Made by a program: the position numbers and the translations under genes. The notes below the pieces were generated by a model. It searched no databases and was not told where the DNA came from. It saw nothing but the letters and a program-made list of their open reading frames with translations. This document shows, one piece after another, positions 1-64,000 of a stretch of 64,000 nucleotides of DNA (its first letter is position 1; each line of letters begins with the position of its first letter). This DNA comes from a virus. The stretch lies in the IMG/VR virus record IMGVR_UViG_3300009502_000028, positions 19,929-83,928 of that record. One strand, written 5' to 3'.

Positions 1-304
1 TTGGATTGGAAATTGAAATTGGCTGACCTTCCCAATTAATTATTTTATAATAAGCCTCTTGTTCTTCGGGGGTTGCTTTGCTACCATCGACCACCATGTT
101 GTTGGTTTTGTCATATAGCTTTAGTCCAGATAATTTATATGTCGCAGTCTGAATTTCTCTAGCAGCCTCTTGGTGGTCAGAGATGAGAGTATCGAGTTCT
201 TGATGTTGATCTGGATTCAACAATATCCGCAAAATACCCGCCCGTGTTACGGAGTCTTTTTCTACTTTTGCCTTTTTGGTTTTTTTGATTTTTTCTTTTG
301 TCAT
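1..304 (-). CDS. Hypothetical protein, N-terminal part (runs off window)
   Basis: Open frame reading leftward from an ATG at 304 through the window edge, about 101 codons without a stop. The N-terminus is very Lys-rich (MTKEKIKKTKKAKVEKD), followed by a predicted helical stretch and then a more mixed region. It is divergent from the cas3 gene, so the 305-420 interval must hold promoters for both. I do not recognise the family. Codon use looks like the neighbouring genes. It could be a nucleic-acid-binding or structural phage protein, but nothing visible decides this. Confidence 0.6.
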   Translation of the reverse strand, partial: MTKEKIKKTKKAKVEKDSVTRAGILRILLNPDQHQELDTLISDHQEAAREIQTATYKLSGLKLYDKTNNMVVDGSKATPEEQEAYYKIINWEGQPISISNP

Positions 305-386
305 GGTGTTAACCTAACACTATTGTCGAAAAAAAGCAAGATTTATTTTAGGGAAAATCGATTGATCCAAAAAACCGAATAAAATA

Positions 387-415
387 TTGACTTTGCGGAG
401 GAAAAAAGTTAAGCT
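387..415 (+). promoter_or_regulatory. Putative promoter of cas3
   Basis: TTGACT at 387-392, 17-bp spacer, TAAGCT at 410-415, with the cas3 ATG only six bases after the -10 element. An in-frame TAA at 415-417 rules out an upstream start. The GGAGG inside the spacer is too far from the ATG to serve as a normal ribosome-binding site and would not be in a transcript started here. Confidence 0.5.
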
Positions 416-420
416 AAAAA

Positions 421-2697
421 ATGCTGACAGAAAATTTTGCCCATTCCGGTTATCAGGTGAACGCATCGAACCGTACAGTTGCTCCGCAATTATATCGGGA
501 TCACATTCATGCGGTACGTAATAACGCCTTGCGGGAGTTTGATCGTAGATTTCGTCATTATAAGAATAGAAAAATGGTAAATTTCTATCGGAAAATACTT
601 GAAACTGCTACAGAATGGCATGATTTGGGAAAATTGATGCCGGAATGTCAAGCAATTCTTTCACAATCAAGCGAAAGCGATACGTCAATGCTTAACCATG
701 TTGATGCAGGAGTATCGCATTGTATTAAGGAATATGAACGAACCAATGAATTATATTATCTTTTAGCAGCGTGGCTGATATTGGCTCATCATATTGGTTA
801 TATAGATTGGGAAGAATTAACTAAAATTACTCTTGTTAATCCGTCACAAATGTTATCGCCGACCAAAATACATCTTAAAGAAAAATGGCGGGATTATCGT
901 ATAAGAGATTATGTAGATGCTAATCTTATTATATGGGAACAACTACATAAAGAAGATATAATTATTACGGATTCAATGCCGGATGTTGGGTATAACATTA
1001 ATATTAAAAATGTTGATTGGCATGATATATCAGAGTGTTTTTCCTGCATGGTGTCTGCTGATCACGCCGACACCAATCAATTTCGTAATGATGGATATGT
1101 GCTACCTGAGCCATATAAACTTCGAGAGGATGAGCGTATTGAAAATTTTGATAAATATAATGATGGATTAAGTAAAATAAATCCCGGTAAAAGAATTAAA
1201 GATCGGAAGCTTCTTTATGCGTCGGCGGATAGGGAATCTATCTCATCTTGGATAAAAAACGATGGTACGGTAGGTTCGGGTAAAACCAATGCTAATCATA
1301 AAAAGGCATTGAAAATGGCAAAAAAATATGGGTGTGAACGAATATTTATTGTGGCCCCATATATTAATGTTATCAATCAACTTGTTGGTAAAGCAAAAGA
1401 ATCTCTTTTGTTACCGGGAGAGTATCAGGTAGGGGTTATTAACGAGCATCATTCTATGGTTCAGTTTACAGATTGGCGGTTGCGAAAATATAATAATAGA
1501 TTAGATGGTCCATTAACGTATACTACTTGCGTGCAATTTTTCGAGGCATTGACTACTTATCATCCCGCAGCGATAGGGAAACTCATTCATTTTACGGATT
1601 CGGTCATTGTTCTTGATGAGTATCATCAAGCGATGCCATATGAATTATGGTCACATGCGTTATTTTTATTAGAAAAATTAGTAAACAATTATAATGTTCA
1701 CGTTATTTTTAGTTCCGGGACTCCCATTGATTTTTGGGATTTATATCATAAAAATATAGTAGTGGATAATATGCTTACACATACGGAATGGAAGCATTTT
1801 CAGGCGAGAGAAAATACACGGGTTAAAAAATCGCATCTGGGAGCTATTGGATTAGGTAAATTATGTCGGCATATAACTAATGGATATAAAAACAAACATT
1901 CTACTTTAATAGTATGTAATACCACTAATAATGCGAAGGTTTTATTTAAATTATTGAATAGCGGAAATGGGAATGTCTATCATTTGAGTAGTCGAGTGAC
2001 ACCGGAGTTTAGAGAAAAAAGATTGGAATTAATAAAACAAAAAATAAAAGATGAATTACCGGTCATATTAATTGCCACCTCAATGGTAGAATGTGGTATT
2101 GATATATCATTTGAGCGGTGTTATCGAGAAGAAACCAGTTTAGATTCACTTCAACAATGCACCGGAAGATGTAATAGGAATAATGAATTTAAAATCGGAA
2201 AAGTATATGTTTTTTGTTTTTCTGAATCATTAATCCGAAAGGGAACAATAACTATTAATCCTACGACACAAAGAGCGATTAATGTATTTCGTAAATTAGA
2301 AAAAAATGAATGGATTCCGGCAATGGGAACATCGGCAGCGAGAGACACGTTAACAACTAGCAATTGGAATATGATTTCTCGGATTGAAGATAACTTTTCC
2401 AAGGGAAATCTCCGCACCGTAGGTAATTTAATGCGATTGATAAAAACTCAAAAATTTACAGTTGTAATCGATCCGACTGTCATTGAAAGAATTAAATCTA
2501 AAGATATTACCCTCGGATATGCGGATATTAGCAGAAATTCGGTAACGGTATTTGGAAATGTACACCAACGATTACTTAATGCCGGAATTATTGAACCGCT
2601 AGAGAAAATTCGGGACGATGCCGATGACCCAATTACAATGTGGGCATTGAATAACTATCATATTAATTATGATATTGAGCTGGGACTTTTATGTTAA
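421..2697 (+). CDS. cas3: Cas3-like HD nuclease / DExH helicase
   Basis: A 758-residue protein with the domain order of type I CRISPR Cas3. An N-terminal HD phosphohydrolase region shows His30, WHDLGK at 66-71, His93/His100 and AHHIGY near 122-127. A superfamily 2 helicase follows: GSGKT near 286-290, DEYH near 398-401, SSGTP, the motif V stretch TSMVECGIDISF, and the motif VI stretch QCTGRCNRNN near 578-587. Known Cas3 proteins degrade DNA after recruitment by a Cascade complex. The length is typical and no key motif is missing. It sits directly upstream of a CRISPR array on the same strand. No Cascade, cas1 or cas2 gene is visible in the window, so the partner complex is either elsewhere in the phage or supplied by the host. 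Not a generic phage helicase, given the HD fusion and the array. Confidence 0.88.
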   Translation: MLTENFAHSGYQVNASNRTVAPQLYRDHIHAVRNNALREFDRRFRHYKNRKMVNFYRKILETATEWHDLGKLMPECQAILSQSSESDTSMLNHVDAGVSHCIKEYERTNELYYLLAAWLILAHHIGYIDWEELTKITLVNPSQMLSPTKIHLKEKWRDYRIRDYVDANLIIWEQLHKEDIIITDSMPDVGYNINIKNVDWHDISECFSCMVSADHADTNQFRNDGYVLPEPYKLREDERIENFDKYNDGLSKINPGKRIKDRKLLYASADRESISSWIKNDGTVGSGKTNANHKKALKMAKKYGCERIFIVAPYINVINQLVGKAKESLLLPGEYQVGVINEHHSMVQFTDWRLRKYNNRLDGPLTYTTCVQFFEALTTYHPAAIGKLIHFTDSVIVLDEYHQAMPYELWSHALFLLEKLVNNYNVHVIFSSGTPIDFWDLYHKNIVVDNMLTHTEWKHFQARENTRVKKSHLGAIGLGKLCRHITNGYKNKHSTLIVCNTTNNAKVLFKLLNSGNGNVYHLSSRVTPEFREKRLELIKQKIKDELPVILIATSMVECGIDISFERCYREETSLDSLQQCTGRCNRNNEFKIGKVYVFCFSESLIRKGTITINPTTQRAINVFRKLEKNEWIPAMGTSAARDTLTTSNWNMISRIEDNFSKGNLRTVGNLMRLIKTQKFTVVIDPTVIERIKSKDITLGYADISRNSVTVFGNVHQRLLNAGIIEPLEKIRDDADDPITMWALNNYHINYDIELGLLC

Positions 2698-2763
2698 TTT
2701 GCGAGCGGTTAGGTGGCGTCAAATATGCCGTAGCCGCTCGCAACTTGTAACTCGCTGATAATA

Positions 2764-2876
2764 TGGAACTTACGAAATATGATATTTGATGTTGACAAAC
2801 CGGGGATAATAGAATACACTGCCGCTCGCAAATTGATACACAGTTCTTTGATAATACGTTACTTACGAGGGATACA
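2764..2876 (+). promoter_or_regulatory. CRISPR leader with promoter
   Basis: A-T rich leader between cas3 and repeat 1. TTGACA at 2792-2797, a 17-bp spacer and TACACT at 2815-2820 form a clear sigma-70 promoter facing the array, giving a leader of about 50 nt before repeat 1. The motif GCCGCTCGCAA occurs at about 2733 and again at about 2820, followed each time by a related stretch, so the leader looks partly duplicated. At 2701-2742 an 8-bp inverted repeat (GCGAGCGG/CCGCTCGC) can form a hairpin after the cas3 stop. A copy of 2764-2876 with about 14 mismatches lies at 19147-19259 on the minus strand. Confidence 0.75.
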
Positions 2877-3856
2877 GGTGAAGTGCTGGAACAGACCAGT
2901 TACTATATCACCGTTCGAGTTGGCGAAATATAGTGATAACTTGCATTTGGTGAAGTGCTGGAACAGACCAGTTACTATATCACCACCGCTCGCATTAGCC
3001 TTCTGGGAATGGAGTAAAGAAGGTGAAGTGCTGGAACAGACCAGTTACTATATCACCCACGATTGATTTGCCCGAACCAACTGGAAAATATGGGTGAAGT
3101 GCTGGAACAGACCAGTTACTATATCACCTATCATAGTAATGGATATTCCAAGTGCTGAACTCTACGGTGAAGTGCTGGAACAGACCAGTTACTATATCAC
3201 CAGAGCCAAGTCTCTGCTCATAGAGCAATAAAAAAAGAGGTGAAGTGCTGGAACAGACCAGTTACTATATCACCAGAGCCAAGTCTCTGCTCATAGAGCA
3301 ATAAAAAAAGAGGTGAAGTGCTGGAACAGACCAGTTACTATATCACCCGCAGCATATTGGCTTTCATCAAAAGCAAACTCTAGGTGAAGTGCTGGAACAG
3401 ACCAGTTACTATATCACCATGAGTAATACATATCCTTCCTATGGTATCCTTTCAAGGTGAAGTGCTGGAACAGACCAGTTACTATATCACCATCAGTAGA
3501 GAATCCGGTTTATCATCTTCTATCTGGGTGAAGTGCTGGAACAGACCAGTTACTATATCACCTATCCGAATTGTTGCACCAGAGGCAATGCATATTCAGG
3601 TGAAGTGCTGGAACAGACCAGTTACTATATCACCACCGCTATATAGGAAAAGCCCCTAACTCAGTCGCCTAGGTGAAGTGCTGGAACAGACCAGTTACTA
3701 TATCACCGCCGTTATATGTATATGCTATAAAGAAACATCGGTAATGGTGAAGTGCTGGAACAGACCAGTTACTATATCACCACCTCGTGGTAGCGGTCCT
3801 TGCCGAGCAGGTGCTTCGCCGGTGAAGTGCTGGAACAGACCAGTCACTATATCACC
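2877..3856 (+). CRISPR. CRISPR array, 14 repeats of 36 bp, 13 spacers
   Basis: Repeats start at 2877, 2949, 3022, 3093, 3166, 3239, 3312, 3383, 3456, 3527, 3599, 3672, 3746 and 3821. Each is 36 bp, begins GGTGAAGTGCTGGAACAGAC and ends ATATCACC. The ends are inverted (GGTGA/TCACC) and an internal CTGG/CCAG hairpin has loop AACAGA. Spacers are 35-39 bp. Spacers 5 and 6 are identical, a duplicated repeat-spacer unit. The last repeat carries a T-to-C change, marking the leader-distal end and agreeing with the leader on the left. Spacer 13 (3782-3820) is much more GC-rich than the window. No spacer was recognised by eye as matching the rest of the window. Short open frames across the array are artefacts. 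Confidence 0.97.
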
Positions 3857-4052
3857 TATCACCCGCTGGAAACCGTTGATTTAGTGGTAGAGCGGAGAAT
3901 TTGGCGAAGAGAATTTTCAATTTTTCTTCACGGCAATCATCTCGGAGGTAAGTTTCGTGGAGAAAAGATATTTCAGACCAAGGTTGTAACTTAACCCATC
4001 GTTGGAACTGCTGAATATCTTTACGAGATGCGGTTTTAATTGAAATAGTCAT
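3852..4052 (-). CDS. Hypothetical protein, 66 aa
   Basis: Starts MTISIKTASRKDIQQFQRWV and ends inside the last CRISPR repeat, its TGA lying at 3854-3852. It has a mixed, charged composition with normal codon use. Upstream on the minus strand TTGACT, 17 bp and TACATA lie just before the ATG, matching the promoter style of other genes here. The C-terminus abuts the array, so it may be an older gene truncated by array growth or insertion. No family recognised. Confidence 0.45.
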   Translation of the reverse strand: MTISIKTASRKDIQQFQRWVKLQPWSEISFLHETYLRDDCREEKLKILFAKFSALPLNQRFPAGDR

Positions 4053-4107
4053 ATTTATATATGTATCACAGAGTGCGATAAAAGTCAATAAATTATTTTA
4101 TCTCTGT

Positions 4108-5440
4108 GTCGCCAGAAAACCCAAGTGTCTTTAGACCTTGGGATGAATGGCGACCAATAAAATATTTTAAATTATTTTGATGTTTTGAGAAAATGAACGA
4201 TATGTATTATACGAGAAACAAAATTTCGTATAAATGAATAGACAATATACATATAAATTTAGAATCTATCCTACAAAGGAACAAGAGATATTATTGTCTA
4301 AACATTTCGGAAGTATTCGTTATGTGTATAATCTATTTTTAGATAAACGAACTAAGTTTTACTTAAATGCAAAAGAAAAACAACTTGCTAAAAAATCATT
4401 AAATTATAATGAAATGTCAGCAGAGTTAACAAAACTCAAATCAAACACGGAAACCGAATGGTTAAATGAGTGTAATTCTCAATCACTCCAACATTCTTTA
4501 AAACATCTAGAAACTGCTTTTAATCGTTTCTTTAAGAAAAAATCCAAATATCCAAGATTTAAAAATAGAAGAAGTAAACAATCATTTAGATTACCACAAT
4601 TTGTCTCTGTAGAAGATGGAAGAATATATTTTCCCAAATTTAAAGAAGGAATAAAAATCGATCAACATCGTAAAATTGAAGGATCAATTGAAAATGCTAC
4701 TATTAGTCGTAATGTAGCAGGACAATATTTTGCGTGTATTGGTGTTACTAAAAACATTGAAATCAAATCAGAATTAAATAATGCTGTTGGGATTGATTTG
4801 GGAATTAAATCCTTAGTAGTATGCTCAGACGGAATTAGATTTAAAAACATAAAACCGCTCAAACAATTAGAAAAATTAGTTAGAATTAGACAGAAATCAG
4901 TTAGTAGGACTGGGAAAAAATCCATCGGGAGAATTAAAGCAAGGTTAAAACTCGGAAAACTCCACGTTAAAATTGCCAATATTCGTAGTAATCATTTACA
5001 TCAAATATCTCACAAGTTAGTGAGCGAAAACCAAACTCTTATACTTGAAGATTTGTCCGTAAAAAATATGATGGGAGATCATAGATATGCTAAATCCATT
5101 GGAGATTGTTCTTGGTCAGAATTAGTAAGACAGATATGTTATAAAAGTGAATGGTATGGAAGAAAAGTCATTAAAATTGATAGATACTTCCCATCCAGTA
5201 AAACTTGTAGTAACTGTGGATATATTAAAGATGATTTAACACTTAAAGATAGAGAGTGGAATTGTCCAAAATGTAACTACAAACACGATAGAGATTTAAA
5301 TGCATCTCTGAATATCCTAAAACAAGGATTAAATTTAACAGTCGGAACGACTGGGTTAGCCGTTTGTCCTGATGTAAGACCTATTGGAAACAATGGGCAA
5401 TTGGTTGGAACGGAAACCCACTCTCTTTAGAGGGTGGGTA
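4108..5440 (+). mobile_element. IS200/IS605-type element with tnpB only
   Basis: Left-end structure at 4108-4154: outer inverted repeat GTCGCCA/TGGCGAC around an inner imperfect hairpin with CTTTAG in its loop. Right-end hairpin at 5416-5439 has stem ACCCaCTCT/AGAGgGTGGGT and the same CTTT loop. Subterminal hairpins of this kind are recognised by Y1 transposases of the family. Only tnpB lies between them; there is no tnpA, so movement would need a transposase in trans. A related solitary right end occurs at 20411-20440. The exact ends are estimates. The omega RNA of such elements normally overlaps the tnpB 3' end and right end. Confidence 0.75.
4234..5430 (+). CDS. tnpB: TnpB RNA-guided nuclease of IS605 family (TnpB-1)
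   Basis: 398 residues, typical TnpB length. The start YTYKFRIYPTKEQEILLSKH is the classic N-terminal motif. The RuvC-like core shows GIDLGIKS (first Asp, near 190), LEDLSVKNM (Glu, near 275) and DRDLNASLNIL (last Asp, near 363). A complete CxxC...CxxC zinc finger (CSNCG, CPKC) lies between the last two. The active site looks intact. TnpB proteins cut DNA guided by an omega RNA from the element's right end. It sits directly after the CRISPR array, but nothing links it to the CRISPR repeats. It differs clearly from the three other TnpB proteins in this window. Confidence 0.95.
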   Translation: MNRQYTYKFRIYPTKEQEILLSKHFGSIRYVYNLFLDKRTKFYLNAKEKQLAKKSLNYNEMSAELTKLKSNTETEWLNECNSQSLQHSLKHLETAFNRFFKKKSKYPRFKNRRSKQSFRLPQFVSVEDGRIYFPKFKEGIKIDQHRKIEGSIENATISRNVAGQYFACIGVTKNIEIKSELNNAVGIDLGIKSLVVCSDGIRFKNIKPLKQLEKLVRIRQKSVSRTGKKSIGRIKARLKLGKLHVKIANIRSNHLHQISHKLVSENQTLILEDLSVKNMMGDHRYAKSIGDCSWSELVRQICYKSEWYGRKVIKIDRYFPSSKTCSNCGYIKDDLTLKDREWNCPKCNYKHDRDLNASLNILKQGLNLTVGTTGLAVCPDVRPIGNNGQLVGTETHSL

Positions 5441-5452
5441 GTTCATCTTAAT

Positions 5453-6202
5453 ATGATTAAGTTAAAAGATATATTGAGTGAGGGGGTGTGGTTAATATTA
5501 ACCGAATCTAATTCTGGTTATAGTGATCACCGGCTTCATCAATATATTTCCAATAAAATATTCAATTGCTGGCTAGAATTATTAGAAGAAGTAAAGGACA
5601 AAGATAATAGCATTGAGGATATTCTATCGGGAGATAAAACATATTTTAAAAAACAGATTGACGATGGAAGTTCTTTTATTATTAAAGAACATGAGGTTGA
5701 TTTAAATATTGAAAAAGAACAAAGAGTTGATGTTTTATTAGCATTGGAAAATAAAAGAGAAGATATTATAATAAATGGAGCCGTCGTTGATTTGTATCGT
5801 AATCCAATTGAGATTTATTTACAAATTAATCCGGTATATTCCGTAAATAATATTTTAATACACCGGGATTATATTGAGGAGTTAGCTCATCATGAGGCGG
5901 TACATTTAGTTAAATTTATTCAAAAATTATATCAAATTTCTTCTAAAGGAAATGCCCGAAATGAGAATGAACAAGAATGGTATAATAACTATTTAACTCA
6001 GAAATCAGAGATACATGCTTACGTATCGCAATTAAATAATGAATTGAAGCATATTAAGTTAAAATATCCGGATATATCTTTTAGTGAGTCGATCAGACAT
6101 TCCAAAATATTTAGCCGGTATGAAAGAGGAGTGTTTAATAAGAATCCAAAATTGAAAAATAAAATGTTATCTAAACTAGCGAATTATTGGAATAAAATAT
6201 GA
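5453..6202 (+). CDS. Putative HExxH metalloprotease with capsid-targeting-like N-terminus
   Basis: 249 residues. I chose the ATG at 5453 because it gives MIKLKDILSEG, an N-terminus shared with at least three other genes here; an upstream ATG would read through the IS right end. The central motif LAHHEAVHLV contains HEAVH, a zinc-metallopeptidase HExxH signature, near residues 146-150. The remainder is charged and helical with no recognised domain. The opening peptide ends in L-S-E, resembling the T4 prohead-protease cleavage rule (L/I-x-E). I infer, but cannot show, packaging into the head. It overlaps the next gene by four bases (ATGA). The protease call rests on one motif. Confidence 0.5.
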   Translation: MIKLKDILSEGVWLILTESNSGYSDHRLHQYISNKIFNCWLELLEEVKDKDNSIEDILSGDKTYFKKQIDDGSSFIIKEHEVDLNIEKEQRVDVLLALENKREDIIINGAVVDLYRNPIEIYLQINPVYSVNNILIHRDYIEELAHHEAVHLVKFIQKLYQISSKGNARNENEQEWYNNYLTQKSEIHAYVSQLNNELKHIKLKYPDISFSESIRHSKIFSRYERGVFNKNPKLKNKMLSKLANYWNKI

Positions 6203-6903
6203 TTAAGTTAAAAGATATATTGATGGAGATGAGCAATCAGTCTAAACCACTAACAGAGAAGCCGGATGAAATGATAAAGGAACAGGAGGATTATAGAGGC
6301 CCACATACCGCACCGGGCAAAACGAGTAGTGCGCCACTGTATGATTTGACTAAAATATATCCTGATGACGAATTTGGCATTTATTCGAAAAATGCCGCCA
6401 GATGTTATGGAGATAACGGCGGCGATGATAGAGATAAGAATAGTGTTAGTATGATGCAATTCTATCGAAATAAACCGAATGCAGAGGTGAAGATATATAG
6501 AGCAGTGCCAAATATCCATTCAGAAATCGAAGATAAAATCAGATATTATAATAAGTTAAGGAAATATTTTATTGAATATGGATTTCCACCAATGAAAGAT
6601 TCAAAGGAAAATGATGTGTTTAGAAAAATGAAATATAATAAACAGGAATATCTTGATAAATTAAACAACGATATAAAAATAATAGTAGAGAAGCATAAAA
6701 AGAATAAATTAAAAATAAATCCCGGCGATTGGGTTACGTTGAATTTAGATTATGCTATTGAGCATGGGAAGAATCACGTCAACGGTAATTATAAAATATT
6801 AAGTCTTACGGTTACGGCGAAAGAGTTATATAGTAGTGGAGATAGTGTACATGAGTTTGGATATGTTCCAAAACGTAAACCTCGGCGTAAACCTCGGCGT
6901 TAA
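6199..6903 (+). CDS. Putative ADP-ribosyltransferase-like protein with capsid-targeting-like N-terminus
   Basis: 234 residues, overlapping the preceding gene by ATGA. It starts MIKLKDILMEM (possible L-M-E cleavage site). The middle and C-terminal parts contain VKIYRAVPN, then NPGDWVTLNLDYAIEHG, then SSGDSVHEFGYVP. This resembles the Arg / aromatic-hydroxyl / Glu layout of small ADP-ribosyltransferase-like domains found near mobile elements, but no catalytic E-x-E is evident, so the call is tentative. The C-terminus is a duplicated KRKPRRKPRR tail made by a direct repeat in the DNA. If it is an ART, the parallel is T4 Alt, which is packaged with the genome. Confidence 0.4.
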   Translation: MIKLKDILMEMSNQSKPLTEKPDEMIKEQEDYRGPHTAPGKTSSAPLYDLTKIYPDDEFGIYSKNAARCYGDNGGDDRDKNSVSMMQFYRNKPNAEVKIYRAVPNIHSEIEDKIRYYNKLRKYFIEYGFPPMKDSKENDVFRKMKYNKQEYLDKLNNDIKIIVEKHKKNKLKINPGDWVTLNLDYAIEHGKNHVNGNYKILSLTVTAKELYSSGDSVHEFGYVPKRKPRRKPRR

Positions 6904-6976
6904 TATCATATATATATAAATCATAGTTCCGGCTATAATAACTTGCTATTCAAGTTAATTGTGATATGATATTATT

Positions 6977-7357
6977 ATGAAAAGTCACAAAAAGAATAAA
7001 TTGCCGGTAGATTTATATGAGGAAGCCTTGAAGTTATTAAATGCTTCTGAAATACTTAAAAAGACAGTTATTTGGCAGGACAAACAAGTTGATAAATTCT
7101 TGAAGAAATACCCATCGGAAATAGTAGATGAATTACCATGGGATGAGCGGGAAAGAGTAAGAGGAGAGATGGAAGAGTTATATGCGAGGTTGAATGAATC
7201 GGTGAGGGAATTAAATGGGATGGATAAAAAAATGCAAATATTAAAGGAGAATGTAAAAAAAAGATGTGGGAGAGATGTAATGTCATCTAAGACATCGAAA
7301 TCAAAGAAGATTAATTTAAAAGAATTATTGGGAGGAGAAGGGATAATGTTAGTATAA
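6977..7357 (+). CDS. Hypothetical coiled-coil protein, 126 aa
   Basis: Highly charged and mostly helical, from MKSHKKNKLPVDLYEEALKL onward, with long heptad-like stretches between residues 45 and 100. No Cys pairs or catalytic motifs. It is followed three bases later by a membrane protein gene, so the two are likely cotranscribed. Function unknown. Confidence 0.7.
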   Translation: MKSHKKNKLPVDLYEEALKLLNASEILKKTVIWQDKQVDKFLKKYPSEIVDELPWDERERVRGEMEELYARLNESVRELNGMDKKMQILKENVKKRCGRDVMSSKTSKSKKINLKELLGGEGIMLV

Positions 7358-7360
7358 AAT

Positions 7361-7765
7361 ATGAATTTGGTTTGGGGAATAGCATTGACGGTAGTTGGAA
7401 TTCTTATAGGGATAGCCATTGTGATTAATTTGATAGAAATAAAAAAACTTCTATTATTAAAAGAAGAATCACCATTACATTCAGAGAAAATTCAACCGAG
7501 CAGTAATACCGGCGAACAAATAGGGAAAGAATTACTAGAATTAAATGAGAGATTAAGGGAGCGAGATCGAAGGGAGAGCGATGAAGAATTAGCTGAGTAT
7601 GCGAACAGTCGCCGACAAAAAACACCGGTAACTAATCCGATATTAGGATGGACAGGTGGAGATGATAGAATACATACAAAAAATCCGGCTGGCGTCAATC
7701 TGCTTATACCAGAACATCTTAGTGAACAGGATAAAGAAATTCTGAGACAGTTTTACGATTTGTAG
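7361..7765 (+). CDS. Single-pass membrane protein, 134 aa
   Basis: One strong N-terminal membrane helix (residues 4-25, WGIALTVVGILIGIAIVINL), then a long charged segment with probable coiled coil (residues 28-75) and a Pro/Gly-rich C-terminal part. The topology, a short N-anchor with a long soluble tail, resembles spanin- or holin-associated proteins, but no lysis gene is adjacent. Follows the coiled-coil gene by three bases. Function unknown. Confidence 0.7.
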   Translation: MNLVWGIALTVVGILIGIAIVINLIEIKKLLLLKEESPLHSEKIQPSSNTGEQIGKELLELNERLRERDRRESDEELAEYANSRRQKTPVTNPILGWTGGDDRIHTKNPAGVNLLIPEHLSEQDKEILRQFYDL

Positions 7766-7796
7766 AAATCAACAACAGTAGAAAAAATTAAAATAT

Positions 7797-8150
7797 ATGA
7801 AGAATATTAATACATCTAAAAATATCATTATGAGTGCGGCATCAAAATTGAGATTCATCAGCGACACTCAAATAAATTCGCTTACCGCCCAAATTGAAGC
7901 CGAACTATTAATCCTATTTCCCTGTCTAGAGGGTAAAGAAGAAGACGGTGTAGAAGATTGGGCTTGCGACATTGTTAATGCCAGTGGAGATGATGAAATT
8001 GGGGCAATTTTACATCGAATTGAAGGAATTGAACAAGAGAAGATTAATAAGTTTAAAATTGAACTATTACATACACGGTTGAATGACCTCAATCTTGAAG
8101 TGAATGAAATTGAAAATGAACTGAATAGATTGGAAACTGAAAGCATCTAG
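7797..8150 (+). CDS. Hypothetical helical protein, 117 aa
   Basis: Acidic helical protein with a C-terminal coiled coil (residues 80-115). An internal segment LLILFPCLEGKEEDGVEDWACD holds its two cysteines. The AT-rich region before the ATG shows no Shine-Dalgarno sequence. Ends five bases before the next start. No family recognised. Confidence 0.65.
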   Translation: MKNINTSKNIIMSAASKLRFISDTQINSLTAQIEAELLILFPCLEGKEEDGVEDWACDIVNASGDDEIGAILHRIEGIEQEKINKFKIELLHTRLNDLNLEVNEIENELNRLETESI

Positions 8151-8155
8151 TCGGC

Positions 8156-8755
8156 GTGAATAGAAGAAACTTTATTAAATCGGGAGTCATAGGGGCAGTT
8201 GGTGCTCCTATGATCGTATCTGCAATATCTTCACCTCCCATATTATTGTCAGACAAAGCAGAACATATCTATACACGGGGTGAGTTTTATGAAATCATAC
8301 CTATTGCGTGGTTAAAGCCTTATGGAATACGGGCATCTGATTACTGTATGACGTTCGTGGATAAAAATGGTTATTTTGCTCACGAACATGAATCTAAAGC
8401 TTGTGGCTCGGGATATTCGGATGTTTTAAACAAAGAAGCAATTGTTCGTGGCGGTGGAAACTTTACAGTATTTATCGTAAAAACGTATAGATTACAATGT
8501 TTACCAATAATTCATTCGGATAACCCATCTTATGTTAACCCGGTGATTGGCAAGGTTCGGGGTGGCGTTAGACTAGATGGTAGTGCGTGGTCAGTTGAAA
8601 AAATAGTTGATGAAATTAAAGACACAATGGAATACGTGTGTTCAGTTTCTTATGCCAGAGTAGATAAAACGCCCGATTGCGATCCTCAATTTGTACCATT
8701 TGCCCGAGGTTTATCAAAATATCATTATAATTTATACCTCAAACAAATGAATTAA
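8156..8755 (+). CDS. Secreted protein with Tat-like signal, 199 aa
   Basis: GTG start. The N-terminus VNRRNFIKSGVIGAVGAPMIVSA fits a twin-arginine signal: RR followed by N-F-I-K, a hydrophobic stretch and small residues before a likely cleavage site near residue 25. The mature part is mixed alpha/beta with five Cys residues and no recognised catalytic motif. A Tat substrate in a phage would be folded before export, for example a host-envelope-modifying factor, but that is inference. The gene is closely spaced with its upstream neighbour. Confidence 0.6.
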   Translation: MNRRNFIKSGVIGAVGAPMIVSAISSPPILLSDKAEHIYTRGEFYEIIPIAWLKPYGIRASDYCMTFVDKNGYFAHEHESKACGSGYSDVLNKEAIVRGGGNFTVFIVKTYRLQCLPIIHSDNPSYVNPVIGKVRGGVRLDGSAWSVEKIVDEIKDTMEYVCSVSYARVDKTPDCDPQFVPFARGLSKYHYNLYLKQMN

Positions 8756-8768
8756 TAAATATAAAAAT

Positions 8769-9014
8769 ATGAAAACGTGGTATAAAGCTGTTTGCGACGA
8801 GCATAAAGAGATGTGTGATTGTTTTATTAATAATCCTCTAACTACCGCACATCTTTTGAGTGATAAAAATGAGGATATCCATCAATGGTTTAGTTTGCAT
8901 TATAACTGTAAACTCAGACTAATTCATTATGACTCTGACAACGAAGAATGTTGGGATAAAGGATACACCGATATCTTATTCGATTATCTCACACGAAAAA
9001 CAGAAAAAGATTAA
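8769..9014 (+). CDS. Hypothetical protein, 81 aa
   Basis: Small protein starting MKTWYKAVCDEHKEMCDCF, rich in Cys, His and aromatic residues in its first half. A CxxxxxxCxC cluster might bind metal. It ends with TRKTEKD two bases before a GTG-started truncated gene. No family recognised. Confidence 0.6.
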   Translation: MKTWYKAVCDEHKEMCDCFINNPLTTAHLLSDKNEDIHQWFSLHYNCKLRLIHYDSDNEECWDKGYTDILFDYLTRKTEKD

Positions 9015-9015
9015 T

Positions 9016-9129
9016 GTGATTGAAAATACGTTTAAGGTGGGTGATGTAGTAACTATAACTGATACAAATCAGGAATTTTGTGTATATTATTGTGTAGTAC
9101 ATGTGGAAGGTCAACAACCCCTACCCTAA
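9016..9129 (+). pseudogene. Truncated gene ending inside an IS right end
   Basis: GTG at 9016 opens VIENTFKVGDVVTITDTNQE, a beta-rich start like small SH3-type barrels. The frame then runs into an IS right-end hairpin and ends ...GQQPLP, the last residues and TAA coming from the element. The same QQPLP ending occurs on the gene at 25574-25930, next to a full copy of the element. The original C-terminus is therefore lost. Confidence 0.55.
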
Positions 9130-9145
9130 AGGGATAGGGGCTTGA
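9111..9145 (-). repeat. Solitary right end of the TnpB-2/3/4 element family
   Basis: Contains the hairpin CCCCTA-TCCCTTTAGGGTA-GGGG flanked by GTTGTTGAC, matching the right ends at about 25555-25592 and 54482-54510. No tnpB or left end is adjacent. It interrupts the gene at 9016 and is followed by a 40-bp copy of part of the next gene, so an insertion followed by deletion or rearrangement is likely. Confidence 0.7.
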
Positions 9146-9185
9146 ACGGCCCCGATAAATTCCCATTGGTGGATTGGTTATATGG
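9146..9185 (+). pseudogene. 40-bp duplicated fragment of the following gene
   Basis: The stretch encoding PDKFPLVDWLYG here matches the segment at about 9424-9463 in the gene downstream, with only a few base changes. It lies immediately after the solitary IS end, so it is a duplication remnant and not a gene. Confidence 0.6.
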
Positions 9186-9242
9186 TTTGGTGATCACGGA
9201 AATTTACTTAAAGAAATGATATCCACGTTTTATAATAAAATT

Positions 9243-9623
9243 ATGAATAAACTAACAGAAAAATGGAGAGTAACGGGATTGCTTGATGGTTTGATAAATG
9301 AGACTACCTGTGATAAACTTGCTGGTTATTTGGATACCGTTGCAACTCGGTTAATAAAAGAGAAAAATTCAGAGCATTTATGCGGCATGATGATTCCTAT
9401 TGTCAGACGTGTATATGATCGTGTTCCTCCCGATAAATTCCCATTGGTTGATTGGCTATATGATGATTGTAAGAAATGGGTGGATGGTCATAAAAAATTG
9501 CTCGAAAGATTAATGAATGAGTCCTATAATAAGATCGATGGAGAGGCTGAATTTGTTGCTCTTTACACCGATGATGTTGTTAACCGGATTCTTTTGGTTG
9601 GAGAAGTTAAATATGGACATTGA
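9243..9623 (+). CDS. Hypothetical protein, 126 aa
   Basis: The ATG at 9243 is preferred over upstream in-frame ATGs because TATAAT lies just upstream, matching the short-leader style of the region. The protein begins MNKLTEKWRVTGLLDGLINE and is helical throughout. Its last bases overlap the next gene (ATGGACATTGA). No motif recognised. Confidence 0.6.
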   Translation: MNKLTEKWRVTGLLDGLINETTCDKLAGYLDTVATRLIKEKNSEHLCGMMIPIVRRVYDRVPPDKFPLVDWLYDDCKKWVDGHKKLLERLMNESYNKIDGEAEFVALYTDDVVNRILLVGEVKYGH

Positions 9624-10050
9624 ATATCTAGCAGACTACACTCAAGAAGAAAAGAAAGAATGGGTTGCACAACTTATTCTAACTTTGATGGATTATACGG
9701 AACAATCAGATGATGAAACATTTTGGTGTGATCTATATGATAAATATAAGTCATTAAAAGAAAAACATGTTATCATCGATCAACAACGGTCAATTGAAAG
9801 ACAATATAAAAAAGAGATTGGAGATATATTCCTTCGTAACGGTTCTGCTATGGAAAAAGTAGAATGTCTAAACAAATATTTCGTAGAAACTCCATATTTC
9901 GTGAGACAAATAGAACTGCACGAACTAGATAATATTCTAATGGTGAGTCCCATCGGAGGTAAGCCTACCGCAGATGAATTGGAAAAGGTTCGAGCAATTG
10001 AAAATGTGCTGTATCAAATTAAATCACCGCCTTCAGGTTGGAGAAGTTAA
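9613..10050 (+). CDS. Hypothetical protein, 145 aa
   Basis: Starts MDIEYLADYTQEEKKEWVAQ and overlaps the previous gene by 11 bases. The first half is acidic and helical; the C-terminal part holds VSPIGGKPTADELEK. The sequence TTGGAGAAGTTAA precedes both this gene and thyX, a small local duplication around the start sites. Function unknown. Confidence 0.65.
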   Translation: MDIEYLADYTQEEKKEWVAQLILTLMDYTEQSDDETFWCDLYDKYKSLKEKHVIIDQQRSIERQYKKEIGDIFLRNGSAMEKVECLNKYFVETPYFVRQIELHELDNILMVSPIGGKPTADELEKVRAIENVLYQIKSPPSGWRS

Positions 10051-10055
10051 AAAAC

Positions 10056-10727
10056 ATGAATAATACAGTAGAACTTATTGGGCACTATGGGGACGATGAA
10101 ATCCATGCGTTATCTGCATGGACATCTACAAGTAGAGATTTGACCGAAGAGAAAAGAAACCGCATTCCCGAATTGTTAAAGACCCTCGCAAAGAATAACC
10201 ATCATACCCCATTTGAAAAATCATCTCTGCATTTTCTCGTAGATACTGATATCGCCAGTCATATTCACCTACTTAAACATCGGGTGGGAGTATCCATCAA
10301 TGGGGAGTCGGCTAGATATAAAGAAATAAAAGAAGACAAGTATCTTATTCCAAATGATTGGGTTGGTATCAAAGTAGATATGGGAGAATCTGAGTTTGCC
10401 GGGACATTTAAAAATTATGATTGGGCGAAATCATTAGAATCCTATACTCAATTAGGTAATAAGCTATATCACCAATGCTTGTCTGAATTAGAACCTATTT
10501 TGGGACGGAAACGAGCCAAAGAGTCGGCGAGATTTTTTAAGACATACAATTCACAAATACAAGCGGATGTAATGTTCAATTGGAGGTCATTCTATCACTT
10601 TTTAGAACTTCGTAATAAACCATCGGCTCAAAAAGAGATAAAAGAAATTGCGGCAGAAATGTTGCGGCTTGTAAAAAATATTGACAAAAATCCATTTCAA
10701 TATACAATATCCGCATTTGAATTATAA
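10056..10727 (+). CDS. thyX: Flavin-dependent thymidylate synthase ThyX
   Basis: 223 residues. The ThyX signature appears as KHRVGVSINGESARY near residues 74-88, corresponding to the family's RHRxxSxNxxSxRY; the first Arg is replaced by Lys. Further family features are HHTPFEK near 49-55 and NWRSFYHFLELRN near the C-terminus. ThyX makes dTMP from dUMP using FAD, NADPH and methylene-tetrahydrofolate, and is common in large phages. With dCMP deaminase and DHFR further along it gives a dTMP supply route. The ATG at 10056 gives the usual family N-terminus. Confidence 0.93.
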   Translation: MNNTVELIGHYGDDEIHALSAWTSTSRDLTEEKRNRIPELLKTLAKNNHHTPFEKSSLHFLVDTDIASHIHLLKHRVGVSINGESARYKEIKEDKYLIPNDWVGIKVDMGESEFAGTFKNYDWAKSLESYTQLGNKLYHQCLSELEPILGRKRAKESARFFKTYNSQIQADVMFNWRSFYHFLELRNKPSAQKEIKEIAAEMLRLVKNIDKNPFQYTISAFEL

Positions 10728-10732
10728 ATAAT

Positions 10733-11107
10733 ATGAATTCTATTCACTTTGAAATTAAAGGACGTAAAGCTATTGAGAAGATGGGAATGGTCTATACAGA
10801 TACCGATATTAACTGTCGTGAGCACGTATTAAGCTGCGTGCCAATTAAAATAGACGTAAGAGATCAACCTAATTATAGCCTAAATAAAATCGAGAAAGAT
10901 TTAGATATTGTATTTAGAAAACTATTGAAATCGGAATTACTCTTCAGTAAAATTAAAAAACTTCATAGTGTGGTTTGGGATCGAATCTACATTATTGGCG
11001 ATGAATGGAATGTAAGAAAATTCGAAGCAAGATACTGGATAAGAATATTAGGAGAAGATGCACCGGGGACAGCTACTCCTGTCTGTTTAGAATGCTCTGG
11101 GGGATAA
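10733..11107 (+). CDS. Hypothetical protein, 124 aa
   Basis: Starts MNSIHFEIKGRKAIEKMGMV five bases after thyX, so probably cotranscribed with it. The C-terminus carries CLECSGG, and its last 21 bases overlap the convergent gene at 11087. Mixed alpha/beta, no recognised family. Confidence 0.65.
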   Translation: MNSIHFEIKGRKAIEKMGMVYTDTDINCREHVLSCVPIKIDVRDQPNYSLNKIEKDLDIVFRKLLKSELLFSKIKKLHSVVWDRIYIIGDEWNVRKFEARYWIRILGEDAPGTATPVCLECSGG

Positions 11108-11965
11108 CTCCGCTTTGTTTTCCTGAGCATAATCCTCAAGCGCCATAATTTGTTTGGGGCTCGGTGGTCTCGTTCTCGGAAAATCATATTCAACTACTTC
11201 TCTACCGAAAGAAGTCACATGTGATGTCCGATACCATCCAAGCTCTGCCATTTTACCCAATATATCCCCATCATCTGGCATTTTATTTATTTTAGTTAAA
11301 TATGCGGTCGCCCATGGATCATGCTGATACATTCCTACTTTAATAAATTCCCCGCTCGGATTTAGCCAAAACAGTCTCGGATATATATTTTCATTCAATA
11401 ATCCCCGGTTAACCGGTGGCGCACCGTCTTGGAATTCCTTATATGGTTGTAATTGAGTATCTCCATAACCACAAGGTTGATATAGAACTTCGGCGGGATT
11501 ATATTTAAAATCTTTTAGAAATTGAAAGATAATAGGCATTATGCTTCTTAAGGTTGGTGTAGCATCCCAGAAACTAAACACGCACTGATTATATATTTTA
11601 AATAACCTCGCACTAGTATATTCTTCCCAATTGATCGGACTTGCTTTAAGAGCATTCATTATAACTTTTCTCATCTCCATATGAGCACAAGCTCTGCCGC
11701 CAGATATTTGATTACTTGCTCCTTTAGCTATGGCATCTGCCAATAATGCATTTATTTTAGGGTCTGAACAAAGAACGGTTTTTTTCGATGGGAAATAAAC
11801 CATATAACTATTTATACTGTCGAGGGTTCCGAATAGAACAACCGCCTCTACGCCATCATTTACATCATAAGAGACAAATCCATTTTTGGTTTCCAGACTA
11901 TCTGGATCTTCAAAAATTTGTTTTACGATTTCTTTAATTAATTTTCGAAATTGACTTTTACGCAT
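11087..11965 (-). CDS. Hypothetical protein with capsid-targeting-like N-terminus, 292 aa
   Basis: The ATG at 11965 gives MRKSQFRKLIKEIVKQIFED, a basic amphipathic N-terminus of a type seen on several proteins here (compare 61287 and the internal segment of 62558). I-F-E could be a prohead-protease site. The rest is a mixed globular protein with no recognised domain. AT-rich sequence resembling a promoter lies just upstream. An in-frame ATG at 12013 would extend into the upstream gene and is less likely. Confidence 0.6.
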   Translation of the reverse strand: MRKSQFRKLIKEIVKQIFEDPDSLETKNGFVSYDVNDGVEAVVLFGTLDSINSYMVYFPSKKTVLCSDPKINALLADAIAKGASNQISGGRACAHMEMRKVIMNALKASPINWEEYTSARLFKIYNQCVFSFWDATPTLRSIMPIIFQFLKDFKYNPAEVLYQPCGYGDTQLQPYKEFQDGAPPVNRGLLNENIYPRLFWLNPSGEFIKVGMYQHDPWATAYLTKINKMPDDGDILGKMAELGWYRTSHVTSFGREVVEYDFPRTRPPSPKQIMALEDYAQENKAELSPRAF

Positions 11966-11997
11966 ACTGTATAAATATACGACAAAGCCGGAATTGT

Positions 11998-12135
11998 TTA
12001 TTTTATTGGGCAATTACACGGCTTCATTCGTCCATTGGGGTGCTTAGGGAATGGTTTGCCACAAAGCCTACAGATTGTTTTCCATTTCTTTTCGCAACTG
12101 GCACAGCAACACCACGATGTATGTTTACGTTTCAT
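11998..12135 (-). CDS. Small zinc-ribbon protein, 45 aa
   Basis: Starts MKRKHTSWCCCASCEKKWKT and contains CCxxC, then CRLCGKPF and CNC: four or more Cys in two knuckles typical of tiny zinc-ribbon proteins. Its ATG overlaps the stop of the upstream gene (ATGA), so translation is probably coupled. Likely nucleic-acid or protein binding; partner unknown. Confidence 0.6.
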   Translation of the reverse strand: MKRKHTSWCCCASCEKKWKTICRLCGKPFPKHPNGRMKPCNCPIK

Positions 12136-12329
12136 TTTTTAATTTTTGATTCAACTACCACTCGCTGACAAAAGTCACCCACAAACCGCATTGTTTCTGG
12201 GTTAGCGTCGATATTCCAATCTAAAACATCTGGCGGTAAAACTCCGTACTTTATCCACCTTGCCAACATGTCTTCTCGTTCCTCACGGGAGATTTCCACG
12301 GCGGGAACGGTTATTGTAGTTTTAATCAC
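12132..12329 (-). CDS. Hypothetical protein, 65 aa
   Basis: GTG start at 12329, VIKTTITVPAVEISREERED. A promoter-like TTGACT at 12359-12364 lies upstream, in the conserved context of the 16-18 kb promoters. Its stop overlaps the ATG of the zinc-ribbon gene. No family recognised. Confidence 0.6.
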   Translation of the reverse strand: MIKTTITVPAVEISREEREDMLARWIKYGVLPPDVLDWNIDANPETMRFVGDFCQRVVVESKIKK

Positions 12330-12360
12330 AATAATATTGTGTCAGAGTTATTATAACAAG

Positions 12361-12543
12361 TCAAGCTTTTGTCAGTCTTACCGGCGTGCTATATTTATAT
12401 AGCGGACCCCAAGAATCATATTTAGCACATTTCTCCGAACAATATAATCCAATTGTTCTAAACTGACTTTTCAACTGAATAGTCCATGTTTTGGACGGGG
12501 TGATATGCTTACTACAAAACCAACACTCATTTTTTATTTTCAT
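12361..12543 (-). CDS. Small zinc-finger protein, 60 aa
   Basis: Starts MKIKNECWFCSKHITPSKTW. Contains CWFC and later CSEKC, a four-Cys arrangement spaced like MYM/FCS-type fingers. The ATG overlaps the stop of the upstream 25-aa gene. Probably a structural zinc site; role unknown. Confidence 0.65.
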   Translation of the reverse strand: MKIKNECWFCSKHITPSKTWTIQLKSQFRTIGLYCSEKCAKYDSWGPLYKYSTPVRLTKA

Positions 12544-12617
12544 GGGAGGGATTCGTCAATTCTTCCGGAAATATATCCTATTAGGAATGTAATAATTATG
12601 GAAATTATGAACATCAT
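12540..12617 (-). CDS. Micro membrane protein, 25 aa
   Basis: MMFIISIIITFLIGYISGRI plus a short acidic tail. One membrane helix fills most of the protein. Its ATG overlaps the stop of the preceding micro-gene, and its own stop overlaps the next ATG. It shares FLIGYxxGR with its upstream neighbour, so the two look like diverged duplicates. Confidence 0.5.
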   Translation of the reverse strand: MMFIISIIITFLIGYISGRIDESLP

Positions 12618-12715
12618 AGTTTAAAATTACCATTTCTCCCGAAATTATATCCAATTAAAAATGCCAATAAATTAAAGAAAATTAAAACCTCAACCGAAAT
12701 TTCAGAATACATCAT
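12614..12715 (-). CDS. Micro membrane protein, 33 aa
   Basis: MMYSEISVEVLIFFNLLAFL followed by IGYNFGRNG. A single membrane helix ends in the FLIGYNFGR motif shared with the 25-aa protein downstream. It starts three bases after the stop of the 69-aa gene. Strict overlap on both sides supports real translation. Function unknown. Confidence 0.5.
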   Translation of the reverse strand: MMYSEISVEVLIFFNLLAFLIGYNFGRNGNFKL

Positions 12716-12717
12716 AA

Positions 12718-12927
12718 TTAATCAAGTTTACCAAGCAGTTGGACTCCATATCCTTCGGTATACCCTTCTACAAACAATGCTAATCTAATTAAATCCTGTT
12801 CCTGCTCTAATCTATTATAAGTAGTCCAGCGAGTTGGATCATAATTGAAGCAAATCTTATTGTCTCGCTTTCCAGAAACAACTCCTAACTCATATACATT
12901 GTGATTCTCAGTTTCTTCGGTTTCCAT
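12718..12927 (-). CDS. Hypothetical protein, 69 aa
   Basis: Starts METEETENHNVYELGVVSGK. The ATG at 12927 is chosen because a promoter (TTGACA, 17 bp, TAGATT) lies immediately upstream, so a longer frame starting at 12966 would not be transcribed. First gene of a minus-strand run of overlapping tiny genes. No family recognised. Confidence 0.6.
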   Translation of the reverse strand: METEETENHNVYELGVVSGKRDNKICFNYDPTRWTTYNRLEQEQDLIRLALFVEGYTEGYGVQLLGKLD

Positions 12928-12934
12928 TAGGGAT

Positions 12935-12963
12935 AATCTATCAGATAGTTGATTACTTGTCAA
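12935..12963 (-). promoter_or_regulatory. Promoter of the tiny-gene operon
   Basis: Reading leftward: TTGACA (12963-12958), 17 bp, TAGATT (12940-12935), then ATG seven bases later at 12927. The predicted mRNA is leaderless or nearly so. Confidence 0.6.
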
Positions 12964-13036
12964 CAAATTTAATATTGAATTTGATATACAAAAACTTGAC
13001 TGGTGTTAAGAGGCGGAATAAGCAAACGATGGAAAA

Positions 13037-13113
13037 TGGTAGCAATGGTGGGACTCAAACCCACAACCAAGCCTTTATAAAAGACACGCTCTATCAAATT
13101 GAGCTACATTGCT
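13037..13113 (-). tRNA. tRNA-Ile(UAU)
   Basis: A full cloverleaf can be folded by eye. Acceptor AGCAATG/CATTGCT with encoded CCA (13039-13037), D stem GCTC/GAGC, anticodon loop TTTATAA with anticodon UAU, T stem GTGGG/CCCAC. It reads AUA, a common codon in this AT-rich genome. The first pair of the anticodon stem is mismatched (T-T). Confidence 0.85.
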
Positions 13114-13120
13114 ATAAAAT

Positions 13121-13193
13121 TGGTGGGCGGGAATTCTCGTCATTATTTAGTGTTCAACGGAGCAACCCGTTGTAGAGCTATCAGACGCCGCCC
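13121..13193 (-). ncRNA. tRNA-like RNA, isotype unassigned
   Basis: Ends in an encoded CCA, with GGGCGG/CCGCCC pairing in acceptor position. A strong internal hairpin CAACGG-GTTGCT-CCGTTG occupies an anticodon-arm-like position. The D arm and T arm are not standard (no TTCRANY loop), and the loop has 6 or 8 nt depending on pairing. It may be a degenerate tRNA or a tRNA mimic. Its 5' end lies within the 37-bp direct repeat. Confidence 0.4.
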
Positions 13194-13215
13194 ATACTGT
13201 AAAATCAAATAGAGT
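13179..13215. repeat. 37-bp direct repeat, left copy
   Basis: Identical to 14554-14590. Covers the 5' end of the tRNA-like gene and its upstream sequence. The two copies flank the HNH/TnpB element plus one small zinc-ribbon gene. Confidence 0.8.
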
Positions 13216-13451
13216 CAATTACCCACAACCCTAAAGGGTTGGGGCTTGCCAGACAAGTTTCCAGCATAAGGCTCTTTGACTATAGCCTGCCCTTCCATTA
13301 AGTTTTTACACATACTGGAGGGAAGTTGAAGATAACGGTTTCTTATATTATTTGCAGCATTTATATCGGCATCTAATATCTTGTTATCTACTCCTACATA
13401 CCTACACGTTCCTTTTACACGTTTGCCAACCATATTAAAATTTCCTATCAT
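13215..13451 (-). pseudogene. TnpB C-terminal remnant, 78 aa
   Basis: Starts MIGNFNMVGKRVKGTCRYVG and contains DADINAANNIRNRYLQL, the last RuvC Asp motif of TnpB, followed by the usual element-specific tail. The N-terminal RuvC Asp and Glu motifs are missing, so it cannot be an active nuclease. It overlaps the end of the HNH gene and lies in the position of a tnpB 3' end next to a right-end hairpin (about 13230-13250). Confidence 0.7.
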
Positions 13452-14275
13452 TTGAAAATCTACTTATTTGATTACACATAGAAATGAAACTTTCTTGAGA
13501 ATCATTATTTTTCATTGCATTTATTCTCCAAGTGCATAATACGATGTTTTCGTTTGTATATCCTTTAGAAGAATCAATTCTATCAATACTCATCTTTGTT
13601 GGTGATTTAGCAATGGGAGACATAAGTTGTTCACTATAAAAACATTTTCCATTTTGGAGTTTATATTGATTGATGATGTCTTCAACACTTATTGAAAATG
13701 GAACATTTTCTTTTTTACATCTAATTTTTGTCGAGTTCCATAATATGATTGCTCTTTTTTCGGGAGAACTATTGAATCTTTCATTGTATTTTTTTTGTTC
13801 ACACGTTTTACAATAGGGACTATAATTCAACTTACCATTTTTTCTTTTTTTATTTCTATAATAGAAATTTTCTATCGGTAAATTGTGTTTACATAAAGAA
13901 CATACTTTTTCTGTAGGTATAACATCGTGAAATCTCTTCGTATGACCTTGTTTACCGCATACAGTGCATTTGACTAACTTTGGAAGACATTGAAGGCAAG
14001 ACCTGCTTCTTCGTTCACATACTTGGCAACTACTTTTTGATTTATGATATATTTCATTTTTACAGAATGGACATATTCTATACCATTGGGCTTTCTCTTC
14101 GTTGTATTTCATATGTAATACATATGTGTGGTTATTTCAAAAACACAACAAATTTTGTTTATGGGGAAGATTTACGAAACATTAAATTATTTTCAATTAT
14201 TTTAGATTGGTCACAATTCCTCCCCCCCTACCCTAAAGGGATAGGGGCTTCCTTGCTCCAAGAAAGTGAATTTAT
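13222..14275 (-). mobile_element. IS605-like element carrying HNH gene in place of most of tnpB
   Basis: A right-end hairpin (CCCTAAAGGG core, about 13222-13250) and a left-end hairpin (about 14221-14250, same core) match the ends of the TnpB-2/3/4 family. Between them lie an HNH nuclease gene and a tnpB 3' remnant, both reading leftward. The element and its left flank sit between 37-bp direct repeats. This looks like a chimera in which a homing nuclease took over IS ends. Boundaries are estimates. Confidence 0.6.
13435..14112 (-). CDS. HNH endonuclease with N-terminal zinc ribbons
   Basis: 225 residues. The first ~125 residues hold repeated Cys pairs (CPFC, CQVC, CLQC, CTVCG, CSLC, CKTC), consistent with several zinc ribbons. 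The C-terminal half has an HNH-like core, NGKCFYSEQLM followed by MSIDRIDSSKGYTNENIVLC, as in phage homing endonucleases where the first His is replaced. Such enzymes cut a specific site and promote their own spread. It lies inside IS605-type ends and overlaps a TnpB C-terminal remnant. Confidence 0.75.
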   Translation of the reverse strand: MKYNEEKAQWYRICPFCKNEIYHKSKSSCQVCERRSRSCLQCLPKLVKCTVCGKQGHTKRFHDVIPTEKVCSLCKHNLPIENFYYRNKKRKNGKLNYSPYCKTCEQKKYNERFNSSPEKRAIILWNSTKIRCKKENVPFSISVEDIINQYKLQNGKCFYSEQLMSPIAKSPTKMSIDRIDSSKGYTNENIVLCTWRINAMKNNDSQESFISMCNQISRFSNDRKF

Positions 14276-14287
14276 GACTGCGGATCA

Positions 14288-14461
14288 TCAATTGTCCTCC
14301 TGCGGATCATCAGCATAATTGAGATAAAGCCCACAATGTGGACATATACCATCTTCACCCTCATCGTTTATCTGCGGAGCATCAAAATAAAGCCCACAAT
14401 TTGGACATATACCCGAATCACCAACCGTTATATCATAACCGGTGTTTTCGTTTTTCATCAT
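14288..14461 (-). CDS. Small double zinc-ribbon protein, 57 aa
   Basis: MMKNENTGYDITVGDSGICP then NCGLYFDAPQ, and a second GICPHCGLYLNYA. The two CPxCGLY knuckles look like an internal duplication and probably bind one or two zinc ions. A strong promoter lies directly upstream and the transcript would be leaderless. It lies between the 37-bp repeats, next to the HNH element. Confidence 0.65.
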   Translation of the reverse strand: MMKNENTGYDITVGDSGICPNCGLYFDAPQINDEGEDGICPHCGLYLNYADDPQEDN

Positions 14462-14467
14462 GGATAT

Positions 14468-14496
14468 AATATACAGGAATTCTTGGTCAATGTCAA
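14468..14496 (-). promoter_or_regulatory. Promoter of the zinc-ribbon gene
   Basis: Leftward TTGACA (14496-14491), 17 bp, TATATT (14473-14468), with the ATG at 14461 six bases beyond. Confidence 0.6.
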
Positions 14497-14553
14497 CAAG
14501 ATTCCTGAAATAAATGAAAAATATTTTGAGTTACGGCCATAAAATTATAAATT

Positions 14554-14590
14554 TATCAGACGCCGCCCATACTGTAAAATCAAATAGAGT
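14554..14590. repeat. 37-bp direct repeat, right copy
   Basis: Exact copy of 13179-13215. On this side it is not attached to the rest of the tRNA-like gene, as expected if an insertion duplicated the junction. Confidence 0.8.
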
Positions 14591-14733
14591 AATGGTATAG
14601 GTTACTCCCCCGTTTTAGTGTGAACCGCATTGCGAGCGAAAGGTTAGTTAGTCCTTCTAACGCTACACCGCTATCACACTTATCCTACGGAACCTTTTCA
14701 ACCATATTTCAGATTGTTTCCGAGGACCATTAC
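14589..14733 (-). ncRNA. Structured RNA candidate inside the tRNA cluster, about 145 nt
   Basis: A perfect 8-bp terminal stem (GTAATGGT at 14589-14596, ACCATTAC at 14726-14733) encloses a 7-bp internal stem (AGTGTGA 14617-14623, TCACACT 14674-14680). No open frame of note. It is in the interval between tRNA-Glu and the direct repeat and would be on the tRNA transcript. Class unknown; it does not fold as a tRNA. Confidence 0.4.
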
Positions 14734-14754
14734 TCGATCAAAGAACAAAATTTG

Positions 14755-14826
14755 TAGCCCGTGAGAGTGCCGCCCTCTCTTTTTAGGATTGAAAATCCTA
14801 TGTCCTAGCTGATAAACGAACGGGCC
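14755..14826 (-). tRNA. tRNA-Glu(UUC)
   Basis: Acceptor GGCCCGT/ACGGGCT, anticodon stem TAGGA/TCCTA with loop TTTTCAA giving anticodon UUC, and T stem GAGAG/CTCTC. The T loop GGCGGCA lacks the usual TTCRANY and the first acceptor pair is G-U. CCA is not encoded, unlike its neighbours. Confidence 0.75.
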
Positions 14827-14830
14827 AAAT

Positions 14831-14908
14831 TGGTACTCCCGGCAGGACTTGAACCTGCGACTCGTGTTTTAGAAAAACACTACTCTAATCCAACTGAGTT
14901 ACGGGAGC
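14831..14908 (-). tRNA. tRNA-Arg(UCU)
   Basis: Acceptor GCTCCCG/CGGGAGT with encoded CCA, D stem ACTC/GAGT, anticodon stem GTGTT/AACAC with loop TTTCTAA (anticodon UCU), and a canonical T arm with GGTTCAAGTCC. Reads AGA, common in this genome. Confidence 0.92.
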
Positions 14909-14915
14909 AATGAAT

Positions 14916-15003
14916 TGGTGCCGGTGGCGGGACTTGAACCCGCACAACTTTTTATAGTCCCAAGATTTTAAGTCTTGTGCGGCTGCCATTACGCCACACC
15001 GGC
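14916..15003 (-). tRNA. tRNA-Leu(UAA)
   Basis: Class II tRNA of 88 nt. Acceptor GCCGGTG/CACCGGC, anticodon loop CTTAAAA (UAA), a long variable arm, canonical T arm with GGTTCAAGTCC, and encoded CCA. Confidence 0.93.
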
Positions 15004-15008
15004 AAAAT

Positions 15009-15084
15009 TGGTGCTCCGGATGAGACTCGAACTCACGACCAATCGATTAAAAGCCGATTGCTCTTCCAACTGAGCTACCGAAGC
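15009..15084 (-). tRNA. tRNA-Lys(UUU)
   Basis: Acceptor GCTTCGG/CCGGAGC, D stem GCTC/GAGC, anticodon loop CTTTTAA (UUU), T arm with GAGTTCGAGTCTC, encoded CCA. First tRNA after the cluster promoter. Confidence 0.93.
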
Positions 15085-15095
15085 ATTACTTTATA

Positions 15096-15123
15096 AGTAT
15101 ACCGATATTTTTCTAATTGTCAA
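15096..15123 (-). promoter_or_regulatory. Promoter of the tRNA cluster
   Basis: Leftward TTGACA (15123-15118), 16 bp, TATACT (15101-15096), about 11 bases before the tRNA-Lys 5' end. The -35 element and the whole spacer are identical to the promoter at 15471-15498, so one is a copy of the other. Confidence 0.7.
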
Positions 15124-15464
15124 CATGTTTCCCCAACAATTGCGCCTTTAAAGTATTTAACTGCCCGAGTTGCCAGCCATGCTTGGGCTTTTGCGACTTC
15201 GGCAGGAATTTTGATATTCTTAGGCAATCCATAAATAGCTCTAGTGCGAGCGATATTAATTCCCTTTGCTTTATCAAAAATGTCACCGCTTTTTTGGTTA
15301 GCTTTACTCCAACCAAAAACGATTTTTGGACAATCACTATTTGTTAATACCGTTGCTAGAACGACGCCAATTGGCTCTCCACCACGGCGACGTTTTTGTC
15401 CGTGACTATTAACAAACACACTACTGCCCTTTTGTGTTCTCACATATTCGTATATTTCATTCAT
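15120..15464 (-). CDS. Hypothetical protein, 114 aa
   Basis: Starts MNEIYEYVRTQKGSSVFVNS, followed by a basic patch GQKRRRGGEPIG. The middle is beta-rich (VVLATVLTNSDCPKIVFGWS) and the C-terminus helical. Its strong promoter would give a leaderless transcript. The gene's last bases overlap the -35 of the tRNA promoter. No family recognised. Confidence 0.65.
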   Translation of the reverse strand: MNEIYEYVRTQKGSSVFVNSHGQKRRRGGEPIGVVLATVLTNSDCPKIVFGWSKANQKSGDIFDKAKGINIARTRAIYGLPKNIKIPAEVAKAQAWLATRAVKYFKGAIVGETC

Positions 15465-15470
15465 AGGAAC

Positions 15471-15498
15471 ATTATACCGATATTTTTCTAATTGTCAA
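15471..15498 (-). promoter_or_regulatory. Promoter of the 114-aa gene
   Basis: Leftward TTGACA (15498-15493), 16 bp, TATAAT (15476-15471), with ATG at 15464, six bases past the -10 element. Same -35 and spacer as the tRNA promoter. Confidence 0.7.
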
Positions 15499-15501
15499 CA
15501 C

Positions 15502-15807
15502 TCATTTGTGATTCTTTGGCACAGTTCCAACGTAGGAATAGACGCTACGAAACCTTGAAACAGAAGCTTCGTTTGTTTTGCCGTTCAAGTCAACGTATCG
15601 AACCCAGCCGGATTTTATTTCTAAAATTGTATTAGTATTTCGCCATTTCCACGGACTGGAGTGAAAATCTGTATATAGATCACCCGGTGACGGTAGTTTT
15701 GGAAAAACTTTAACTATTTCCCGCCCCGTCATAAATATTACAGATGCAATCACCGCTCCACATGCCAGTATGGGAAGAACTATTTTAATGGGGGGTTTAA
15801 AACGCAT
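15502..15807 (-). CDS. Membrane-anchored protein, 101 aa
   Basis: N-terminal helix PIKIVLPILACGAVIASVIF (residues 5-24) as a signal anchor, then a soluble part with several Trp residues (SSPWKWRNTNTILEIKSGWV). A single external or periplasmic beta-rich domain is likely. It ends just before the upstream promoter of the next gene. Function unknown. Confidence 0.6.
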   Translation of the reverse strand: MRFKPPIKIVLPILACGAVIASVIFMTGREIVKVFPKLPSPGDLYTDFHSSPWKWRNTNTILEIKSGWVRYVDLNGKTNEASVSRFRSVYSYVGTVPKNHK

Positions 15808-15810
15808 ATT

Positions 15811-16014
15811 TTACCGTCCCCAACATGCCCATGTTTGTTTTATGGCACTGACCACAAAATATACTAAGGCGTTAATTCGTCCTTGACCCTGCCGTTTTGC
15901 ACGTCTCTGATCGGCGGCACAACAATGTAATATATAAACAAACCGTCGTGGCTTTGAAAGCCCCATATCTATTCTACTGACTCCATCTCGATCTTTAAAT
16001 ATACGTGTTTTCAT
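15811..16014 (-). CDS. Hypothetical basic protein, 67 aa
   Basis: Starts MKTRIFKDRDGVSRIDMGLS. Strongly basic middle (QRRAKRQGQGR) and a hydrophobic C-terminal segment. Follows the conserved cassette promoter at 16044-16072 and precedes the membrane protein gene by three bases. Function unknown. Confidence 0.55.
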   Translation of the reverse strand: MKTRIFKDRDGVSRIDMGLSKPRRFVYILHCCAADQRRAKRQGQGRINALVYFVVSAIKQTWACWGR

Positions 16015-16043
16015 CTTTTTAGTGTTTTATATTTAACTCCCTA

Positions 16044-16072
16044 AGAGTATCAGAGTTATTATAATAAGTCAA
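16044..16072 (-). promoter_or_regulatory. Cassette-type promoter
   Basis: TTGACT (16072-16067), 17 bp containing TATAATAA, TACTCT (16049-16044). It shares a conserved block (TTATAATAA-TCTGATA) with the promoters at 16649, 17303, 17559, 17887 and 18265. Confidence 0.55.
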
Positions 16073-16079
16073 GCCCAAC

Positions 16080-16238
16080 CTAAACTTTCGTTCGAGCCGG
16101 GTATGCCACATTCCACCGCTCGTTCGCTTTTTTCACTTCCCGCTCGAATCGAATCCGGCGTGTCGGTGTGCTATAAGCATACGCCAACCGCCGAAGTAGG
16201 CGTTGGTTCTGTGCCTTTGATGACATGTCTTTTTTCAT
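16080..16238 (-). CDS. Small basic protein, 52 aa
   Basis: Starts MKKDMSSKAQNQRLLRRLAY and continues with many Arg residues. It begins four bases after the stop of the 55-aa gene. A possible nucleic-acid-binding peptide; no family recognised. Confidence 0.5.
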   Translation of the reverse strand: MKKDMSSKAQNQRLLRRLAYAYSTPTRRIRFEREVKKANERWNVAYPARTKV

Positions 16239-16242
16239 GGCC

Positions 16243-16410
16243 TCAATTTTTATTTTTATAGTTTTTTACCATTTTCAAATCCTCAACTACCTTCTTGAGG
16301 ATGTATGCTTGCTGTGTGTCCTCCGGCGTCATTGGCTCCGCTATTAGGACGTTTAGCAACTCGGTGTAGTTTTTGATCAAATCGTTAATCATCAAATCTT
16401 TAATCTTCAT
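16243..16410 (-). CDS. Small helical protein, 55 aa
   Basis: Starts MKIKDLMINDLIKNYTELLN, entirely helical with a basic C-terminus. Its ATG overlaps the end of the upstream gene, so it is probably translationally coupled. Function unknown. Confidence 0.5.
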   Translation of the reverse strand: MKIKDLMINDLIKNYTELLNVLIAEPMTPEDTQQAYILKKVVEDLKMVKNYKNKN

Positions 16411-16639
16411 TGTTTGTCATTTCGGTTGATCGAACGGTAACGGGTGCGACTTTTATTTCGAAGATACCTAATCCCAGGGGGCGGATAGCCAAATAACGAA
16501 CCACGCCGCCCATGATGATTGTTTGATTCTGGTGTAGCCACTTTTTAGCAAGCGTCGTATGCACCCGCATCGGCTCACGGAGAAGACAATTTAGGATTAA
16601 GTTTTCGTTCGTTATTTCGTTTTCGTTTTCGTTTTTCAT
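16400..16639 (-). CDS. Hypothetical protein, 79 aa
   Basis: Starts MKNENENEITNENLILNCLL. The coding repeat GAAAAC in the first codons resembles the MKNE starts of nearby cassette genes. First gene after the promoter at 16649; the 55- and 52-aa genes follow it. A beta-rich segment VVRYLAIRPLGLGIFEIKV is visible; no family. Confidence 0.6.
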   Translation of the reverse strand: MKNENENEITNENLILNCLLREPMRVHTTLAKKWLHQNQTIIMGGVVRYLAIRPLGLGIFEIKVAPVTVRSTEMTNNED

Positions 16640-16648
16640 CTTGGGTAA

Positions 16649-16677
16649 AGAGTATCAGAGTTATTCTAAAATGTCAA
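16649..16677 (-). promoter_or_regulatory. Cassette-type promoter
   Basis: TTGACA (16677-16672), 17 bp, TACTCT (16654-16649), then a short TTTACCC leader before the ATG at 16639. Confidence 0.6.
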
Positions 16678-16711
16678 CTTCGATCTGAATTTATTTATTG
16701 TTTACCAATCA

Positions 16712-17017
16712 CTAATCCGTATTCAAACTAATCTGCCCGGGATCACAACTCCAACAGTCACCGGCTTGATCTTCAACGATGATATACTTACCTCTAAACT
16801 CCACAACTCGCCCGGTAAAGTCATCATTGAAATCAGAATCATGTCGCCAGCGAACATCTACTTTGTCTCCACAATCGAAAGTTTCAAATGTTTCGTTATT
16901 CATCTTGGATATAGTTTGATCATTTTTTCCAATAACGCAATAACCATATTCGCCACCTTGGGCAATTTCCCACCAAGTGCCAATTTGGATTTCTTCGTAT
17001 GATAAAAATGTTTTCAT
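16712..17017 (-). CDS. Hypothetical beta-rich protein, 101 aa
   Basis: Starts MKTFLSYEEIQIGTWWEIAQ. Acidic and rich in Trp, Tyr and Gly, with CDPGQISLN near the end; the pattern suggests a small beta barrel. Upstream is a cassette-like TTGACT (17051-17046) with a weaker -10. No family recognised. Confidence 0.6.
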   Translation of the reverse strand: MKTFLSYEEIQIGTWWEIAQGGEYGYCVIGKNDQTISKMNNETFETFDCGDKVDVRWRHDSDFNDDFTGRVVEFRGKYIIVEDQAGDCWSCDPGQISLNTD

Positions 17018-17065
17018 ATAAATAATAATCCACGGTTCTATAATAAGTCAACCATTGTCTGCTAT

Positions 17066-17293
17066 CTATGGAACGTTGTTCCAATGCTCTCGGTTTTCAA
17101 CATCCAGGTGATAACTACTATCGGTGTCGATCCTCCATTGGACATCCTCCGACCACGCCTTATCCGGCGTTTGTGGCTTGTTACTTATTGAACATCCATG
17201 GCCCCATTCTGCATCCGCCCCGGCGTCGTGCCCGTAACGGAACCCCGCCGCAAATGCAGCCTTAAGCAATAATACAAGTTCTTCGTTTTTCAT
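17066..17293 (-). CDS. Hypothetical protein, 75 aa
   Basis: Starts MKNEELVLLLKAAFAAGFRY, an amphipathic helix with Gly/Ala followed by an acidic Trp-rich tail. A helical FAAGFxxGxDA start of this kind is common in small phage proteins of unknown role. Own promoter at 17303-17331. Confidence 0.6.
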   Translation of the reverse strand: MKNEELVLLLKAAFAAGFRYGHDAGADAEWGHGCSISNKPQTPDKAWSEDVQWRIDTDSSYHLDVENREHWNNVP

Positions 17294-17302
17294 CTCGGGT
17301 AA

Positions 17303-17331
17303 AGACTATCAGAGTTATTCTAAAATGTCAA
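17303..17331 (-). promoter_or_regulatory. Cassette-type promoter
   Basis: TTGACA (17331-17326), 17 bp, TAGTCT (17308-17303), leader TTTACCC, ATG at 17293. Confidence 0.6.
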
Positions 17332-17348
17332 CTTCGATCTGAATTATT

Positions 17349-17549
17349 TTAGTAAGTGTAAAGCCAGTTTATAAACCTCTGGTCAATTCGATCATAACTA
17401 TATCGCTTGTTGAATTTCATGGAAGCCAAGGCCAACGGCCTGCCGGGAGGATAACCTGCTCCATATCGCCGGCCCCAACGCATCAACAACCGCTTCTGCC
17501 AATCCGTTAATCCGTCAAATTCTGATCTGTTTATATAGTCTGTGCTCAT
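17349..17549 (-). CDS. Hypothetical basic protein, 66 aa
   Basis: Starts MSTDYINRSEFDGLTDWQKR, Arg/Tyr-rich. Own promoter at 17559-17587, and it terminates just before the promoter of the next cassette. No family recognised. Confidence 0.6.
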   Translation of the reverse strand: MSTDYINRSEFDGLTDWQKRLLMRWGRRYGAGYPPGRPLALASMKFNKRYSYDRIDQRFINWLYTY

Positions 17550-17558
17550 CTTGGGTAA

Positions 17559-17587
17559 AGACTATCAGAATTATTATACAATGTCAA
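17559..17587 (-). promoter_or_regulatory. Cassette-type promoter
   Basis: TTGACA (17587-17582), 17 bp, TAGTCT (17564-17559), TTTACCC leader, ATG at 17549. Confidence 0.6.
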
Positions 17588-17877
17588 CTTCGATCTGAAT
17601 ATATTCTATTGGCTTCCATTTGAATCACCCGCCGCATATCTATGTCAGGGATTCCAGTGTAATAAAAATCATCTGTTTTTTTATCTACCGGCTGCAAAGC
17701 CTCAAGACACTCATCATTAACCTCGACATTCGTTCCCAGCGTTTCCTCGACCAGCGGTTCTACCCAGATAAATGATGCCATAGCTTCTTCCACCGATATT
17801 TCCCTATGCCAGCACTGCATTAGGAGTTTTTGCATCTCGTCTTTAGTCATCACGTCATTGCTTTGTGTGTTTTTCAT
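17584..17877 (-). CDS. Hypothetical acidic protein, 97 aa
   Basis: Starts MKNTQSNDVMTKDEMQKLLM. Acidic and helical, with a MQCWHREISVEEAM segment. A truncated paralogue (MTKDELQEILMQCWHRETSV) lies at 18431-18544 next to a solitary CRISPR repeat. Own promoter at 17887-17915. Function unknown. Confidence 0.6.
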   Translation of the reverse strand: MKNTQSNDVMTKDEMQKLLMQCWHREISVEEAMASFIWVEPLVEETLGTNVEVNDECLEALQPVDKKTDDFYYTGIPDIDMRRVIQMEANRIYSDRS

Positions 17878-17886
17878 CTTGGGTAA

Positions 17887-17915
17887 AGACTATCAGAATT
17901 ATTATAATAAGTCAA
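17887..17915 (-). promoter_or_regulatory. Cassette-type promoter
   Basis: TTGACT (17915-17910), 17 bp, TAGTCT (17892-17887), TTTACCC leader, ATG at 17877. Confidence 0.6.
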
Positions 17916-17922
17916 GCCCGAT

Positions 17923-18255
17923 TCACAGACCGAACCGATGAAACCGTCGATAACGGCGAGTCTTATCAACTCCGTTGTCAGGCACGTCCCACGACGAAAT
18001 CGGCTTCCCATAGTGGCAGGGAACATCCGTTCCGCATCGGTCAATAGTTCGACTCCAACGATCTCCACAGCAGGAACAATCTGTTCCCTCGGTGCAACCG
18101 TCGAAATAGATACCATGTGATTCAGCAATTTTATTCGCCTCATTGGCGGAATGAGCTTGGACATATACTGTCTCGGCAACCTCGTTGTCAATTAGGAGCG
18201 TGCCCCCGCTGTTATTCTGGTAATATGGAAACCACTTCAATTGTTCGTTTTTCAT
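17923..18255 (-). CDS. Hypothetical Cys-rich protein, 110 aa
   Basis: Starts MKNEQLKWFPYYQNNSGGTL. The centre has CTEGTDCSCCGDRW, a Cys cluster likely to bind metal, and an AHSANEANKIAESHGIYF segment like small substrate-binding beta-alpha units. Own promoter at 18265-18293. No family recognised. Confidence 0.6.
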   Translation of the reverse strand: MKNEQLKWFPYYQNNSGGTLLIDNEVAETVYVQAHSANEANKIAESHGIYFDGCTEGTDCSCCGDRWSRTIDRCGTDVPCHYGKPISSWDVPDNGVDKTRRYRRFHRFGL

Positions 18256-18264
18256 TGTGGGTAA

Positions 18265-18293
18265 AGACTATCAGAATTATATTAATTTGTCAA
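18265..18293 (-). promoter_or_regulatory. Cassette-type promoter
   Basis: TTGACA (18293-18288), 17 bp, TAGTCT (18270-18265). The -35 element overlaps the last codons of the 24-aa frame at 18290-18364. Confidence 0.6.
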
Positions 18294-18364
18294 TCGTTTT
18301 CCGGTTGAACTATGAGAGCATCATATTCAGCCGCTAGGTCAACCGGGTTCCAGCAATCATTCAT
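18290..18364 (-). CDS. 24-aa frame directly behind solitary CRISPR repeat A
   Basis: Reads MNDCWNPVDLAAEYDALIVQ plus PEND. Its ATG lies nine bases after the 3' end of the CRISPR-like repeat at 18374-18409, in the same orientation. It may be a real micro-gene, a remnant of a longer gene, or chance. It ends at the -35 element of the next promoter. Confidence 0.3.
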   Translation of the reverse strand: MNDCWNPVDLAAEYDALIVQPEND

Positions 18365-18373
18365 ACCATACAA

Positions 18374-18409
18374 GGTGATATAGTAGCTGGTCTGTTCCAG
18401 CACTTCACC
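18374..18409 (-). repeat. Solitary CRISPR repeat A
   Basis: Matches the array repeat at 35 of 36 positions on the minus strand. No second repeat lies within spacer distance. The terminal GGTGA/TCACC and inner CTGG/CCAG pairings are kept. It sits between a truncated paralogue (18431-18544) and a 24-aa frame. Confidence 0.9.
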
Positions 18410-18430
18410 ACGCAATTCGTCTGCATTCAG

Positions 18431-18544
18431 TCACAGCGTTTCCTCGACCATCGTTTCTCCACAGATGGCGTCCAATGCGTCATCCACCGATGTTTCCCTA
18501 TGCCAGCACTGCATTAGGATTTCTTGCAACTCATCTTTAGTCAT
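18431..18544 (-). pseudogene. Truncated paralogue of the 17584-17877 gene, 37 aa
   Basis: MTKDELQEILMQCWHRETSV then DDALDAICGETMVEETL and a TGA. It aligns with the start of the 97-aa protein but stops early, and the CRISPR-like repeat follows about 20 bases later. Recombination at or near the repeat is a plausible cause of the truncation. Confidence 0.5.
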
Positions 18545-19092
18545 GGTTCGTAATCTATAGTTTTGGGAATATCTTGCACGAAACTTATCAAGACAACATC
18601 GGATTCCATCTCATCAATCCGATATTTCTTGTAGGATTCTATTAGGTAGGGTTTCCCGCCACAGGAGGTTTCAAACCCTTCCAGGTGGTTATCATACATT
18701 TTAGTAACCCGAACCCGACGAATCTTGTCGTGATACATAAAGCTGACCACCGGAAAGTTTAGATTCGATTTTGTATCCGGTGCCGGTGAAGAGACAGTTG
18801 GAATAATTTCAGGAGGGTCTTTGAGGGATTCCATGAAATGGGGCAGACTAGACGTCCAACGTGTGTGTGTGCAATCATATTTACAATGAACCGCCGAGAT
18901 TTTCTTTGTGTTAGGATCAAACATCATCCTCTCCTCAGAAAAAATTATCTTAGTCAGAGCATCATAACTGTCATTGTCCTCCCAATCGTATCCGAAACTA
19001 AATGCAATCCTCTGAATGACTTCGCTGTCAATCGAAGGATTGAATGACCATACTATTTTCCTGTAGTTTTTCATATTTTTCATATTTTTCAT
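18541..19092 (-). CDS. Hypothetical protein with CRISPR leader-repeat as 5' UTR, 183 aa
   Basis: The start is ambiguous because three in-frame ATGs sit in a 9-bp tandem repeat (AAAAATATG). The protein has YRKIVWSFNPSIDSEVIQRI, then AFSFGYDWEDND, and is a paralogue of 19790-20209. Upstream, in the same orientation, lie a CRISPR repeat (19111-19146) and a copy of the CRISPR leader with its promoter, so the mRNA would carry the repeat in its leader about 20-30 nt before the start. Family unknown. Regulation through repeat processing is a testable inference. Confidence 0.65.
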   Translation of the reverse strand: MKNMKNMKNYRKIVWSFNPSIDSEVIQRIAFSFGYDWEDNDSYDALTKIIFSEERMMFDPNTKKISAVHCKYDCTHTRWTSSLPHFMESLKDPPEIIPTVSSPAPDTKSNLNFPVVSFMYHDKIRRVRVTKMYDNHLEGFETSCGGKPYLIESYKKYRIDEMESDVVLISFVQDIPKTIDYEP

Positions 19093-19110
19093 ATTTTTAT
19101 TCTGGGTGGT

Positions 19111-19146
19111 GGTGATATAGTATCTGATCTGTTCCAGCACTTCACC
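19111..19146 (-). repeat. Solitary CRISPR repeat B
   Basis: 34 of 36 positions match the array repeat, minus strand. It is preceded by the duplicated CRISPR leader at the same distance as in the real array, but followed by a coding gene instead of spacers. Confidence 0.9.
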
Positions 19147-19259
19147 TGTATCCATTGTAACTATCGTATTATCAAAAAACCGTGTATCAATTTGCGAGCG
19201 GTAATGTATTCTATTATCCCTGATTTGTCAACATCAAACGCCATATTTCGCAAGTTCCA
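19147..19259 (-). promoter_or_regulatory. Duplicated CRISPR leader and promoter
   Basis: About 113 bp aligned without gaps to 2764-2876, with about 14 mismatches by eye. The promoter is preserved: TTGACA (19231-19226), 17 bp, TACATT (19208-19203). The GCCGCTCGCAA motif survives as ACCGCTCGCAA. It drives transcription leftward through repeat B into the 183-aa gene. Confidence 0.85.
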
Positions 19260-19314
19260 CATTGTCAAATGTTAGCTTGGTCCCCAAGTGTTTTCGTAGT
19301 TGTAATTTGGTCAT
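19234..19314 (-). pseudogene. Truncated paralogue of the 20497-20703 gene, 26 aa
   Basis: MTKLQLRKHLGTKLTFDNVE matches the first 17 residues of the 68-aa protein (MTKSQLQKHLGTKLTFELET), then runs into the duplicated CRISPR leader. The breakpoint lies near the leader's upstream edge, dating the leader copy as an insertion or recombination into this gene family. Confidence 0.55.
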
Positions 19315-19333
19315 ATCTATTATATCTTTTAAT

Positions 19334-19675
19334 TTAATCATTTTGATCCATCCAAATTTGAATTATTTTATCATCTTTATTTATAAAATTATATGCTCTT
19401 TGCCAACCTTTTCCATATATATTTTTGGATTTTTTTGCTTCTTCTGGTGAAACTACTTCACTTCCATATGATTCAAAACCCAAAATATTTAAAATTTTTG
19501 TTATAGATAAAATGTCATTATGTTCGACTCTAAGATCTAAATCATGATTTGATTTTCCATATTTAGCAACAGAACCAACTATTTTTGCCCCAAGTTTATC
19601 GGCTATTGGTTTAGCCATTTCCAATGTCCAATATCTATCAAAAAATTCTAATATTATATCTTTAAGTTTAATCAT
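19334..19675 (-). CDS. Minimal nucleotidyltransferase with capsid-targeting-like N-terminus
   Basis: 113 residues. The ATG at 19675 gives MIKLKDIILEFFDRY, the shared N-terminal peptide with an L-E end. The core GAKIVGSVAKYGKSNHDLDL matches the pol-beta nucleotidyltransferase signature (GSxA...DxD) near residues 36-55. Such domains transfer nucleotides to RNA, proteins or small molecules; MNT/HEPN antitoxins are one example, but no HEPN partner is adjacent. The peptide suggests possible packaging into the head. Confidence 0.65.
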   Translation of the reverse strand: MIKLKDIILEFFDRYWTLEMAKPIADKLGAKIVGSVAKYGKSNHDLDLRVEHNDILSITKILNILGFESYGSEVVSPEEAKKSKNIYGKGWQRAYNFINKDDKIIQIWMDQND

Positions 19676-19700
19676 ATAGATATAAATATCCAACTATATA

Positions 19701-19730
19701 CAAAAAGAAGCCCCATCTTTCGTTCGATGG
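19701..19730 (-). terminator. Putative terminator for leftward transcription
   Basis: Stem CCATC/GATGG with loop GAACGAAA followed by a T-rich CTTCTTTTTG tract on the minus strand, downstream of the 19790-20209 gene. Confidence 0.45.
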
Positions 19731-19751
19731 AGTCTTTATTCTATTTTAATA

Positions 19752-19837
19752 ACAATCCCGCCGTCTGCCATACTAATTTCTTTGGAACACTAACACAATC
19801 CCGCCGTCTGCCGTACTAATTTCTTTGGAACACTAAC
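19752..19837. repeat. Tandem 43-bp duplication
   Basis: 19752-19794 and 19795-19837 differ at one position. The second copy lies in the 3' end of the 19790-20209 gene, whose stop falls at the junction, so the duplication sets its C-terminus. Confidence 0.8.
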
Positions 19838-20209
19838 TTGAATCGACTTATCGCTATCCACAAAAACCACATTATCCGATTCAATGTGAACCGATAGTTT
19901 ACCGTCAGTAGATTCGATTACTATTGGATTCAACGGAGGATTATTTAACATTTTAATCAAAAATTCACCTGTCCATACTACCAAATATTCCGAGGATTTA
20001 TAATCCTTAACCAGATTCATTAATTTTCTGTTGGGATCAAATCCAACTCGAAAATTCTTATCAGTTATAACCATTGGAATCATTCTCGAATATATGGTAG
20101 ACGTTTCCCAATTATAACCGAAAGTAAAAGCAATCCTCTGTGGAAGTTCCAGACAAGTTACATCATCAGTAGGTTCAAAACCCCATATTATTTTTTTATA
20201 TTTTGTCAT
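19790..20209 (-). CDS. Hypothetical protein, 139 aa, paralogue of 18541-19092
   Basis: MTKYKKIIWGFEPTDDVTCL, then QRIAFTFGYNWETS and VGFDPNRKLM. These align with the 183-aa protein (YRKIVWSF, QRIAFSFGYDWED, MFDPNTKKI). The C-terminus ends at a tandem duplication. The family is unknown but has at least two members here, one controlled by the CRISPR-type leader. Confidence 0.65.
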   Translation of the reverse strand: MTKYKKIIWGFEPTDDVTCLELPQRIAFTFGYNWETSTIYSRMIPMVITDKNFRVGFDPNRKLMNLVKDYKSSEYLVVWTGEFLIKMLNNPPLNPIVIESTDGKLSVHIESDNVVFVDSDKSIQVSVPKKLVRQTAGLC

Positions 20210-20233
20210 ATTTTGTTTAACTGTATTTTGATG

Positions 20234-20407
20234 TTAATCTCCAATTTCCATTTTTACTGTGATTGTTTCTTTCCCACTAGTTCCAGAATATAGAAATTCT
20301 CCCGATGCATCGATAATAGAACCATTGAAAAAGTCAATTTCTTCTTTGAGATCATCAGCACCAATCTCGTATTCTCTAATAACTGTATATATGTGCCTAA
20401 TTTTCAT
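20234..20407 (-). CDS. Hypothetical protein, 57 aa
   Basis: MKIRHIYTVIREYEIGADDL then KEEIDFFNGSIIDASGEFLY. Small alpha/beta protein. It is preceded by a solitary IS right-end hairpin that abuts the start region. No family recognised. Confidence 0.5.
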   Translation of the reverse strand: MKIRHIYTVIREYEIGADDLKEEIDFFNGSIIDASGEFLYSGTSGKETITVKMEIGD

Positions 20408-20410
20408 ATT

Positions 20411-20440
20411 GATGAACTACCCACCCGCTAAAGCAGATGG
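20411..20440 (-). repeat. Solitary right end of the TnpB-1 element family
   Basis: Hairpin ACCCatCTGCtttaGCgGGTGGGT followed by AGTTCAT, closely matching 5416-5445 of the TnpB-1 element. No tnpB or left end is adjacent. It is either a remnant or a non-autonomous end. Confidence 0.65.
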
Positions 20441-20496
20441 GTTTTCTGCTCCCGCCAAGATAAAATGTTTAGGGCAGGGGTTTGCTGGCTCCCGAG

Positions 20497-20703
20497 TTAA
20501 TCAAGTGTTTTCTCAAAAGAAGGATTTAAAATTGCGTTAACAACTCGTTTATGCATAGCGTGAGCGTCAATCGAAGTCCAAATAAGGGATTTGATTAATT
20601 CCAAACGTTGGTTATCATCTAGGTCCGTAAATAACATCCTGAATGTTTCTAATTCAAATGTTAGCTTGGTCCCCAAGTGTTTTTGTAGTTGTGATTTAGT
20701 CAT
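20497..20703 (-). CDS. Hypothetical protein, 68 aa
   Basis: MTKSQLQKHLGTKLTFELET, helical with an acidic middle. A truncated copy of its N-terminus occurs at 19234-19314. Function unknown. Confidence 0.6.
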   Translation of the reverse strand: MTKSQLQKHLGTKLTFELETFRMLFTDLDDNQRLELIKSLIWTSIDAHAMHKRVVNAILNPSFEKTLD

Positions 20704-20705
20704 TA

Positions 20706-20909
20706 TTATTGATCATATTCATCATCATCTAATTCCTCACAATAATCCATATTGAGTCCCATAAGTCTGGCCTGTGCATCCAATTCAATCGTCATCAACT
20801 CAATTGGATTGCGACTCTTCAAGGCGTGTTCCCGTAGAGCATCCATATTGGCAATTCTGTTTGCAATGATTTCTGCTTGATCTAATGGTGGTAGGTCATT
20901 TAATTTCAT
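20706..20909 (-). CDS. Hypothetical protein, 67 aa
   Basis: ATG at 20909 gives MKLNDLPPLDQAEIIANRIA. Helical, with a very acidic C-terminus (EELDDDEYDQ). It ends two bases before the next start. No family recognised. Confidence 0.6.
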   Translation of the reverse strand: MKLNDLPPLDQAEIIANRIANMDALREHALKSRNPIELMTIELDAQARLMGLNMDYCEELDDDEYDQ

Positions 20910-20979
20910 AATTTTAAAAAATGGTGACACCCAGGCGATTTCCACGCCCCTGTCGCTTTCGCTGTCACAGTCTCAGATT

Positions 20980-21318
20980 TTACTTTCGGCTAGCTTTCTG
21001 AGCGGGTGTCATTTTTGAACTAGTCTTCCATTTTCCTTCTGCCCGCAAAAAGGCTTCCGATTTCAGACGAGCACTTGCATTGACGACCCTCAATTTTGTA
21101 TCGCAAGGGCCATAGCACAGGCGTTCAAGCTCGCTACAGGCCAGAACCTGTTTTGCGATGGATAATTGCGACCATGCAGAATGAATCGCATTTAAGTCGC
21201 CGGTGTAGTTTGGCTGATATTGATAATAACTACCAGATTTAATTTCTTCTCCGGTAGGTTCATGATATTCTTCTCCACACACAGTTGCAATTGCAACGTT
21301 TATTTCTTGATCAGTCAT
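20980..21318 (-). CDS. Phage ABA-sandwich-like protein, 112 aa
   Basis: MTDQEINVAIATVCGEEYHE, then PNYTGDLNAIHSAWSQLS. The NYTGDLNAIHSAW block resembles the YSxDIxAAW motif of the small phage ABA-sandwich family, whose role is unknown. Its ATG lies ten bases after solitary repeat C, and a promoter lies just before that repeat, so the repeat would be the mRNA leader. Confidence 0.6.
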   Translation of the reverse strand: MTDQEINVAIATVCGEEYHEPTGEEIKSGSYYQYQPNYTGDLNAIHSAWSQLSIAKQVLACSELERLCYGPCDTKLRVVNASARLKSEAFLRAEGKWKTSSKMTPAQKASRK

Positions 21319-21328
21319 GTGATATGTT

Positions 21329-21364
21329 GGTGATGTAGTGGCTGGTCTGTTCCGGCATTTTACT
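21329..21364 (-). repeat. Solitary CRISPR repeat C (degenerate)
   Basis: 29 of 36 positions match the array repeat, minus strand. The core GGAACAGACCAG and the end ACATCACC are kept; the outer 5' end has drifted. It lies between a sigma-70 promoter and a start codon. Confidence 0.75.
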
Positions 21365-21366
21365 TC

Positions 21367-21666
21367 CTATATGCTATCAGATTGCATAGTCTTTGTCAAC
21401 CTATTCCTTTGAAACCGATCATAATTCTCTTGCATCGCCATCCAAAAATCGGATGAGATATGGAGGGTGTTTTCCAACTTCTCGGCAATTGTCAAGGTGA
21501 TCGGAGCTTGCCAATTAACTATGTTAGTAATTTTCAGCGGGGGAACATCCACCAGTTTGGAAAACTCAGATATGGTAAGCCCATATTGGTTTATAGTTTC
21601 GAGAAGGGTTTCACCGGGATGCGAGCAATAATTTGGTTTGTAAGGATGAAGTGTTTTTGATTTCAT
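21367..21666 (-). CDS. HigA-like XRE-family antitoxin/regulator
   Basis: 99 residues. HPGETLLETINQYGLTISEF, a helix-turn-helix around residues 26-55, and FWMAMQENYDRF near the end match the HigA/VapI antitoxin family. No HigB toxin gene is adjacent, so it may be a solitary regulator or counter a host toxin. Its promoter (21676-21704) gives a nearly leaderless mRNA. It lies immediately upstream of the repeat-C gene, whose promoter is inside its 3' end. Confidence 0.8.
   Translation of the reverse strand: MKSKTLHPYKPNYCSHPGETLLETINQYGLTISEFSKLVDVPPLKITNIVNWQAPITLTIAEKLENTLHISSDFWMAMQENYDRFQRNRLTKTMQSDSI
21371..21399 (-). promoter_or_regulatory. Promoter reading into repeat C
   Basis: TTGACA (21399-21394), 17 bp, TAGCAT (21376-21371). 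Transcription would start at about the first base of repeat C. It overlaps the 3' end of the HigA-like gene. Confidence 0.6.
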
Positions 21667-21675
21667 GCTGGATAT

Positions 21676-21704
21676 ATTCTATCCGAAGATTTATAAAAAG
21701 TCAA
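21676..21704 (-). promoter_or_regulatory. Promoter of the HigA-like gene
   Basis: TTGACT (21704-21699), 17 bp, TAGAAT (21681-21676), ATG at 21666. Confidence 0.6.
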
Positions 21705-21734
21705 CTATATTTCCAAATTTTTTTGTTCACTTTC

Positions 21735-23060
21735 TTGGAGGAAGGAAGCCTCTATCCCTTTAGGGTAGAGGAGGAATTCCGACCATTCTTAATATCCTAC
21801 ACCAACCACCTCAGTTTGTCAACCATAAAATAAATCACATATTTTAACTTTTTTTGATGTTTTCGTTTATCGTGTGATATATATTGTTGTAACAAATGAT
21901 TACTTATAATACAAAACTAATCGGTGATACAAGCGAACTTAAAAAGTTGCTTGAACATCAAAAACTTGTATTTAATTTTGCTTCTAAAGAACAGTTTTCC
22001 GAATCTAAAATTGTTCCAAAAATATTACACTCCAAAGTATATCATAATATTAGAAAACAATACCCCGAAATAACATCACAAGTAATCATTCGTTCTCTAA
22101 ATGAATGTATTTCGTCGTATCGTTCCGTTAAATCAAATAAACATAAAATAAAATCTCCGATTGAAAAAAAGAAATTATCAATGCGGTTGGATAAAAGACT
22201 TTATTCAATACCAAATAAATCTTCAATTCGTATAACAACCGCAAATAAAAGACAAACATTTGAATTCACGGTTTATCCACGACTTAAAGAATTACTTAAT
22301 AAATATTCCTATCAAGACCCTCTGATTTATGAGGACATGGGAAACATCTATATTTGTTTGTCATTTGAAAATAAACAACCTCAATTGAAACCCAGATTGG
22401 CAATTGGAGTCGATCTAGGTATTCGTAGGTCTGCCGCAACAAGCGAAGGAAAATTAATTATAGATAAAAAATTCAATGAACGTAAACGAAGATTAAGACA
22501 CCAAAAAGACATCCTCAAATCTAAGGGGACAAAATCTGCCCGCAGAAAATTAAGATATTCTTTAAGACGAAAAGAACATAATCAAAACAAAAACCAGACC
22601 CATCTAATTGCTAATTCCGTTCTCAATACCGAAGCAGACATAATTTGCTTAGAAAATCTCAAATCCATAAAAGTAAAGAAAAATAAATACCAAAACAAAA
22701 GAAGTATATCACAAGTTCCATTATTTGAACTTCGTAGAGTAATAACCTATAAGGCACAGAATCAAGGTAAAACTGTTCTGCTCGTTTGCCCTTACAACAC
22801 ATCTAAAACCGATTCCGTAACAGGCAAGGTTGAAGGTGAGAGAAGAGGTTGTAGATTTTACTCTAAAGTTAATGGAATGATATACGATGCGGATATAAAT
22901 GCAGCGATTAACATTGCTAAATTATCCAAACATCCCATATCACAAACTAACCGTTTGACTTATGGGCAGGCGACAGTCAATTCGCCGAATGAATATAAAT
23001 CACTGAGAAAGCTCGGTGTCTTTCAAGCCCCCATGGCTTTAGCCTAGGGGTTGTTGACTG
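21735..23060 (+). mobile_element. IS605-like element with TnpB-2
   Basis: Left end GGAGGAAGG plus hairpin CCTCTATCCC/GGGTAGAGG, then AGGAATTCCGACC, a block shared with the left ends at 24291 and 40501 and the inverted one near 55745. The right end is the hairpin CCCCCATGGCTTTAGCCTAGGGG followed by TTGTTGAC. No tnpA. Boundaries are approximate. Confidence 0.75.
21896..23047 (+). CDS. tnpB: TnpB-like nuclease (TnpB-2) with degenerate zinc finger
   Basis: 383 residues. RuvC motifs are present: IGVDLGIRRSAATSEG (Asp, near 172), CLENLKSIKV (Glu) and YDADINAAINIAKL (Asp). The region that normally carries CxxC...CxxC reads CPYNTSKTDSVTGKVEGERR, so most zinc ligands are gone while the TS(K/Q)xD pattern is kept. 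About the same length as TnpB-3 and TnpB-4 and clearly homologous to them. The C-terminal residues are encoded by the right end. Confidence 0.88.
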   Translation: MITYNTKLIGDTSELKKLLEHQKLVFNFASKEQFSESKIVPKILHSKVYHNIRKQYPEITSQVIIRSLNECISSYRSVKSNKHKIKSPIEKKKLSMRLDKRLYSIPNKSSIRITTANKRQTFEFTVYPRLKELLNKYSYQDPLIYEDMGNIYICLSFENKQPQLKPRLAIGVDLGIRRSAATSEGKLIIDKKFNERKRRLRHQKDILKSKGTKSARRKLRYSLRRKEHNQNKNQTHLIANSVLNTEADIICLENLKSIKVKKNKYQNKRSISQVPLFELRRVITYKAQNQGKTVLLVCPYNTSKTDSVTGKVEGERRGCRFYSKVNGMIYDADINAAINIAKLSKHPISQTNRLTYGQATVNSPNEYKSLRKLGVFQAPMALA

Positions 23061-23092
23061 TAGGCGGGAAGCTACCGATTTTTTGAAAAATG

Positions 23093-23296
23093 TCAATTCT
23101 CAACAATCGATTTGAATATATTTTTCATACGAGGAGTCTTTGAACTATTAATACTACCCACACTAACTCCAATGAGAATTATAAATAATATTACGAAAAA
23201 ATAAATAACCATCATCTTAATAGTAGTATAAGATGATTTAACATGGTGGGCTCCTAAAAAAATACCACTTCTACTGAATGAATATTTGGTTCTCAT
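23093..23296 (-). CDS. Single-pass membrane protein, up to 67 aa
   Basis: One strong membrane helix, MVIYFFVILFIILIGVSV. The ATG at 23296 overlaps the stop of the PEP-CTERM gene; an internal ATG at 23215 would start just before the helix. Either is possible. Basic residues follow the helix. Function unknown. Confidence 0.5.
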   Translation of the reverse strand: MRTKYSFSRSGIFLGAHHVKSSYTTIKMMVIYFFVILFIILIGVSVGSINSSKTPRMKNIFKSIVEN

Positions 23297-23778
23297 TCAT
23301 ATTTCGTTCTTTGATACATCATAAGAACAAATAAAAAGAATATTCCCAGCAACAATAATGCCCCACTTGGAGCTTCTGGTATCGTTAATCTAATTGAATT
23401 AAGAAACATTGTAGCATTGTCATGACTACCATCCGTTACAATAAGGGTCCAATTATTATATTTACTACCTAGAAAATCAACAATAGGCTCAGATGTAAAA
23501 GTTGTTCCCGTTACAACATCTCCGACTGAAATCAAATCATAATGAACCGGTCCATGTTGCAATACCGCCGCAATAGAACTAATAGGCCCTTTTGATAATG
23601 AATACGATAAAGTAGCTTGAAATGGATTGGTATTAAATTGAGCACCGGGAGAAAATGTCACAGATACCGATTGTCCTTTATCGGGCACTATCTGATCGAT
23701 ATTATAAAGGAATGTATTGGATTGTCCGAAACAAGACAATGCCATACACAAAAATAAAATGTAAGTGAAAGTTTTCAT
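23293..23778 (-). CDS. PEP-CTERM-like surface protein with P-domain-like fold
   Basis: 161 residues from the ATG at 23778. N-terminal signal peptide MKTFTYILFLCMALSCFGQS. The mature part is beta-rich, with FLGSKYNNWTLIVTDGSHDN and LNSIRLTI resembling the proprotein-convertase P domain. The C-terminus IPEAPSGALLLLGIFFLFVL then MMYQR resembles a PEP-CTERM exosortase sorting signal: P-E-x-P, membrane helix, basic tail. A phage-made exported protein sorted by host exosortase would be unusual. The sorting call depends on motif shape only. Confidence 0.6.
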   Translation of the reverse strand: MKTFTYILFLCMALSCFGQSNTFLYNIDQIVPDKGQSVSVTFSPGAQFNTNPFQATLSYSLSKGPISSIAAVLQHGPVHYDLISVGDVVTGTTFTSEPIVDFLGSKYNNWTLIVTDGSHDNATMFLNSIRLTIPEAPSGALLLLGIFFLFVLMMYQRTKYE

Positions 23779-23854
23779 TGTGATAATACATATATCAACC
23801 TTATCTAATAAAGCGTCAGTAGTTATACGGTAGGAAAAACCCCCATATCCCGCA

Positions 23855-23887
23855 TAAAAAAGCCTCTCACTATATCGGTGAGAGGCT
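23855..23887 (-). terminator. Rho-independent terminator
   Basis: Perfect 10-bp stem AGCCTCTCAC/GTGAGAGGCT followed by TTTTTTA on the minus strand, just after the DUF4326-like gene. Confidence 0.8.
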
Positions 23888-23911
23888 ATAACATTAATCA
23901 CAAACTAACGT

Positions 23912-24226
23912 CTAATTCGGTAAACTATTAAGCCATTTTGCTATAATATCTCCGTGACATGCAAATGGTTTGCAAAAACATCCCAGCGTTTTGTCTTTTA
24001 ATTCCATTACTCGACGTTTAAATTCCGCATCATGTTGAATTCGATCTAAAAAATAATTCGTATATTCTTTAATTGATTCTTCTCGGGTTGGTAATAAAAA
24101 CATTGCTTTGACTGCGCTTTTGTCGTGCGTAAATGGATTGCAAAAATATCCATCTTTTCCAAACCCCGCACGTCCGATATAAACATCATATATATGTCCA
24201 TTATTAATATTTATTATTGTAGTCAT
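23912..24226 (-). CDS. DUF4326-like protein, 104 aa
   Basis: ATG at 24226 gives MTTIININNGHIYDVYIGRA. The pattern VYIGRAGFGKDGYFCNPF, then EFKRRVMELKDKTLGCFCKP and ACHGDIIAKWL is typical of DUF4326, a small domain frequent in phages, with conserved Cys/His that may bind metal. Its biochemical role is unknown. The left end of the TnpB-3 element, which contains an outward-facing promoter, lies directly upstream. Confidence 0.75.
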   Translation of the reverse strand: MTTIININNGHIYDVYIGRAGFGKDGYFCNPFTHDKSAVKAMFLLPTREESIKEYTNYFLDRIQHDAEFKRRVMELKDKTLGCFCKPFACHGDIIAKWLNSLPN

Positions 24227-24289
24227 CGCCGGATTCCTCCGTCGTATAAATATCAACGACCAACCAAAATCGGGAGATTTCATATTTTT

Positions 24290-25592
24290 TTGGAGGAAGG
24301 AAACCCCGACGGCTTTAGCCTCGGGGAGGAATTCCGACCATTCTTAATATCCTACACCAACCACCTCAATTTGTCAACCACAAAAATATTTTAATTTTTC
24401 GATGTTTTCGGTTTCACAACACTATTTATTTATTGTGAAGACCTATAATATTAAACTTCAATTTGAAAGTAAAGAAGATAAACAACTTCTTCTTGATTCT
24501 TTAGAACTGAAGAAACAGGCATTTAATCTAATCTCCAAAATTAGATTTGAAATGGATGTATGCCAAGGTCTTAAAGGTCTCCATGATAGATGCTATTATA
24601 AAATTAAAGAAGCAATTCCAACCATTCCTTCTCAATTTATTATCAAAGCAGAACAAGATGTTGTATCAAAATATCAAGCTATCCGAAAAAATAAACATCA
24701 GTTAGAAGAAGCCCCACAAACCGATAAATTATCCATCAATTTAGATAAAAGAATATATAAATGGGTTGGTAACGATAAAATCAAGCTCACTACTCATACA
24801 AAAAGAATTGTTTGTAGTTTTATTCCATATGATAAATTGAATGAAATGTATGCTAAATACAAACTCCAAGACCCATCTCTCTTTGTTAAAAACAATGATA
24901 TCTATTTATCGGTCGTATTCAATGATGAAACTTCGTTTATTGATAATCAAAAATCTATTGGTTTTGATTTGGGAATCAAACGATTAGTAGCAACCAGTGA
25001 AGGAGATATTATAAAGGGGAATGAGTTTAATACTTACAAGCGAAAAATAAGATGGAGCAAGCGAAAACTTCAATCTAAACAAAATCATTCTCACTCGGCA
25101 AGGAAAAAATTAAACACACTTAAACGAAAAGAACATAATTTTAGTAAAAATTACATACATCATATCGTTAATACATTATTAAAAAATGATGCTAATACGA
25201 TTGTTATTGAGGATTTATCGAAAATCAAATCAAAGAATAGGGGAAAGAAATTTAATAATAGACAATCTCAAGTACCTTATTATTTGTTAAAAACCATACT
25301 GACCTACAAAGCACAATCTCTCGGGAAGAGAGTGGAAATGGTTAAGCCTTACTTCACCAGTCAAAATGACCATAGAGGAATTGAGAGTGGTAAGAGGAAG
25401 GGCTGTAGGTATTATGCTTCGGATGGAATTATATTAGATGCGGACTTGAATGCTGCAAATAATATTAAATTAAGAGGAAGCAAACACTCCAACTCGTGCT
25501 GTGAAGCACTTGATGGACAGGTGAACGTCAACTCACCAATTGTCGGACATAACTCTGGCAAGCCCCTATCCCTTTAGGGTAGGGGTTGTTGA
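24290..25592 (+). mobile_element. IS605-like element with TnpB-3
   Basis: Left end 24291-24385: GGAGGAAGG, hairpin CCCCGACGGCTTTAGCCTCGGGG, AGGAATTCC. Right end 25562-25590: hairpin CCCCTATCCCTTTAGGGTAGGGG, then TTGTTGAC. The left end includes, on the minus strand, TTGACA, 17 bp, TAGGAT facing outward. No tnpA. Confidence 0.78.
24435..25577 (+). CDS. tnpB: TnpB-like nuclease (TnpB-3) with degenerate zinc finger
   Basis: 380 residues from a GTG at 24435 (VKTYNIKLQFESKEDKQ), matching the N-terminus of TnpB-2; an ATG at 24402 is possible. RuvC motifs IGFDLGIKRLVATSEG, VIEDLSKIKSK and LDADLNAANNIKL are intact. The finger region reads PYFTSQNDHRGIESGKRKGC, lacking the CxxC pairs. The stop overlaps the convergent gene at 25574. 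Confidence 0.88.
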   Translation: MKTYNIKLQFESKEDKQLLLDSLELKKQAFNLISKIRFEMDVCQGLKGLHDRCYYKIKEAIPTIPSQFIIKAEQDVVSKYQAIRKNKHQLEEAPQTDKLSINLDKRIYKWVGNDKIKLTTHTKRIVCSFIPYDKLNEMYAKYKLQDPSLFVKNNDIYLSVVFNDETSFIDNQKSIGFDLGIKRLVATSEGDIIKGNEFNTYKRKIRWSKRKLQSKQNHSHSARKKLNTLKRKEHNFSKNYIHHIVNTLLKNDANTIVIEDLSKIKSKNRGKKFNNRQSQVPYYLLKTILTYKAQSLGKRVEMVKPYFTSQNDHRGIESGKRKGCRYYASDGIILDADLNAANNIKLRGSKHSNSCCEALDGQVNVNSPIVGHNSGKPLSL

Positions 25593-25930
25593 CAATCCGG
25601 CTCGGGAAATTCGACTTCAGTCGCAACTGAATTGGCAATAATATCCATTTCTTTATCTATTGCGATTTGAATGACATCATCCATTGGAATAGCGGTTTTT
25701 GTTGCCATATCCCAAACACCTGTCACCCACCACTTCTCTATGGTAAAATAGGGATCTTCACGATGAGTGCCACAGATACTACCATATTCATAATCAAATG
25801 CGTCATCTTCCCAAATGCCACTAAACTCAATAGTAGCACCAATATATCTGCCATCCGGAAGTTCAAAATCTTCTAGAGTAAGTATTTCACTTTTAAGAGT
25901 CCAATAGCTATCACCTTTTTCAGATTGCAT
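25574..25930 (-). CDS. Hypothetical acidic protein with IS-derived C-terminus, 118 aa
   Basis: MQSEKGDSYWTLKSEILTLE, beta-rich and acidic with several Trp. The last residues (QQPLP) and the stop are read from the TnpB-3 right end, so the native C-terminus has been replaced. The protein may still be functional, since only a few residues differ. No family recognised. Confidence 0.6.
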   Translation of the reverse strand: MQSEKGDSYWTLKSEILTLEDFELPDGRYIGATIEFSGIWEDDAFDYEYGSICGTHREDPYFTIEKWWVTGVWDMATKTAIPMDDVIQIAIDKEMDIIANSVATEVEFPEPDCQQPLP

Positions 25931-25935
25931 ATATT

Positions 25936-26163
25936 TTAATTATTTTTATCTAACCATCGATCAATAAACAAATTTACCCATAATATGAATAACACCACCA
26001 TTAATGAATAAACGCCTATTTCTTTTAGTAGAACCGTAATAATAACTCCAAACGAAATTCCTCCGAACACCAACAGACACCAATAAACAGGCACATCTTC
26101 TTCTCGCATTGCTTTCAGAGATTTCAGAATATTTGTAATAATTTTAATGGTTTTATTTGACAT
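25936..26163 (-). CDS. Two-helix membrane protein, 75 aa
   Basis: ATG at 26163, MSNKTIKIITNILKSLKAMR, two membrane helices (YWCLLVFGGISFGVIITVLL and YSLMVVLFILWVNLFI) and a charged C-terminus. The start lies within two bases of the upstream stop. Function unknown. Confidence 0.65.
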   Translation of the reverse strand: MSNKTIKIITNILKSLKAMREEDVPVYWCLLVFGGISFGVIITVLLKEIGVYSLMVVLFILWVNLFIDRWLDKNN

Positions 26164-26164
26164 G

Positions 26165-26569
26165 TTAGTCCGAAACGAGTGAACGGTATTTATCAAGCAA
26201 TTCGGAACATTTTTTGGCAGAACAGGTATAGTTAAAAAATCCTTCTTCAACCAAATATTCCCGTTGTAATGTATGAAACCACCATCTCAAGTTATGTTCT
26301 GGAGTATAACTTTTATCTTCTTCTACCGCACTTTTGTCGGTCGTTCCAAAATAACCATATCCAACTTCCCGCAATCCTCGCATAATCCCAAATGCCTCTC
26401 CATAATATCCTTCATTACAAATCACCGAATGTATTACGGGATCAATTGGATTGGCATCATCATAATTACTCCAGCGGTTCCATACATAGTTCCGGTGAGC
26501 CGCCAGCATCAATTTAATTTGATTGATAATAGCAGTTTTATGTCGGGAAGATAACTCTTTATATTTCAT
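26165..26569 (-). CDS. Hypothetical protein, 134 aa
   Basis: MKYKELSSRHKTAIINQIKL, with many aromatic residues and CSAKKCSELLDKY near the end. The C-terminal stop is adjacent to the membrane protein start. No family recognised. Confidence 0.65.
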   Translation of the reverse strand: MKYKELSSRHKTAIINQIKLMLAAHRNYVWNRWSNYDDANPIDPVIHSVICNEGYYGEAFGIMRGLREVGYGYFGTTDKSAVEEDKSYTPEHNLRWWFHTLQREYLVEEGFFNYTCSAKKCSELLDKYRSLVSD

Positions 26570-26575
26570 ATAAAA

Positions 26576-26938
26576 TTAAAAGGGAACATCGTTTTCCGGC
26601 AATTCTCCGGTTTCAGCGACACATACAATTTGCTCAAACAGTCCTACTTGGCATTTTTGCACCAACAAATCAGCCGCAGCGGCATAAACTAATCCTTCCG
26701 AATAATCTTTAAAGTCAGCAGCATGAATCTTTTCTGCCAATTTAATTGTCTCTTTTCGGATTTTTTGCCAATCTCGATAAATTGAAAAAAATCGTTGTAT
26801 CATTTCATTCCCCAATTTAGTAAACGGCTTAATGTCTTTAGTTTTACATTCCTTTAATAGCCATTCAATTGAGATGGCGACAGTATCAATTGATACATCC
26901 TGCGCCTCTAACCGTTCATGTGCTTCGTTTAATGTCAT
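26576..26938 (-). CDS. Hypothetical helical protein, 120 aa
   Basis: MTLNEAHERLEAQDVSIDTV, all-helical. The C-terminal acidic tail is GELPENDVPF. Six bases before the next gene. Nothing is seen in the 80 bases upstream beyond AT-rich sequence. Function unknown. Confidence 0.65.
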   Translation of the reverse strand: MTLNEAHERLEAQDVSIDTVAISIEWLLKECKTKDIKPFTKLGNEMIQRFFSIYRDWQKIRKETIKLAEKIHAADFKDYSEGLVYAAAADLLVQKCQVGLFEQIVCVAETGELPENDVPF

Positions 26939-27019
26939 ATGTTATATTGGGTGTTAGTAAGAATTTTTTTAAGTTCACTTACACAGTCGCCGTTGATTAT
27001 GTTGTGTTCTGTTGTCAAA

Positions 27020-27154
27020 TTATGTTAATGATTCACGTATCATTTGTGGTGTTCTACCGTATTCTCCTACACGTCCTATAGTTCCAAAAAGGATTTTCTT
27101 TCCCGGATATTTATCTCGAACTTTCTGACATCCAATCCGATTCTCAACAACCGC
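27020..27154 (-). pseudogene. Coding-like frame without a usual start codon
   Basis: VVENRIGCQKVRDKYPGKKI, then LFGTIGRVGEYGRTPQMIRE and a TAA. The residue pattern looks protein-like, but there is no ATG, GTG or TTG between it and the stop of the previous gene (TAA at 27169-27167). It may be a decayed gene, use a rare start such as ATA, or be joined by frameshifting. Confidence 0.35.
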
Positions 27155-27166
27155 TATATATATGGA

Positions 27167-27346
27167 TTATTTCTTCTTTTTTTGTTCCACCGGAAAATAG
27201 TCACAAGCGGGGCACGATACTTTGGGCTCGGCAGTTCCAACATCCCATCCTATGATACGCCATCTGGCGTAAGTAATACTTTTGGCATCTTCAAACGTAT
27301 CTATTTTGTTGCAACACAAACACTTAACTTTCCATTTTGCGGTCAT
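27167..27346 (-). CDS. Small zinc-ribbon protein, 59 aa
   Basis: MTAKWKVKCLCCNKIDTFED ... AEPKVSCPACDYFPVEQKKK. Two Cys pairs (CLCC and CPAC) 35 residues apart form a probable zinc ribbon. It overlaps the end of the upstream gene by four bases. Likely a small nucleic-acid or protein adaptor. Confidence 0.65.
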   Translation of the reverse strand: MTAKWKVKCLCCNKIDTFEDAKSITYARWRIIGWDVGTAEPKVSCPACDYFPVEQKKKK

Positions 27347-27594
27347 TTATTTACAAAATCCAATTCGGTTTGTTTAATTTTTTCAAGAATATTATTTTCA
27401 CATTCTTTAAATGCTGCCCAATTATCCTGAATGATTTCAACATCGGTAAATGTTAACATCATTACCGAATCTTTCCAATTGGTTCCAAGAAACATGGTGG
27501 GCTCTCCATTGACTTCTTGAACCGTTCCAATTTGTCGATTACCAAGCAAGATGCTAATATAATCATTATTAAAAATGCAAACTACATTGTTCAT
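27343..27594 (-). CDS. Hypothetical protein, 83 aa
   Basis: The ATG at 27594 (MNNVVCIFNNDYISILLGNR) follows a promoter by seven bases. Beta-rich first half, helical second half. Longer frames starting upstream would include the promoter. No family recognised. Confidence 0.65.
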   Translation of the reverse strand: MNNVVCIFNNDYISILLGNRQIGTVQEVNGEPTMFLGTNWKDSVMMLTFTDVEIIQDNWAAFKECENNILEKIKQTELDFVNK

Positions 27595-27601
27595 CGTTAG
27601 C

Positions 27602-27629
27602 ATCTTATCGTTTTTTTCAAAAAAGTCAA
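27602..27629 (-). promoter_or_regulatory. Leftward promoter, 27.6 kb divergent region
   Basis: TTGACT (27629-27624), 16 bp, TAAGAT (27607-27602), ATG at 27594. Confidence 0.6.
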
Positions 27630-27643
27630 CCTTTTTTTTTGTG

Positions 27644-27671
27644 TTGACATTTTCATGATAACCGATATAAT
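27644..27671 (+). promoter_or_regulatory. Rightward promoter, 27.6 kb divergent region
   Basis: TTGACA (27644-27649), 16 bp ending CGA, TATAAT (27666-27671), ATG at 27681. An ideal sigma-70 promoter with a very short leader. Confidence 0.7.
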
Positions 27672-27680
27672 ACAATCAAC

Positions 27681-27878
27681 ATGGGCAAATTTTTACAGGA
27701 CACCGGCGAACAAATACTATCAACAGTTTTGTTTGTGTTTTCTATTTATTGTTTGGTGAAAGGTTGTCATGCGATTTATCATGATCCGCCATCGAACCAA
27801 ATTGTAACTATTATCATGGCAGTAGGATTCACGGCGGGTACAATTAAATACTTTGTTGAAAAAAGAAAAAACCAATGA
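27681..27878 (+). CDS. Two-helix membrane protein, 65 aa
   Basis: MGKFLQDTGEQILSTVLFVF, then a second helix IVTIIMAVGFTAGTIKYFV and a basic tail. Holin-like size and topology, but no lysin gene is next to it. Its stop overlaps the ATG of the next micro-gene. Confidence 0.65.
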   Translation: MGKFLQDTGEQILSTVLFVFSIYCLVKGCHAIYHDPPSNQIVTIIMAVGFTAGTIKYFVEKRKNQ

Positions 27879-27982
27879 AATCAATAGCAAAATTATTATG
27901 GGCGATAGAACAAATATTTGTTTTATTTATTATTCTTCCCATTTCCGTTATATTCGCATTAATATTGAGTCGATACGAGTAA
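27875..27982 (+). CDS. Micro membrane protein, 35 aa
   Basis: MKSIAKLLWAIEQIFVLFII plus LPISVIFALILSRYE: one long hydrophobic helix. Starts within the previous gene's stop (ATGA) and is convergent with the next gene. Confidence 0.5.
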   Translation: MKSIAKLLWAIEQIFVLFIILPISVIFALILSRYE

Positions 27983-27986
27983 CTTT

Positions 27987-28649
27987 CTATGGGCTACTCG
28001 GATCAGTTTTTGCTTTACACCCCATGTAAATTTCCCCGTCTTGTAAATTATAGTGGAAGCTTTTATCAAAGAAACCATGTTTCTTTACTCTGTTTAAATA
28101 AGTCATTACACAGTGAGCAGTTCCACTGCCGGGCTTAACCCATTCACGATCCCCAAACGTCATTGCTAGAAGTATATCCGATTGAGCTACTAAAGCATTT
28201 CTTGCCCAAAATCCTTTAGCAACGTGAACCTCTGCCCCTTGTTGAATTGCGATGGATAGTTCACTCAAAGAATTAACTCCCAACTTACGTGAGAAACGAG
28301 CATGAAGTCTATTAGCGATATCTCCGGTGGAATATCCTTTGGCTCGCTCATTATCACTTGAAGGAGTAGTATCAAATCCCTCATCAACCCCAAGAAATTG
28401 ACAGGGGAAAAAAAGTTTAAGTTTCGGAACTTCTTTATTTAAATATAAAGTAACGGCGGAGTGGTCAGCAAACGCCGCACCCCCCGCCGCAAGTGTTGTC
28501 ACATCATATCCACCCTCGTTGAATTGTTTAAGTAATACTCGAACGCATTCACACATAGCATCAAAGTGATTGCGAGAAAGACGTTCTGCATCTTGTTTCC
28601 TTCCAGCGGTACCACAAATTCCGAAAATTACCTCATTATGCACGATCAA
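27987..28649 (-). CDS. SLOG-like Rossmann-fold protein, 220 aa
   Basis: A Rossmann-type start VIFGICGTAGRKQDAERL, a Gly-rich loop LAAGGAAFADHSAVTLYL, and a late AKGFWARNALVAQSDILLAM followed by KPGSGTAHCV. This layout fits the SLOG superfamily of nucleotide-binding or nucleotide-hydrolysing proteins (YspA/DprA-like). It is close to nadE and the NAD salvage genes, so a nucleotide or NAD-derivative ligand is plausible but not shown. Start overlaps the upstream gene by 14 bases. Confidence 0.6.
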   Translation of the reverse strand: MIVHNEVIFGICGTAGRKQDAERLSRNHFDAMCECVRVLLKQFNEGGYDVTTLAAGGAAFADHSAVTLYLNKEVPKLKLFFPCQFLGVDEGFDTTPSSDNERAKGYSTGDIANRLHARFSRKLGVNSLSELSIAIQQGAEVHVAKGFWARNALVAQSDILLAMTFGDREWVKPGSGTAHCVMTYLNRVKKHGFFDKSFHYNLQDGEIYMGCKAKTDPSSP

Positions 28650-28920
28650 ATAATTCCGGATGATTTTCTACGATATTACAAATTATATCTACAATTTCTT
28701 TGGGACTGAAAACGCTCTTCCAATCGCACTTTTCAGATATTTCGTTTATTTGATACATGTATAATTCATATAATCGTTTTCGGTTTATTACACGGCGGTC
28801 AAGTAGCTCTTCAATAATCACTCGTTCCCCAATAATGATTCCATTAATATCATCATCACAGCGAACGGTGAGTTCTTTATTAGAAGAATCTGCGCCAATT
28901 ATTTCACCTGAAAATAGCAT
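28636..28920 (-). CDS. Hypothetical protein, 94 aa
   Basis: MLFSGEIIGADSSNKELTVR, a beta-barrel-like N-terminal half and a helical C-terminal half. Overlaps the SLOG-like gene. No family recognised. Confidence 0.6.
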   Translation of the reverse strand: MLFSGEIIGADSSNKELTVRCDDDINGIIIGERVIIEELLDRRVINRKRLYELYMYQINEISEKCDWKSVFSPKEIVDIICNIVENHPELFDRA

Positions 28921-28922
28921 AT

Positions 28923-29075
28923 TTATTTCTTTTTGTCAACAAGTTTCTCACTTGGGTTTTCAATTTTCACAATTTGCATATTATTCTCGTCGCTAGCATC
29001 TCGTAAAAAATCGGTAAAAGCTTCCGCATCTTCGATATCATCGAATTCAAATGTTATTACTCTAGTATATTTCAT
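28923..29075 (-). CDS. Small acidic protein, 50 aa
   Basis: MKYTRVITFEFDDIEDAEAF then TDFLRDASDENNMQIVKIEN. A ferredoxin-like beta-alpha-beta pattern in a very small protein. It ends two bases before the next gene. Function unknown. Confidence 0.55.
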   Translation of the reverse strand: MKYTRVITFEFDDIEDAEAFTDFLRDASDENNMQIVKIENPSEKLVDKKK

Positions 29076-29086
29076 GTTATTTTTTT

Positions 29087-29875
29087 TTAATATTTCAGTA
29101 TCCGTTTAAAAGTGGGAATAGGAACCATTTTGTGGGCTCCCGCATTATGCCACTTATCATAAATTTTTAAAACTTCTTTTTGTCGCTCTGTTAACCGTTC
29201 TCTCACAATATCCGAACCGCCCCCTCTCTCCGAAAATGTCATCGCCCATTCTAATTCATCATAACTTGCGCCAATTGCAATTTCGTCTGTTCTATTATCT
29301 GCCCACAATCCATCGGTAGGAATTGCTTCGCATAGTTCAGGTAGAACTTTTAATGCACGACACATTTGACGAACTTCACTTTTCATTATATCAGCAATTG
29401 GACTAATGTCAACCCCCCCATCTCCATATTTTGTAAAGAATCCGATCCCAAAATCTTCTACTTTATTGCCGGTTCCAACTACTAATCCATCACAACAGGT
29501 AGCAATCTGATAAAGAACAATCATACGAAGACGGCTTTTAGTGTTAGCGTATGCTAAATCATTATCATACTTACCAGCACATGCAGTTGCAAATTGTTCA
29601 AAGGTATTGGTTAAATCAAACTTATGATATGTAACAACCTCTTCACCATATTTTTTTGTAAGCCAATCTACATGGCTTCTTGCAAGCTCCATACTATCGG
29701 GTCTAGATTGACAAGGCATTATTACACAATGCGTCGGCATTCCCGTTAACGCACATAAGGTAGATACAAGAGCACTATCTACTCCCCCAGATACCCCAAC
29801 TACCCATGCCGCACGATTATTTTTAATTGCGTATTTTTCTAACCAAATAGATATCTCAACTGCTAAATTTTTCAT
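29087..29875 (-). CDS. nadE: NAD synthetase, ammonia-dependent
   Basis: 262 residues, the length of single-domain NadE. Motifs: VVGVSGGVDSALVSTL with the PP-loop SGGVDS at 29-34, NTKSRLRMIVLY, GLVVGTGNKVEDFGIGFFTKYGDGG-type region near 130-155, and DGLWADNRTDE. NadE amidates nicotinate adenine dinucleotide to NAD+ using ATP; no glutaminase domain is present. It lies next to pncB and near a nicotinamidase-like gene, so the phage holds much of the Preiss-Handler route. An NaMN adenylyltransferase is not seen in the window. Confidence 0.93.
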   Translation of the reverse strand: MKNLAVEISIWLEKYAIKNNRAAWVVGVSGGVDSALVSTLCALTGMPTHCVIMPCQSRPDSMELARSHVDWLTKKYGEEVVTYHKFDLTNTFEQFATACAGKYDNDLAYANTKSRLRMIVLYQIATCCDGLVVGTGNKVEDFGIGFFTKYGDGGVDISPIADIMKSEVRQMCRALKVLPELCEAIPTDGLWADNRTDEIAIGASYDELEWAMTFSERGGGSDIVRERLTERQKEVLKIYDKWHNAGAHKMVPIPTFKRILKY

Positions 29876-29881
29876 ATTTTT

Positions 29882-31051
29882 TTACAGTGCTTTCAATTCT
29901 TTCTTTGTTAATTCTATGGCGTCTAACTTACCCGTATGTTTATTCATAACATCTGAAAGTTTAACCACATCCACCGGACCATATCCGAAATCAGCAGTGG
30001 TCATTTTAATTACCATATTCAGTGGAGTTATATGTTTTCCACAGTCATTCGTGAGAAAAGTTCCTATGCCTCCGATAACCTGAGCCCATCCTCTGAAATG
30101 TTTTGTTAATCGAATAAACACTTCATCGTTCAATCCATCACTGAACACGAATTTTTTCGACGTCGCATCTATCCCGAGTTTGGTATAATGAGTCAACATT
30201 TTTTTACCCCACGCAAATGGATCGCCACTATCCTGCCGGACCCCATCAAATAAGCGAGCGAAATAATTATCCCAATCCCGAAGGAACACTTCGGTAGTGA
30301 AAGTATCTGTGAGGGCAATACCATTAAGTCCACCGAAATGATCACTCCAATGTTTCATCCACATTTTATTTGCCATTTTAGAACCATAGAGAGCCGATAA
30401 TCCCATTACCATTTCATGAGCAGACGTACCAATCGGTCGGATTTCATGTTTCATAGCTAAATGAACATTGCTGGTGCCAATGAAACCCTTGAAAAATTTC
30501 ATGTGGTTTACTACACAATCTTGGGTGTCATACGAAAACCGTCGCCGGGTTCCAAAATCAGACCATTGACATCTAGCGTTTGAAAGATTTTCAGTTTTTT
30601 TAGTAAGACGTGAATCAGTTTCAATATCCGGCGTCTGACCGGTCATTTTGAAGAAGAGTTCCGAAACTAATGCCATCAATGGAATTTCCCAAAAAATGGT
30701 TCGATACCACGATCCCTTTATAGAAATAGAAAGTTTACCTTCATTTTGTTGAACAACAACCTCGCCGGGATCATATCGGTAATTTTTAAACCATTCCACA
30801 TAGGTAGGACGAATGCCGGGAATAGTATTAAGAAAATTAGCTTCATCATCCGTTAATTTCAACGTTGCCATCTGCTCTATCTGCCAATTCAATACTTTGT
30901 CAAACTCTTTGGGAAATGAAGTATCGCCACGATTTATGAATGAATACTCAACCATCGCTACTGGTAAATCATGGAACACTAGTTGTCCCATAAAAAACTT
31001 ATAACAATCGGTATCCAGTATTGAGGTTATAATTGGTTCATCAAATTTCAT
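29882..31051 (-). CDS. pncB: Nicotinate phosphoribosyltransferase
   Basis: 389 residues. The ATG at 31051 (MKFDEPIITSILDTDCYKFF) follows the promoter by seven bases, while the ATG nine bases earlier lies at the end of the -10 element. Family motifs: LDTDCYKFFMGQ, FGTRRRFSYDTQD, GTSAHEMVMG, GVRQDSGDPFAWG and FSDGLND. Converts nicotinate plus PRPP to NaMN. It lies six bases upstream of nadE, so the two are probably one operon. Confidence 0.94.
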   Translation of the reverse strand: MKFDEPIITSILDTDCYKFFMGQLVFHDLPVAMVEYSFINRGDTSFPKEFDKVLNWQIEQMATLKLTDDEANFLNTIPGIRPTYVEWFKNYRYDPGEVVVQQNEGKLSISIKGSWYRTIFWEIPLMALVSELFFKMTGQTPDIETDSRLTKKTENLSNARCQWSDFGTRRRFSYDTQDCVVNHMKFFKGFIGTSNVHLAMKHEIRPIGTSAHEMVMGLSALYGSKMANKMWMKHWSDHFGGLNGIALTDTFTTEVFLRDWDNYFARLFDGVRQDSGDPFAWGKKMLTHYTKLGIDATSKKFVFSDGLNDEVFIRLTKHFRGWAQVIGGIGTFLTNDCGKHITPLNMVIKMTTADFGYGPVDVVKLSDVMNKHTGKLDAIELTKKELKAL

Positions 31052-31058
31052 TATTGGC

Positions 31059-31086
31059 ATGATAATGATTTTGGGCGAAAAGTCAA
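31059..31086 (-). promoter_or_regulatory. Promoter of pncB-nadE
   Basis: TTGACT (31086-31081), 16 bp, TATCAT (31064-31059), ATG at 31051. Confidence 0.6.
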
Positions 31087-31358
31087 GCCCGTTTTTTGAT
31101 TCTCTGAGACAATTTCAATGAAATAGGATGGTTTATTTTACGCCGGTTGTCGCCAAACCAGCGATTCTCCCTAAACCATATTTGAAAATCTTTTCTGATA
31201 AGCCGTCTTCCTAATCGTTTTTCAAAACAATCTAAACAAATTATTCCCGTACGTTTTCTACTAGGAATCACTAACAACCACAATGAATTTCTAACATAGA
31301 AATCTTCGCCGTGTCCCCACGGTTCACCTCCACAATCAAAACAACACAGACTTCTCAC
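31083..31358 (-). CDS. Zinc-finger protein, 91 aa
   Basis: GTG at 31358 overlaps the upstream stop as GTGA, giving VRSLCCFDCGGEPWGHGEDF, then 45 residues later ICLDCFEKRLGRRL. CxxC plus CxxC followed by EKRLGRxL is a recurrent small phage zinc-finger arrangement of unknown function. The C-terminus is basic. Confidence 0.65.
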   Translation of the reverse strand: MRSLCCFDCGGEPWGHGEDFYVRNSLWLLVIPSRKRTGIICLDCFEKRLGRRLIRKDFQIWFRENRWFGDNRRKINHPISLKLSQRIKKRA

Positions 31359-31558
31359 TTTGTTCTTGGATGTGCATGACACCATATAACGTGTTGACAT
31401 CCCAATGTAGGACACATGACGGTTGGATAATCTTGTCCTCTATCTTCAACAAAAGTTACTTCTGCTCCCGAACACAATGCGGTATATCCACAATTTGAAC
31501 ATTCCGCAATATATTCATATTTTGGCTTAGAAATTTTTCCCTTTTTTATAACTTTCAT
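31355..31558 (-). CDS. Zinc-ribbon protein, 67 aa
   Basis: ATG at 31558 overlaps the upstream stop (ATGA). MKVIKKGKISKPKYEYIAEC, then SNCGY and CPTLGCQHVIWCHAH: two Cys pairs plus extra His. Probably zinc-binding; function unknown. Confidence 0.6.
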   Translation of the reverse strand: MKVIKKGKISKPKYEYIAECSNCGYTALCSGAEVTFVEDRGQDYPTVMCPTLGCQHVIWCHAHPRTK

Positions 31559-31803
31559 AGTACACTTCTTGACAATCTCATCATTAATGACTTTCGTGGC
31601 AATTTCCAATTAATCAAACAAGGCATCGTTTGTATATCTAGAGTTTTTAATCTCGTTTGAGGGAATCGCCACACTGCGGCTTCTTTAGATGGCTCTCGGT
31701 ACAACATCCACTGTAAAAAACTTATATTTAAAGGAATTGCTTTTTTTTCTACTAAAGATTTGGAAACATGTAATCCCCGCAATTTTATCGGACATAATTT
31801 CAT
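31555..31803 (-). CDS. Hypothetical basic protein, 82 aa
   Basis: MKLCPIKLRGLHVSKSLVEK, strongly basic with hydrophobic segments. The ATGA overlap with the next gene supports it. No family recognised; the C-terminal third could be non-native. Confidence 0.45.
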   Translation of the reverse strand: MKLCPIKLRGLHVSKSLVEKKAIPLNISFLQWMLYREPSKEAAVWRFPQTRLKTLDIQTMPCLINWKLPRKSLMMRLSRSVL

Positions 31804-31822
31804 TTTTAGAAACGCATATTAT

Positions 31823-32599
31823 CTACCATTCAATTGTATTTGAAAGACGCATTCCACGAGTCACCATCTTTTCAACAAACTCCTGTCCCATTTTCTCACA
31901 TCCCAACACGTTTGACGAAACATCGGTTAATAATACAAGTTTTTTAATATTCTCTTCCCCGATATTATCAGCAATGTCCACAACCGTATAATTAACACAA
32001 TGACTTAATGCTTCTCCCGCAATTAAAATCTCATCAGCAGTTGAGAGAATTTCAATTAATTGGGTATTTAGATGAGTAGATATATCTTCGGAATTTTCAA
32101 CGACGGCTTTAACCGCACTATATTGTTCGGTAAGATAATTCATCCCTTTCATTATATAATTAACTTTACTTAGTTGAGTGATTTCCCATTCGATAAAAGC
32201 GTTTGAAACGAGAGATGAAATCATATGTCCCCAACTTCCAATTATACAATGAGGAGGCCAAATTGTTATGATTTGCACAACGTCCATGTATCGTTGAACA
32301 TATTCTTGTAAATCACTATGAAAAGGCTTCCATGTTCCACTTTGAACATCTTCTCGTGTAATGATTGTAAATGGTGCAGGATGTTCATTTTTTAAATTCA
32401 ACCAAAAAATAGGATGAGCGATATGAACACTTTGATGACTGTCAAGGGAACAATGAATTTCTCCGAATCTATTTAAATTTTTCCTAATAAATGAAGACAA
32501 TCTAGTCATATCCGGATTGGCACCGGGAACATATAATGCTCCGTTCTCTTCAGTGAAATCATTCTGAGGATCAATAACAAATAGGTGAGTATTTTTCAT
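31823..32599 (-). CDS. Nicotinamidase/isochorismatase-like cysteine hydrolase
   Basis: 258 residues. The catalytic Asp motif is LFVIDPQNDFTEENGALYVP (Asp10). WPPHCIIGSWGHMI around 125-138 corresponds to the family's WPxHC block, and GEALSHCVNYTVVDIAD carries the nucleophile Cys near residue 200. Family members deamidate nicotinamide to nicotinate (PncA) or hydrolyse related compounds. With pncB and nadE next door, nicotinamidase is the most likely role. Longer than typical PncA (about 210 aa), with an inserted segment after the WPPHC block. Confidence 0.8.
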   Translation of the reverse strand: MKNTHLFVIDPQNDFTEENGALYVPGANPDMTRLSSFIRKNLNRFGEIHCSLDSHQSVHIAHPIFWLNLKNEHPAPFTIITREDVQSGTWKPFHSDLQEYVQRYMDVVQIITIWPPHCIIGSWGHMISSLVSNAFIEWEITQLSKVNYIMKGMNYLTEQYSAVKAVVENSEDISTHLNTQLIEILSTADEILIAGEALSHCVNYTVVDIADNIGEENIKKLVLLTDVSSNVLGCEKMGQEFVEKMVTRGMRLSNTIEW

Positions 32600-32625
32600 T
32601 TTATTTTATATTTTTTCGTAATTAA

Positions 32626-32733
32626 CTAATGGCAGTGTTCCCGAAAGAATAGCATTTCAGGTTTTCATTTATCTCCATTTACAATAAGAATATCGCCCGT
32701 TGGCACTTTAAGTCGATAATCTACTTTGATAAT
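32626..32733 (-). pseudogene. Possible decayed gene fragment
   Basis: IIKVDYRLKVPTGDILIVNG-DK, a TGA, then in frame KPEMLFFREHCH and TAG, with no normal start. The reading looks protein-like across the internal stop. Low certainty; the rest of 32600-32737 shows nothing else. Confidence 0.25.
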
Positions 32734-32737
32734 TTAA

Positions 32738-33172
32738 TCACCATTGTAACCAATTCAATAACATAGTCAACAGCACTCTATGCTCGGGCATAAGCATTTC
32801 CGGTGTAACAGTATGAGCATCCAGAAGTTTGATTTCGCCTCCTTTTAAGTCATCTGCCGCATTGAATTCCCCGTTCCATTTAGTAACAGCAAAGAACATT
32901 GTTTTAATTTTATCTTTGCTTTTTTTGTAGCGAGGGTCATCTATACAAGTAGATCCAATATATTCTATATTATTACCATAAATATTTGTTTCCTCTTTAA
33001 GTTCCCGTAGAGCATCATTCTCATAGGATTCACAATTGACGTCAGCAAATCCACCGGGAAACCGCCACAAGGGTTCATTCGGTCTACGAACTAGTACAAG
33101 CATATCGTCTTCCAAATTGATTGCAGCAATATCTACGGTAGGTAGAACTTTTGGACCAGTATATTTTTTCAT
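32738..33172 (-). CDS. Nudix hydrolase
   Basis: 144 residues. Nudix box GGFADVNCESYENDALRELK continuing EETNI, near residues 40-64; the usual G before the last hydrophobic is N. The N-terminal TVDIAAINLEDDMLVLVRRP is typical of ADP-ribose or NADH pyrophosphatases and of the Nudix half of NadM proteins. The setting among NAD salvage and ADP-ribose genes favours an ADP-ribose-type substrate, but this is inference. Confidence 0.85.
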   Translation of the reverse strand: MKKYTGPKVLPTVDIAAINLEDDMLVLVRRPNEPLWRFPGGFADVNCESYENDALRELKEETNIYGNNIEYIGSTCIDDPRYKKSKDKIKTMFFAVTKWNGEFNAADDLKGGEIKLLDAHTVTPEMLMPEHRVLLTMLLNWLQW

Positions 33173-33176
33173 AATT

Positions 33177-33581
33177 TTAAAACAATTTTAAATGCCCGGT
33201 AATAGGATCAAGTCGGCTACTATAATCCGGACCCAATGCTAAACAAGTATTAGTTGATATTCCACCAAATTCAGTGTGTCCCTTATCCGTGATCAAATGA
33301 GCATCTAATCCAATATTACGAGATTTTTCTAAAATGTCAAGCAATTCTTTTTCGCTATCCACTGCTAAACAAATTTTAAAAAATGAACCATCAATCCATT
33401 CTTTTTGTACAGACGATAGTTTTTGGCCGATGTTTGATTCGGGATTTTTTCTAATAAAATTAGTTAAAAACGCAATGCTCGCATGACACGCTTGCGCAAT
33501 AATTTTTCCACTTCTAACTTTTTGCCCATCAACATTTTTTAAATCCCGTCGAATGATAATAATTTGTTTTATTCTATCCAC
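33177..33581 (-). CDS. Peptidyl-tRNA hydrolase, PTH2 type
   Basis: 134 residues. IKQIIIIRRDLKNVDGQKVR-SGKIIAQACHASIAFL matches the PTH2 start (K-x-GK-x-AQ-x-H). ELLDILEKSRNIGLDAHLIT, DKGHTEFGGIS and TNTCLALGPDY match the rest of the fold. PTH2 enzymes release peptides from tRNA; archaeal-type PTH2 genes occur in some large phages. Lies between the Nudix and DnaJ-like genes with 3-5 bp gaps. Confidence 0.85.
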   Translation of the reverse strand: MDRIKQIIIIRRDLKNVDGQKVRSGKIIAQACHASIAFLTNFIRKNPESNIGQKLSSVQKEWIDGSFFKICLAVDSEKELLDILEKSRNIGLDAHLITDKGHTEFGGISTNTCLALGPDYSSRLDPITGHLKLF

Positions 33582-33584
33582 AAA

Positions 33585-34172
33585 TTAAATTCCTAATTCC
33601 TCTAATTTTTTCTTCTGTTCATCCGTTAAATTAGAAGGAATAATAACCTTAACGTGAATTTGTAGAATTATTGTAGAATTACTATCTTTATTTACTTGAA
33701 GGTTGAATACAAACCCCGGCTGGGTTGCAGGCGGTAAATTAAATTTAAGTTTACCTACCGGAGACTCATATTCAACTTCCCCGCCTAAAACCGCCTTGGT
33801 TATAGAGAGAGGCAATTCACAGCAAATTGTTTGAGTGGATGAAAAATGAAATGTATTACCGCCTCTTCCAAAAAAATCATGAAATGGATTTCTTCCACCT
33901 TGTCTGTTCCCAAACAAATCGCCGAACATTTCATTAAGGTTGTCATCATTAAACGGAGAACCTCCCCGAGAATGTTGCTTAGGATTAGTTATTTCATCGT
34001 AAGCCACATTTATTTTCTTCATCGTTTCCTCTGACTCTTTTTTCTTAGCGGCATCTTGATGAAGATCTGGATGATGAGTTTTAACTAATTTTTTATAAGC
34101 AGCGGACACTTCTTCCACAGTCGAAGTTGGAGGCACTCCTAAAACTTCATAAGGATTAGAATGTTTTTTCAT
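33585..34172 (-). CDS. DnaJ/CbpA-like co-chaperone
   Basis: 195 residues. J domain NPYEVLGVPPTSTVEEVSAA with the essential HPD (THHPDLH) near residues 34-36, a Gly/Phe-rich linker (FGDLFGNRQGGRNPFHDFFG), and one C-terminal substrate-binding barrel. The zinc-finger domain is absent, as in CbpA types, and only one of the two C-terminal barrels is present, so it is shorter than usual. It probably recruits host DnaK for phage assembly or replication. Confidence 0.9.
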   Translation of the reverse strand: MKKHSNPYEVLGVPPTSTVEEVSAAYKKLVKTHHPDLHQDAAKKKESEETMKKINVAYDEITNPKQHSRGGSPFNDDNLNEMFGDLFGNRQGGRNPFHDFFGRGGNTFHFSSTQTICCELPLSITKAVLGGEVEYESPVGKLKFNLPPATQPGFVFNLQVNKDSNSTIILQIHVKVIIPSNLTDEQKKKLEELGI

Positions 34173-34256
34173 GTTTTTTCAGGATGAAAACCAATATGTT
34201 ATAATCCCGATCGTCGGAACGATAATAGTATTTTTAATCCAAACCTTTCGTCGGTA

Positions 34257-34283
34257 AATAAGCCAGCGTGATTCCGGCTTATT
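34257..34283 (-). terminator. Putative terminator after the ADP-ribosylglycohydrolase gene
   Basis: 8-bp stem AATAAGCC/GGCTTATT with a TTATTT tail on the minus strand, starting at the stop codon of the gene ending at 34282. The 34173-34256 stretch beyond shows only weak short frames. Confidence 0.5.
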
Positions 34284-35130
34284 ACCATTTAAGAGTATTT
34301 CCATAACATTTATTTATAATATCAATCATTTCGGGCTGTAATCGTAATTTAGTTTCGACGAGGATGCCGGTATTAATGCTATCTATTCCATAAAAATGTT
34401 CGGCAATCCCTCCCGCAATGGCAGCAATGGTATCTACATCTCCTTTGGAATAAACAGATAAACGAATAGTATCTTCAAAACTAGTAGATTCTAAAAAACA
34501 AATCAATGCCTGAGGTACCGTAATATCACATCTAATATCTCGCTTTGTCCATGTTTCCCTAACAGTTTCTACCGAGGCAGATAAATCATAACCAGTAAGT
34601 TTTACAATGTTATCTTTAATTTCCGCTTTCGTATATTTTTTCGCCGCTAACATCGCTGCTGTAGTAACTGCCAACGCCCCATTGCGAGATTCATCGCAAT
34701 TATGAGTCATTTTAGTACTCTCTACTGCCTGTTCATACGCCCATGCTAACCTATCCTCAAAAGACAACTCAATAGGCTTACCATCCACCCCCAATAGTTC
34801 TAAATTCAATGCAAATAAAGCAATCGGGCTTACTCGCATTGCAGCCCCATCACCACGACTATCATTTTGCATGGTACCTCCGGTTGCGGCCCACTCTTTA
34901 AACGAAGATCCATATCCAAGATTAGGATTTTTATTATACCATTCCAAAAATTTTTCATGGAAAGGAACCCCTGTCAATAATGAATCCGCTACCGCAATTG
35001 TCAGATTAGTATCATCAGTAAATTTAGCTAATCCATTCAAAAAGAAAGGACGATAGTCTCGTTTATCTTGACTTAATTTATCACCCTCATAGGGTGCTCC
35101 CGCAATATCACCAATTATAGCTCCTAGCAT
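34282..35130 (-). CDS. ADP-ribosylglycohydrolase (DraG/ARH family)
   Basis: 282 residues, typical length. The metal-binding motifs are GDIAGAPYEG at the start, KFTDDTNLTIAVADSLL near 37-53, and YSKGDVDTIAAIAGGIAEHF near 230-250 (equivalent to GDxDT). RGDGAAMRVSPIALFA is also family-typical. These Mg-dependent enzymes remove ADP-ribose from arginine or other residues. In the same block as a PARP and a macrodomain protein, it would be one of the erasers. Confidence 0.93.
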   Translation of the reverse strand: MLGAIIGDIAGAPYEGDKLSQDKRDYRPFFLNGLAKFTDDTNLTIAVADSLLTGVPFHEKFLEWYNKNPNLGYGSSFKEWAATGGTMQNDSRGDGAAMRVSPIALFALNLELLGVDGKPIELSFEDRLAWAYEQAVESTKMTHNCDESRNGALAVTTAAMLAAKKYTKAEIKDNIVKLTGYDLSASVETVRETWTKRDIRCDITVPQALICFLESTSFEDTIRLSVYSKGDVDTIAAIAGGIAEHFYGIDSINTGILVETKLRLQPEMIDIINKCYGNTLKW

Positions 35131-35131
35131 A

Positions 35132-35242
35132 TTATTCTTTATCGTCCGGATCGTTCACTTCTCGTTCAATTACAAACATCAGTCCCCATGCAAGCATACT
35201 CACAAAACCTAAAAATAACAATAATTCCAACAATTTAATCAT
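35132..35242 (-). CDS. Micro membrane protein, 36 aa
   Basis: MIKLLELLLFLGFVSMLAWG then LMFVIEREVNDPDDKE. One membrane helix with an acidic tail. It is tightly packed, with one base before the next start and two after the previous stop. Confidence 0.55.
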   Translation of the reverse strand: MIKLLELLLFLGFVSMLAWGLMFVIEREVNDPDDKE

Positions 35243-35244
35243 AA

Positions 35245-35802
35245 TTATACATTATATTTCTTTCCACCCAAATAGGCAATCTTATTAACCGGTTCTTCCA
35301 CAAACACCACCTCTATTCCGGCCTCATCGAACATGGTGGTCGTAATTACATCGTCTTCTCCATATGGACTTACCAATGAAAAAATTAATGCAGTGGGGCG
35401 ATGAATAACTACTTTGCTAATACCTGCGGCTACAATCATAGTCGCACATCCCGCACATGGCATTCCAGCTATATATAATGTCGCTTTATTAGTTGATATT
35501 CCAAATTTTGCTCCACAAATAAGAGCATTGGCTTCCGAATGAATTGTCCATTTATATTTAGCCGGTCTTGCCAATCGTTCCGGCAAATCTTTCACATTTG
35601 AGGGCAATCCATTATACCCAAATAATATAGGACGTTTATCTTTTACCACAACTGCCCCGAATTTCGTCGAAGGATCACGGGATTTTGTTGCGACTTCATA
35701 TGATAATCGCAAAAAATACACGTCCCACGAAGGAGGAGAATAATCAGAAAATGACTCTCCAATAAGAGCATCGGTGTCACGAGTTATACAAGAATATTCC
35801 AT
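35245..35802 (-). CDS. Deoxycytidylate deaminase
   Basis: 185 residues from the ATG at 35802 (MEYSCITRDTDALIGESFSD). Zinc motifs are TIHSEANAL (HxE) and AGMPCAGCATMI (PCxxC), with DPSTKFGAVVVKDKR upstream as in dCMP deaminases. Provides dUMP for ThyX. A longer frame from 35925 would include the promoter. Confidence 0.92.
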   Translation of the reverse strand: MEYSCITRDTDALIGESFSDYSPPSWDVYFLRLSYEVATKSRDPSTKFGAVVVKDKRPILFGYNGLPSNVKDLPERLARPAKYKWTIHSEANALICGAKFGISTNKATLYIAGMPCAGCATMIVAAGISKVVIHRPTALIFSLVSPYGEDDVITTTMFDEAGIEVVFVEEPVNKIAYLGGKKYNV

Positions 35803-35816
35803 ATTCAATTTAGTGT

Positions 35817-35844
35817 AATCTATCAGTTTTAAGGAAAAAGTCAA
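35817..35844 (-). promoter_or_regulatory. Promoter of the dCMP deaminase gene
   Basis: TTGACT (35844-35839), 16 bp, TAGATT (35822-35817), ATG at 35802. Confidence 0.6.
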
Positions 35845-35876
35845 GGTTTTCTTTCTAAAAAACCTATTTATATACA

Positions 35877-36200
35877 ATGCAATTAACTTTGAAAAATATA
35901 CTACTCGAAATCCTCTTGGAAGCATCGTTTGGAAAGAAATTTCCGATTGAAATGAAAAAGAATGGAAATTCTACTACTTTTATTGGAATTGCATCTGCCA
36001 ATGCCAAACCGGGAGAATTACCTTATCGTATTACTTGGTTCACCTCCAATCTAGCTTTAAATCGTCATATCGATATTACTTATAATGACATGATGAATAT
36101 TTTAAATATGAAATATTTCCCCCCTGAAATAGTTCAGAGAATTAAAATAAAATGGCCGGATGACGAAATGAATGGAGATGAATATACTATCGTGTTTTAG
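35877..36200 (+). CDS. Hypothetical protein with capsid-targeting-like N-terminus, 107 aa
   Basis: MQLTLKNILLEILLEASFGK has two possible L-x-E sites close to the N-terminus. The remainder is mixed alpha/beta with RITWFTSNLALNRHIDITYN. Divergent from dCMP deaminase; its last 14 bases overlap the convergent gene. No family recognised. Confidence 0.6.
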   Translation: MQLTLKNILLEILLEASFGKKFPIEMKKNGNSTTFIGIASANAKPGELPYRITWFTSNLALNRHIDITYNDMMNILNMKYFPPEIVQRIKIKWPDDEMNGDEYTIVF

Positions 36201-36933
36201 TAACAGCTTTAGCTTGTTTCTTCAAAATGAACATAACGGCATATTTCAGAATTCTTTTATATGCCATCGGATTCGTGTTTTTAAGCCTAATTAACGCAGG
36301 ATCACTCTTCAATCCCCACTCTCGTAACCACTTCATCACTTCTTCCGGCGTTACCTTCCGTATCCGCTGCTTTATCCACTCAATCTCTTGACGGGCTAAT
36401 GCCATCTGCTCCCATTTAATATCGTGGTAAGCAGTCTTATTATACATGTCAAAAAATCCACCCAATCCCTTGGAATGTTTCTTCTTAACAAGAATATCTT
36501 GCTTGTAATGAACCCATTCGTGATAAATATACACAGTAACCGCTTTGAAATCAATCGCTTGACCTCCTAATCTCTCTTTTGGCTTCTTAACACAAAATAC
36601 TAAATTGACAAATATTTCATTGTGCTTCGGAATATATCCCGCCTTGTTGACATTTTCTACCTCATACACAAACCTCCAGAATATCTTTTCCAAGTGATAT
36701 TTCGGAGATATTTCATTGGCATATTGCTTGATCACAGAACAAATAGCCATGTCCCACTTGTCAATGTAAGCAGATTTATTTTTATTAAAGAAATTAGAAA
36801 TATTTTCTATAAAAGCATTAATAGCCTTTTCTTCTTTTGCCGGTATATTTACAACGCCATCATTAATCATGAATATAAATAGAGAAGGGACGGCAAAATG
36901 CCCCTCCCACTTCTCAATAGCTCGATTAAACAA
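36187..36933 (-). CDS. Putative HExxH metalloprotease
   Basis: The motif VYIYHEWVHYKQDIL contains HEWVH, a zinc-protease HExxH signature, followed by a basic helical C-terminal region. The open frame extends up to 37113, but that would overlap the upstream gene by 173 bp. A TTG at 36933, eight bases past that gene's stop, is a better start, with an ATG at 36870 as another option. No family is recognised beyond the motif. Confidence 0.5.
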   Translation of the reverse strand: MFNRAIEKWEGHFAVPSLFIFMINDGVVNIPAKEEKAINAFIENISNFFNKNKSAYIDKWDMAICSVIKQYANEISPKYHLEKIFWRFVYEVENVNKAGYIPKHNEIFVNLVFCVKKPKERLGGQAIDFKAVTVYIYHEWVHYKQDILVKKKHSKGLGGFFDMYNKTAYHDIKWEQMALARQEIEWIKQRIRKVTPEEVMKWLREWGLKSDPALIRLKNTNPMAYKRILKYAVMFILKKQAKAVTKTR

Positions 36934-36940
36934 AACTAAA

Positions 36941-37570
36941 TTAAACTTTATATCCCATGGAAGTTGTGATATTGGTAATTTCCCGATATGAAAGACCGGT
37001 GCTTTTATTCTTACGTTTAATTGCCGATTGGATCTGTTTAATTGTAGGAGTTGCTCCAATTTTCCTACACCGATCCATATATAGACCCACTCGCCTACGA
37101 ATTTCGCCATCACTCATAGTAACCATCGTGGTATTAGCGGGAGATGCCGTAGAAGAAGATACTGAGTCCAAAGAAGGCACATTTACAACTTTATTATCCA
37201 TTGGCGTTACATTGCTAATGGGAACAGGAACCGGAATAGTTGTTTGCGCAGTAGTATCTACGGAGAATAATCGATATCCCTTAGTTCGATCAAAATCATA
37301 TCGCAACGGTGGAAGTCCATTGATAAGACAGTTTTGATATAATTGTTCAAAAATATCATCCACTGCGGTCTTATGAATAGGAAAACGATTAATGGCACCG
37401 GGATTAGTATTTTCTACTGCTGGAATTTCCAGAAGACCATCATTACATTTCCGCCGAATTGCCAACGTAATGTCGTAGCGGGAGAACATCTGTCCACTAT
37501 TCACGAATTCTTGAATCTGCATAAGAACCGCCGTTTGCAAAGTCACCGATAGGGTATTTGGATTGCACAT
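36941..37570 (-). CDS. Hypothetical protein, possible DNA-binding, 209 aa
   Basis: Two domains joined by a Pro/Val/Ser/Thr-rich linker (residues about 110-145). The N-terminal FVNSGQMFSRYDITLAIRRK and the C-terminal TPTIKQIQSAIKRKNKSTGL followed by SYREITNIT both look like helix-turn-helix units. No known family. Transcribed from a strong promoter with a longer leader than most genes here. Confidence 0.55.
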   Translation of the reverse strand: MCNPNTLSVTLQTAVLMQIQEFVNSGQMFSRYDITLAIRRKCNDGLLEIPAVENTNPGAINRFPIHKTAVDDIFEQLYQNCLINGLPPLRYDFDRTKGYRLFSVDTTAQTTIPVPVPISNVTPMDNKVVNVPSLDSVSSSTASPANTTMVTMSDGEIRRRVGLYMDRCRKIGATPTIKQIQSAIKRKNKSTGLSYREITNITTSMGYKV

Positions 37571-37615
37571 ATATTTATTGTTTTATTGTTTTATTGTTTT
37601 CTACGTTACATCAGC

Positions 37616-37643
37616 ATTATACGGGTTCGGTATAAAAAGTCAA
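37616..37643 (-). promoter_or_regulatory. Promoter of the 209-aa gene
   Basis: TTGACT (37643-37638), 16 bp, TATAAT (37621-37616). The TTTTTATACCGAACC core of the spacer is also in the PARP promoter at 39186-39213. Its leader (about 45 nt) contains a triple AAAACAAT repeat. Confidence 0.65.
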
Positions 37644-37655
37644 GGGAATATTTTA

Positions 37656-37889
37656 TTACTTTACCATTGCGTAGCCGGGAGTAATGAACAAGAATGCACA
37701 TATCCATCCTGCAACGCTGGCAAACATAATCCGAACAATATCCCATGCCACATTGACGGCATTCAAATCTGAAGATCTAATTTCCTTGATGATATCTATA
37801 ATTCCACAAATAAAACATAGATATAATCCGACATATAAACCCAACGCTATCCCTGCTAAAATTAGCAGGACTCCAATTGTTTTTTTCAT
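37656..37889 (-). CDS. Two-helix membrane protein, 77 aa
   Basis: MKKTIGVLLILAGIALGLYV with a first helix through residue 30 and a second from about 50 to 72 (IVRIMFASVAGWICAFLFIT). Cys residues lie in both helices. Follows the PARP gene with a 15-bp gap. Function unknown. Confidence 0.65.
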   Translation of the reverse strand: MKKTIGVLLILAGIALGLYVGLYLCFICGIIDIIKEIRSSDLNAVNVAWDIVRIMFASVAGWICAFLFITPGYAMVK

Positions 37890-37904
37890 ATAATATAATA
37901 TAAA

Positions 37905-39176
37905 CTATTTTACTTCTATCAAATATTTGAGACGTACTTGATTATCTCTCGGAACAATCAGTTCATCGAATCGCAGTCCGGTATTCGCCGCTTTTGCCCA
38001 TATAGAATCGTATCCGACCGGTTTATTCCCGCCATAGGAATTGATAAAATATGTATTCCCCATTGCAAAATCAGCAATAAAAAGCCATCCACTACTACCA
38101 TGCTGGCCACTGAACCTACCAAATGTATATTGCATGGATTTGCTACTATCCAACGCTCCATAGTGACCTTCACCAAACATTTTTCCGGTGAGAGTTGTCG
38201 TGGATGGAGGACTTACCTTTAGGCCCGTTTTCAAAATACTTAACAAATTAGCTTCGCTGCTACCATGCCAGATTTCCTTTATGTTTCCAGTTTTTTCATT
38301 AAAACTGTTCCAGTTATCATGAATTTTGATTTTTAGGAAAGTCATGATCCTAACATTCGAATATCCATGAATTGCCTTATTACTCGTATTAAACCACCGT
38401 ACAATTCTATCAATCTCTTTCTGATCGTTGAGCACATCAAAATCCACTTTGAATACCTGCTCCACTGACTTTGCCGTGGCATTGGTAGTGACGGGTTGTG
38501 ACTGCAATGCTTGATAAGAAGATTCGAGGGAATCTAATATGTTTGATTGTTTTTGAATGGCTCCGTCGTCTGGAAAAAGAGCTTCGACACTCAGTTTCAT
38601 ACCCACATTTTGTGGAACAATGCGAAGATACTGGTTCACCGCACTCGACATTTTATAAGACGCCCAATCACGGAGAGAAACACAATGATTTAAAGTTACC
38701 AGCAAATTACGAGCTTCGGTAATGCCATCTGGAGTAACGATACCGAGCGGAGTACTAAACAATCCAGTTGAAGAATTAAACTGAATTTGAGTAGAGGTGG
38801 TAATGCGATGAACATTCGCTTGAATAAGCCGATCAACCAACCGATCCAGCACGGGATTTTGGGTTTTAAGTAGTTGTGCTTTAGCGATTTGGCGAAGTTC
38901 ACTATTGCCCATGTGTTTTGATTCAGATACAACCGATGAAGCAGGACCGCCAACAGTTTTCAGTTCGGAATAACCTTTCTTAATTTTGTCCCGGCGCATC
39001 TCTTCCAGTTTAGTTTCTCCGCCACCGGGGAAAAGTTTACTCTGCCCACTATTACCAACCCGTCCCCACACGGCTTCAAAGTCCCCATTGTCATAAACTC
39101 GCCCCGTCCACCAGCGGTTCATGTTCACATCTACCCCAACGTTGATTAATCGCAATTCTTTAATTACAGTTGCCAT
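37905..39176 (-). CDS. WGR-domain poly(ADP-ribose) polymerase
   Basis: 423 residues. An N-terminal WGR domain (NRWWTGRVYDNGDFEAVWGR then VGNSGQSKLFPGG, about 18-75) is followed by a PARP helical-type middle region and a catalytic domain. The catalytic triad is visible: IWHGSSEANLLSIL (His near 303), GHYGALDSSKSMQYTFGR (Tyr near 338) and FDELIVPRDNQVRLKYLIEV (Glu near 403). This H-Y-E set is that of chain-forming PARPs. It uses NAD+ to modify targets. WGR domains bind DNA ends in PARP1-3. Macrodomain and ARH genes nearby could reverse the mark, and NAD salvage genes could supply substrate. Confidence 0.93.
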   Translation of the reverse strand: MATVIKELRLINVGVDVNMNRWWTGRVYDNGDFEAVWGRVGNSGQSKLFPGGGETKLEEMRRDKIKKGYSELKTVGGPASSVVSESKHMGNSELRQIAKAQLLKTQNPVLDRLVDRLIQANVHRITTSTQIQFNSSTGLFSTPLGIVTPDGITEARNLLVTLNHCVSLRDWASYKMSSAVNQYLRIVPQNVGMKLSVEALFPDDGAIQKQSNILDSLESSYQALQSQPVTTNATAKSVEQVFKVDFDVLNDQKEIDRIVRWFNTSNKAIHGYSNVRIMTFLKIKIHDNWNSFNEKTGNIKEIWHGSSEANLLSILKTGLKVSPPSTTTLTGKMFGEGHYGALDSSKSMQYTFGRFSGQHGSSGWLFIADFAMGNTYFINSYGGNKPVGYDSIWAKAANTGLRFDELIVPRDNQVRLKYLIEVK

Positions 39177-39185
39177 ATTGAAACG

Positions 39186-39213
39186 AGTATACCGGTTCGG
39201 TATAAAAAGTCAA
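39186..39213 (-). promoter_or_regulatory. Promoter of the PARP gene
   Basis: TTGACT (39213-39208), 16 bp, TATACT (39191-39186), ATG at 39176. Spacer nearly identical to the promoter at 37616-37643. Confidence 0.65.
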
Positions 39214-39231
39214 CTCCCTTTTTTAAAAACT

Positions 39232-39426
39232 TTAACGCCGGTAATAATAGCGATGATCCGAATGCCAATATGGCCCATAAAAAATAACAGGTGGAGGATA
39301 ATAAACTGGCGAAGAATAATAGACGGGAGTAGGACAATAAACCGGACCGGGACCAACATAGGTTGTACAACTGGGAAAACTTATAAGAACAATAATCCCG
39401 AATAATATTACAAATAATTTTTTCAT
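39232..39426 (-). CDS. Tyr/Pro-rich lipoprotein-like protein, 64 aa
   Basis: MKKLFVILFGIIVLISFPSC is a signal peptide with a Cys at the expected lipobox position (F-P-S-C, imperfect). The mature part repeats PVYYSSPVYYPPPV and ends HRYYYRR, like small outer-membrane YXXP lipoproteins of Gram-negative bacteria. Role unknown. Confidence 0.6.
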   Translation of the reverse strand: MKKLFVILFGIIVLISFPSCTTYVGPGPVYCPTPVYYSSPVYYPPPVIFYGPYWHSDHRYYYRR

Positions 39427-39428
39427 AT

Positions 39429-39944
39429 TTAAATCGGCGAAGGATTATAATGACATATTACTAACGATAACGCTTTATCTGCCGCAAAAATCTCTCGTAA
39501 AATCGCTTCCACGATGTTCCAATTTGCTCCGCCCCGATAACACCCGATATTTTGCGGCAATCCAAGTAGCTCTATATCATTTTCAATAGCATGACTTCGC
39601 ATTGCTGACACGCCATCAAATAAAGCATCATATGAGGTATATCGCTTATCTCTCCCAAAATCATATCGCTTATCTCTCCCAAAATCAAATTGACCATAGA
39701 TATTATAAATTATCTTATGAGGGACTGTCTGAATTGTTGCACAAGAAAAAATTCCAAGTTTATCTTTTGATGCCCGCAAAGTTGTTAAATCTGCGGCATA
39801 TGCTTGTGGATATGCGTCTTTAATAGATTTAGCAATGCCACTTCCGAATGTATGAAAGCAGTTGCAACTATGCCCAATACCACAAGGCTTTGTTTGTTCT
39901 TCATACCATGTTAATAAATTTGTGTTTTCTAAAAAATATATCAT
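39429..39944 (-). CDS. Macrodomain protein, TARG1-like
   Basis: 171 residues. CNCFHTFGSGIAKSIKDAYP, then KLGIFSCATI, IIYNIYGQF and GLPQNIGCYRGGANWNIVEA follow the macrodomain plan: an ADP-ribose-binding loop near residues 30-45 and a second Gly-rich loop near 133-145. This version, with GSGIAK and a later IGCxxGGxxW, resembles the TARG1/ALC1-like group that removes ADP-ribose from acidic residues or DNA. An in-frame 24-bp tandem duplication gives DFGRDKRYDFGRDKRY near 92-107. Confidence 0.85.
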   Translation of the reverse strand: MIYFLENTNLLTWYEEQTKPCGIGHSCNCFHTFGSGIAKSIKDAYPQAYAADLTTLRASKDKLGIFSCATIQTVPHKIIYNIYGQFDFGRDKRYDFGRDKRYTSYDALFDGVSAMRSHAIENDIELLGLPQNIGCYRGGANWNIVEAILREIFAADKALSLVICHYNPSPI

Positions 39945-40276
39945 ATAATTCGCAATGAGTTTATCGCTTGCTCCAATATCTCCACAGCATCCTCGGATTT
40001 ACCGGTTTCCAGTTTTGTCAACTCTATTATAACGGCTTCTATCACATTCTCTTTTCCCTCTTGATATCCATCTTCATATGCGTCATTGACAAATTTCTGA
40101 ATAACCTGCGGCTGAGTTAACCGTTCATATATTTTCGATGCAAAAATCCGAAATACTTCTCGCTCTTTCCAATCAAGTGGAACGTCGGATAACATAGACA
40201 AATCGTCTTTCCACAGATGGATGAACGAAGGATATAGTGGACCTTCAACAAGATAATCTTTGGCATTATTAGTCAT
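39941..40276 (-). CDS. Hypothetical protein, 111 aa
   Basis: MTNNAKDYLVEGPLYPSFIH, helical, with KFVNDAYEDGYQEGKENVIE in the middle. Overlaps the start of the macrodomain gene by four bases. No family recognised. Confidence 0.6.
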   Translation of the reverse strand: MTNNAKDYLVEGPLYPSFIHLWKDDLSMLSDVPLDWKEREVFRIFASKIYERLTQPQVIQKFVNDAYEDGYQEGKENVIEAVIIELTKLETGKSEDAVEILEQAINSLRII

Positions 40277-40277
40277 A

Positions 40278-40496
40278 TCATTGCCAAGGATAACATTTAC
40301 GACAAGGAAGTAATACGTTTGTTATAGTTGACATCCCCATATAACCTCGTCCGAGACACCGTTTACAATTTGCTTTTGGTGCCCATGGGGCTCGAATTTT
40401 ATTGCCTTCTTTATCTTCTAATACAACCGGCACTTTTTTTTCCACTTTACCGGTGACCGCTTTCTCTAATTGATATTCTACTTTAGGTTCATTCAT
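40278..40496 (-). CDS. DnaJ-type zinc-finger protein, 72 aa
   Basis: MNEPKVEYQLEKAVTGKVEK, then ANCKRCLGRGYMGMSTITNV-LLPCRKC. CxRCxGRGY resembles half of the DnaJ CxxCxGxG finger. The start lies directly next to an IS left end that carries an outward promoter. Confidence 0.65.
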   Translation of the reverse strand: MNEPKVEYQLEKAVTGKVEKKVPVVLEDKEGNKIRAPWAPKANCKRCLGRGYMGMSTITNVLLPCRKCYPWQ

Positions 40497-40499
40497 TGT

Positions 40500-40618
40500 T
40501 TTGGAGGAAGGAAACCCCGACGGCTTTAGCCTCGGGGAGGAATTCCGACCATTCTTAATATCCTACACCAATTACCTCAATTTGTCAACCACAAAAATAT
40601 TTTAACTTTTTCGATGTT
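40500..40618 (+). repeat. Solitary left end of the TnpB-3-type element
   Basis: 119 bp nearly identical to 24290-24408, the left end of the TnpB-3 element, with only a few changes, but no tnpB follows; a minus-strand gene ends right at its inner edge. On the minus strand it contains TTGACA, 17 bp, TAGGAT and the GGCTTTAGCC hairpin, reading into the zinc-finger gene ending at 40496. Confidence 0.85.
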
Positions 40619-41062
40619 TTATTCAACTGTTACTTGATAAAATTCAAATTCTTCTTTTGGGACTTTATAAAAAAATTCATTTTCTTTTACAAATCGATTA
40701 CTGGATTCTTTTAGAAATCTAGGTTTTATGTACTTCTGAATTTTTTCAGCAGATATAAATCCAACATATTCATATTCTTTAGATAAAATACAGTAATGAG
40801 CTTTTCCTTTCGCAAAGAATTTAGCCTTTCTCTCTGGCACGTTTATTTCTGCATAAGGAAAAACTGCATTTACCCAATTTAAACGATGTTCAACTTCCAC
40901 TCGAATTATACCGTCTTCCGATATTAAGTCAATGTCATATTTGTTTGGATGGTCTATTAAAACCAATCCACGTTCAGCAAAAAAATCTTTAATCAATCGG
41001 CGAGATTTCGGATCGTTTTTTGTGTGAAGACCTTTATCAAACGGTTTATTCACGCCTATCAT
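40619..41062 (-). CDS. Putative PD-(D/E)xK nuclease-like protein, 147 aa
   Basis: NKYDIDLISEDGIIRVEVEH (about 41-60) followed by INVPERKAKFFAKGKAHYCI resembles the D...ExK core of restriction-endonuclease-like folds, with VEVEH in place of ExK. The last residues and stop adjoin a solitary IS end. The nuclease call is tentative. Confidence 0.4.
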   Translation of the reverse strand: MIGVNKPFDKGLHTKNDPKSRRLIKDFFAERGLVLIDHPNKYDIDLISEDGIIRVEVEHRLNWVNAVFPYAEINVPERKAKFFAKGKAHYCILSKEYEYVGFISAEKIQKYIKPRFLKESSNRFVKENEFFYKVPKEEFEFYQVTVE

Positions 41063-41643
41063 GAGGCGGGCTTTCCTGCGATCTCCTCACGAACATTTTC
41101 CCACGTCGTTATCTCTGCGGCATCATAATTAAATTTGAAATCCCGAGCGCCATTAGAATGCCCTTTGCACGTAGTAACCGACCATCCTTTAGTGTTCCTA
41201 CCTATTTCCTCATTCATCTTTCCACATATTTCACAAATATGAGCCGACATATGCTCCGCCAAAGTAACCATTCCTCTAATTTTTTTGTCCCCTCCACTAT
41301 AATAAAAACGCAACGATGAAAATTTTTCCTTAACCTGTAAAGCTATAACCTGCGAAATTACTGAGGGTTCCATTAATTCGCCGTATGTCCATTTATAGGG
41401 CAAACGGAATTTAATTACCATACCATTCCAAAGCCGTTTAAACCCAAACTTAACAGATTTCTTATAGACATAAGGGGGGTTATCAATATGATGCTGAATT
41501 CCCTCGCATAAAGTGTCTAATAAAAAAAACCACCCGTTGCCTGGAAATCCCCAACACATACACGTCTCCGCCATAGGAGCGTTTCTATCTTGAAATATTT
41601 TCGGGTATTTTTTACAAAGATATTCATCTAAATATTTATTCAT
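41059..41643 (-). CDS. Conserved phage protein, 194 aa
   Basis: CMCWGFPGNGWFFLLDTLCE near 28-47, QVKEKFSSLRFYYSGGD near 105-121, and AEHMSAHICEICGKMN near 130-145. This trio is a recurring pattern in phage proteins of unknown function, with two Cys pairs likely binding zinc. Overlaps the nuclease-like gene by ATGA. Confidence 0.65.
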   Translation of the reverse strand: MNKYLDEYLCKKYPKIFQDRNAPMAETCMCWGFPGNGWFFLLDTLCEGIQHHIDNPPYVYKKSVKFGFKRLWNGMVIKFRLPYKWTYGELMEPSVISQVIALQVKEKFSSLRFYYSGGDKKIRGMVTLAEHMSAHICEICGKMNEEIGRNTKGWSVTTCKGHSNGARDFKFNYDAAEITTWENVREEIAGKPAS

Positions 41644-41678
41644 ATATTTTATATTTTATCGCTAACAATGAGTATGGA

Positions 41679-42317
41679 TTAGTGATGATCAACCGCCGAT
41701 ATAATTTTAATATCCATTATTTTTTTCACTTCTTGAAATGTCAATGGACGTTTAAACTCATCAAATCCAACATCCAATATTTTTCCGTAATTGCTTTTGC
41801 TATTTGTCATCTGACAACTAGAATGGCTATGCCCGCAAAGCATCCAACTTCCTTTACCCGAATGATTCCATATTAGGTTTGGATAATGAGACATCGCAAT
41901 AAATTGATCATTAACGGATATTTCCATATAATGATTAATATAAACAACATTCTTATATCGAAGAGGATACACTTCACTCTCTGGAGTATAATTATCCCCA
42001 AGTAATTTTTGAACTATTGGTTTATAAATATTTTTAAAATGCGGGTTTGAATGATTTCCCGCCATTAAATAAATATTTTGGCAAATAATACGAGAAATAA
42101 GAGACTCAAATTGTTCTATAGAACAATTAAGTACCAAATCACCCAGATTAAAAAGAATATCCTCCTGACCAACACTATCGTTCATGGATTTAATTAAAGC
42201 TTCATTATGGGTTTGAACCGAAGCATATCCCCGTTTCTCCCATACGAATGATTGTCCATGATTCCAATGCCAATCAGAAGTAAAAAATACATTCTGGTCA
42301 GTAGTCCTAAGCGTCAT
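41679..42317 (-). CDS. Calcineurin-like metallophosphoesterase
   Basis: 212 residues from ATG at 42317. Motifs in order: FTSDWHWNHG, FNLGDLVLN, LMAGNHSNPH, AMSHYPNL and LCGHSHSS, the full metal-binding set of the phosphoesterase superfamily. The substrate is not evident. Small phage versions act on cyclic nucleotides, 5' ends or proteins. Confidence 0.9.
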   Translation of the reverse strand: MTLRTTDQNVFFTSDWHWNHGQSFVWEKRGYASVQTHNEALIKSMNDSVGQEDILFNLGDLVLNCSIEQFESLISRIICQNIYLMAGNHSNPHFKNIYKPIVQKLLGDNYTPESEVYPLRYKNVVYINHYMEISVNDQFIAMSHYPNLIWNHSGKGSWMLCGHSHSSCQMTNSKSNYGKILDVGFDEFKRPLTFQEVKKIMDIKIISAVDHH

Positions 42318-42321
42318 CATA

Positions 42322-42891
42322 TTATTTTTTTACAATTTTTAGTAGTTCTTTTAACACGGCAACCGTTTGTAATGTATCAGTCCGTGCGGTGTGTAACTCT
42401 CCTTGTGGAGATAGATTAAAATAACTCACCAGACTTCCCAATGATCCAGAAACGTCATCAGGAAACAATTTAGCCGCTCGTAAAAATTGACAGATGATAG
42501 ACGTATCTATTGTCCTATAGCTAACAAAAGTATCCCATGTTCCAGCGCCAATTAAATCTTGTTTAATTCTAAGAATATCAAAATAAATTCCGTGTCCAAT
42601 TGGAGTAAGTTTTTCGGCTCCGCCATTTGAATTTTTTTGTAAGAATTGATACAATTTTGGCTTTGCTGTCTTATATGGAATGGCGACACCATCATGGGCA
42701 ATTATATTAATATGATTAACGGTTAAAGCTTGAGCTGTTACAACATATTGATCATTATCAGGTTTTACCAATAAATCAAGTTCATCTACGACATTAAGAT
42801 TTTCATCTAATGCAACAAAACAAGCGGTAAACAGGCTGGTATCAAGAGTTGTACCGCCGGTTTCCGTATCAAAACAAATATATCGATTCAA
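42322..42891 (-). CDS. DEDDh 3'-5' exonuclease (DnaQ/RNase T-like)
   Basis: 189 residues. Exo I FDTETGG near 7-13, Exo II IGHGIYFDIL near 97-106, and Exo III LHTARTDTLQTV near 166-177 give the D-E-D-D-h set. Probably trims DNA or RNA ends in replication or repair. It lies one base downstream of the DNA ligase gene. Confidence 0.9.
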   Translation of the reverse strand: MNRYICFDTETGGTTLDTSLFTACFVALDENLNVVDELDLLVKPDNDQYVVTAQALTVNHINIIAHDGVAIPYKTAKPKLYQFLQKNSNGGAEKLTPIGHGIYFDILRIKQDLIGAGTWDTFVSYRTIDTSIICQFLRAAKLFPDDVSGSLGSLVSYFNLSPQGELHTARTDTLQTVAVLKELLKIVKK

Positions 42892-44109
42892 TTAACGATC
42901 TCCCTTTAAACAATTGTTGATTTCCACCCTGGCATAATTAGGAACTCCTAATCCAGTTAAACCATTATATAGAAATGTCACTTCTCGACCAATCCATTTA
43001 TTTTTCTCACTCAAAAAGATTCTACCCTCTTCCATTGTTCCTTTGAATGTGGCATCAAACACCTTATCATTCCATTTAAGAGTAATAATCTTTCCGGTCC
43101 CGGCCCAATTACCGTTACCCTCTTTAATATCTAAAATAATTGCTTCTGAATCACATAACTCCTTTACTTTCAACAAGTTCCGACTACGTTTGTGTTCATA
43201 TGGCATATTCATATTCCTAAGAATATTACCTTCATCGCCACGTTTAAGGCGGGTTTTAAACTCAATATCCAACTCTGCTTCACTATGAATTGAAATGGTA
43301 GGAACATGTTCGCAATACGCATATTTCCCTATAATTTCCGAATCAATAAACGCTTTCCGATTTCTATATGGGGAGGATTCTCCCAAATTGTCATCGGGAA
43401 AATATCCATCATAAATATAATAACGTATTAATTGTTTACTTCGAGCAAAATCCTCGGAAGAGACATGAACGGTCTTTCGACATAATTTGGCAATTTCATT
43501 TAGTTGTTGACGATAATCATCATTAAACAATTCTCCGTGTAATACCGCCGATGGATGATGTTGAAAAAATTCTTTTAAACTTTCAACAATATGAGGAATA
43601 CTAACAAATTTTTCACCTTTTCGTGAGATAGCACCGCCCGAAGTTATTAGGCAGCATATTCCATTATACTTGTTCTGTGCTCCCCATTCCTCCGTGGAAA
43701 AATCTATAACATCGGCATAATCTTTATATGATTTTGCTAAAATTGGTTCAATGTATCTAACTTTATCAATATCTGCTTCGTTTTCCCAATATCCTCCACT
43801 TTTAAACTTCTTTGACATGGCAGCTTTAGCTTCTTTAAGAGCCTGAGATTCCCCTGTAGTCTCATTCGCTTTACCTAGATTTTTACCTTCACATACGGTC
43901 CATTCACTTGTTACAAGATTAGAACTTCCCTTTTGTCCGGTGACAAATCTATACTTATTATTATCGGTTTCCACCCGCCATGTTTGGATCGCCCCGGTTG
44001 AAGTGCGGGAATAAAGAATAGGAAACGGTTTCACTGTTTTTGCTTGAGTTAAAAAAAGATCGAGGAAGGATACTGTGCTGCCGGGCTTTGTTTTATCGTT
44101 ATCAATCAT
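42892..44109 (-). CDS. ATP-dependent DNA ligase with WGR-like N-terminus
   Basis: 405 residues. The N-terminal ~110 residues (GAIQTWRVETDNNKYRFVTG then NLGKANETTGESQALKEA) resemble a WGR-like DNA-binding unit found in some phage ligases. The nucleotidyltransferase core has AQNKYNGICC (KxNG instead of KxDG, Lys near 148), ILHGELFNDD-type motif III (VLHGEL), and RNLLKVKE (motif V). A C-terminal OB fold follows. Seals nicks in phage DNA. Confidence 0.9.
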   Translation of the reverse strand: MIDNDKTKPGSTVSFLDLFLTQAKTVKPFPILYSRTSTGAIQTWRVETDNNKYRFVTGQKGSSNLVTSEWTVCEGKNLGKANETTGESQALKEAKAAMSKKFKSGGYWENEADIDKVRYIEPILAKSYKDYADVIDFSTEEWGAQNKYNGICCLITSGGAISRKGEKFVSIPHIVESLKEFFQHHPSAVLHGELFNDDYRQQLNEIAKLCRKTVHVSSEDFARSKQLIRYYIYDGYFPDDNLGESSPYRNRKAFIDSEIIGKYAYCEHVPTISIHSEAELDIEFKTRLKRGDEGNILRNMNMPYEHKRSRNLLKVKELCDSEAIILDIKEGNGNWAGTGKIITLKWNDKVFDATFKGTMEEGRIFLSEKNKWIGREVTFLYNGLTGLGVPNYARVEINNCLKGDR

Positions 44110-44150
44110 AATGTTATATGCGATGGCTTTGATTTTCTATCAGTCCTAAC

Positions 44151-44179
44151 ATTCTATATCATCTATCGCAATTTGTCAA
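44151..44179 (-). promoter_or_regulatory. Promoter of the ligase-exonuclease-phosphoesterase operon
   Basis: TTGACA (44179-44174), 17 bp, TAGAAT (44156-44151), ATG at 44109. The leader is about 35 nt, longer than usual here. The rest of 44180-44303 shows nothing. Confidence 0.55.
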
Positions 44180-44303
44180 TTCTTTTCCCACTTTTTTATC
44201 GGGGGATTTCTTGCCCCGTTAGGTTAAACTGTTGTCGTTTTTTACTTTTTTGTCGAATTAGCTATGCTCTTCGCAATATGCAACGCTTCCTTCTCCGTTA
44301 TAT

Positions 44304-44948
44304 CTACTTCTCGTATATTTTAAACCCAGTACTCTTTTCTATTAATCTATACCCCATACCTTCCAAATATACTATCCTCTGAAACCCCTTGCTCGTCTTA
44401 GTCCCAAATTTAGCAAACGCCATCATCACTTCCTTATTTCCAATATCTTCCGGCTTACCTCCAAACTTGTTTAAATAAAAATCCATAACCGTCTTATCCC
44501 TTCGCTCTAATGCCTTAACTAGCATCGGATATACATCCATATTCCGTACCACATTATACTGATGATCACAATGAACATCCATATATTTCAATATATCCTC
44601 CTGATCATTCTCACCTACCACATTCAAAACATAACTCGTATACCCAACATCAAAATGATCTTCAATCCGTATATTGCTTATCCCACTGTAACCATCTACT
44701 TCGGTACCCCAATTAAGATCATATGAATATACCTTCAACCCGTTTTCCCGCAAATACTTGCCGTTACGATCAACCTGCCCACACCCATAGTCAATTACCT
44801 TCCCATATATCTTCCCCTTCAAAAATAAATTCTTTATAGGCAAAGCTACACCGCTAACTATACTAGTGTTCTTTGAGTTCGTCTCACCTCGGTATACCGC
44901 ACCCGCAAACAAATCCCGATAATGCTCCCGATAATCATTTTTATTCAT
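44304..44948 (-). CDS. SAM-dependent methyltransferase
   Basis: 214 residues from ATG at 44948 (MNKNDYREHYRDLFAGAVYR). The SAM-binding motif I is KVIDYGCGQVDRNGKYLREN near 54-73, followed by motif II LKVYSYDLNWG. No clear catalytic DPPY/PC motif, so a base methyltransferase is not shown; a small-molecule or RNA substrate is possible. Confidence 0.75.
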   Translation of the reverse strand: MNKNDYREHYRDLFAGAVYRGETNSKNTSIVSGVALPIKNLFLKGKIYGKVIDYGCGQVDRNGKYLRENGLKVYSYDLNWGTEVDGYSGISNIRIEDHFDVGYTSYVLNVVGENDQEDILKYMDVHCDHQYNVVRNMDVYPMLVKALERRDKTVMDFYLNKFGGKPEDIGNKEVMMAFAKFGTKTSKGFQRIVYLEGMGYRLIEKSTGFKIYEK

Positions 44949-44953
44949 GTTTT

Positions 44954-45454
44954 TTACCAATAACGAACCACCCAAAAATCCCGAGTTTCTTTAACTATTT
45001 CAGAGTTCGAAAAATTATCTTCAAATGACGGCATATAAGTATCCCCCTCATATTGATTTAATACATGTGACATATAAAGTTCATTACAATACGGAATAAA
45101 TTCCTGATATATTTTAATACCTCCACATAGCCAAAAATTATTTGTCCGGTGAGGAAAATTCTTAATCATCTTTTTCAGAGTTTCCCCACTAATATAGCAA
45201 TGATGCAATCCGTCATCGTTTAGACATTTAATGAGTTGACTTGTAGAAGAAATTTTATCAGCATTATTTGTCAATACATAAATAAATCTATCCGGAAAAA
45301 TCTTGGCGGATTGAAACATAGATTGTCCCATGACTAGAGCATTGCCCACAGACATTTCTTTAAACAATTCCAAATTATCGGGAATTGATGTCCAAAGCAA
45401 CTTCCTACGAAACCCGGTTATCCGATCAACATCCATTGCCGCTATAGCTTTCAT
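44954..45454 (-). CDS. folA: Dihydrofolate reductase
   Basis: 166 residues. MKAIAAMDVDRITGF, LLWTSIPDNLELFKEMSVGN, ALVMGQSMF and LCGGIKIYQEFIPYCNELYM follow the DHFR fold, with Asp (IPDNLELF) in the position of the proton donor. Regenerates tetrahydrofolate, needed for nucleotide synthesis. With ThyX present, which produces THF and not DHF, it is less obviously required, as in other phages that carry both. Confidence 0.9.
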   Translation of the reverse strand: MKAIAAMDVDRITGFRRKLLWTSIPDNLELFKEMSVGNALVMGQSMFQSAKIFPDRFIYVLTNNADKISSTSQLIKCLNDDGLHHCYISGETLKKMIKNFPHRTNNFWLCGGIKIYQEFIPYCNELYMSHVLNQYEGDTYMPSFEDNFSNSEIVKETRDFWVVRYW

Positions 45455-45467
45455 ATTTTATATTTTA

Positions 45468-45707
45468 TCAGGATTCCATTACCGGGATAACATTTAACTT
45501 GTCGATCAATTCGCAACACCGATTTTCCCATAGGGAAACATCTCCAGCATCAGGTCCGAATCTCGCAGCATATGCAATAGACACGGTTTCTCGAAGAAGT
45601 TCTTTATTGTTCGCTATAATAACAAGAAACCCCTGATACCCATTTCCGGCGCTCTCAACAAATACGTCGTATTTGTCGTCCAGTTTACTTTTCCAAACTT
45701 TATCCAT
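45468..45707 (-). CDS. Hypothetical protein, 79 aa
   Basis: MDKVWKSKLDDKYDVFVESA with GNGYQGFLVIIANNKELLRE. A short alpha/beta protein 13 bases upstream of DHFR in the same direction. No family recognised. Confidence 0.6.
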   Translation of the reverse strand: MDKVWKSKLDDKYDVFVESAGNGYQGFLVIIANNKELLRETVSIAYAARFGPDAGDVSLWENRCCELIDKLNVIPVMES

Positions 45708-45723
45708 ATATTAATTTAATAAT

Positions 45724-45960
45724 TTAATAATTTACCGTTAGTTTTGCAATTAATTCTTCCTTACTAAGAGCCAATTCCGATTCAAATTTTTCGGTGTCTT
45801 CACAACCATGATATTCCAACCCATGGAATACGTAACTAATAACAGTTCCCGCCACAATTCTAACTGAGATTTTAATCTCCGAAATTTCCTTATAATAAAG
45901 AGTATTATTTTGAAGGAAAAATACTTTCGCACCAATGCCAAATTCAGTTTTAATATTCAT
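45724..45960 (-). CDS. Hypothetical beta-rich protein, 78 aa
   Basis: ATG at 45960, MNIKTEFGIGAKVFFLQNNT, a predicted small barrel with a helical tail. Begins eight bases after an ideal promoter; heads the run through DHFR and the methyltransferase gene. Confidence 0.6.
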   Translation of the reverse strand: MNIKTEFGIGAKVFFLQNNTLYYKEISEIKISVRIVAGTVISYVFHGLEYHGCEDTEKFESELALSKEELIAKLTVNY

Positions 45961-45968
45961 CATATGGG

Positions 45969-45996
45969 ATTATATCGATATAGAATCAAAAGTCAA
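45969..45996 (-). promoter_or_regulatory. Promoter of the DHFR-containing run
   Basis: TTGACT (45996-45991), 16 bp ending ATCGA, TATAAT (45974-45969), ATG at 45960. Confidence 0.7.
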
Positions 45997-46005
45997 GAGG
46001 AAATA

Positions 46006-46200
46006 TTAAGAAAGGGTACCGGTGAATTCGAGGTATTGAAATTGAATAGATTCGGCTTGCATGTTAGATTTATTTCTATGAATTGCATCTTCAAATTTCT
46101 TTTTAGCCTCATGTTCCGAGTGAGCATTAACCAACTGAACTTTAATTTCTTCAAAAGGTCCGGAGATACCGAAAACCTTAACCGTAATTTTTACTCGCAT
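46006..46200 (-). CDS. Hypothetical protein, 64 aa
   Basis: ATG at 46200, MRVKITVKVFGISGPFEEIK, then VQLVNAHSEHEAKKKFEDAI. The pattern (strand, AxxxxEAxxKF helix) is like small phage proteins of unknown role. The AT-rich region upstream ends in a terminator. Confidence 0.55.
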   Translation of the reverse strand: MRVKITVKVFGISGPFEEIKVQLVNAHSEHEAKKKFEDAIHRNKSNMQAESIQFQYLEFTGTLS

Positions 46201-46243
46201 CCAAAACAACATATTTTTATTTTATTTTATTTTTATTAAATTT

Positions 46244-46280
46244 AAATAGCGCACGAAGCTATTGACTCCGTGCGCTATTT
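46244..46280. terminator. Bidirectional terminator-like hairpin
   Basis: Perfect 12-bp stem AAATAGCGCACG/CGTGCGCTATTT. The stem starts with A and ends with T runs on both strands, so it could end transcription in either direction. Lies after the 68-aa gene on the minus strand. Confidence 0.8.
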
Positions 46281-46291
46281 TTTGTAACTAT

Positions 46292-46498
46292 TTATGCTAC
46301 CCGGCGACGAAGTTGCAACGGAGAGCGAAGGACATAATTACTCACATGATTGAGTGTACCATCCTCACGCAAACCAGAGATTTCTTTCTGTGAAAACGTC
46401 ATCCCGTTATAAGGTCCGATAAATTGGCCATGACTCTTATAATAGATGGCAATGCGATTACGTGGCTTACGATTTGATTTATTATTACGATTCTTCAT
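46292..46498 (-). CDS. Basic protein, 68 aa
   Basis: MKNRNNKSNRKPRNRIAIYY followed by KSHGQFIGPYNGMTFSQKEI, Arg/Asn-rich. ATG at 46498. Probably nucleic-acid binding. A leftward promoter (TTGACT 46561-46556, 16 bp, TAAGGT 46539-46534) lies about 35 bases upstream. Confidence 0.6.
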   Translation of the reverse strand: MKNRNNKSNRKPRNRIAIYYKSHGQFIGPYNGMTFSQKEISGLREDGTLNHVSNYVLRSPLQLRRRVA

Positions 46499-46578
46499 AT
46501 ATGTTTTTATCTGGCGTATTACCAGCTTCAAACACCTTATCACACATCGAGAAAAAGTCAAGTACGTTTTCGATGACA

Positions 46579-47604
46579 TCAACTATTTCCAACTTGCAAT
46601 AATTCCATCCACGCTGACATTGCCTTGGAGTTATGAAAATACAATCCAATTTTATTAAAAATTTGAAGTCCTATTTTTTTCCCATAATAAGCAAATCCCA
46701 TTCTAAAAATAATATCATCAGTATTAGTCGGATTGGCTTTGTAACCGCATGATAACCACTGAATTTCCGATGAACCAACTAACGGGATATTCACCGAAAC
46801 AAAGTCGGCGGCGACAATATTAAATGTCTCTGAAAAAGATACCTGTAACCCAATATCCATTTTTTTCACTAATAATATAAATGCCGCATGATCACACCAA
46901 GGATGCTCTACCAATTCATGTTTCGATCCTTTAAAGAGATGTTTAATATTACGATAAGTCTGTTCTCCATGCTGCTCAAGCCGAGTCGCATTAATATGAA
47001 AATGTAATGTTTTATGTATCTTTTCCGCAAAAGCAATGGCAGCAATAGCTTGTACTAATTGATTTTTAAAGGGGCGAATTGCACCGAAACAACCGACATT
47101 CAGAATGGGAGGATGCTGTTCTAATACTTCAGTTGAAATAGAAGGGAGATCAGGAGGAAAATACACATTCGGGGTATAAGCAGTAGGTATATGACAAGAA
47201 ATATTTAAATCATGACACAATTCCTTGGAATTAGGAGAAATCATGAGATTACCATATTCTTTACGAATTTCCTCATATCCCATTAGCCATTCCATTGCAA
47301 TTCCTTCATTGGCTAGAAAAGGCGTTTTACTATGTAACCGAACATACCATTTTACGGTCGGGTGTAGTGGTATTAATACTTTAAATTTTTCCGGCACCAC
47401 CCATAATGCTTCTATAAATACATGAGTGGGACGATAATGTGATACTTCTCGATCAATACAGTTATTGTCAACTACGGATATTGCCTTCGATTTAATGCCT
47501 AGTTTATTTAGAGCATTAGATACAAAAAGACATGAATTTAATAACCCATAAGAAATTCCATAGTTTGTATGGCGTTTCTTGCAAATAAATAAAATTTTCG
47601 GCAT
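46579..47604 (-). CDS. Glycosyltransferase, GT4-like
   Basis: 341 residues, two-Rossmann GT-B plan. VGCFGAIRPFKNQLVQAIAA is the usual linker/second-domain start, and FSETFNIVAADFVSVNIPLV-GSSEI is the donor-binding EX7E-like region of GT4 enzymes. Starts MPKILFICKKRHTNYGISYG. Possibly modifies phage DNA, virion or host surface; the acceptor is unknown. The sugar-nucleotide dehydratase at 55817 could feed it. Confidence 0.8.
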   Translation of the reverse strand: MPKILFICKKRHTNYGISYGLLNSCLFVSNALNKLGIKSKAISVVDNNCIDREVSHYRPTHVFIEALWVVPEKFKVLIPLHPTVKWYVRLHSKTPFLANEGIAMEWLMGYEEIRKEYGNLMISPNSKELCHDLNISCHIPTAYTPNVYFPPDLPSISTEVLEQHPPILNVGCFGAIRPFKNQLVQAIAAIAFAEKIHKTLHFHINATRLEQHGEQTYRNIKHLFKGSKHELVEHPWCDHAAFILLVKKMDIGLQVSFSETFNIVAADFVSVNIPLVGSSEIQWLSCGYKANPTNTDDIIFRMGFAYYGKKIGLQIFNKIGLYFHNSKAMSAWMELLQVGNS

Positions 47605-47655
47605 ATGTTTGTTCTATCAATAACTATTGCCGCAACCAACTTAAAATGTTTCTCC

Positions 47656-47683
47656 TTGACAAAATCCATAGTTATGATATCAT
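47656..47683 (+). promoter_or_regulatory. Promoter of the 153-aa gene
   Basis: TTGACA (47656-47661), 16 bp, TATCAT (47678-47683), ATG at 47690. Confidence 0.65.
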
Positions 47684-47689
47684 GCGGCA

Positions 47690-48151
47690 ATGATAAATAA
47701 TACTAAAACTTTAGCATGGGCATTGAAACAAAAAAATCGCCTTGCAGGTGAGATTGCTCGTCAACAGCAAATTCTTCAACGGGAAAATGCTAGACGTAGT
47801 GATAGTGTATCAACCATTGAGCGTAAATCGGTCTATGATAAGATTTTAGAACTATCTATTCAATTAGGTGAAATTAAAGGCAAGATTTCCACCGCCAATA
47901 TCGGCATTTATTCTAAATTGGAACGAATGGCGGAATTGAAATCACATATCGCATTTCTTAATTCTTTGCCGAAACGAGTCGGGGATGAAATTACCTCAGT
48001 CGGCTATAATCAAGAAAAACTAACCTATAAATGGGATAGCTTCATCGATCAAGAAAAATGTGATATATTTATATCTACAATACAAACTCAAATAGCCGAG
48101 ATGCAGGATGAAATAGATTTATATAATTCGGTTACATCACTCCCCGAATAA
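47690..48151 (+). CDS. Coiled-coil protein, 153 aa
   Basis: MINNTKTLAWALKQKNRLAG, then a long helical region with heptads from 20 to 70 and again 120 to 145. Charged, no Cys. First gene of the plus-strand block that includes RNA repair. Function unknown. Confidence 0.65.
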   Translation: MINNTKTLAWALKQKNRLAGEIARQQQILQRENARRSDSVSTIERKSVYDKILELSIQLGEIKGKISTANIGIYSKLERMAELKSHIAFLNSLPKRVGDEITSVGYNQEKLTYKWDSFIDQEKCDIFISTIQTQIAEMQDEIDLYNSVTSLPE

Positions 48152-48163
48152 TATAATTACAAA

Positions 48164-48246
48164 ATTTTGGGAAGGTAGCCCACTGAGTAGAATTATAATA
48201 ATATTGGACAGCGGTAGTACTTAGTAAAATCTAAGACCACTGCCAC
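48164..48246 (+). repeat. Structured 83-bp repeat, copy A
   Basis: Homologous without gaps to 48469-48551. It contains a TATAATAA stretch, then a hairpin: outer stem GCGGTAGT/ACCACTGC, inner stem CTTAG/CTAAG with loop TAAAAT. The 48247-48468 interval between copies A and B holds no convincing gene. Confidence 0.75.
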
Positions 48247-48468
48247 AACACTGGATATCTATACTAAAGACACGGACGCCGATAGACAACTTTTTAATTT
48301 AATGAGTTGTTTCAAAACTAAAGTCTCAATGTCTCAATATTCAATCCTCAAAACGCAAGACTCAAAACTCTTTCGTTCAATAATTTATAGAACTACAAGG
48401 TGGGCTATCCAACCAATTCATAAAAAATATATTAAACTTCCTAAATCTGTAGTTGACTACATTACAAG

Positions 48469-48551
48469 ATTTTGGGAAAGCAACCCACTGAGTAGAACTA
48501 TAATAACATTAGATAGTGGTAGTGCTTAGTAAAATCTAAAACTACTGCCAC
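48469..48551 (+). repeat. Structured 83-bp repeat, copy B
   Basis: Second copy, with the same hairpin (GTGGTAGT with ACTACTGCCAC). Its 3' end runs into the N-terminal coding region of the RNA ligase at 48523, whose frame is closed by a TAG within the repeat (48520-48522). Confidence 0.75.
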
Positions 48552-49524
48552 TGGAAAGGCATATATCGGATACGCACATATAAGTAATCTCTATCGCCCA
48601 GAAGCACAAACAATTTTTTTATTTAAAGAAGTTTGGGCATTGGAAAAGATACACGGATCAAGCGCACACTTATCTTGGGATGGAACTAATTTATCATTCT
48701 TCTCAGGCGGGGAGAAACATGAAAAATTCATATTATTATTTAACGCAGATGCCATCAAATCCAAATTACTCGAAGCAGGAATAGGGGCGGGACGTAAAGC
48801 TACTGTTTATGGGGAGGTATATGGTGGAAAATGCCAAGGCATGAGCAAAACATATGGCAAGGAAATGAAATTTGTCGCATTCGATGTCATTATTGACAAT
48901 ATGTGGTTAGACGTGCCAAATGCAGAAAGTTTTGTAAAAACCCTTGGTTTAGCTTTTGTTCACTACGTTAAAGTTTCCACCGATTTGAAAACTCTCGATG
49001 AACAGCGGGATGCTCCATCAGTGCAAGCCATTCGGAATGGGGTGAGTATGATTGCACCAGATGGAGCGGATATCAATTGTCCGGCAGGAATGGCGATTGT
49101 TCCATATGGACAATTTGGAGATAGACTCGTCAATCCCCAAAAACGGGAAGGCGTTGTATTGAAACCAATTATCGAATTAACTCGAAACAACGGTTCTCGT
49201 ATTGTTGCTAAACACAAAGGAGATGACTTCCGTGAAACAAAAACTCCTCGCCCCGTAGTTGATCCAACTAAAATGCAGGTATTGGAAGATGCAGAAAAAA
49301 TTGCCGAAGAATATGTTACAGCAACAAGACTCCAACATATCCTCGATAAATTGCCAGGACATAATATAGAACGTATGCGAGATATAATTTCTGCTATGAT
49401 TGAAGACGTAAACAGAGAGGGACAAAATGAGTTTGTCCCTAGTGAAGCAGTAAATAAAGCAATTGGTAAAAAAACAGCAATGAGTTACAAAACATATTTA
49501 AATTTTCAAATCGGTTCCAGATAA
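48523..49524 (+). CDS. RNA ligase, Rnl2-like, with missing usual start codon
   Basis: Homology-like residues begin before any usual start: YIGYAHISNLYRPEAQTIFL, then FKEVWALEKIHGSSAHLSWD, where EKIHG carries the ligase nucleophile Lys. The only usual start, TTG at 48640, would begin at the Leu just before EKIHG and delete the first strands. The open frame starts after a TAG at 48520 inside repeat B. Later motifs: VYGEVYGGKCQGM, VAFDVIIDN and EGVVLKP. Rnl2-type ligases seal nicked RNA duplexes and broken tRNA. Either a rare start (ATC 48565 or ATA 48580, the former just after GGAAAGG) is used, or the 5' end is rearranged. Confidence 0.8.
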   Translation, partial: CLVKSKTTATGKAYIGYAHISNLYRPEAQTIFLFKEVWALEKIHGSSAHLSWDGTNLSFFSGGEKHEKFILLFNADAIKSKLLEAGIGAGRKATVYGEVYGGKCQGMSKTYGKEMKFVAFDVIIDNMWLDVPNAESFVKTLGLAFVHYVKVSTDLKTLDEQRDAPSVQAIRNGVSMIAPDGADINCPAGMAIVPYGQFGDRLVNPQKREGVVLKPIIELTRNNGSRIVAKHKGDDFRETKTPRPVVDPTKMQVLEDAEKIAEEYVTATRLQHILDKLPGHNIERMRDIISAMIEDVNREGQNEFVPSEAVNKAIGKKTAMSYKTYLNFQIGSR

Positions 49525-49530
49525 AATATT

Positions 49531-49920
49531 ATGTATAATCTTTTTTTGGACGATGTAAGAATTCCGACAACAGTTAAACGTGCAATCCATAATGGGGAAT
49601 GGGTAGATTTTCCATCTCATTATAAATGGGAAATCGTTCGCTCATATAAGGAATTTGTAGAAATAATAACTCTCCGAAGATTACCAGCTTTAATTGCATA
49701 TGATCATGACCTTAGTTACGAAGATCAAAACAAAACCGAGGGCTTCGTAGAAAAAACCGGACTCGACTGCGCAAAATGGTTGGTTGAATATTGTCTCGAC
49801 AATAACATGGATTTGCCCGGTTTTTATGTCCATTCGTTCAATACAGTAGGACGAAAGAACATCTGTGATTATTTAGATAGATTTCCACAAATTCAAGCAG
49901 CATTCAAAAATAAGAGTTGA
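49531..49920 (+). CDS. Cyclic-phosphate-processing receiver-like protein
   Basis: 129 residues. YNLFLDDVRIPTT, WEIVRSYKEFVEII, IAYDHDLSYEDQ, GLDCAKWLVEYC and FYVHSFNTVGRKNI match the receiver-derived domain predicted to process cyclic phosphates. DD, DHD and HS are the likely active-site residues. It lies six bases after the RNA ligase gene, where a 2',3'-cyclic-phosphate-processing activity would make sense for RNA repair. The activity is predicted for the family, not shown here. Confidence 0.75.
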   Translation: MYNLFLDDVRIPTTVKRAIHNGEWVDFPSHYKWEIVRSYKEFVEIITLRRLPALIAYDHDLSYEDQNKTEGFVEKTGLDCAKWLVEYCLDNNMDLPGFYVHSFNTVGRKNICDYLDRFPQIQAAFKNKS

Positions 49921-49944
49921 CTTTTTATATTAGATCGATATAAT
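49917..49944 (+). promoter_or_regulatory. Promoter before the second RNA ligase
   Basis: TTGACT (49917-49922), 16 bp ending ATCGA, TATAAT (49939-49944). Overlaps the end of the preceding gene. Gives a leader of about 85 nt that contains repeat copy C. Confidence 0.7.
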
Positions 49945-49986
49945 GCATGACAAAGTGAATAACACACAGACGAAAATAGCTTTATT

Positions 49987-50022
49987 GTGGTAGTACCTAG
50001 TAAAATCTAAGACTAATGTCAC
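49987..50022 (+). repeat. Structured repeat, partial copy C, in 5' UTR of RNA ligase 1
   Basis: 36 bp matching the hairpin part of copies A and B (GTGGTAGT, CTAGTAAAATCTAAG, GTCAC), 16 bases before the ATG at 50038. Confidence 0.65.
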
Positions 50023-50037
50023 GTAAGAAGAAAAAAT

Positions 50038-51126
50038 ATGAAAATAAACTTTGAAGATTATGATTTTTCCGAATTTATCATAAAAGAAGGGATTTTTTGT
50101 GGTATATCCGCTAAATTAATAATTCCAAATCATATCGGTACAAAATTTACACAGAAAAACAAAATCTTCCGGTCGAGTATTTGGGATTTTGATGGTAATT
50201 TGCTTTCCGGAGGATTTTTTAAATTCGTAAATTTCGGGGAAAATCCCGAAAATTTTCCCGTTCCTTTATCTATTAATAATTGTACATTCGTTGAGAAAAT
50301 TGATGGAAGTTGTGCTATTTTGGATTATATTAATAATCAATTATCCATGCGAACCAGAGGAACCCTTTCATATTTAACCATGGGGAATGCTTCTGACTTT
50401 GAATATTGTTTAGCCAAGTATCCTATGGTTGTAGAATGGCTAAAAGCAAATCCACAGTATACTCTTTTATGTGAAATCACCACTCCCAATTTGAAAATTA
50501 TTTTAGATTATGGACCGGAGCCGGAGTTTTGGTTAGTAGGAGCAGTAAATAAAAATGATTATTCCTTGATGCCCCAATCAGAGTTAGAAAAATTGGGAAT
50601 GGCACTAAATCTAAAACGTCCTCAATCTTTTTCATTTACATCCATACCGGAATTATTAGATAATGTATCTACATGGACAGATAAAGAAGGAGTTTGTTTA
50701 TATTCTAATAATTCTCAAGAAATACATAAAATTAAAGCCAGTGTCTATCTTAAACTTCATCGGTTCAAAGAAAGTGCGACCCTTGAAAATACTTTAGAAT
50801 TATTTTTAGATTACAAACGACCAACATATCAAGAATTTGAGAAACAATTACAGACACAATTCGATTTCGAATGCTGGAATATGGTAAGAGGATTTGCCAG
50901 CAACATTTGTGATGCTGGGCGAGAAGTTCAACAAATCGCCGCCGGTATGCAAAAATATGTAGATGAAACTCTCAAACCGTTATCTGCTCGCAAGGATCAG
51001 GCAATAAAAGTGACAGCAGCATACGGACCAACAAATCGCAGTGCAATGGTTTTTACCTTGCTAGATTCCAAACCACTATCAAACGATCAAATACGTAAAC
51101 TATTTTGGCAAGTTCTTAAAAAATAA
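50038..51126 (+). CDS. RNA ligase, T4 Rnl1-like
   Basis: 362 residues. Adenylation motif CTFVEKIDGSCAILDYINNQ with the nucleophile Lys near 87, then LSMRTRGTLSY (motif Ia), TLLCEITTP (motif III), FWLVGAVN, KEGVCLY (motif IV) and IHKIKASVYLKLH (motif V). A helical C-terminal domain follows. Rnl1 enzymes rejoin tRNAs cut by host anticodon nucleases, together with a kinase-phosphatase; such a kinase gene follows three bases later. Confidence 0.88.
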   Translation: MKINFEDYDFSEFIIKEGIFCGISAKLIIPNHIGTKFTQKNKIFRSSIWDFDGNLLSGGFFKFVNFGENPENFPVPLSINNCTFVEKIDGSCAILDYINNQLSMRTRGTLSYLTMGNASDFEYCLAKYPMVVEWLKANPQYTLLCEITTPNLKIILDYGPEPEFWLVGAVNKNDYSLMPQSELEKLGMALNLKRPQSFSFTSIPELLDNVSTWTDKEGVCLYSNNSQEIHKIKASVYLKLHRFKESATLENTLELFLDYKRPTYQEFEKQLQTQFDFECWNMVRGFASNICDAGREVQQIAAGMQKYVDETLKPLSARKDQAIKVTAAYGPTNRSAMVFTLLDSKPLSNDQIRKLFWQVLKK

Positions 51127-51129
51127 AAT

Positions 51130-51588
51130 ATGAAAAATGTTGCTGTAATTTTGATAGGTCCACCTGCTAGTGGAAAAAGCACATGGGGGGAAAAGTTTGC
51201 TATTGATAATCAATACACTTATTTATCCTCAGACCGCAATCGAGCCAGACTTGGAAGAAACGAAGACGATCAATCTGTATCCGCTCAAGCCTTTGCACTT
51301 TTAAAAGAGGAAATGGAATCAAGGTTAAATAATGGTGAAAACGTGGTCGTCGATGCCTGTTTTTGTTCTAAAAAAGCTCGCAAAGATTTTGTTAATATTG
51401 CAAAAAAGAAACTTGCCCACTTACGAGCAATCACATTCGAATTTCCTCGTGAGATATTGTTGGAAAGAAATTCTAAACGAGCGGATGAGGGAGGGCGTAA
51501 TGTTCCCGTTGACGTAATCGATAGAATGATTGGTAATTACGAAAAACCACAATCACCGGAATTTGACGAAATAACCACGATTAAATGA
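51130..51588 (+). CDS. Polynucleotide 5'-kinase (T4 Pnkp kinase-like)
   Basis: 152 residues. Walker A ILIGPPASGKSTWGEKFAID (9-28), then LSSDRNRARLG and VVVDACFCSKKARKDFVNIA. R-rich lid RNSKRADEGGRNVPVDVIDR. Corresponds to the kinase half of T4 Pnkp; the 3'-phosphatase half is missing, which may be covered by the receiver-like or metallophosphatase proteins beside it. Confidence 0.88.
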   Translation: MKNVAVILIGPPASGKSTWGEKFAIDNQYTYLSSDRNRARLGRNEDDQSVSAQAFALLKEEMESRLNNGENVVVDACFCSKKARKDFVNIAKKKLAHLRAITFEFPREILLERNSKRADEGGRNVPVDVIDRMIGNYEKPQSPEFDEITTIK

Positions 51589-51767
51589 AAACATCTGCGG
51601 GTAAAGGAATGAAGCCTATTATTGGTTATAATCCAAAAAACTGGAACACCAATTATAGCGATATAAATTGGCATAACAAATGGTGTGCCATGTGCGAACA
51701 CTGGACTAATCATAAAAGCAATTCTTGTCCGAAATTAATTGAACCTAAAAAATATGAGCGAAAATAA
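51585..51767 (+). CDS. Small zinc-binding protein, 60 aa
   Basis: MKTSAGKGMKPIIGYNPKNW with WCAMCEHWTNHKSNSCPKL, a CxxC plus His/Cys that could hold zinc. Overlaps the kinase gene by ATGA and the following gene by 14 bases. Confidence 0.6.
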   Translation: MKTSAGKGMKPIIGYNPKNWNTNYSDINWHNKWCAMCEHWTNHKSNSCPKLIEPKKYERK

Positions 51768-52101
51768 TATAATAAACCTACCGATTTTACCGGAATTTAT
51801 AACTCCGTCACCTACAGAAGCAGTATTGCCAAAGGAGGCAGAAGTAGTAAAAATCAATATTGATGATATATTGCCCAATAGCGTTATTATCATTAAAATT
51901 GATCAGCCTGAAACGGCTAAAAGAATGGCAGCGGGACAACAAATTAGTAAAGCATTGCGTCCTTTGAGTCAACATTTCAGAGAGAAAAACGTTTGTTTTA
52001 TTCTTATGGGGATAGATGAATCGCTTGAAGTAATTCCTGAAACCCAAATGAATGCATATGGGTGGGAGAGGAAAGAAAAAAGTAGAATTATAACATTGTA
52101 A
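51754..52101 (+). CDS. Hypothetical protein, 115 aa
   Basis: ATG at 51754, MSENNIINLPILPEFITPSP. A beta-alpha-beta core (VIIIKIDQPETAKRMAAGQQ, then CFILMGIDESLEVI) and a Pro-rich start. In the RNA-repair run. No family recognised. Confidence 0.6.
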   Translation: MSENNIINLPILPEFITPSPTEAVLPKEAEVVKINIDDILPNSVIIIKIDQPETAKRMAAGQQISKALRPLSQHFREKNVCFILMGIDESLEVIPETQMNAYGWERKEKSRIITL

Positions 52102-52118
52102 AGAACGATAAAAATAAT

Positions 52119-52925
52119 GTGCTAATTCTGCCGGATTTACATTTACAATGGGAGGCGGCTCAAAAAATCATTGATTTCGTTGGGGCAGATGACATTATTT
52201 TCCTCGGGGATTTTTTCGATGACTTCAATGACGACCCGGAATCGGTTAACGAAATGTGTGATTGGTTAGAGAATTCGGTGAAACAACCTAATCGAATCCA
52301 TTTATTTGGAAATCATGATTGCCACTACGCATTCCCAGCAGAACATTGGAGATGTTCTGGATATACTCAATGGAAACATTTTATCGTTCGGGATAGAATA
52401 GATCATACCGTTTGGAATAAATTTAAATTCTATCATATCCTCGATAACACATGGTTATTGAGTCATGGTGGATTACATAAATCTAATCTGCCGGAAAATA
52501 TAGCCAATCTTCATACAAATCGTCCGGCATTTCTAAAAGAAATATCTAATTATCTTGATAATGAAATTATTGAAGGTCACCGGCAAAATAGTTGGATTTT
52601 TTGTGCGGGACATTCCCGTGGAGGATTTCAACGAGTAGGGGGGATTACGTGGTGTGATCATAATAAAGAGATGCTCCCTATTACCGGGCTTTCTCAGATT
52701 TATGGTCATAGTCCCCAACAACACGGATCAGCATCTTGGTTGATTCAGGATTCTAATGATTCACAGCCATACTTTGAATTATCTTCTAATTGGACTCCAA
52801 CGAAAAAACAAACAAAAACGACCAATACAACATATAATTTGTGTTTGGACGTTTGGAAAAACATGCATTATGCAATATGGGACGGTTCAACATTATCTAT
52901 TAACAAATTAGCTGACATTGTTTAA
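52119..52925 (+). CDS. Calcineurin-like metallophosphatase
   Basis: 268 residues, GTG start. LILPDLHLQWEAAQ, FLGDFFDDFND, HLFGNHDCHYAF, WLLSHGGLHKS and FCAGHSRGG give the complete phosphoesterase metal set. Its place directly after the RNA ligase-kinase genes suggests a role in end processing, for example 2',3'-cyclic phosphate or 3'-phosphate removal, which the kinase here lacks. Substrate not shown. Confidence 0.85.
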   Translation: MLILPDLHLQWEAAQKIIDFVGADDIIFLGDFFDDFNDDPESVNEMCDWLENSVKQPNRIHLFGNHDCHYAFPAEHWRCSGYTQWKHFIVRDRIDHTVWNKFKFYHILDNTWLLSHGGLHKSNLPENIANLHTNRPAFLKEISNYLDNEIIEGHRQNSWIFCAGHSRGGFQRVGGITWCDHNKEMLPITGLSQIYGHSPQQHGSASWLIQDSNDSQPYFELSSNWTPTKKQTKTTNTTYNLCLDVWKNMHYAIWDGSTLSINKLADIV

Positions 52926-52948
52926 AAATATCTATTCTATTTATAGTC

Positions 52949-53506
52949 ATGAAAACAACTATAGATTGGACCGATATTTTATTTTCTCACGGCGTTGATC
53001 GCAATAACCGTAGAGTATTTTTATTTGACGATGTAGAAAATATGCCAATCGGATTAGTGGTTAAGGCGATATATCTGATGGAAACAGAATCATCTAAGAG
53101 CCCAATTGAACTTTTTGTTGGCTCTTATGGGGGATGTCAATATGACATGTTTGCACTTTACGACACTATACAGAAATGCAAAGCTCCAATATATACCATA
53201 GCAATGGGGAAATGTATGTCAGCAGCGCCGTTATTAGTCGCCTGTGGAAAAAAAGGACATCGTTATGCTACTCCAAACACATATTTTATGGTTCATCAAA
53301 GCTACGGGGATATTGGTGGAAAAATGGATGAGGTTAAAAATGATCTCGCTCATTTTGGAGAAGTTGAGGAACGTTGGAACAGCTTAATGGAGAATCATAC
53401 AAAAAAATCCAAGACATTTTGGAAATCGCAATGTGAAAAAGTAGGAGATCGCTATTTCGATGCTAATCAAGCTAAAGAATGGGGATTAATCGATAATTTG
53501 TGGTGA
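52949..53506 (+). CDS. ClpP-like serine protease
   Basis: 185 residues. ELFVGSYGGCQYDMFALYDT (oxyanion loop), IAMGKCMSAAPLLVACGKKG with Ser near 92, FMVHQSYGDIGG with His near 114, and DRYFDANQAKEWGLIDNLW at the end follow ClpP. The GxxxSxAAP version differs from host GxAASM-type, as in other phage ClpP proteins used as prohead or protein-turnover proteases. If it is the head protease it could act on the L-x-E N-termini noted here, but that is open. Confidence 0.88.
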   Translation: MKTTIDWTDILFSHGVDRNNRRVFLFDDVENMPIGLVVKAIYLMETESSKSPIELFVGSYGGCQYDMFALYDTIQKCKAPIYTIAMGKCMSAAPLLVACGKKGHRYATPNTYFMVHQSYGDIGGKMDEVKNDLAHFGEVEERWNSLMENHTKKSKTFWKSQCEKVGDRYFDANQAKEWGLIDNLW

Positions 53507-53510
53507 AAAA

Positions 53511-53783
53511 TTATAAAAATAATCTATAACGATCAATAAGCTGCCAAATAGCATCGATAGCATCTTCATCTAATTGTTCGTTGTATGTGTTCATTTGAGT
53601 TGGTTTACTTGGCATCCATCTCCATTTTCCATGATGAGCAAGCGGCCAAATTTGGTTATGACTATCAATAGGATCGTTCAGTTGCACTACCTTGTGATGA
53701 ATTTTTCCATAATTATCCACGATACCAACTATCCATTTAATCGAGTCAACATTTCCACCTAGAATATCTTTGAGTTTAATCAT
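53511..53783 (-). CDS. Hypothetical protein with MIKLKDIL N-terminus, 90 aa
   Basis: MIKLKDILGGNVDSIKWIVG. Shares the first eight residues with 5453, 6199 and (nearly) 19675 but has G-G in place of the x-E cleavage site. The rest is beta-rich with several Trp. Convergent with clpP. No family recognised. Confidence 0.6.
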   Translation of the reverse strand: MIKLKDILGGNVDSIKWIVGIVDNYGKIHHKVVQLNDPIDSHNQIWPLAHHGKWRWMPSKPTQMNTYNEQLDEDAIDAIWQLIDRYRLFL

Positions 53784-53846
53784 ATTTCATATAAATATAA
53801 AAAACTACAAACAATCTCTTGAGTTTTTTCCGTATATTTATGATTT

Positions 53847-54503
53847 ATGAAGGGAATAGAAAATAAATTACTTTGTTTAAAATTAAATAGGCATTGGCAG
53901 GTAATAGATCAATTTAATGTTGGGAAGGCACTGGTGGATCTTGCGGGTGGGAAAAACAGTTATGCATTAGATATTGATTATGTTATAAGCGAGGAGGGAT
54001 TGGTTGATTTTAGTCAACCATTACAAATTCGACCAGTGGAATGGGAAGAATGGATTACGCTACCGATTCGGGAATGGGATTTTTCAATTAAGACAATTCG
54101 CATGGAAATCAGAATTCCGACGATTTTAATTGTAAAAAATTATGGCAAGGTGCCCGAGGTGAAATTTGGTAAAAATCCTTCCACTGAACAAATTCGTATT
54201 CGAGATGGCAATCGGTGTCAATATACGGGCCGCAAGTTAAAAAAGGATCAGATTTCTATTGATCATGTTCGTCCAAAATCTCGTGGAGGAGATAATTCGT
54301 GGGAAAATCTCGTTTGTTCTGATAAAAATCTCAATACAATTAAGTCTAACAAAACACCGGAAGAAGCCGGTTTGAAATTAATTAGGTTACCGGAAAAACC
54401 AAACCCAATTCCTCGATATAAACTAATTCACGAAGCAAAACATATAGATTGGAATTTATTTCTCAAAATAGAGGAGTCAACAACCCCTACCCTAAAGGGA
54501 TAG
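53847..54503 (+). CDS. HNH endonuclease with IS-altered C-terminus
   Basis: 218 residues. HNH core RDGNRCQYTGRKLKKDQISI then DHVRPKSRGGDNSWENLVCS, NTIKSNKTPEEAGLKL, near 128-178, as in Cas9-like and McrA-like HNH folds. The N-terminal part is unassigned. The final residues (ESTTPTLKG) are read from the right end of the TnpB-4 element. Probably a free-standing homing nuclease. Confidence 0.85.
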   Translation: MKGIENKLLCLKLNRHWQVIDQFNVGKALVDLAGGKNSYALDIDYVISEEGLVDFSQPLQIRPVEWEEWITLPIREWDFSIKTIRMEIRIPTILIVKNYGKVPEVKFGKNPSTEQIRIRDGNRCQYTGRKLKKDQISIDHVRPKSRGGDNSWENLVCSDKNLNTIKSNKTPEEAGLKLIRLPEKPNPIPRYKLIHEAKHIDWNLFLKIEESTTPTLKG

Positions 54504-55802
54504 GGGCTTGTAATACTTCTCTACTAGCAGAAGATTTACATACGATTGGCGAATTGACTGTCGCCTGCCATACATAATAATTTCTTATTGAGCATGGGTG
54601 TTTGGAACGTAATCCTATATTACATGCAGCATTTATATCCGCATGTAATATCTGACCATCTTTTCCGATATACCTACCACCAATTCTTTGACCATCCAAT
54701 TTTCCGGTTCTATGGTCAATTTGCGAAGTGAACGATGGACTAACTGTTATCACCTGTTTATTAGACAGGAGTGCCTTATAGGTAAGTATTCTTCTCAATT
54801 CAAACATAGGAACTTGAGAAATTCTATTTTTATTCTGATACTTATGTTTTTTTACTTTTAATGACTTTAAGTTTTCTAGGACAATCACATCCGCAGTGGT
54901 ATCTTTAATGATTATATTTGCTAAATGATGCGATAAATTTTTATTTATATTATGTTCTTTGTGATGTAATTTAATTAAATGTTTACGAGAGGATTTAGTA
55001 CCTTTGGATTTTAATGATGATTTTAAATGTCTCAACTGTCGTTTTCTAGCGTTAAACGATTTATCTTTATATAATTTACCTTCGCTAGTTGCTGCTAAAT
55101 TTATGCAACCTAAATCAACTCCAATGGCTAGTATCTTGGTGGGTAATAAAACGGGAATGTTAAAAGTAAGAGAAATCCAGACTTCATCTTTTCGTATAAA
55201 TAATAATGGATCGCAAAAAGAATATTTAGATATTAATTCTTGTAGTTTTGGAAATAAGAATGGTTTACATTTAACTCTTTTTTCTAGTGAAATTATACTA
55301 AAAACTCCATTTTTATAGGAATATGTTCTTTTATCTAATCGAATAGATGGATTTTTCTTAACAATGGCAGTTTTAATTTTATGTTTATTTGATTTAATTG
55401 ATCGGTAAGAAGATAGAACTGATTGTTCGGCAGAAATTACAACTTGAGATGGAATATCGGGGTTATTCTCTCGGAAAGATTTATAGAATTTAGAATGCAG
55501 TTCGACAATGGAATTTTTAGTTACTGATGAGAATTTAATTTTAGAACACTCGTTCCATGCAAATAGTTGAGAATCCATCATTGCAACAATTTTATTATTG
55601 TCGAGTTGATTCTCAAAGATTATTCTTGTGTTGTAAGTTAATTTACTCATCCAATATAAGTATGGTTCAAAAATCTCAAAACATCAAATATTTTCATACA
55701 CTGAAAGAATTTATTGACATTAGGATTAAACTATAGTAGGATATTGGAAGTGGTCGGAATTCCTCCCCAAGGCTAAAGCCGTTGGGGTTTCCTTCCTCTA
55801 AG
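54482..55802 (-). mobile_element. IS605-like element with TnpB-4
   Basis: Right end at about 54482-54510 (hairpin with CCCTAAAGGG core, GTCAACAACC before it) and left end at about 55740-55800 (GGAATTCCTCC, hairpin with GGCTAAAGCC core, CCTTCCTC). The left end carries an outward promoter on the plus strand: TTGACA, 17 bp, TAGGAT. No tnpA. Inserted at the 3' end of the HNH gene. Confidence 0.78.
54487..55650 (-). CDS. tnpB: TnpB-like nuclease (TnpB-4) with degenerate zinc finger
   Basis: 387 residues. RuvC motifs LAIGVDLGCINLAATSEGKL, VIVLENLKSLKVKK and LHADINAACNIGLR. The finger region SPSFTSQIDHRTGKLDGQRI has lost the Cys pairs. It shares blocks with TnpB-2 (YRSIKSNKHKIK, ISQVPMFELRRILTYKA), so these are recent relatives that moved within this phage lineage. 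Confidence 0.88.
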   Translation of the reverse strand: MSKLTYNTRIIFENQLDNNKIVAMMDSQLFAWNECSKIKFSSVTKNSIVELHSKFYKSFRENNPDIPSQVVISAEQSVLSSYRSIKSNKHKIKTAIVKKNPSIRLDKRTYSYKNGVFSIISLEKRVKCKPFLFPKLQELISKYSFCDPLLFIRKDEVWISLTFNIPVLLPTKILAIGVDLGCINLAATSEGKLYKDKSFNARKRQLRHLKSSLKSKGTKSSRKHLIKLHHKEHNINKNLSHHLANIIIKDTTADVIVLENLKSLKVKKHKYQNKNRISQVPMFELRRILTYKALLSNKQVITVSPSFTSQIDHRTGKLDGQRIGGRYIGKDGQILHADINAACNIGLRSKHPCSIRNYYVWQATVNSPIVCKSSASREVLQAPIPLG

Positions 55803-55816
55803 AAATATGAATTAAT

Positions 55817-56875
55817 TCATTCTGGATATAATTCAAAAACATCAGGGCGAACCGGGACATTTCCAGATTCCAGATCATAGTCAAATTTACAAAGTAATTC
55901 AATATGTTTTTTAAATGTTAATCTATTTGATTTCCATCCTAACATTTCTTTGGCTTTATTACTATTAGAAACCAATTTAACAACTTCATTCGGTCTGTTT
56001 AAATTAGTATCAAACTTTACATACGTTTTCCAATCAAGATTAAAATAAGAAAACGCTTCTTCTACATATTCTTCGCCCCAATGGCATTCGCCGTTTCCTA
56101 TTACAAAATTTTCCGGTGATTTTAACTGCAACATTTTCCACATCATTTCACACCCAAAATCACTCCAATGTTCATCTCTTGCCCAATTTAAATGTGCCAG
56201 TTGTAGTTGGGAAGATTTGCCGAGAAAAATTCTTGCAGCCGTATTTGTTATTTTGCGAACAGCAAAATCTAAACTTCGATATGTATTCGAGTGATTGCTA
56301 AGAATACCATAGCAACAAAACAGATGACTATCTTCCGATTCTTTATAGAATTCTATCCATCTTGCCCCTAATGCTTTTCCAATAGCATATGGGGACTTGG
56401 GATTCCATTTCATATCTTCATCATATGCTATTTGATTCACTCCACCTACTAACTCACTCGTCATTGCCCCATAAAATTTTGTAGTTGGACTATTATTTTT
56501 AAGAGCTTCCAAAAAATAATAATGACTTTGTCCATTAACTATAATTGATAGTTCCTTTTGTTTAAAACTATTTCCAACATGAGTCATTGCCGCTAAATGA
56601 TATAACTCATCTATTCTACCATGTTTTTTAATAATTTCTTTAATACATTCTATAACACTATTTTGACAAGAAACATCACAAACCTCACATTCTAACTGAG
56701 AATTAAAATTTTCTTCTAAATCTGTTTTAAATAATGATTTAATGTGTTGGACATCAAAAAACGAATTCCTTCTATATGTTAAAATTACTTTATATCCTTT
56801 ATTTAACAAAAAATGGGTTAATGTCTTTGCGTCCATTCCCCCGGCACCAGTTATGACAGCAATGTTGTTACTCAT
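55817..56875 (-). CDS. GDP-mannose 4,6-dehydratase-like SDR
   Basis: 352 residues. NAD(P)-binding start NIAVITGAGGMDAKTLTHFL (GxxGMD typical of GMD), LYHLAAMTHVGNSFKQ, active-site region NPKSPYAIGKALGARWIEFY with YxxxK, then CCYGILSNHSNTYRSLDFAV. Family members make GDP-4-keto-6-deoxymannose or related sugars. Could supply the glycosyltransferase at 46579. Confidence 0.85.
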   Translation of the reverse strand: MSNNIAVITGAGGMDAKTLTHFLLNKGYKVILTYRRNSFFDVQHIKSLFKTDLEENFNSQLECEVCDVSCQNSVIECIKEIIKKHGRIDELYHLAAMTHVGNSFKQKELSIIVNGQSHYYFLEALKNNSPTTKFYGAMTSELVGGVNQIAYDEDMKWNPKSPYAIGKALGARWIEFYKESEDSHLFCCYGILSNHSNTYRSLDFAVRKITNTAARIFLGKSSQLQLAHLNWARDEHWSDFGCEMMWKMLQLKSPENFVIGNGECHWGEEYVEEAFSYFNLDWKTYVKFDTNLNRPNEVVKLVSNSNKAKEMLGWKSNRLTFKKHIELLCKFDYDLESGNVPVRPDVFELYPE

Positions 56876-56923
56876 ATAATTTTGCTAAAAAATAACACAA
56901 TTTTTAAAAACAATCAAGTTATT

Positions 56924-57370
56924 TTATTCGTAATCATCATTATCATCGCCCCCTTTAGCTTCTTGAACACGGCGATGAAAGTCTTCAAAATCTTCTTCGG
57001 ATAAGTTAAGATTACCCACCAAGAAATTTATAAAATAGCAAAGAGATAATTTATCTAATTTTTTATTTTTAAATTTCTGAGAAATAACCATTACCATATG
57101 ATTGAGGAAATCAATGGATTTGATGGGAAGTAATGGTTCTTCTTCTTTTTCGTCTACAATAATACCGGGAAGGGTTCCATTTTTGGTAGCATTCACGATC
57201 TCTTCCAAAACATTGTTTTGAACAATATCCAATGGATTCTCTTTATTTTTACATTTACGTTTGGCCTTTGAAAGAAGAACGTTCACTTCTTTCTCCGTCA
57301 ACTTTTGAGAGATCGAAAACGAAGAAAGAATTCCTTCTTGTGTAAGAATATGCATTGGTTGGTCTTTCAT
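56924..57370 (-). CDS. Hypothetical protein, 148 aa
   Basis: MKDQPMHILTQEGILSSFSI, helical and charged, with a highly acidic C-terminus (GGDDNDDYE). It lies 12 bases downstream of the next gene. No family recognised. Confidence 0.65.
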   Translation of the reverse strand: MKDQPMHILTQEGILSSFSISQKLTEKEVNVLLSKAKRKCKNKENPLDIVQNNVLEEIVNATKNGTLPGIIVDEKEEEPLLPIKSIDFLNHMVMVISQKFKNKKLDKLSLCYFINFLVGNLNLSEEDFEDFHRRVQEAKGGDDNDDYE

Positions 57371-57382
57371 ATATTATAAATA

Positions 57383-58174
57383 TCACCATCGATTTGATTC
57401 CTCCGCTGAACTTTTTTTTCCGTCTTGCAACCAATCTGTATCGAAATAATGTTGACCACTCCGAATGTAACCTCTACCACTGGTGAAAGTGCAATTAAGA
57501 CAATATAATTTCATATTCTCCAACGCATGATTTTTTTCATTCCCATCCATGAAATTTAAAAGTAGGGGTATTTTTCCATCGAGTATTCTTTTTTCATGAA
57601 AACCGCAAAGTTCACATTTGGGTTCTTTTATTTTACTTCGAATAAGTTTATCTTTTACTCTGAATACCGGATACTCAGGATATTTTCCTAATAAAATTTC
57701 ACTTAAAGGATAGCGACCTCTTTCTGGATCATAAAGTCCTTTTTTTCCTTTTAGATTTGGATTGGGCTCCCATAAATTATAACGTCTCGCATATTTTTTA
57801 TACGTGATGAAAGATATCCTTAAATAACGAGCTACCATTGCTTCATTAACAAATCCTTTTTTCCCTCGGATAATAGCTTTAGCTTCAATAATTTCATGCG
57901 CCATCAAAGGACGATATCCCCTGCCTCGTTTAAGTGGAGTAGGAGGATTAGGTGGCAATCCTAAGTGTTCTAATACTTCGAGGGGTAGATGTGTTTCTTT
58001 TAATAGCTTCTCCTTTTTTACTTCATACAGTTCTTTAGCTAAATCATCCACCTTTTTAGCTAAAACAGCAATAACTCGTTCATCGCCCTTCATTGAAGTA
58101 TCAACTGGACTACGTAATCCAAATTGCTCAACTATAGAACCACTGATATCAGGAGTTAGTAGATTTTCTGACAT
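57383..58174 (-). CDS. Putative DNA-binding protein with HNH-like zinc finger, 263 aa
   Basis: ATG at 58174, MSENLLTPDISGSIVEQFGL. Residues 40-60 form a coiled coil. A helix-turn-helix-like region follows (KGFVNEAMVARYLRISFITY-KKYAR). The C-terminal KCELCGFHEKRILDGKIPLL, LNFMDGNEKNHALENMKLYC and LNC has the shape of an HNH finger, with the catalytic His pair replaced (LNF). Likely a sequence-specific DNA-binding protein and not a nuclease. Overlaps the upstream gene by 26 bases. Confidence 0.6.
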   Translation of the reverse strand: MSENLLTPDISGSIVEQFGLRSPVDTSMKGDERVIAVLAKKVDDLAKELYEVKKEKLLKETHLPLEVLEHLGLPPNPPTPLKRGRGYRPLMAHEIIEAKAIIRGKKGFVNEAMVARYLRISFITYKKYARRYNLWEPNPNLKGKKGLYDPERGRYPLSEILLGKYPEYPVFRVKDKLIRSKIKEPKCELCGFHEKRILDGKIPLLLNFMDGNEKNHALENMKLYCLNCTFTSGRGYIRSGQHYFDTDWLQDGKKSSAEESNRW

Positions 58175-58523
58175 TGGCACGAGCAGGTTCAAGTTGTATG
58201 TCAACATTATGCAAATTCTTTGTCTTCTCTCTAAGAAGTTCTGCTACTGAATACAACCCCGCATTGAGTAGGATATGATATAAATTAATTTGAAAATGTT
58301 TCTCTGGATCGGATTCATGTTCAACTTCATAACATTCGCCGATAATTAATATCTTATGAAAAAAAGACATATTTTCTCGATGTTTTTCAATAACCCGAGT
58401 TGCTGCTTCAATAAAAATATCATCGAACACGGCAGCATCAACTGTTACGATACTTCGTTTTCCATTTATTTTTACAATTATTTTTTTAATGGTAGAGGAC
58501 TTCATGACTTTCGACATATTCAT
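58149..58523 (-). CDS. Hypothetical protein, 124 aa
   Basis: MNMSKVMKSSTIKKIIVKIN with VTVDAAVFDDIFIEAATRVI, a mixed alpha/beta protein. Several possible starts (58523, 58517, 58505). Between the SNF2-like and DNA-binding protein genes. No family recognised. Confidence 0.6.
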   Translation of the reverse strand: MNMSKVMKSSTIKKIIVKINGKRSIVTVDAAVFDDIFIEAATRVIEKHRENMSFFHKILIIGECYEVEHESDPEKHFQINLYHILLNAGLYSVAELLREKTKNLHNVDIQLEPARANVRKSTNS

Positions 58524-58534
58524 AAAACGTAAAA

Positions 58535-60184
58535 TTATTGTTTAACTTCTTCATATTGTGGAGATAACCGAAGATCTCCATCGTTTAAAAGATCCAAATT
58601 GTTTAATTTTTTCATTACATTGTGATACACATTTTCTTCCACGGTTCCTTTGACGCACACTAATTTTTGGATTCCTTTTGTCTTTGCATCATCTCGCCAT
58701 ATTCGCCCTATTACTTGTCTCATATTAACCGGCGAATAAGATGGAGAGATAAGTGCTAACCGAGGATGTCCACCCTGCAAATCGTGCAAACTTAACCCGC
58801 CACCTCCAGATTGGACATTAACTAGAATAACTTGTTCCTCGTTATTTTGAAACCGCTGTTTATTTAATTCTCGGACAGCATCCCCTACTTTACCATCGAA
58901 AATACATGAAATACCTAATCTATCAGATATCGCTGTAATTGTAGCAGTAAAATTAACAAAAAGCACTATTGAGAAACCTTCATCTTTAGCTTCTTCGATC
59001 ATATTGATAAACAGGGGAACCTTTGTCAATTCAATTCGCTGTCGATGCCGAAGCTCAATAACGAGATGATTCATCTTGTTGGCATTAGCCACCTTATCAA
59101 GTGCCTTCAATTCTTTTTCCATCTCTGCATAAATCGCATTGATTTGATTAGTATCATCCTTCTCCATATCAAGAAGAACCGCATACAAATCACATTTTGG
59201 AAAATCCGGAATGGTATCTCGTCGTAATCGCACTCCCCGATCCATGAATATATCCTTATGAAGTTTTTTAAGAACTTTTTGACGAAGCTTATTATCGGAA
59301 GTAAACTCCATTCCCCACATTCCCTTTTTACAACCATGTTCATGTAACCATTGATACCACCCCTGTTGTCCACCTTTAAATAATTTTAAACTATTACCTA
59401 CCGTTCGAAGTTCAAGCGGATTAGTGGCATTAGTAGCAGAACAAAACAACTGTTTATATCCTTGTTTATATGCCGCAATACAAGTCTTGGCATTTTTAGT
59501 TTTCCAATTCTTGAGTTTTTGCGATTCATCCCATATAATAAGAGTGTTTTTAGGCACCTTCCACTGGAATGTTTTTTTACGAGTATCACGAGGAATGACA
59601 AAAGATGCCAATTCTGAACTTGTTTTTCCGATTTTAAGCTGTTCGTAGTTGGTAACAGAAATTAGACGATCCTGCATATGAAAATGATTTTTAATTACAT
59701 CATTCCATTGTGAAATAACTGCTTTAGGACATACTACTACTATCTGCATATCCATATCTCTAGCGACGGCACATGCAGAAAATGTTTTCCCAGTGCCGGT
59801 ATCTGAACCATCAATAGCAGACCCCCATTGGTTAATAGCCGAAACTAAACGCCCCGCTGCAATTGCTTGCCATGGACGCAATCCTGTATCATCCTTAATA
59901 TCATATACCGGCAATAGATAATCTGATAATTCCGGGGCATCTTGTTTACGAGTGATACCAATAGGTTTAAATTGGAGTTTAGAAAGTTTAGTTTCAGACA
60001 GAAACCATTCGTCTTCTTCTTTATAAACTCGAAACCCTTCAGATAACAATTGAAATTTAACCTCTCTCCAGAATTCAAAAAAAGCATTTCTAGTAGAAAT
60101 GGGAATGAGCCATATTCGACGCCATTGATCTATAGCACCTACTTTAATTTTATATGGTAATTCCCACTCTATTTCAAGATCCAT
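58535..60184 (-). CDS. SNF2-like superfamily 2 helicase
   Basis: 549 residues from the ATG at 60184 (MDLEIEWELPYKIKVGAIDQ). Motif I DGSDTGTGKTFSACAVARDM, motif II LIIWDESQKLKNW, motif III FCSATNATNP, motif V VNVQSGGGGLSLHDLQGG, motif VI RQVIGRIWRDDAK. Similar to phage helicases of the UvsW/SNF2-type group used in replication and recombination. The N-terminal ~100 residues are unassigned. Confidence 0.9.
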   Translation of the reverse strand: MDLEIEWELPYKIKVGAIDQWRRIWLIPISTRNAFFEFWREVKFQLLSEGFRVYKEEDEWFLSETKLSKLQFKPIGITRKQDAPELSDYLLPVYDIKDDTGLRPWQAIAAGRLVSAINQWGSAIDGSDTGTGKTFSACAVARDMDMQIVVVCPKAVISQWNDVIKNHFHMQDRLISVTNYEQLKIGKTSSELASFVIPRDTRKKTFQWKVPKNTLIIWDESQKLKNWKTKNAKTCIAAYKQGYKQLFCSATNATNPLELRTVGNSLKLFKGGQQGWYQWLHEHGCKKGMWGMEFTSDNKLRQKVLKKLHKDIFMDRGVRLRRDTIPDFPKCDLYAVLLDMEKDDTNQINAIYAEMEKELKALDKVANANKMNHLVIELRHRQRIELTKVPLFINMIEEAKDEGFSIVLFVNFTATITAISDRLGISCIFDGKVGDAVRELNKQRFQNNEEQVILVNVQSGGGGLSLHDLQGGHPRLALISPSYSPVNMRQVIGRIWRDDAKTKGIQKLVCVKGTVEENVYHNVMKKLNNLDLLNDGDLRLSPQYEEVKQ

Positions 60185-60470
60185 ACTCTGGTTTATTAAA
60201 AGCAAAGGCAGCGGTTATATCACATCGCATTTTTCTCCCATCTCTAATAATTCCAATTTCAATTCGTTCAGCCATGGCTCGAACAAATGTAACGGAACCT
60301 CTGTCATCATCGCCATGCCCGCATGATTCTAATAATATCATGTAATCTTTTCGAGATTGACCAAATGCTCTCTGTGAAATGCCTTCTAAGTATTTAACCG
60401 CCAAGTTATAATCGGTAAAAACCTTATCCTGAACCGGCTTCAATGTCGTATCTGTAATGTATATTTGCAT
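60174..60470 (-). CDS. Hypothetical protein, 98 aa
   Basis: MQIYITDTTLKPVQDKVFTD, small alpha/beta protein with a GHGDDDRGSVTFVRAMAERI segment. Overlaps the helicase start by 11 bases, suggesting coupling. The 60471-60579 region upstream shows only AT-rich sequence. Confidence 0.6.
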   Translation of the reverse strand: MQIYITDTTLKPVQDKVFTDYNLAVKYLEGISQRAFGQSRKDYMILLESCGHGDDDRGSVTFVRAMAERIEIGIIRDGRKMRCDITAAFAFNKPEYGS

Positions 60471-60579
60471 ATTTGTATGTGTATCCGTTCTTTATAACTA
60501 GGCAGAAAAAACGCCATAACAACATTATGAAGTCATTATAGCGCATTTTCTGTAAAAAACAACTTATTTTATTTACGTT

Positions 60580-61287
60580 TTATCGTCGTTTGCGTTCAGT
60601 CATTGGAACCTTCGAATCACGAACGTTTTTAGGATTCTGCGGACCATCTTTGGCAGTAGTATACGAACGATTTTGAGTTTTAGCCTCATCTAATTCATCT
60701 TCTTCCGGTTCATCCGGTTCTGTTTCCGCTTCATCTTTTTTTGGTGCCGCTTTCTTTTTTGGAGGGAACGGTGCAGCAGATTCTTCATCCTCAATAGGTT
60801 CTTCGGGAACGTCTGGCACCGATTCTCCGTCAACACCTTCTATTTCGGAATCAACTTCACTACTTTCTTCGCCGCTTTCGGGTTCATCCATACCACGATG
60901 CATCTGCAAAAGCTTAATAATGGCTTGACCCATGGCTTTAATTAAACGAATCTCATCTTGCTCGTTATATTCAGTATGCTCATCTCCACCAATCTCACTT
61001 TCAGGAGCATCTGTAGCCGGAAATTCATCTTCACCTACCGGAAATTCTTCGTTGATAGTAGGGTCACATTGCATCTCACGAGCTTTATTGCGCAATCCCG
61101 GCTGCTCCAGTTGAGATTTTTTACCTCTCACTTTATATTGCGGACCCGCTTCTTTTACACATTGGCGTACAACTTCTTTAATAAGTCCTTTAAGTTCCGA
61201 TCGCTTCACAGTATTTCTTTTTTTGCTTTCAAGAAGATATGATCGCATTTCTTCAACAACGAGATTTCTAAGTTCATGTTTGGTCAT
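60580..61287 (-). CDS. Acidic protein with two basic N-terminal helices, 235 aa
   Basis: MTKHELRNLVVEEMRSYLLE and, at about 28-45, RSELKGLIKEVVRQCVKEAG: two copies of an [S/H]ELRxLIxE helix also seen in the 11087 and 61590 proteins. The rest is extremely acidic, with Glu/Pro and a Lys-rich patch (PPKKKAAPKKDEAE), probably disordered. Resembles head core or scaffold-like proteins in composition; role not shown. L-L-E near residue 20 could be a head-protease site. Confidence 0.6.
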   Translation of the reverse strand: MTKHELRNLVVEEMRSYLLESKKRNTVKRSELKGLIKEVVRQCVKEAGPQYKVRGKKSQLEQPGLRNKAREMQCDPTINEEFPVGEDEFPATDAPESEIGGDEHTEYNEQDEIRLIKAMGQAIIKLLQMHRGMDEPESGEESSEVDSEIEGVDGESVPDVPEEPIEDEESAAPFPPKKKAAPKKDEAETEPDEPEEDELDEAKTQNRSYTTAKDGPQNPKNVRDSKVPMTERKRR

Positions 61288-61335
61288 AGATATAAATATA
61301 TTTGCATTTCATTAAAATTTCAATTTACTCACTAA

Positions 61336-61593
61336 TTATCCGTATATAAGTTGTTTTTTTGTCGGATTGCCAGTTGCATTTCCTTCATCACAAAAACCTA
61401 ATTTATTTTTCAATAACCTAAGTGCTACTAAGGGAGGAACATTTCCGCAGTTAAATCCCACTATGTTATGATTATTACAGAATTCTTCGAGTTTTTTTAT
61501 GTCTATCTCGGACCAGTGTTGCACCGGTTCTGCAACTTCACCAGCATTAATAGTCTTTCGTCTAAACAATAAAATATAGGGGTCTTCATTCAT
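61336..61593 (-). CDS. Hypothetical protein, 85 aa
   Basis: MNEDPYILLFRRKTINAGEV, mixed, with FNCGNVPPLVALRLLKNKLG. Overlaps the metalloprotease gene by four bases (ATGA). No family recognised. Confidence 0.6.
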   Translation of the reverse strand: MNEDPYILLFRRKTINAGEVAEPVQHWSEIDIKKLEEFCNNHNIVGFNCGNVPPLVALRLLKNKLGFCDEGNATGNPTKKQLIYG

Positions 61594-62558
61594 ACAGTAA
61601 ATGGAAAATAAAATAATTTATGACCAGGAAAAGTCTTTTTTAATGCCGCCAGTAACTCAGGAGGAGCATCTCGCCGTGGATCTTTAGTAATCTTCATCTT
61701 GCCATATTCCGGAATAGTCATACTTAACTCTTTAGTATTGACATCATAGCGACCTCTAAATGTCATGTAAGGAATTTTATTTCCAAAAGTCTTGGCGTGA
61801 CTTCCACCGTGAGCGGTAACTACCTGTTGCGTGGTAGTATCCCAATACCAACAATAATAATCACCCCCAAATCCAATAGCATAGTACTTCTGAGCTTTTT
61901 TATTCTGCGTATCACTATGAGTAAACATTTGCTGCAACCATTGAGCGTAATTTTGGTTTGGTGAAGGATTCCCTTTTTTAGCAACAGAGTTTTTCTTTTT
62001 ACCCATTTCTTCAATTCGCTCCTTAATGAGTTTTCGAAGTTCGGATTTAGTAATCGTTTTATTACTAATTACTCGTGGTTTAACAAATTCAAAAAGAATT
62101 TTTCGAATAATTGCCCGAATAGTTTCTTTGTTATTCATTTCAATGTTTTCATTAATAGCCCCATATCTATTTTCATCTTGCCAATCACGGAATAATATGT
62201 TGCCCAATAAATACGCCTCCATTTCTCGTTGCCGTAAAACTGGGTCTTTCTGAGCATAGTGTTCTTGTCCAGTTTGCTGTGGCGGAAGAGCATCATGTTC
62301 ATTTTGCCAATGATGAATCAGTTCATGAGCGAAACTACGTAAAATATCAGTCGGGTGCCGTTTAGTAATATAAACCTTTACAAGTTTTTTCTGAGGATCA
62401 TAATACGCCGTTTTACCAAATGGTTTATTCGCATTAGAAATACTTTGAGTTAAAATAATTTGAGGAGCCTTTTTAATTCCAAGCCGTTTAGACATTGAAC
62501 CATACAAACTCGTAAACCTCGGTTTTAACTCCATATCTATTGTTACTCCAATATTCAT
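61590..62558 (-). CDS. SprT-like zinc metalloprotease, 322 aa
   Basis: LRSFAHELIHHWQNEHDALP near 75-94 holds the HExxH site, and a downstream REMEAYLLGN could give the third ligand. The preceding strand KKLVKVYITKRHP is typical of SprT-like folds. Around residue 165 there is ITKSELRKLIKERIEEMGKK, the same helix type as N-termini of other proteins here, separating the protease from a C-terminal beta-rich domain. The two-part layout suggests a fusion or an internal processing site. Confidence 0.7.
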   Translation of the reverse strand: MNIGVTIDMELKPRFTSLYGSMSKRLGIKKAPQIILTQSISNANKPFGKTAYYDPQKKLVKVYITKRHPTDILRSFAHELIHHWQNEHDALPPQQTGQEHYAQKDPVLRQREMEAYLLGNILFRDWQDENRYGAINENIEMNNKETIRAIIRKILFEFVKPRVISNKTITKSELRKLIKERIEEMGKKKNSVAKKGNPSPNQNYAQWLQQMFTHSDTQNKKAQKYYAIGFGGDYYCWYWDTTTQQVVTAHGGSHAKTFGNKIPYMTFRGRYDVNTKELSMTIPEYGKMKITKDPRRDAPPELLAALKKTFPGHKLFYFPFTV

Positions 62559-63751
62559 TTTGAACCATCAAATTCTTTAAGATATTTCTGAGCTTTAGAC
62601 AAGATTGGAGTAACTTTACCTTGAGCATTTAATCTCCCTACAAGTTCTCTAAGTTGTTTAAGTTTTTCTGGCTGAACACTAACTTTTACTTTTACTTTGG
62701 TTTCCGGCGTTTTAATGTTAGCTAACTGTTGAAACCGGCGTTTCATATCCGAATTTCCACACTCACATTCTTCGTTCTCTTTAATATCAATAGCAACATC
62801 TTCTCCTTCTCCTTTTTCCTCTTCTTCTTCTTTCGGGCGATCCAGTTCTATACCCCACGGACCCGTTTCCTTTTCTTCACCGGATTCGTCGGGTATATTA
62901 ACCTCATCGGGTTCCCCACCCATTGATAAATTTTCTTCTTCCGCATCCCCGGCAATAAATTTGTCCATTGGATGCGAACCATCTATAGAATCTGGCGCAG
63001 AACCGCCTTCCACACCTGCGATAGCAGCCGCCGGAGAGTCTTTACCATTGCGAGTTGTTCCATCATCCTCAATCGGCGGATTACCTAATTGCTGAACCTG
63101 CATTGGGTGAATAGCATCATTACCTTTTTCACTAGTCACGGGACAATCATCACCGGTTATTCTTTGATTATTAGGAGTAAAATGCCCACCTTTTGATTTA
63201 ATCTCATCCGAGGCGGGAGTATCCGAAATTGCACCTTGAGAATTGGGCTTAATATTTTTAACTCGTTCAAGCCCACCTAAACGGGCTTTTTCTAGATCTC
63301 CTACTACACCACCTTGTGGTAATACTTTCATCTTTTCCCACCCACCAAATTTAGATTTCTCTGAATCTTCAACATATCCACCGGCAGGAAGGAGACCGGT
63401 TTTAGTTCCACGAACAGCCACCGCAATTACAGAAGGATGTGAAATTTGAGATGGACCCAGAAGTCGGTTTCTCATCGTTGGTCCCGGCTGCGATGATTTT
63501 TCATTCGATAATTCATCCGCCATACCGGCAGATTTTAAATGAGAATAATACTCGGGATCTTCTGTAAGATGATCCAAGGCAATCTCTCTTGCCAGCGTCG
63601 GATCATAGGTATGCTCCATTTCCAACTTAATACCCATAGCCAACTGTTCGGGACTTACTTGAATAGAAGAGGTATCATCCCCAATTCCTCCTGGTAACTG
63701 GTCTTCTCTAAGACCCAATGATTTTAAAAAATAAGATCGATAATCGCTCAT
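62555..63751 (-). CDS. Acidic protein with DUF5661-like N-terminus, 398 aa
   Basis: ATG at 63751, MSDYRSYFLKSLGLREDQLP. The block AMGIKLEMEHTYDPTLAREI followed by ALDHLTEDPEYYSHL matches the DUF5661 pattern (E-EHt, A-IA-DHL-E-P-YY). A long low-complexity, acidic, Gly/Pro-rich middle with KFGGWEKMKVLPQGGVVGDL-type short repeats follows, and a basic helical C-terminus. Overlaps the protease gene by ATGA. Possibly virion-associated. Confidence 0.65.
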   Translation of the reverse strand: MSDYRSYFLKSLGLREDQLPGGIGDDTSSIQVSPEQLAMGIKLEMEHTYDPTLAREIALDHLTEDPEYYSHLKSAGMADELSNEKSSQPGPTMRNRLLGPSQISHPSVIAVAVRGTKTGLLPAGGYVEDSEKSKFGGWEKMKVLPQGGVVGDLEKARLGGLERVKNIKPNSQGAISDTPASDEIKSKGGHFTPNNQRITGDDCPVTSEKGNDAIHPMQVQQLGNPPIEDDGTTRNGKDSPAAAIAGVEGGSAPDSIDGSHPMDKFIAGDAEEENLSMGGEPDEVNIPDESGEEKETGPWGIELDRPKEEEEEKGEGEDVAIDIKENEECECGNSDMKRRFQQLANIKTPETKVKVKVSVQPEKLKQLRELVGRLNAQGKVTPILSKAQKYLKEFDGSK

Positions 63752-63885
63752 GTCATATAAATATCTATTCACATGACAAAAAGCGATTAGAAATGATATA
63801 ACCCAACTATTAAATCCATATGAACTTATCCGTGTAACAATTCTAACATAGTATCAGAAAAGAGCAAACATTTTATAGAAAAATG

Positions 63886-63913
63886 TTGACATTTATAGAA
63901 ATTCTGCTATAGT
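63886..63913 (+). promoter_or_regulatory. Rightward promoter at the window edge
   Basis: TTGACA (63886-63891), 16 bp, TATAGT (63908-63913), leading into a structured stretch and out of the window. The 63773-63885 interval shows nothing else. Confidence 0.65.
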
Positions 63914-63915
63914 AA

Positions 63916-64000
63916 CTTCAGTTCTAATAAAATAAACAGTTGTGGGTTGACGAGTAGGTGGTGTCCACTGCGTCAACATTAAAACTGCAACCGAAGTGAA
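63916..64000 (+). ncRNA. Structured RNA or 5' leader, right edge
   Basis: Starts at the predicted transcription start. Outer pairing CTTCaGTT (63916-63923) with AACcGAAG (63989-63996). Inner 7-bp stem GTTGACG (63946-63952) with CGTCAAC (63971-63977), topped by GTGG/CCAC. No open frame begins inside. It could be a small RNA or the structured leader of a gene beyond the window. Confidence 0.45.

Follow-up and report, generated by a model that had tools for sequence, protein, structure and literature searches.

The three solitary CRISPR repeats of the window (the whole 64-kb stretch of phage DNA that was analysed) belong to a family of 19 such copies in the parent virus record, G001 (368,758 bases), which also holds four arrays built on the same repeat, GGTGAAGTGCTGGAACAGACCAGTTACTATATCACC. 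We tentatively favour, with somewhat less than even confidence, the reading that these copies are solitary repeat units derived from the phage's own arrays and resembling, where transcribed, the RNA anti-CRISPRs known as Racrs. Solitary repeats of phages are known as RNA anti-CRISPRs acting against a host system; here the genome has its own Cas12-like effector and arrays, and traces of origin are visible in leader-repeat copies and a fixed 3' boundary. The phage therefore offers a test case for how pieces of an array become free RNA genes, and for whether Cas12 can be damped or metered by the very phage that encodes it.

The solitary repeats and the phage CRISPR-Cas locus

The original prediction described three solitary repeats on the minus strand of the window, each shortly before an ATG and none paired with a second repeat. 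All three are confirmed, with 1, 2 and 7 mismatches in 36 positions (Table 1), the nearest other copy lies more than 700 bases off, and the ATG follows after 9 nt (18374), 18 nt (19111) and 10 nt (21329), but the count was far too low. The 19 copies, all on one strand, comprise the three of the window, 12 in other parts of the 83.9-kb record and four elsewhere in G001. When the 83.9-kb record was shuffled 20 times by single bases, the best match per shuffle had 13-16 mismatches of 36, and the reversed G001 sequence gave zero matches at 10 mismatches or fewer. By a crude ORF call, 12 copies are clear of all ORFs and seven overlap one. The strand bias is partly expected, 356 of the 455 called ORFs having the same direction as the solitary copies; copies 311353 and 311735 (copies outside the window are named by their G001 position) face minus-strand ORFs.

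The Cas12-like gene lies ~2.6 kb from the array of the window, with the divergent Cas3-like gene between them. Residues 745-905 of the Cas12-like protein, in its C-terminal part, match chains of Cas12j19 and Cas12X (E 3.3e-7), and matches to TnpB models fell below the cut-off; the first 740 residues had no match, and alignment-free structure prediction returned no usable fold (pLDDT 34.8). A Cas12 effector with a RuvC domain near an array, which defines type V, is thus found in the phage. Of the set that defines type I, Cascade proteins plus Cas3, Cas3 alone was found, the Cas5, Cas6 (two models) and Cas7 models tried (PF05107, PF09704, PF10040 and PF01881) giving no match in G001; the Cas1 models tried gave none either. 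The 36 array spacers gave no target in the phage genome (best 30.2 bits, a score that stands without a separate spacer control), and two of the four arrays, compared with GenBank phages, gave no significant match (best E ~1).

Table 1. Features of the window, in window coordinates; positions in the parent record are marked G001
Feature	Position	Strand	Remarks
Cas12-like gene, 5' end	1..304	-	1003 aa; remainder outside the window, G001 300917-303928
Cas3-like HD nuclease-helicase	421..2697	+	758 aa
Array leader	2681..2876	+	~196 nt alike among the array leaders compared
CRISPR array	2877..3856	+	14 repeats of 36 nt, 13 spacers of 35-39 nt
Promoter-like sequence	18265..18293	-	Separates the 18374 repeat from the longer ORF that comes next, 17923-18255
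Solitary repeat	18374..18409	-	35/36 (97%); after small ORF with early stop; G001 282812-282847
Small ORF MTKDELQ...	18431..18544	-	In-frame TGA 21 nt before the 18374 repeat; longer paralogue 17850-17584
204-codon ORF	18541..19155	-	Follows the leader-repeat copy and overlaps part of it
Solitary repeat	19111..19146	-	34/36 (94%); copied array leader before it; G001 282075-282110
Array leader copy	19147..19267	-	Promoter-like TTGACA-17-TACATT at 19231-19203, ending 56 nt before the 19111 repeat
Small ORF start (MTKLQLRKHLGTKLTF)	19268..19314	-	Continues into the leader copy; longer paralogue 20703-20497
112-codon ORF	20980..21318	-	No Pfam or PHROG match; its ATG lies 10 nt beyond the 21329 repeat
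Degenerate solitary repeat	21329..21364	-	29/36 (81%); hairpin broken; G001 279857-279892
Promoter-like TTGACA-17-TAGCAT	21371..21399	-	Ends 6 nt before the 21329 repeat

Origin of the copies

Four groups of solitary copies have a common 30 nt upstream, likeness over this stretch reaching 0.97 for 330454/350540 and for 304154/304355, 0.87 for 309895/310032, and 0.80-0.90 between 282075 (window 19111) and the array leaders. Over the 30 nt downstream, likeness stays below 0.65 in every pairing of the 23 units compared. The array leaders themselves are alike across 232-260 nt, to the end of repeat 1 (five pairs). At 19111, leader copy and repeat make up 157 nt that are 89% identical to window 2756-2912, and G001 229885 has a shortened array leader. 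The small gene into which the leader copy at 19111 runs has a longer paralogue, which also counts for derivation from the arrays. Since a single genome holds 19 solitary copies and four arrays of one repeat, with shared upstream sides, unique downstream sides and copies of the leader, the solitary copies look more like offshoots of the arrays than like switches placed before genes.

Folding and promoters argue for the same reading. The repeat forms a hairpin in computed folding (-13 kcal/mol, z -2.9), and pairing is retained in 19 of 48 altered pairs against a null of 26% (P 0.0002, related copies being counted as independent). A promoter-like site (score at least 9) lies within 100 nt upstream of six of the 19 copies, against a background of 10% (P 0.009); two of these six came along with the copied leader, and a strong site is absent from this distance in the other 13 copies. 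The original prediction placed a promoter upstream of two of the three window copies; promoter-like sequences precede those at 21329 and 19111. A consensus scan of 17800-21800 revealed no excess of promoter-like sites (14, against 13.2 in shuffles), and a transcription start at the repeat was rejected as a general rule (four of 19 copies above the 90% mark of the background, two above 99%, mean P 0.09).

Among viral contigs the repeat core was found in this phage alone, exact patterns of it were not found in GTDB genomes, and Cas12, Cas3 and DUF932 queries of viral contigs returned the same phage alone. In GenBank phages, Cas12 had no match and Cas3 three remote ones (25-28%). Because these searches yielded no closer relatives, the repeats could be compared with relatives at one locus only, in L042 and L043, which carry DUF932 and GP88 in order, as around G001 307083/307172. 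Nothing repeat-like lies between the two genes there (best 16 mismatches), the gene directly after the G001 repeats being matched to the relative by eye alone; this outcome comes close to one that the original prediction had itself listed as contrary evidence.

Alternatively, the copies could be by-products, with leader-repeat modules and intergenic sequence duplicated or recombined in a repeat-rich genome and most copies inert, an explanation that we consider unlikely though serious. Internal duplications occur within the arrays, as spacers 5 and 6 are identical in one of them, while in another spacers 2 and 9 are identical and spacers 1 and 8 differ by one base. Other short palindromes are dispersed as well (TCTAAGGTTAGA, nine times on the plus and seven on the minus strand; ATTTCACCAAT, 11 times on the plus strand), and 15 TnpB genes mark a genome rich in mobile elements. 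The repeats moreover drift, their 35 distinct substitutions falling no less often at paired positions (26 over 26) than at unpaired ones (nine over 10); the hairpin is lost at 21329 (-3.5 kcal/mol, z -0.79), and the relatives are free of repeats at the single locus compared. A shuffle control of the pairing was unremarkable (covariation score 77/500, both-sided changes 94/500, pair types 500/500). Against this explanation stand the altered pairs that still pair above the null, the somewhat enriched promoter-like sites, and three distant copies (304154, 330454 and 350540) that are unchanged from the array repeat. At 18374, an insertion breaking the small ORF was considered and rejected: the frame stays open across the repeat, with a stop 81 nt beyond, so that the early TGA could have arisen by a point change alone. 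The part that this ORF has in common with its paralogue stops ~14 nt before the repeat.

Proposed mechanism and known systems

If the solitary copies derive from the arrays, a new unit would arise when an upstream module and one repeat are copied elsewhere, the copied piece ending where the repeat does on its 3' side; for two of the units, window 19111 and G001 229885, this module would be the array leader with its promoter. Once transcribed, the unit would give an RNA hairpin like the repeat of a crRNA, which could bind Cas12, either the phage's or that of a relative sharing its repeat, and there compete with the array crRNAs as Racrs do in host systems. We infer the direction from array to solitary copy, as well as the transcription, Cas12 binding and titration that this scheme involves.

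The original suggestion of a decoy corresponds to the known solitary repeat units and Racrs (Camara-Wilpert et al., 2023; PMC10651486), inhibition being predicted by analogy. Here too, CRISPR repeats occur singly in a phage genome, and some of them have a promoter-like site before them. SRUFinder, as described there, requires that a copy be 90% or more identical to a CRISPR repeat and have no other repeat within 100 bp. Scored on these two criteria, which in SRUFinder stand beside partial-match, ORF-masking and bit-score filters, 10 of the 19 copies reach 90% identity, 14 (all three window copies included) have no other repeat within 100 bp, and 10 pass on both counts; the nine with lower identity or a closer neighbour count against our reading. 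The Racr candidates tested in that work were selected for a promoter within 250 bp upstream, whereas our score covered 100 nt. Published solitary repeat units are described in the same source as lacking association with cas genes, which also speaks against our reading, since here the 19 copies share a genome with a Cas12-like protein, Cas3 and four same-repeat arrays. The phage further differs in that two copies carry the array leader and that the exact repeat core is absent from the GTDB genomes searched.

The ectopic repeats of CreTA, as presented by Cheng et al. (2022; PMC9458426), are likewise degenerate and lie outside arrays, in a genome that has the matching CRISPR system, but the CreTA effector is Cascade rather than a Cas12-like protein, and the flanks here are without a genome match above control. 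Delocalized crRNAs of CRISPR-associated transposons, as reviewed in PMC11656645, similarly have one repeat apart from the array; the putative guides here are without known target. Phage CRISPR systems without adaptation genes (Al-Shayeb et al., 2020; PMC7162821) resemble this one in the huge phage, the Cas12-type effector, the short arrays and the lack of a Cas1 match. It departs from them, as far as that account describes them, in the Cas3-like gene that stands divergent beside the Cas12-like gene without Cas5 or Cas7 matches, and in the solitary copies. No description of such a case, solitary repeats in a phage with its own Cas12 and arrays, was found in the open-licence literature searched. 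A 2023 paper by Shmakov et al. reportedly deals with CRISPR-derived RNA elements.

Possible guide genes and mRNA-leader control

In CreTA/CreR, the sequence after the CreR repeat matches the target promoter in the same genome. A guide of this type, which the original prediction named among the known roles of isolated repeats, was not borne out, as the best non-self matches of the 19 flanks to the phage genome fall within the range of 200 control noncoding stretches. The two higher-scoring flanks, 304154 (a 26-nt match at 304024-304049, over a promoter-like site and outside the first five flank bases) and 314770 (a 23-nt match at 313490-313512), both fit local duplication.

Rather improbable, in our judgement, is the broader proposal that the repeat became a dispersed family of guide-RNA genes built like delocalized crRNAs from promoter or scaffold, repeat and unique guide, with two chimeras of a TnpB-scaffold-like element and the repeat, and two leader-repeat copies that would make the control of genes depend on free Cas12. 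Upstream side and repeat are kept while the sequence after the repeat differs in four groups, as it would in Cas12 guides, and in two units the repeat is joined to an element resembling a guide-RNA scaffold; against this, no flank matches the phage above control level and three flanks run into a gene start. The element in question, upstream of 330454 and 350540, shares GGAGCTTA[GT]AGTC with the 3' ends of TnpB genes 12860 and 354215 (a looser form occurs at 182312). On account of this shared motif, the element is more likely TnpB-guide-like, or a transposon end adjoining the repeat, than a natural single-guide RNA; its fold z-scores (-1.9 and -1.8) are not decisive. As an anti-repeat it was rejected (nine complementary bases, best window ~1,285th of 89,128), and so was a tracrRNA, the best noncoding duplexes (-32.4 and weaker) not exceeding those that the reversed repeat formed in a control on a third of the scanned windows (-37.6 at best). 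Copy 12987 is unlikely to be the guide of a TnpB insertion, since the stretch shared with another TnpB element stops ~67 nt before the repeat.

The regulation through mRNA leaders first proposed for these repeats, in which the following gene would be controlled by Cas proteins that process or bind the repeat, is very unlikely as a general pattern: just three of the 19 copies have the ATG of an ORF 50 or more codons long within the next 60 nt, the next gene has a promoter-like sequence between itself and the repeat at 18374, G001 307172 and G001 310032, the 21329 repeat has lost its fold, the two Cas6 models had no match, and L042/L043 keep the flanking genes without the repeats at the one locus. 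The ATG that does follow the 18374 repeat opens just 24 codons, and at 330454 the ATG of an 83-codon ORF overlaps the repeat. In favour of such regulation, promoter-like site, repeat and ATG succeed one another closely at 21329, and in the same order at 19111 and G001 229885, with the ATG at 18 and 40 nt, respectively. Because a copied array leader, with promoter and repeat, precedes an ORF at the latter two sites, their sequence makes leader control of the gene possible there, and it is just where such a copy stands before an ORF that this type of control is plausible. At 19111 the claimed position in a 5' region holds for the downstream ATG but not for the 204-codon ORF, whose ATG precedes the repeat, so that the repeat may be read as coding. 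A similar ORF without a repeat, as judged by eye, lies at 19790-20209.

Solitary repeats in the phage record

The three minus-strand solitary repeats of the window differ from the 36-nt array repeat at 1, 2 and 7 positions (18374, 19111 and 21329, respectively), against 13–16 mismatches for the best match in 20 shuffles, and no match with ≤10 mismatches was found in the reversed sequence of G001 (IMGVR_UViG_3300025162_000016), a larger record of the same phage. The observation behind the original prediction is real, but the number was understated: G001 has 19 solitary copies (≤10 mismatches) and four arrays of 7, 14, 7 and 12 repeats. All 19 lie on its plus strand (the minus strand of the window), which is only mild evidence since 356 of 455 ORFs in a crude call run in the same direction.

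The window covers bases 19929–83928 of an 83,928-base record, of which 83,859 bases align to part of G001 with a single mismatch. G001 (368,758 bases) ends in a perfect 7,102-base direct repeat, hence a unique length of ~361,656 bases, and its gene content (GP88, DUF932 and PHROG matches) points to a bacteriophage. When viral contigs were scanned for the repeat core, only G001 and G002 (IMGVR_UViG_3300009502_000024; 96,641 bases) gave matches, the latter with eight of the copies of G001 at a constant offset; scans of the GTDB collection gave no exact match to the core. Five tRNA matches and one tmRNA match were seen in 60 kb scanned (pieces L034 6137–8181 and L036 4894–5287).

Features of the phage discussed in the text (G001 numbering unless stated)
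Feature	Position	Strand	Remarks
Cas3-like protein, 758 aa	window 421–2697	+	Pfam Cas3-like C-terminal domain, E 2.5e-15; PDB Cas3 chains; PADLOC Cas3c
Cas12-like protein, 1003 aa	300917–303928	+	residues 745–905 match Cas12j19/Cas12X, E 3.3e-7
Repeated element, end	7103	+	without CRISPR repeat
Repeated element, end	237041	-	without CRISPR repeat
Repeated element, end	361524	-	without CRISPR repeat
Repeated element, end	330453	+	shortened; flank is a perfect CRISPR repeat
Repeated element, end	350539	+	shortened; flank is a perfect CRISPR repeat
Solitary copy ≤60 nt before ATG of ORF ≥50 codons	279857 (window 21329)	+	
Solitary copy ≤60 nt before ATG of ORF ≥50 codons	282075 (window 19111)	+	
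Solitary copy ≤60 nt before ATG of ORF ≥50 codons	229885	+	downstream ORF of 98 codons, ATG at 40 nt

Origin of the copies and their hairpin

The 19 solitary copies and the four first array repeats were compared pair by pair over the 30 nt on each side (mark 0.65; 99.9% mark of the null 0.63). Upstream sequence is shared within each of four groups of solitary copies, namely 282075 and the array leaders (0.80–0.90), 330454/350540 (0.97), 304154/304355 (0.97) and 309895/310032 (0.87), while no pair is alike downstream at ≥0.65. The remaining copies are alike on neither side at 0.65, one of them (229885) having a shortened leader copy. Array leaders are alike over 232–260 nt ending with repeat 1 (five pairs compared), and a 157-nt stretch at 282075 is 88–89% identical to an array leader with its first repeat. 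At window 19111, the leader copy runs into a small gene with a longer paralogue at 20703–20497, and at 18374 the repeat comes after a small ORF that stops early and has a longer paralogue at 17850–17584. These features fit the copying of an upstream module to a new site together with one repeat, the mechanism and direction of copying being our reading. The flank after 304154 (304195–304220, not its first five bases) matches 26 nt of the upstream promoter-like region 304024–304049, probably a local duplication.

Copies 330454 and 350540 sit directly behind a repeated element whose long copies measure ~300 nt; it starts with a promoter-like sequence and has a variable flank. Both joined copies have the same junction, so a single joining of element and repeat, then duplication, is likely. 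The element may be a TnpB-guide-like RNA or a transposon end; it carries a motif that two TnpB genes also have at their 3′ ends. G001 has 15 TnpB-type matches over the cut-off, one of which adjoins a serine-resolvase ORF (11080–11649), and one Y1 transposase match (321910–322194). Within the arrays, spacers 5 and 6 of 2877–3856 in the window are identical, as are spacers 2 and 9 of G001 333064–333910, where spacer 1 resembles 8, a sign of recombination between repeats.

The array repeat is predicted to fold into a 13-pair hairpin (-13 kcal/mol, z -2.9), which is lost in the 21329 copy. The 19 solitary copies were aligned with the consensus and three array-end repeats. Six distinct rows have the outer G-C pair replaced by A-U through changes on both sides, and single rows show U-A to C-G (array end 333875) and G-C to A-U (303930). 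Among altered pairs of solitary copies, 19/48 retain pairing, where 26% would be expected (P 0.0002, related copies being counted as independent); substitutions are equally dense at paired and unpaired positions. Shuffle controls were unremarkable for covariation score (77/500), pairs with both-sided change (94/500) and pair types (500/500), and mildly unusual for cells with both-sided change (9/500) and cells paired (27/500). Overall, conservation of the hairpin among the copies has modest support.

The CRISPR system and possible functions

The Cas3-like and Cas12-like genes are divergent, both beside the array of the window. The latter product gave further matches to TnpB-related models below the cut-off, no match of any kind in its first 740 aa, and no usable fold when modeled without alignment (pLDDT 34.8). 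Profiles of Cas1 (PF01867), Cas7 (PF05107), Cas5 (PF09704) and Cas6 (PF10040, PF01881) had no match in G001, and no anti-repeat was stronger than the reversed-repeat control; the repeat is therefore presumably read by the Cas12-like protein or host factors. The 1.6-kb gap behind the Cas12-like gene holds a 49-base tandem repeat (304757–304997, 4.9 copies), behind which lie TCTAAGGTTAGA palindromes.

Two of the published SRUFinder criteria were applied, and 10/19 copies pass both, including window 18374 and 19111. We assign the copies to the solitary repeat units (SRUs) as a new form with a putative function. The nearest known function is that of RNA anti-CRISPRs (Racrs), repeat RNAs that tie up Cas proteins (PMC10651486). 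Host systems are the targets given for Racrs, and SRUs are said to have no association with cas genes. Here, in contrast, the putative target is the effector of the phage itself or of a relative, and a Racr-like action on it by the copies is the likeliest of the readings considered, at somewhat below even odds. That they are a pure by-product is somewhat less likely, and single-guide genes are improbable. A promoter-like site (score ≥9) lies within 100 nt upstream of 6/19 copies (background 10%, P 0.009), two of the six having received it with a copied leader.

Position relative to genes

The proposed control through mRNA leaders starts from repeat-to-ATG distances of 9, 18 and 10 nt (18374, 19111, 21329), which are correct. 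The reading frame opened by the ATG behind 18374 has only 24 codons, and ORF 19155–18541 starts ahead of the 19111 repeat. As a pattern, leader regulation is unsupported, and as a general explanation improbable, because only 3/19 copies precede an ATG as tabulated, a promoter-like sequence intervenes before the next gene at 282812 (window 18374), 307172 and 310032, copies 311353 and 311735 face two opposite-strand ORFs, and two relatives keep flanking genes of one locus with nothing repeat-like in the stretches examined. Contigs L042 and L043 of such relatives (16.6 and 21.2 kb; examined over 12.3 and 10.4 kb; GP88 63% identical) keep the DUF932-GP88 order, and the best match to the repeat in them has 16 mismatches. 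Since a relative may have no CRISPR system, this means no more than that the genes on either side can do without the repeats. Judged by eye, an L042 ORF between DUF932 and GP88 (4126–4818) looks like the gene that follows the repeats in G001, a likeness that tblastx did not bring out. Window 19111 and G001 229885 remain candidates for leader regulation.

An antitoxin-type HTH gene (phrog_1381; window 21367–21666) lies immediately ahead of the 21329 repeat. A family of similar promoter-like and 5′ regions precedes several small minus-strand genes at window 16043–18313.
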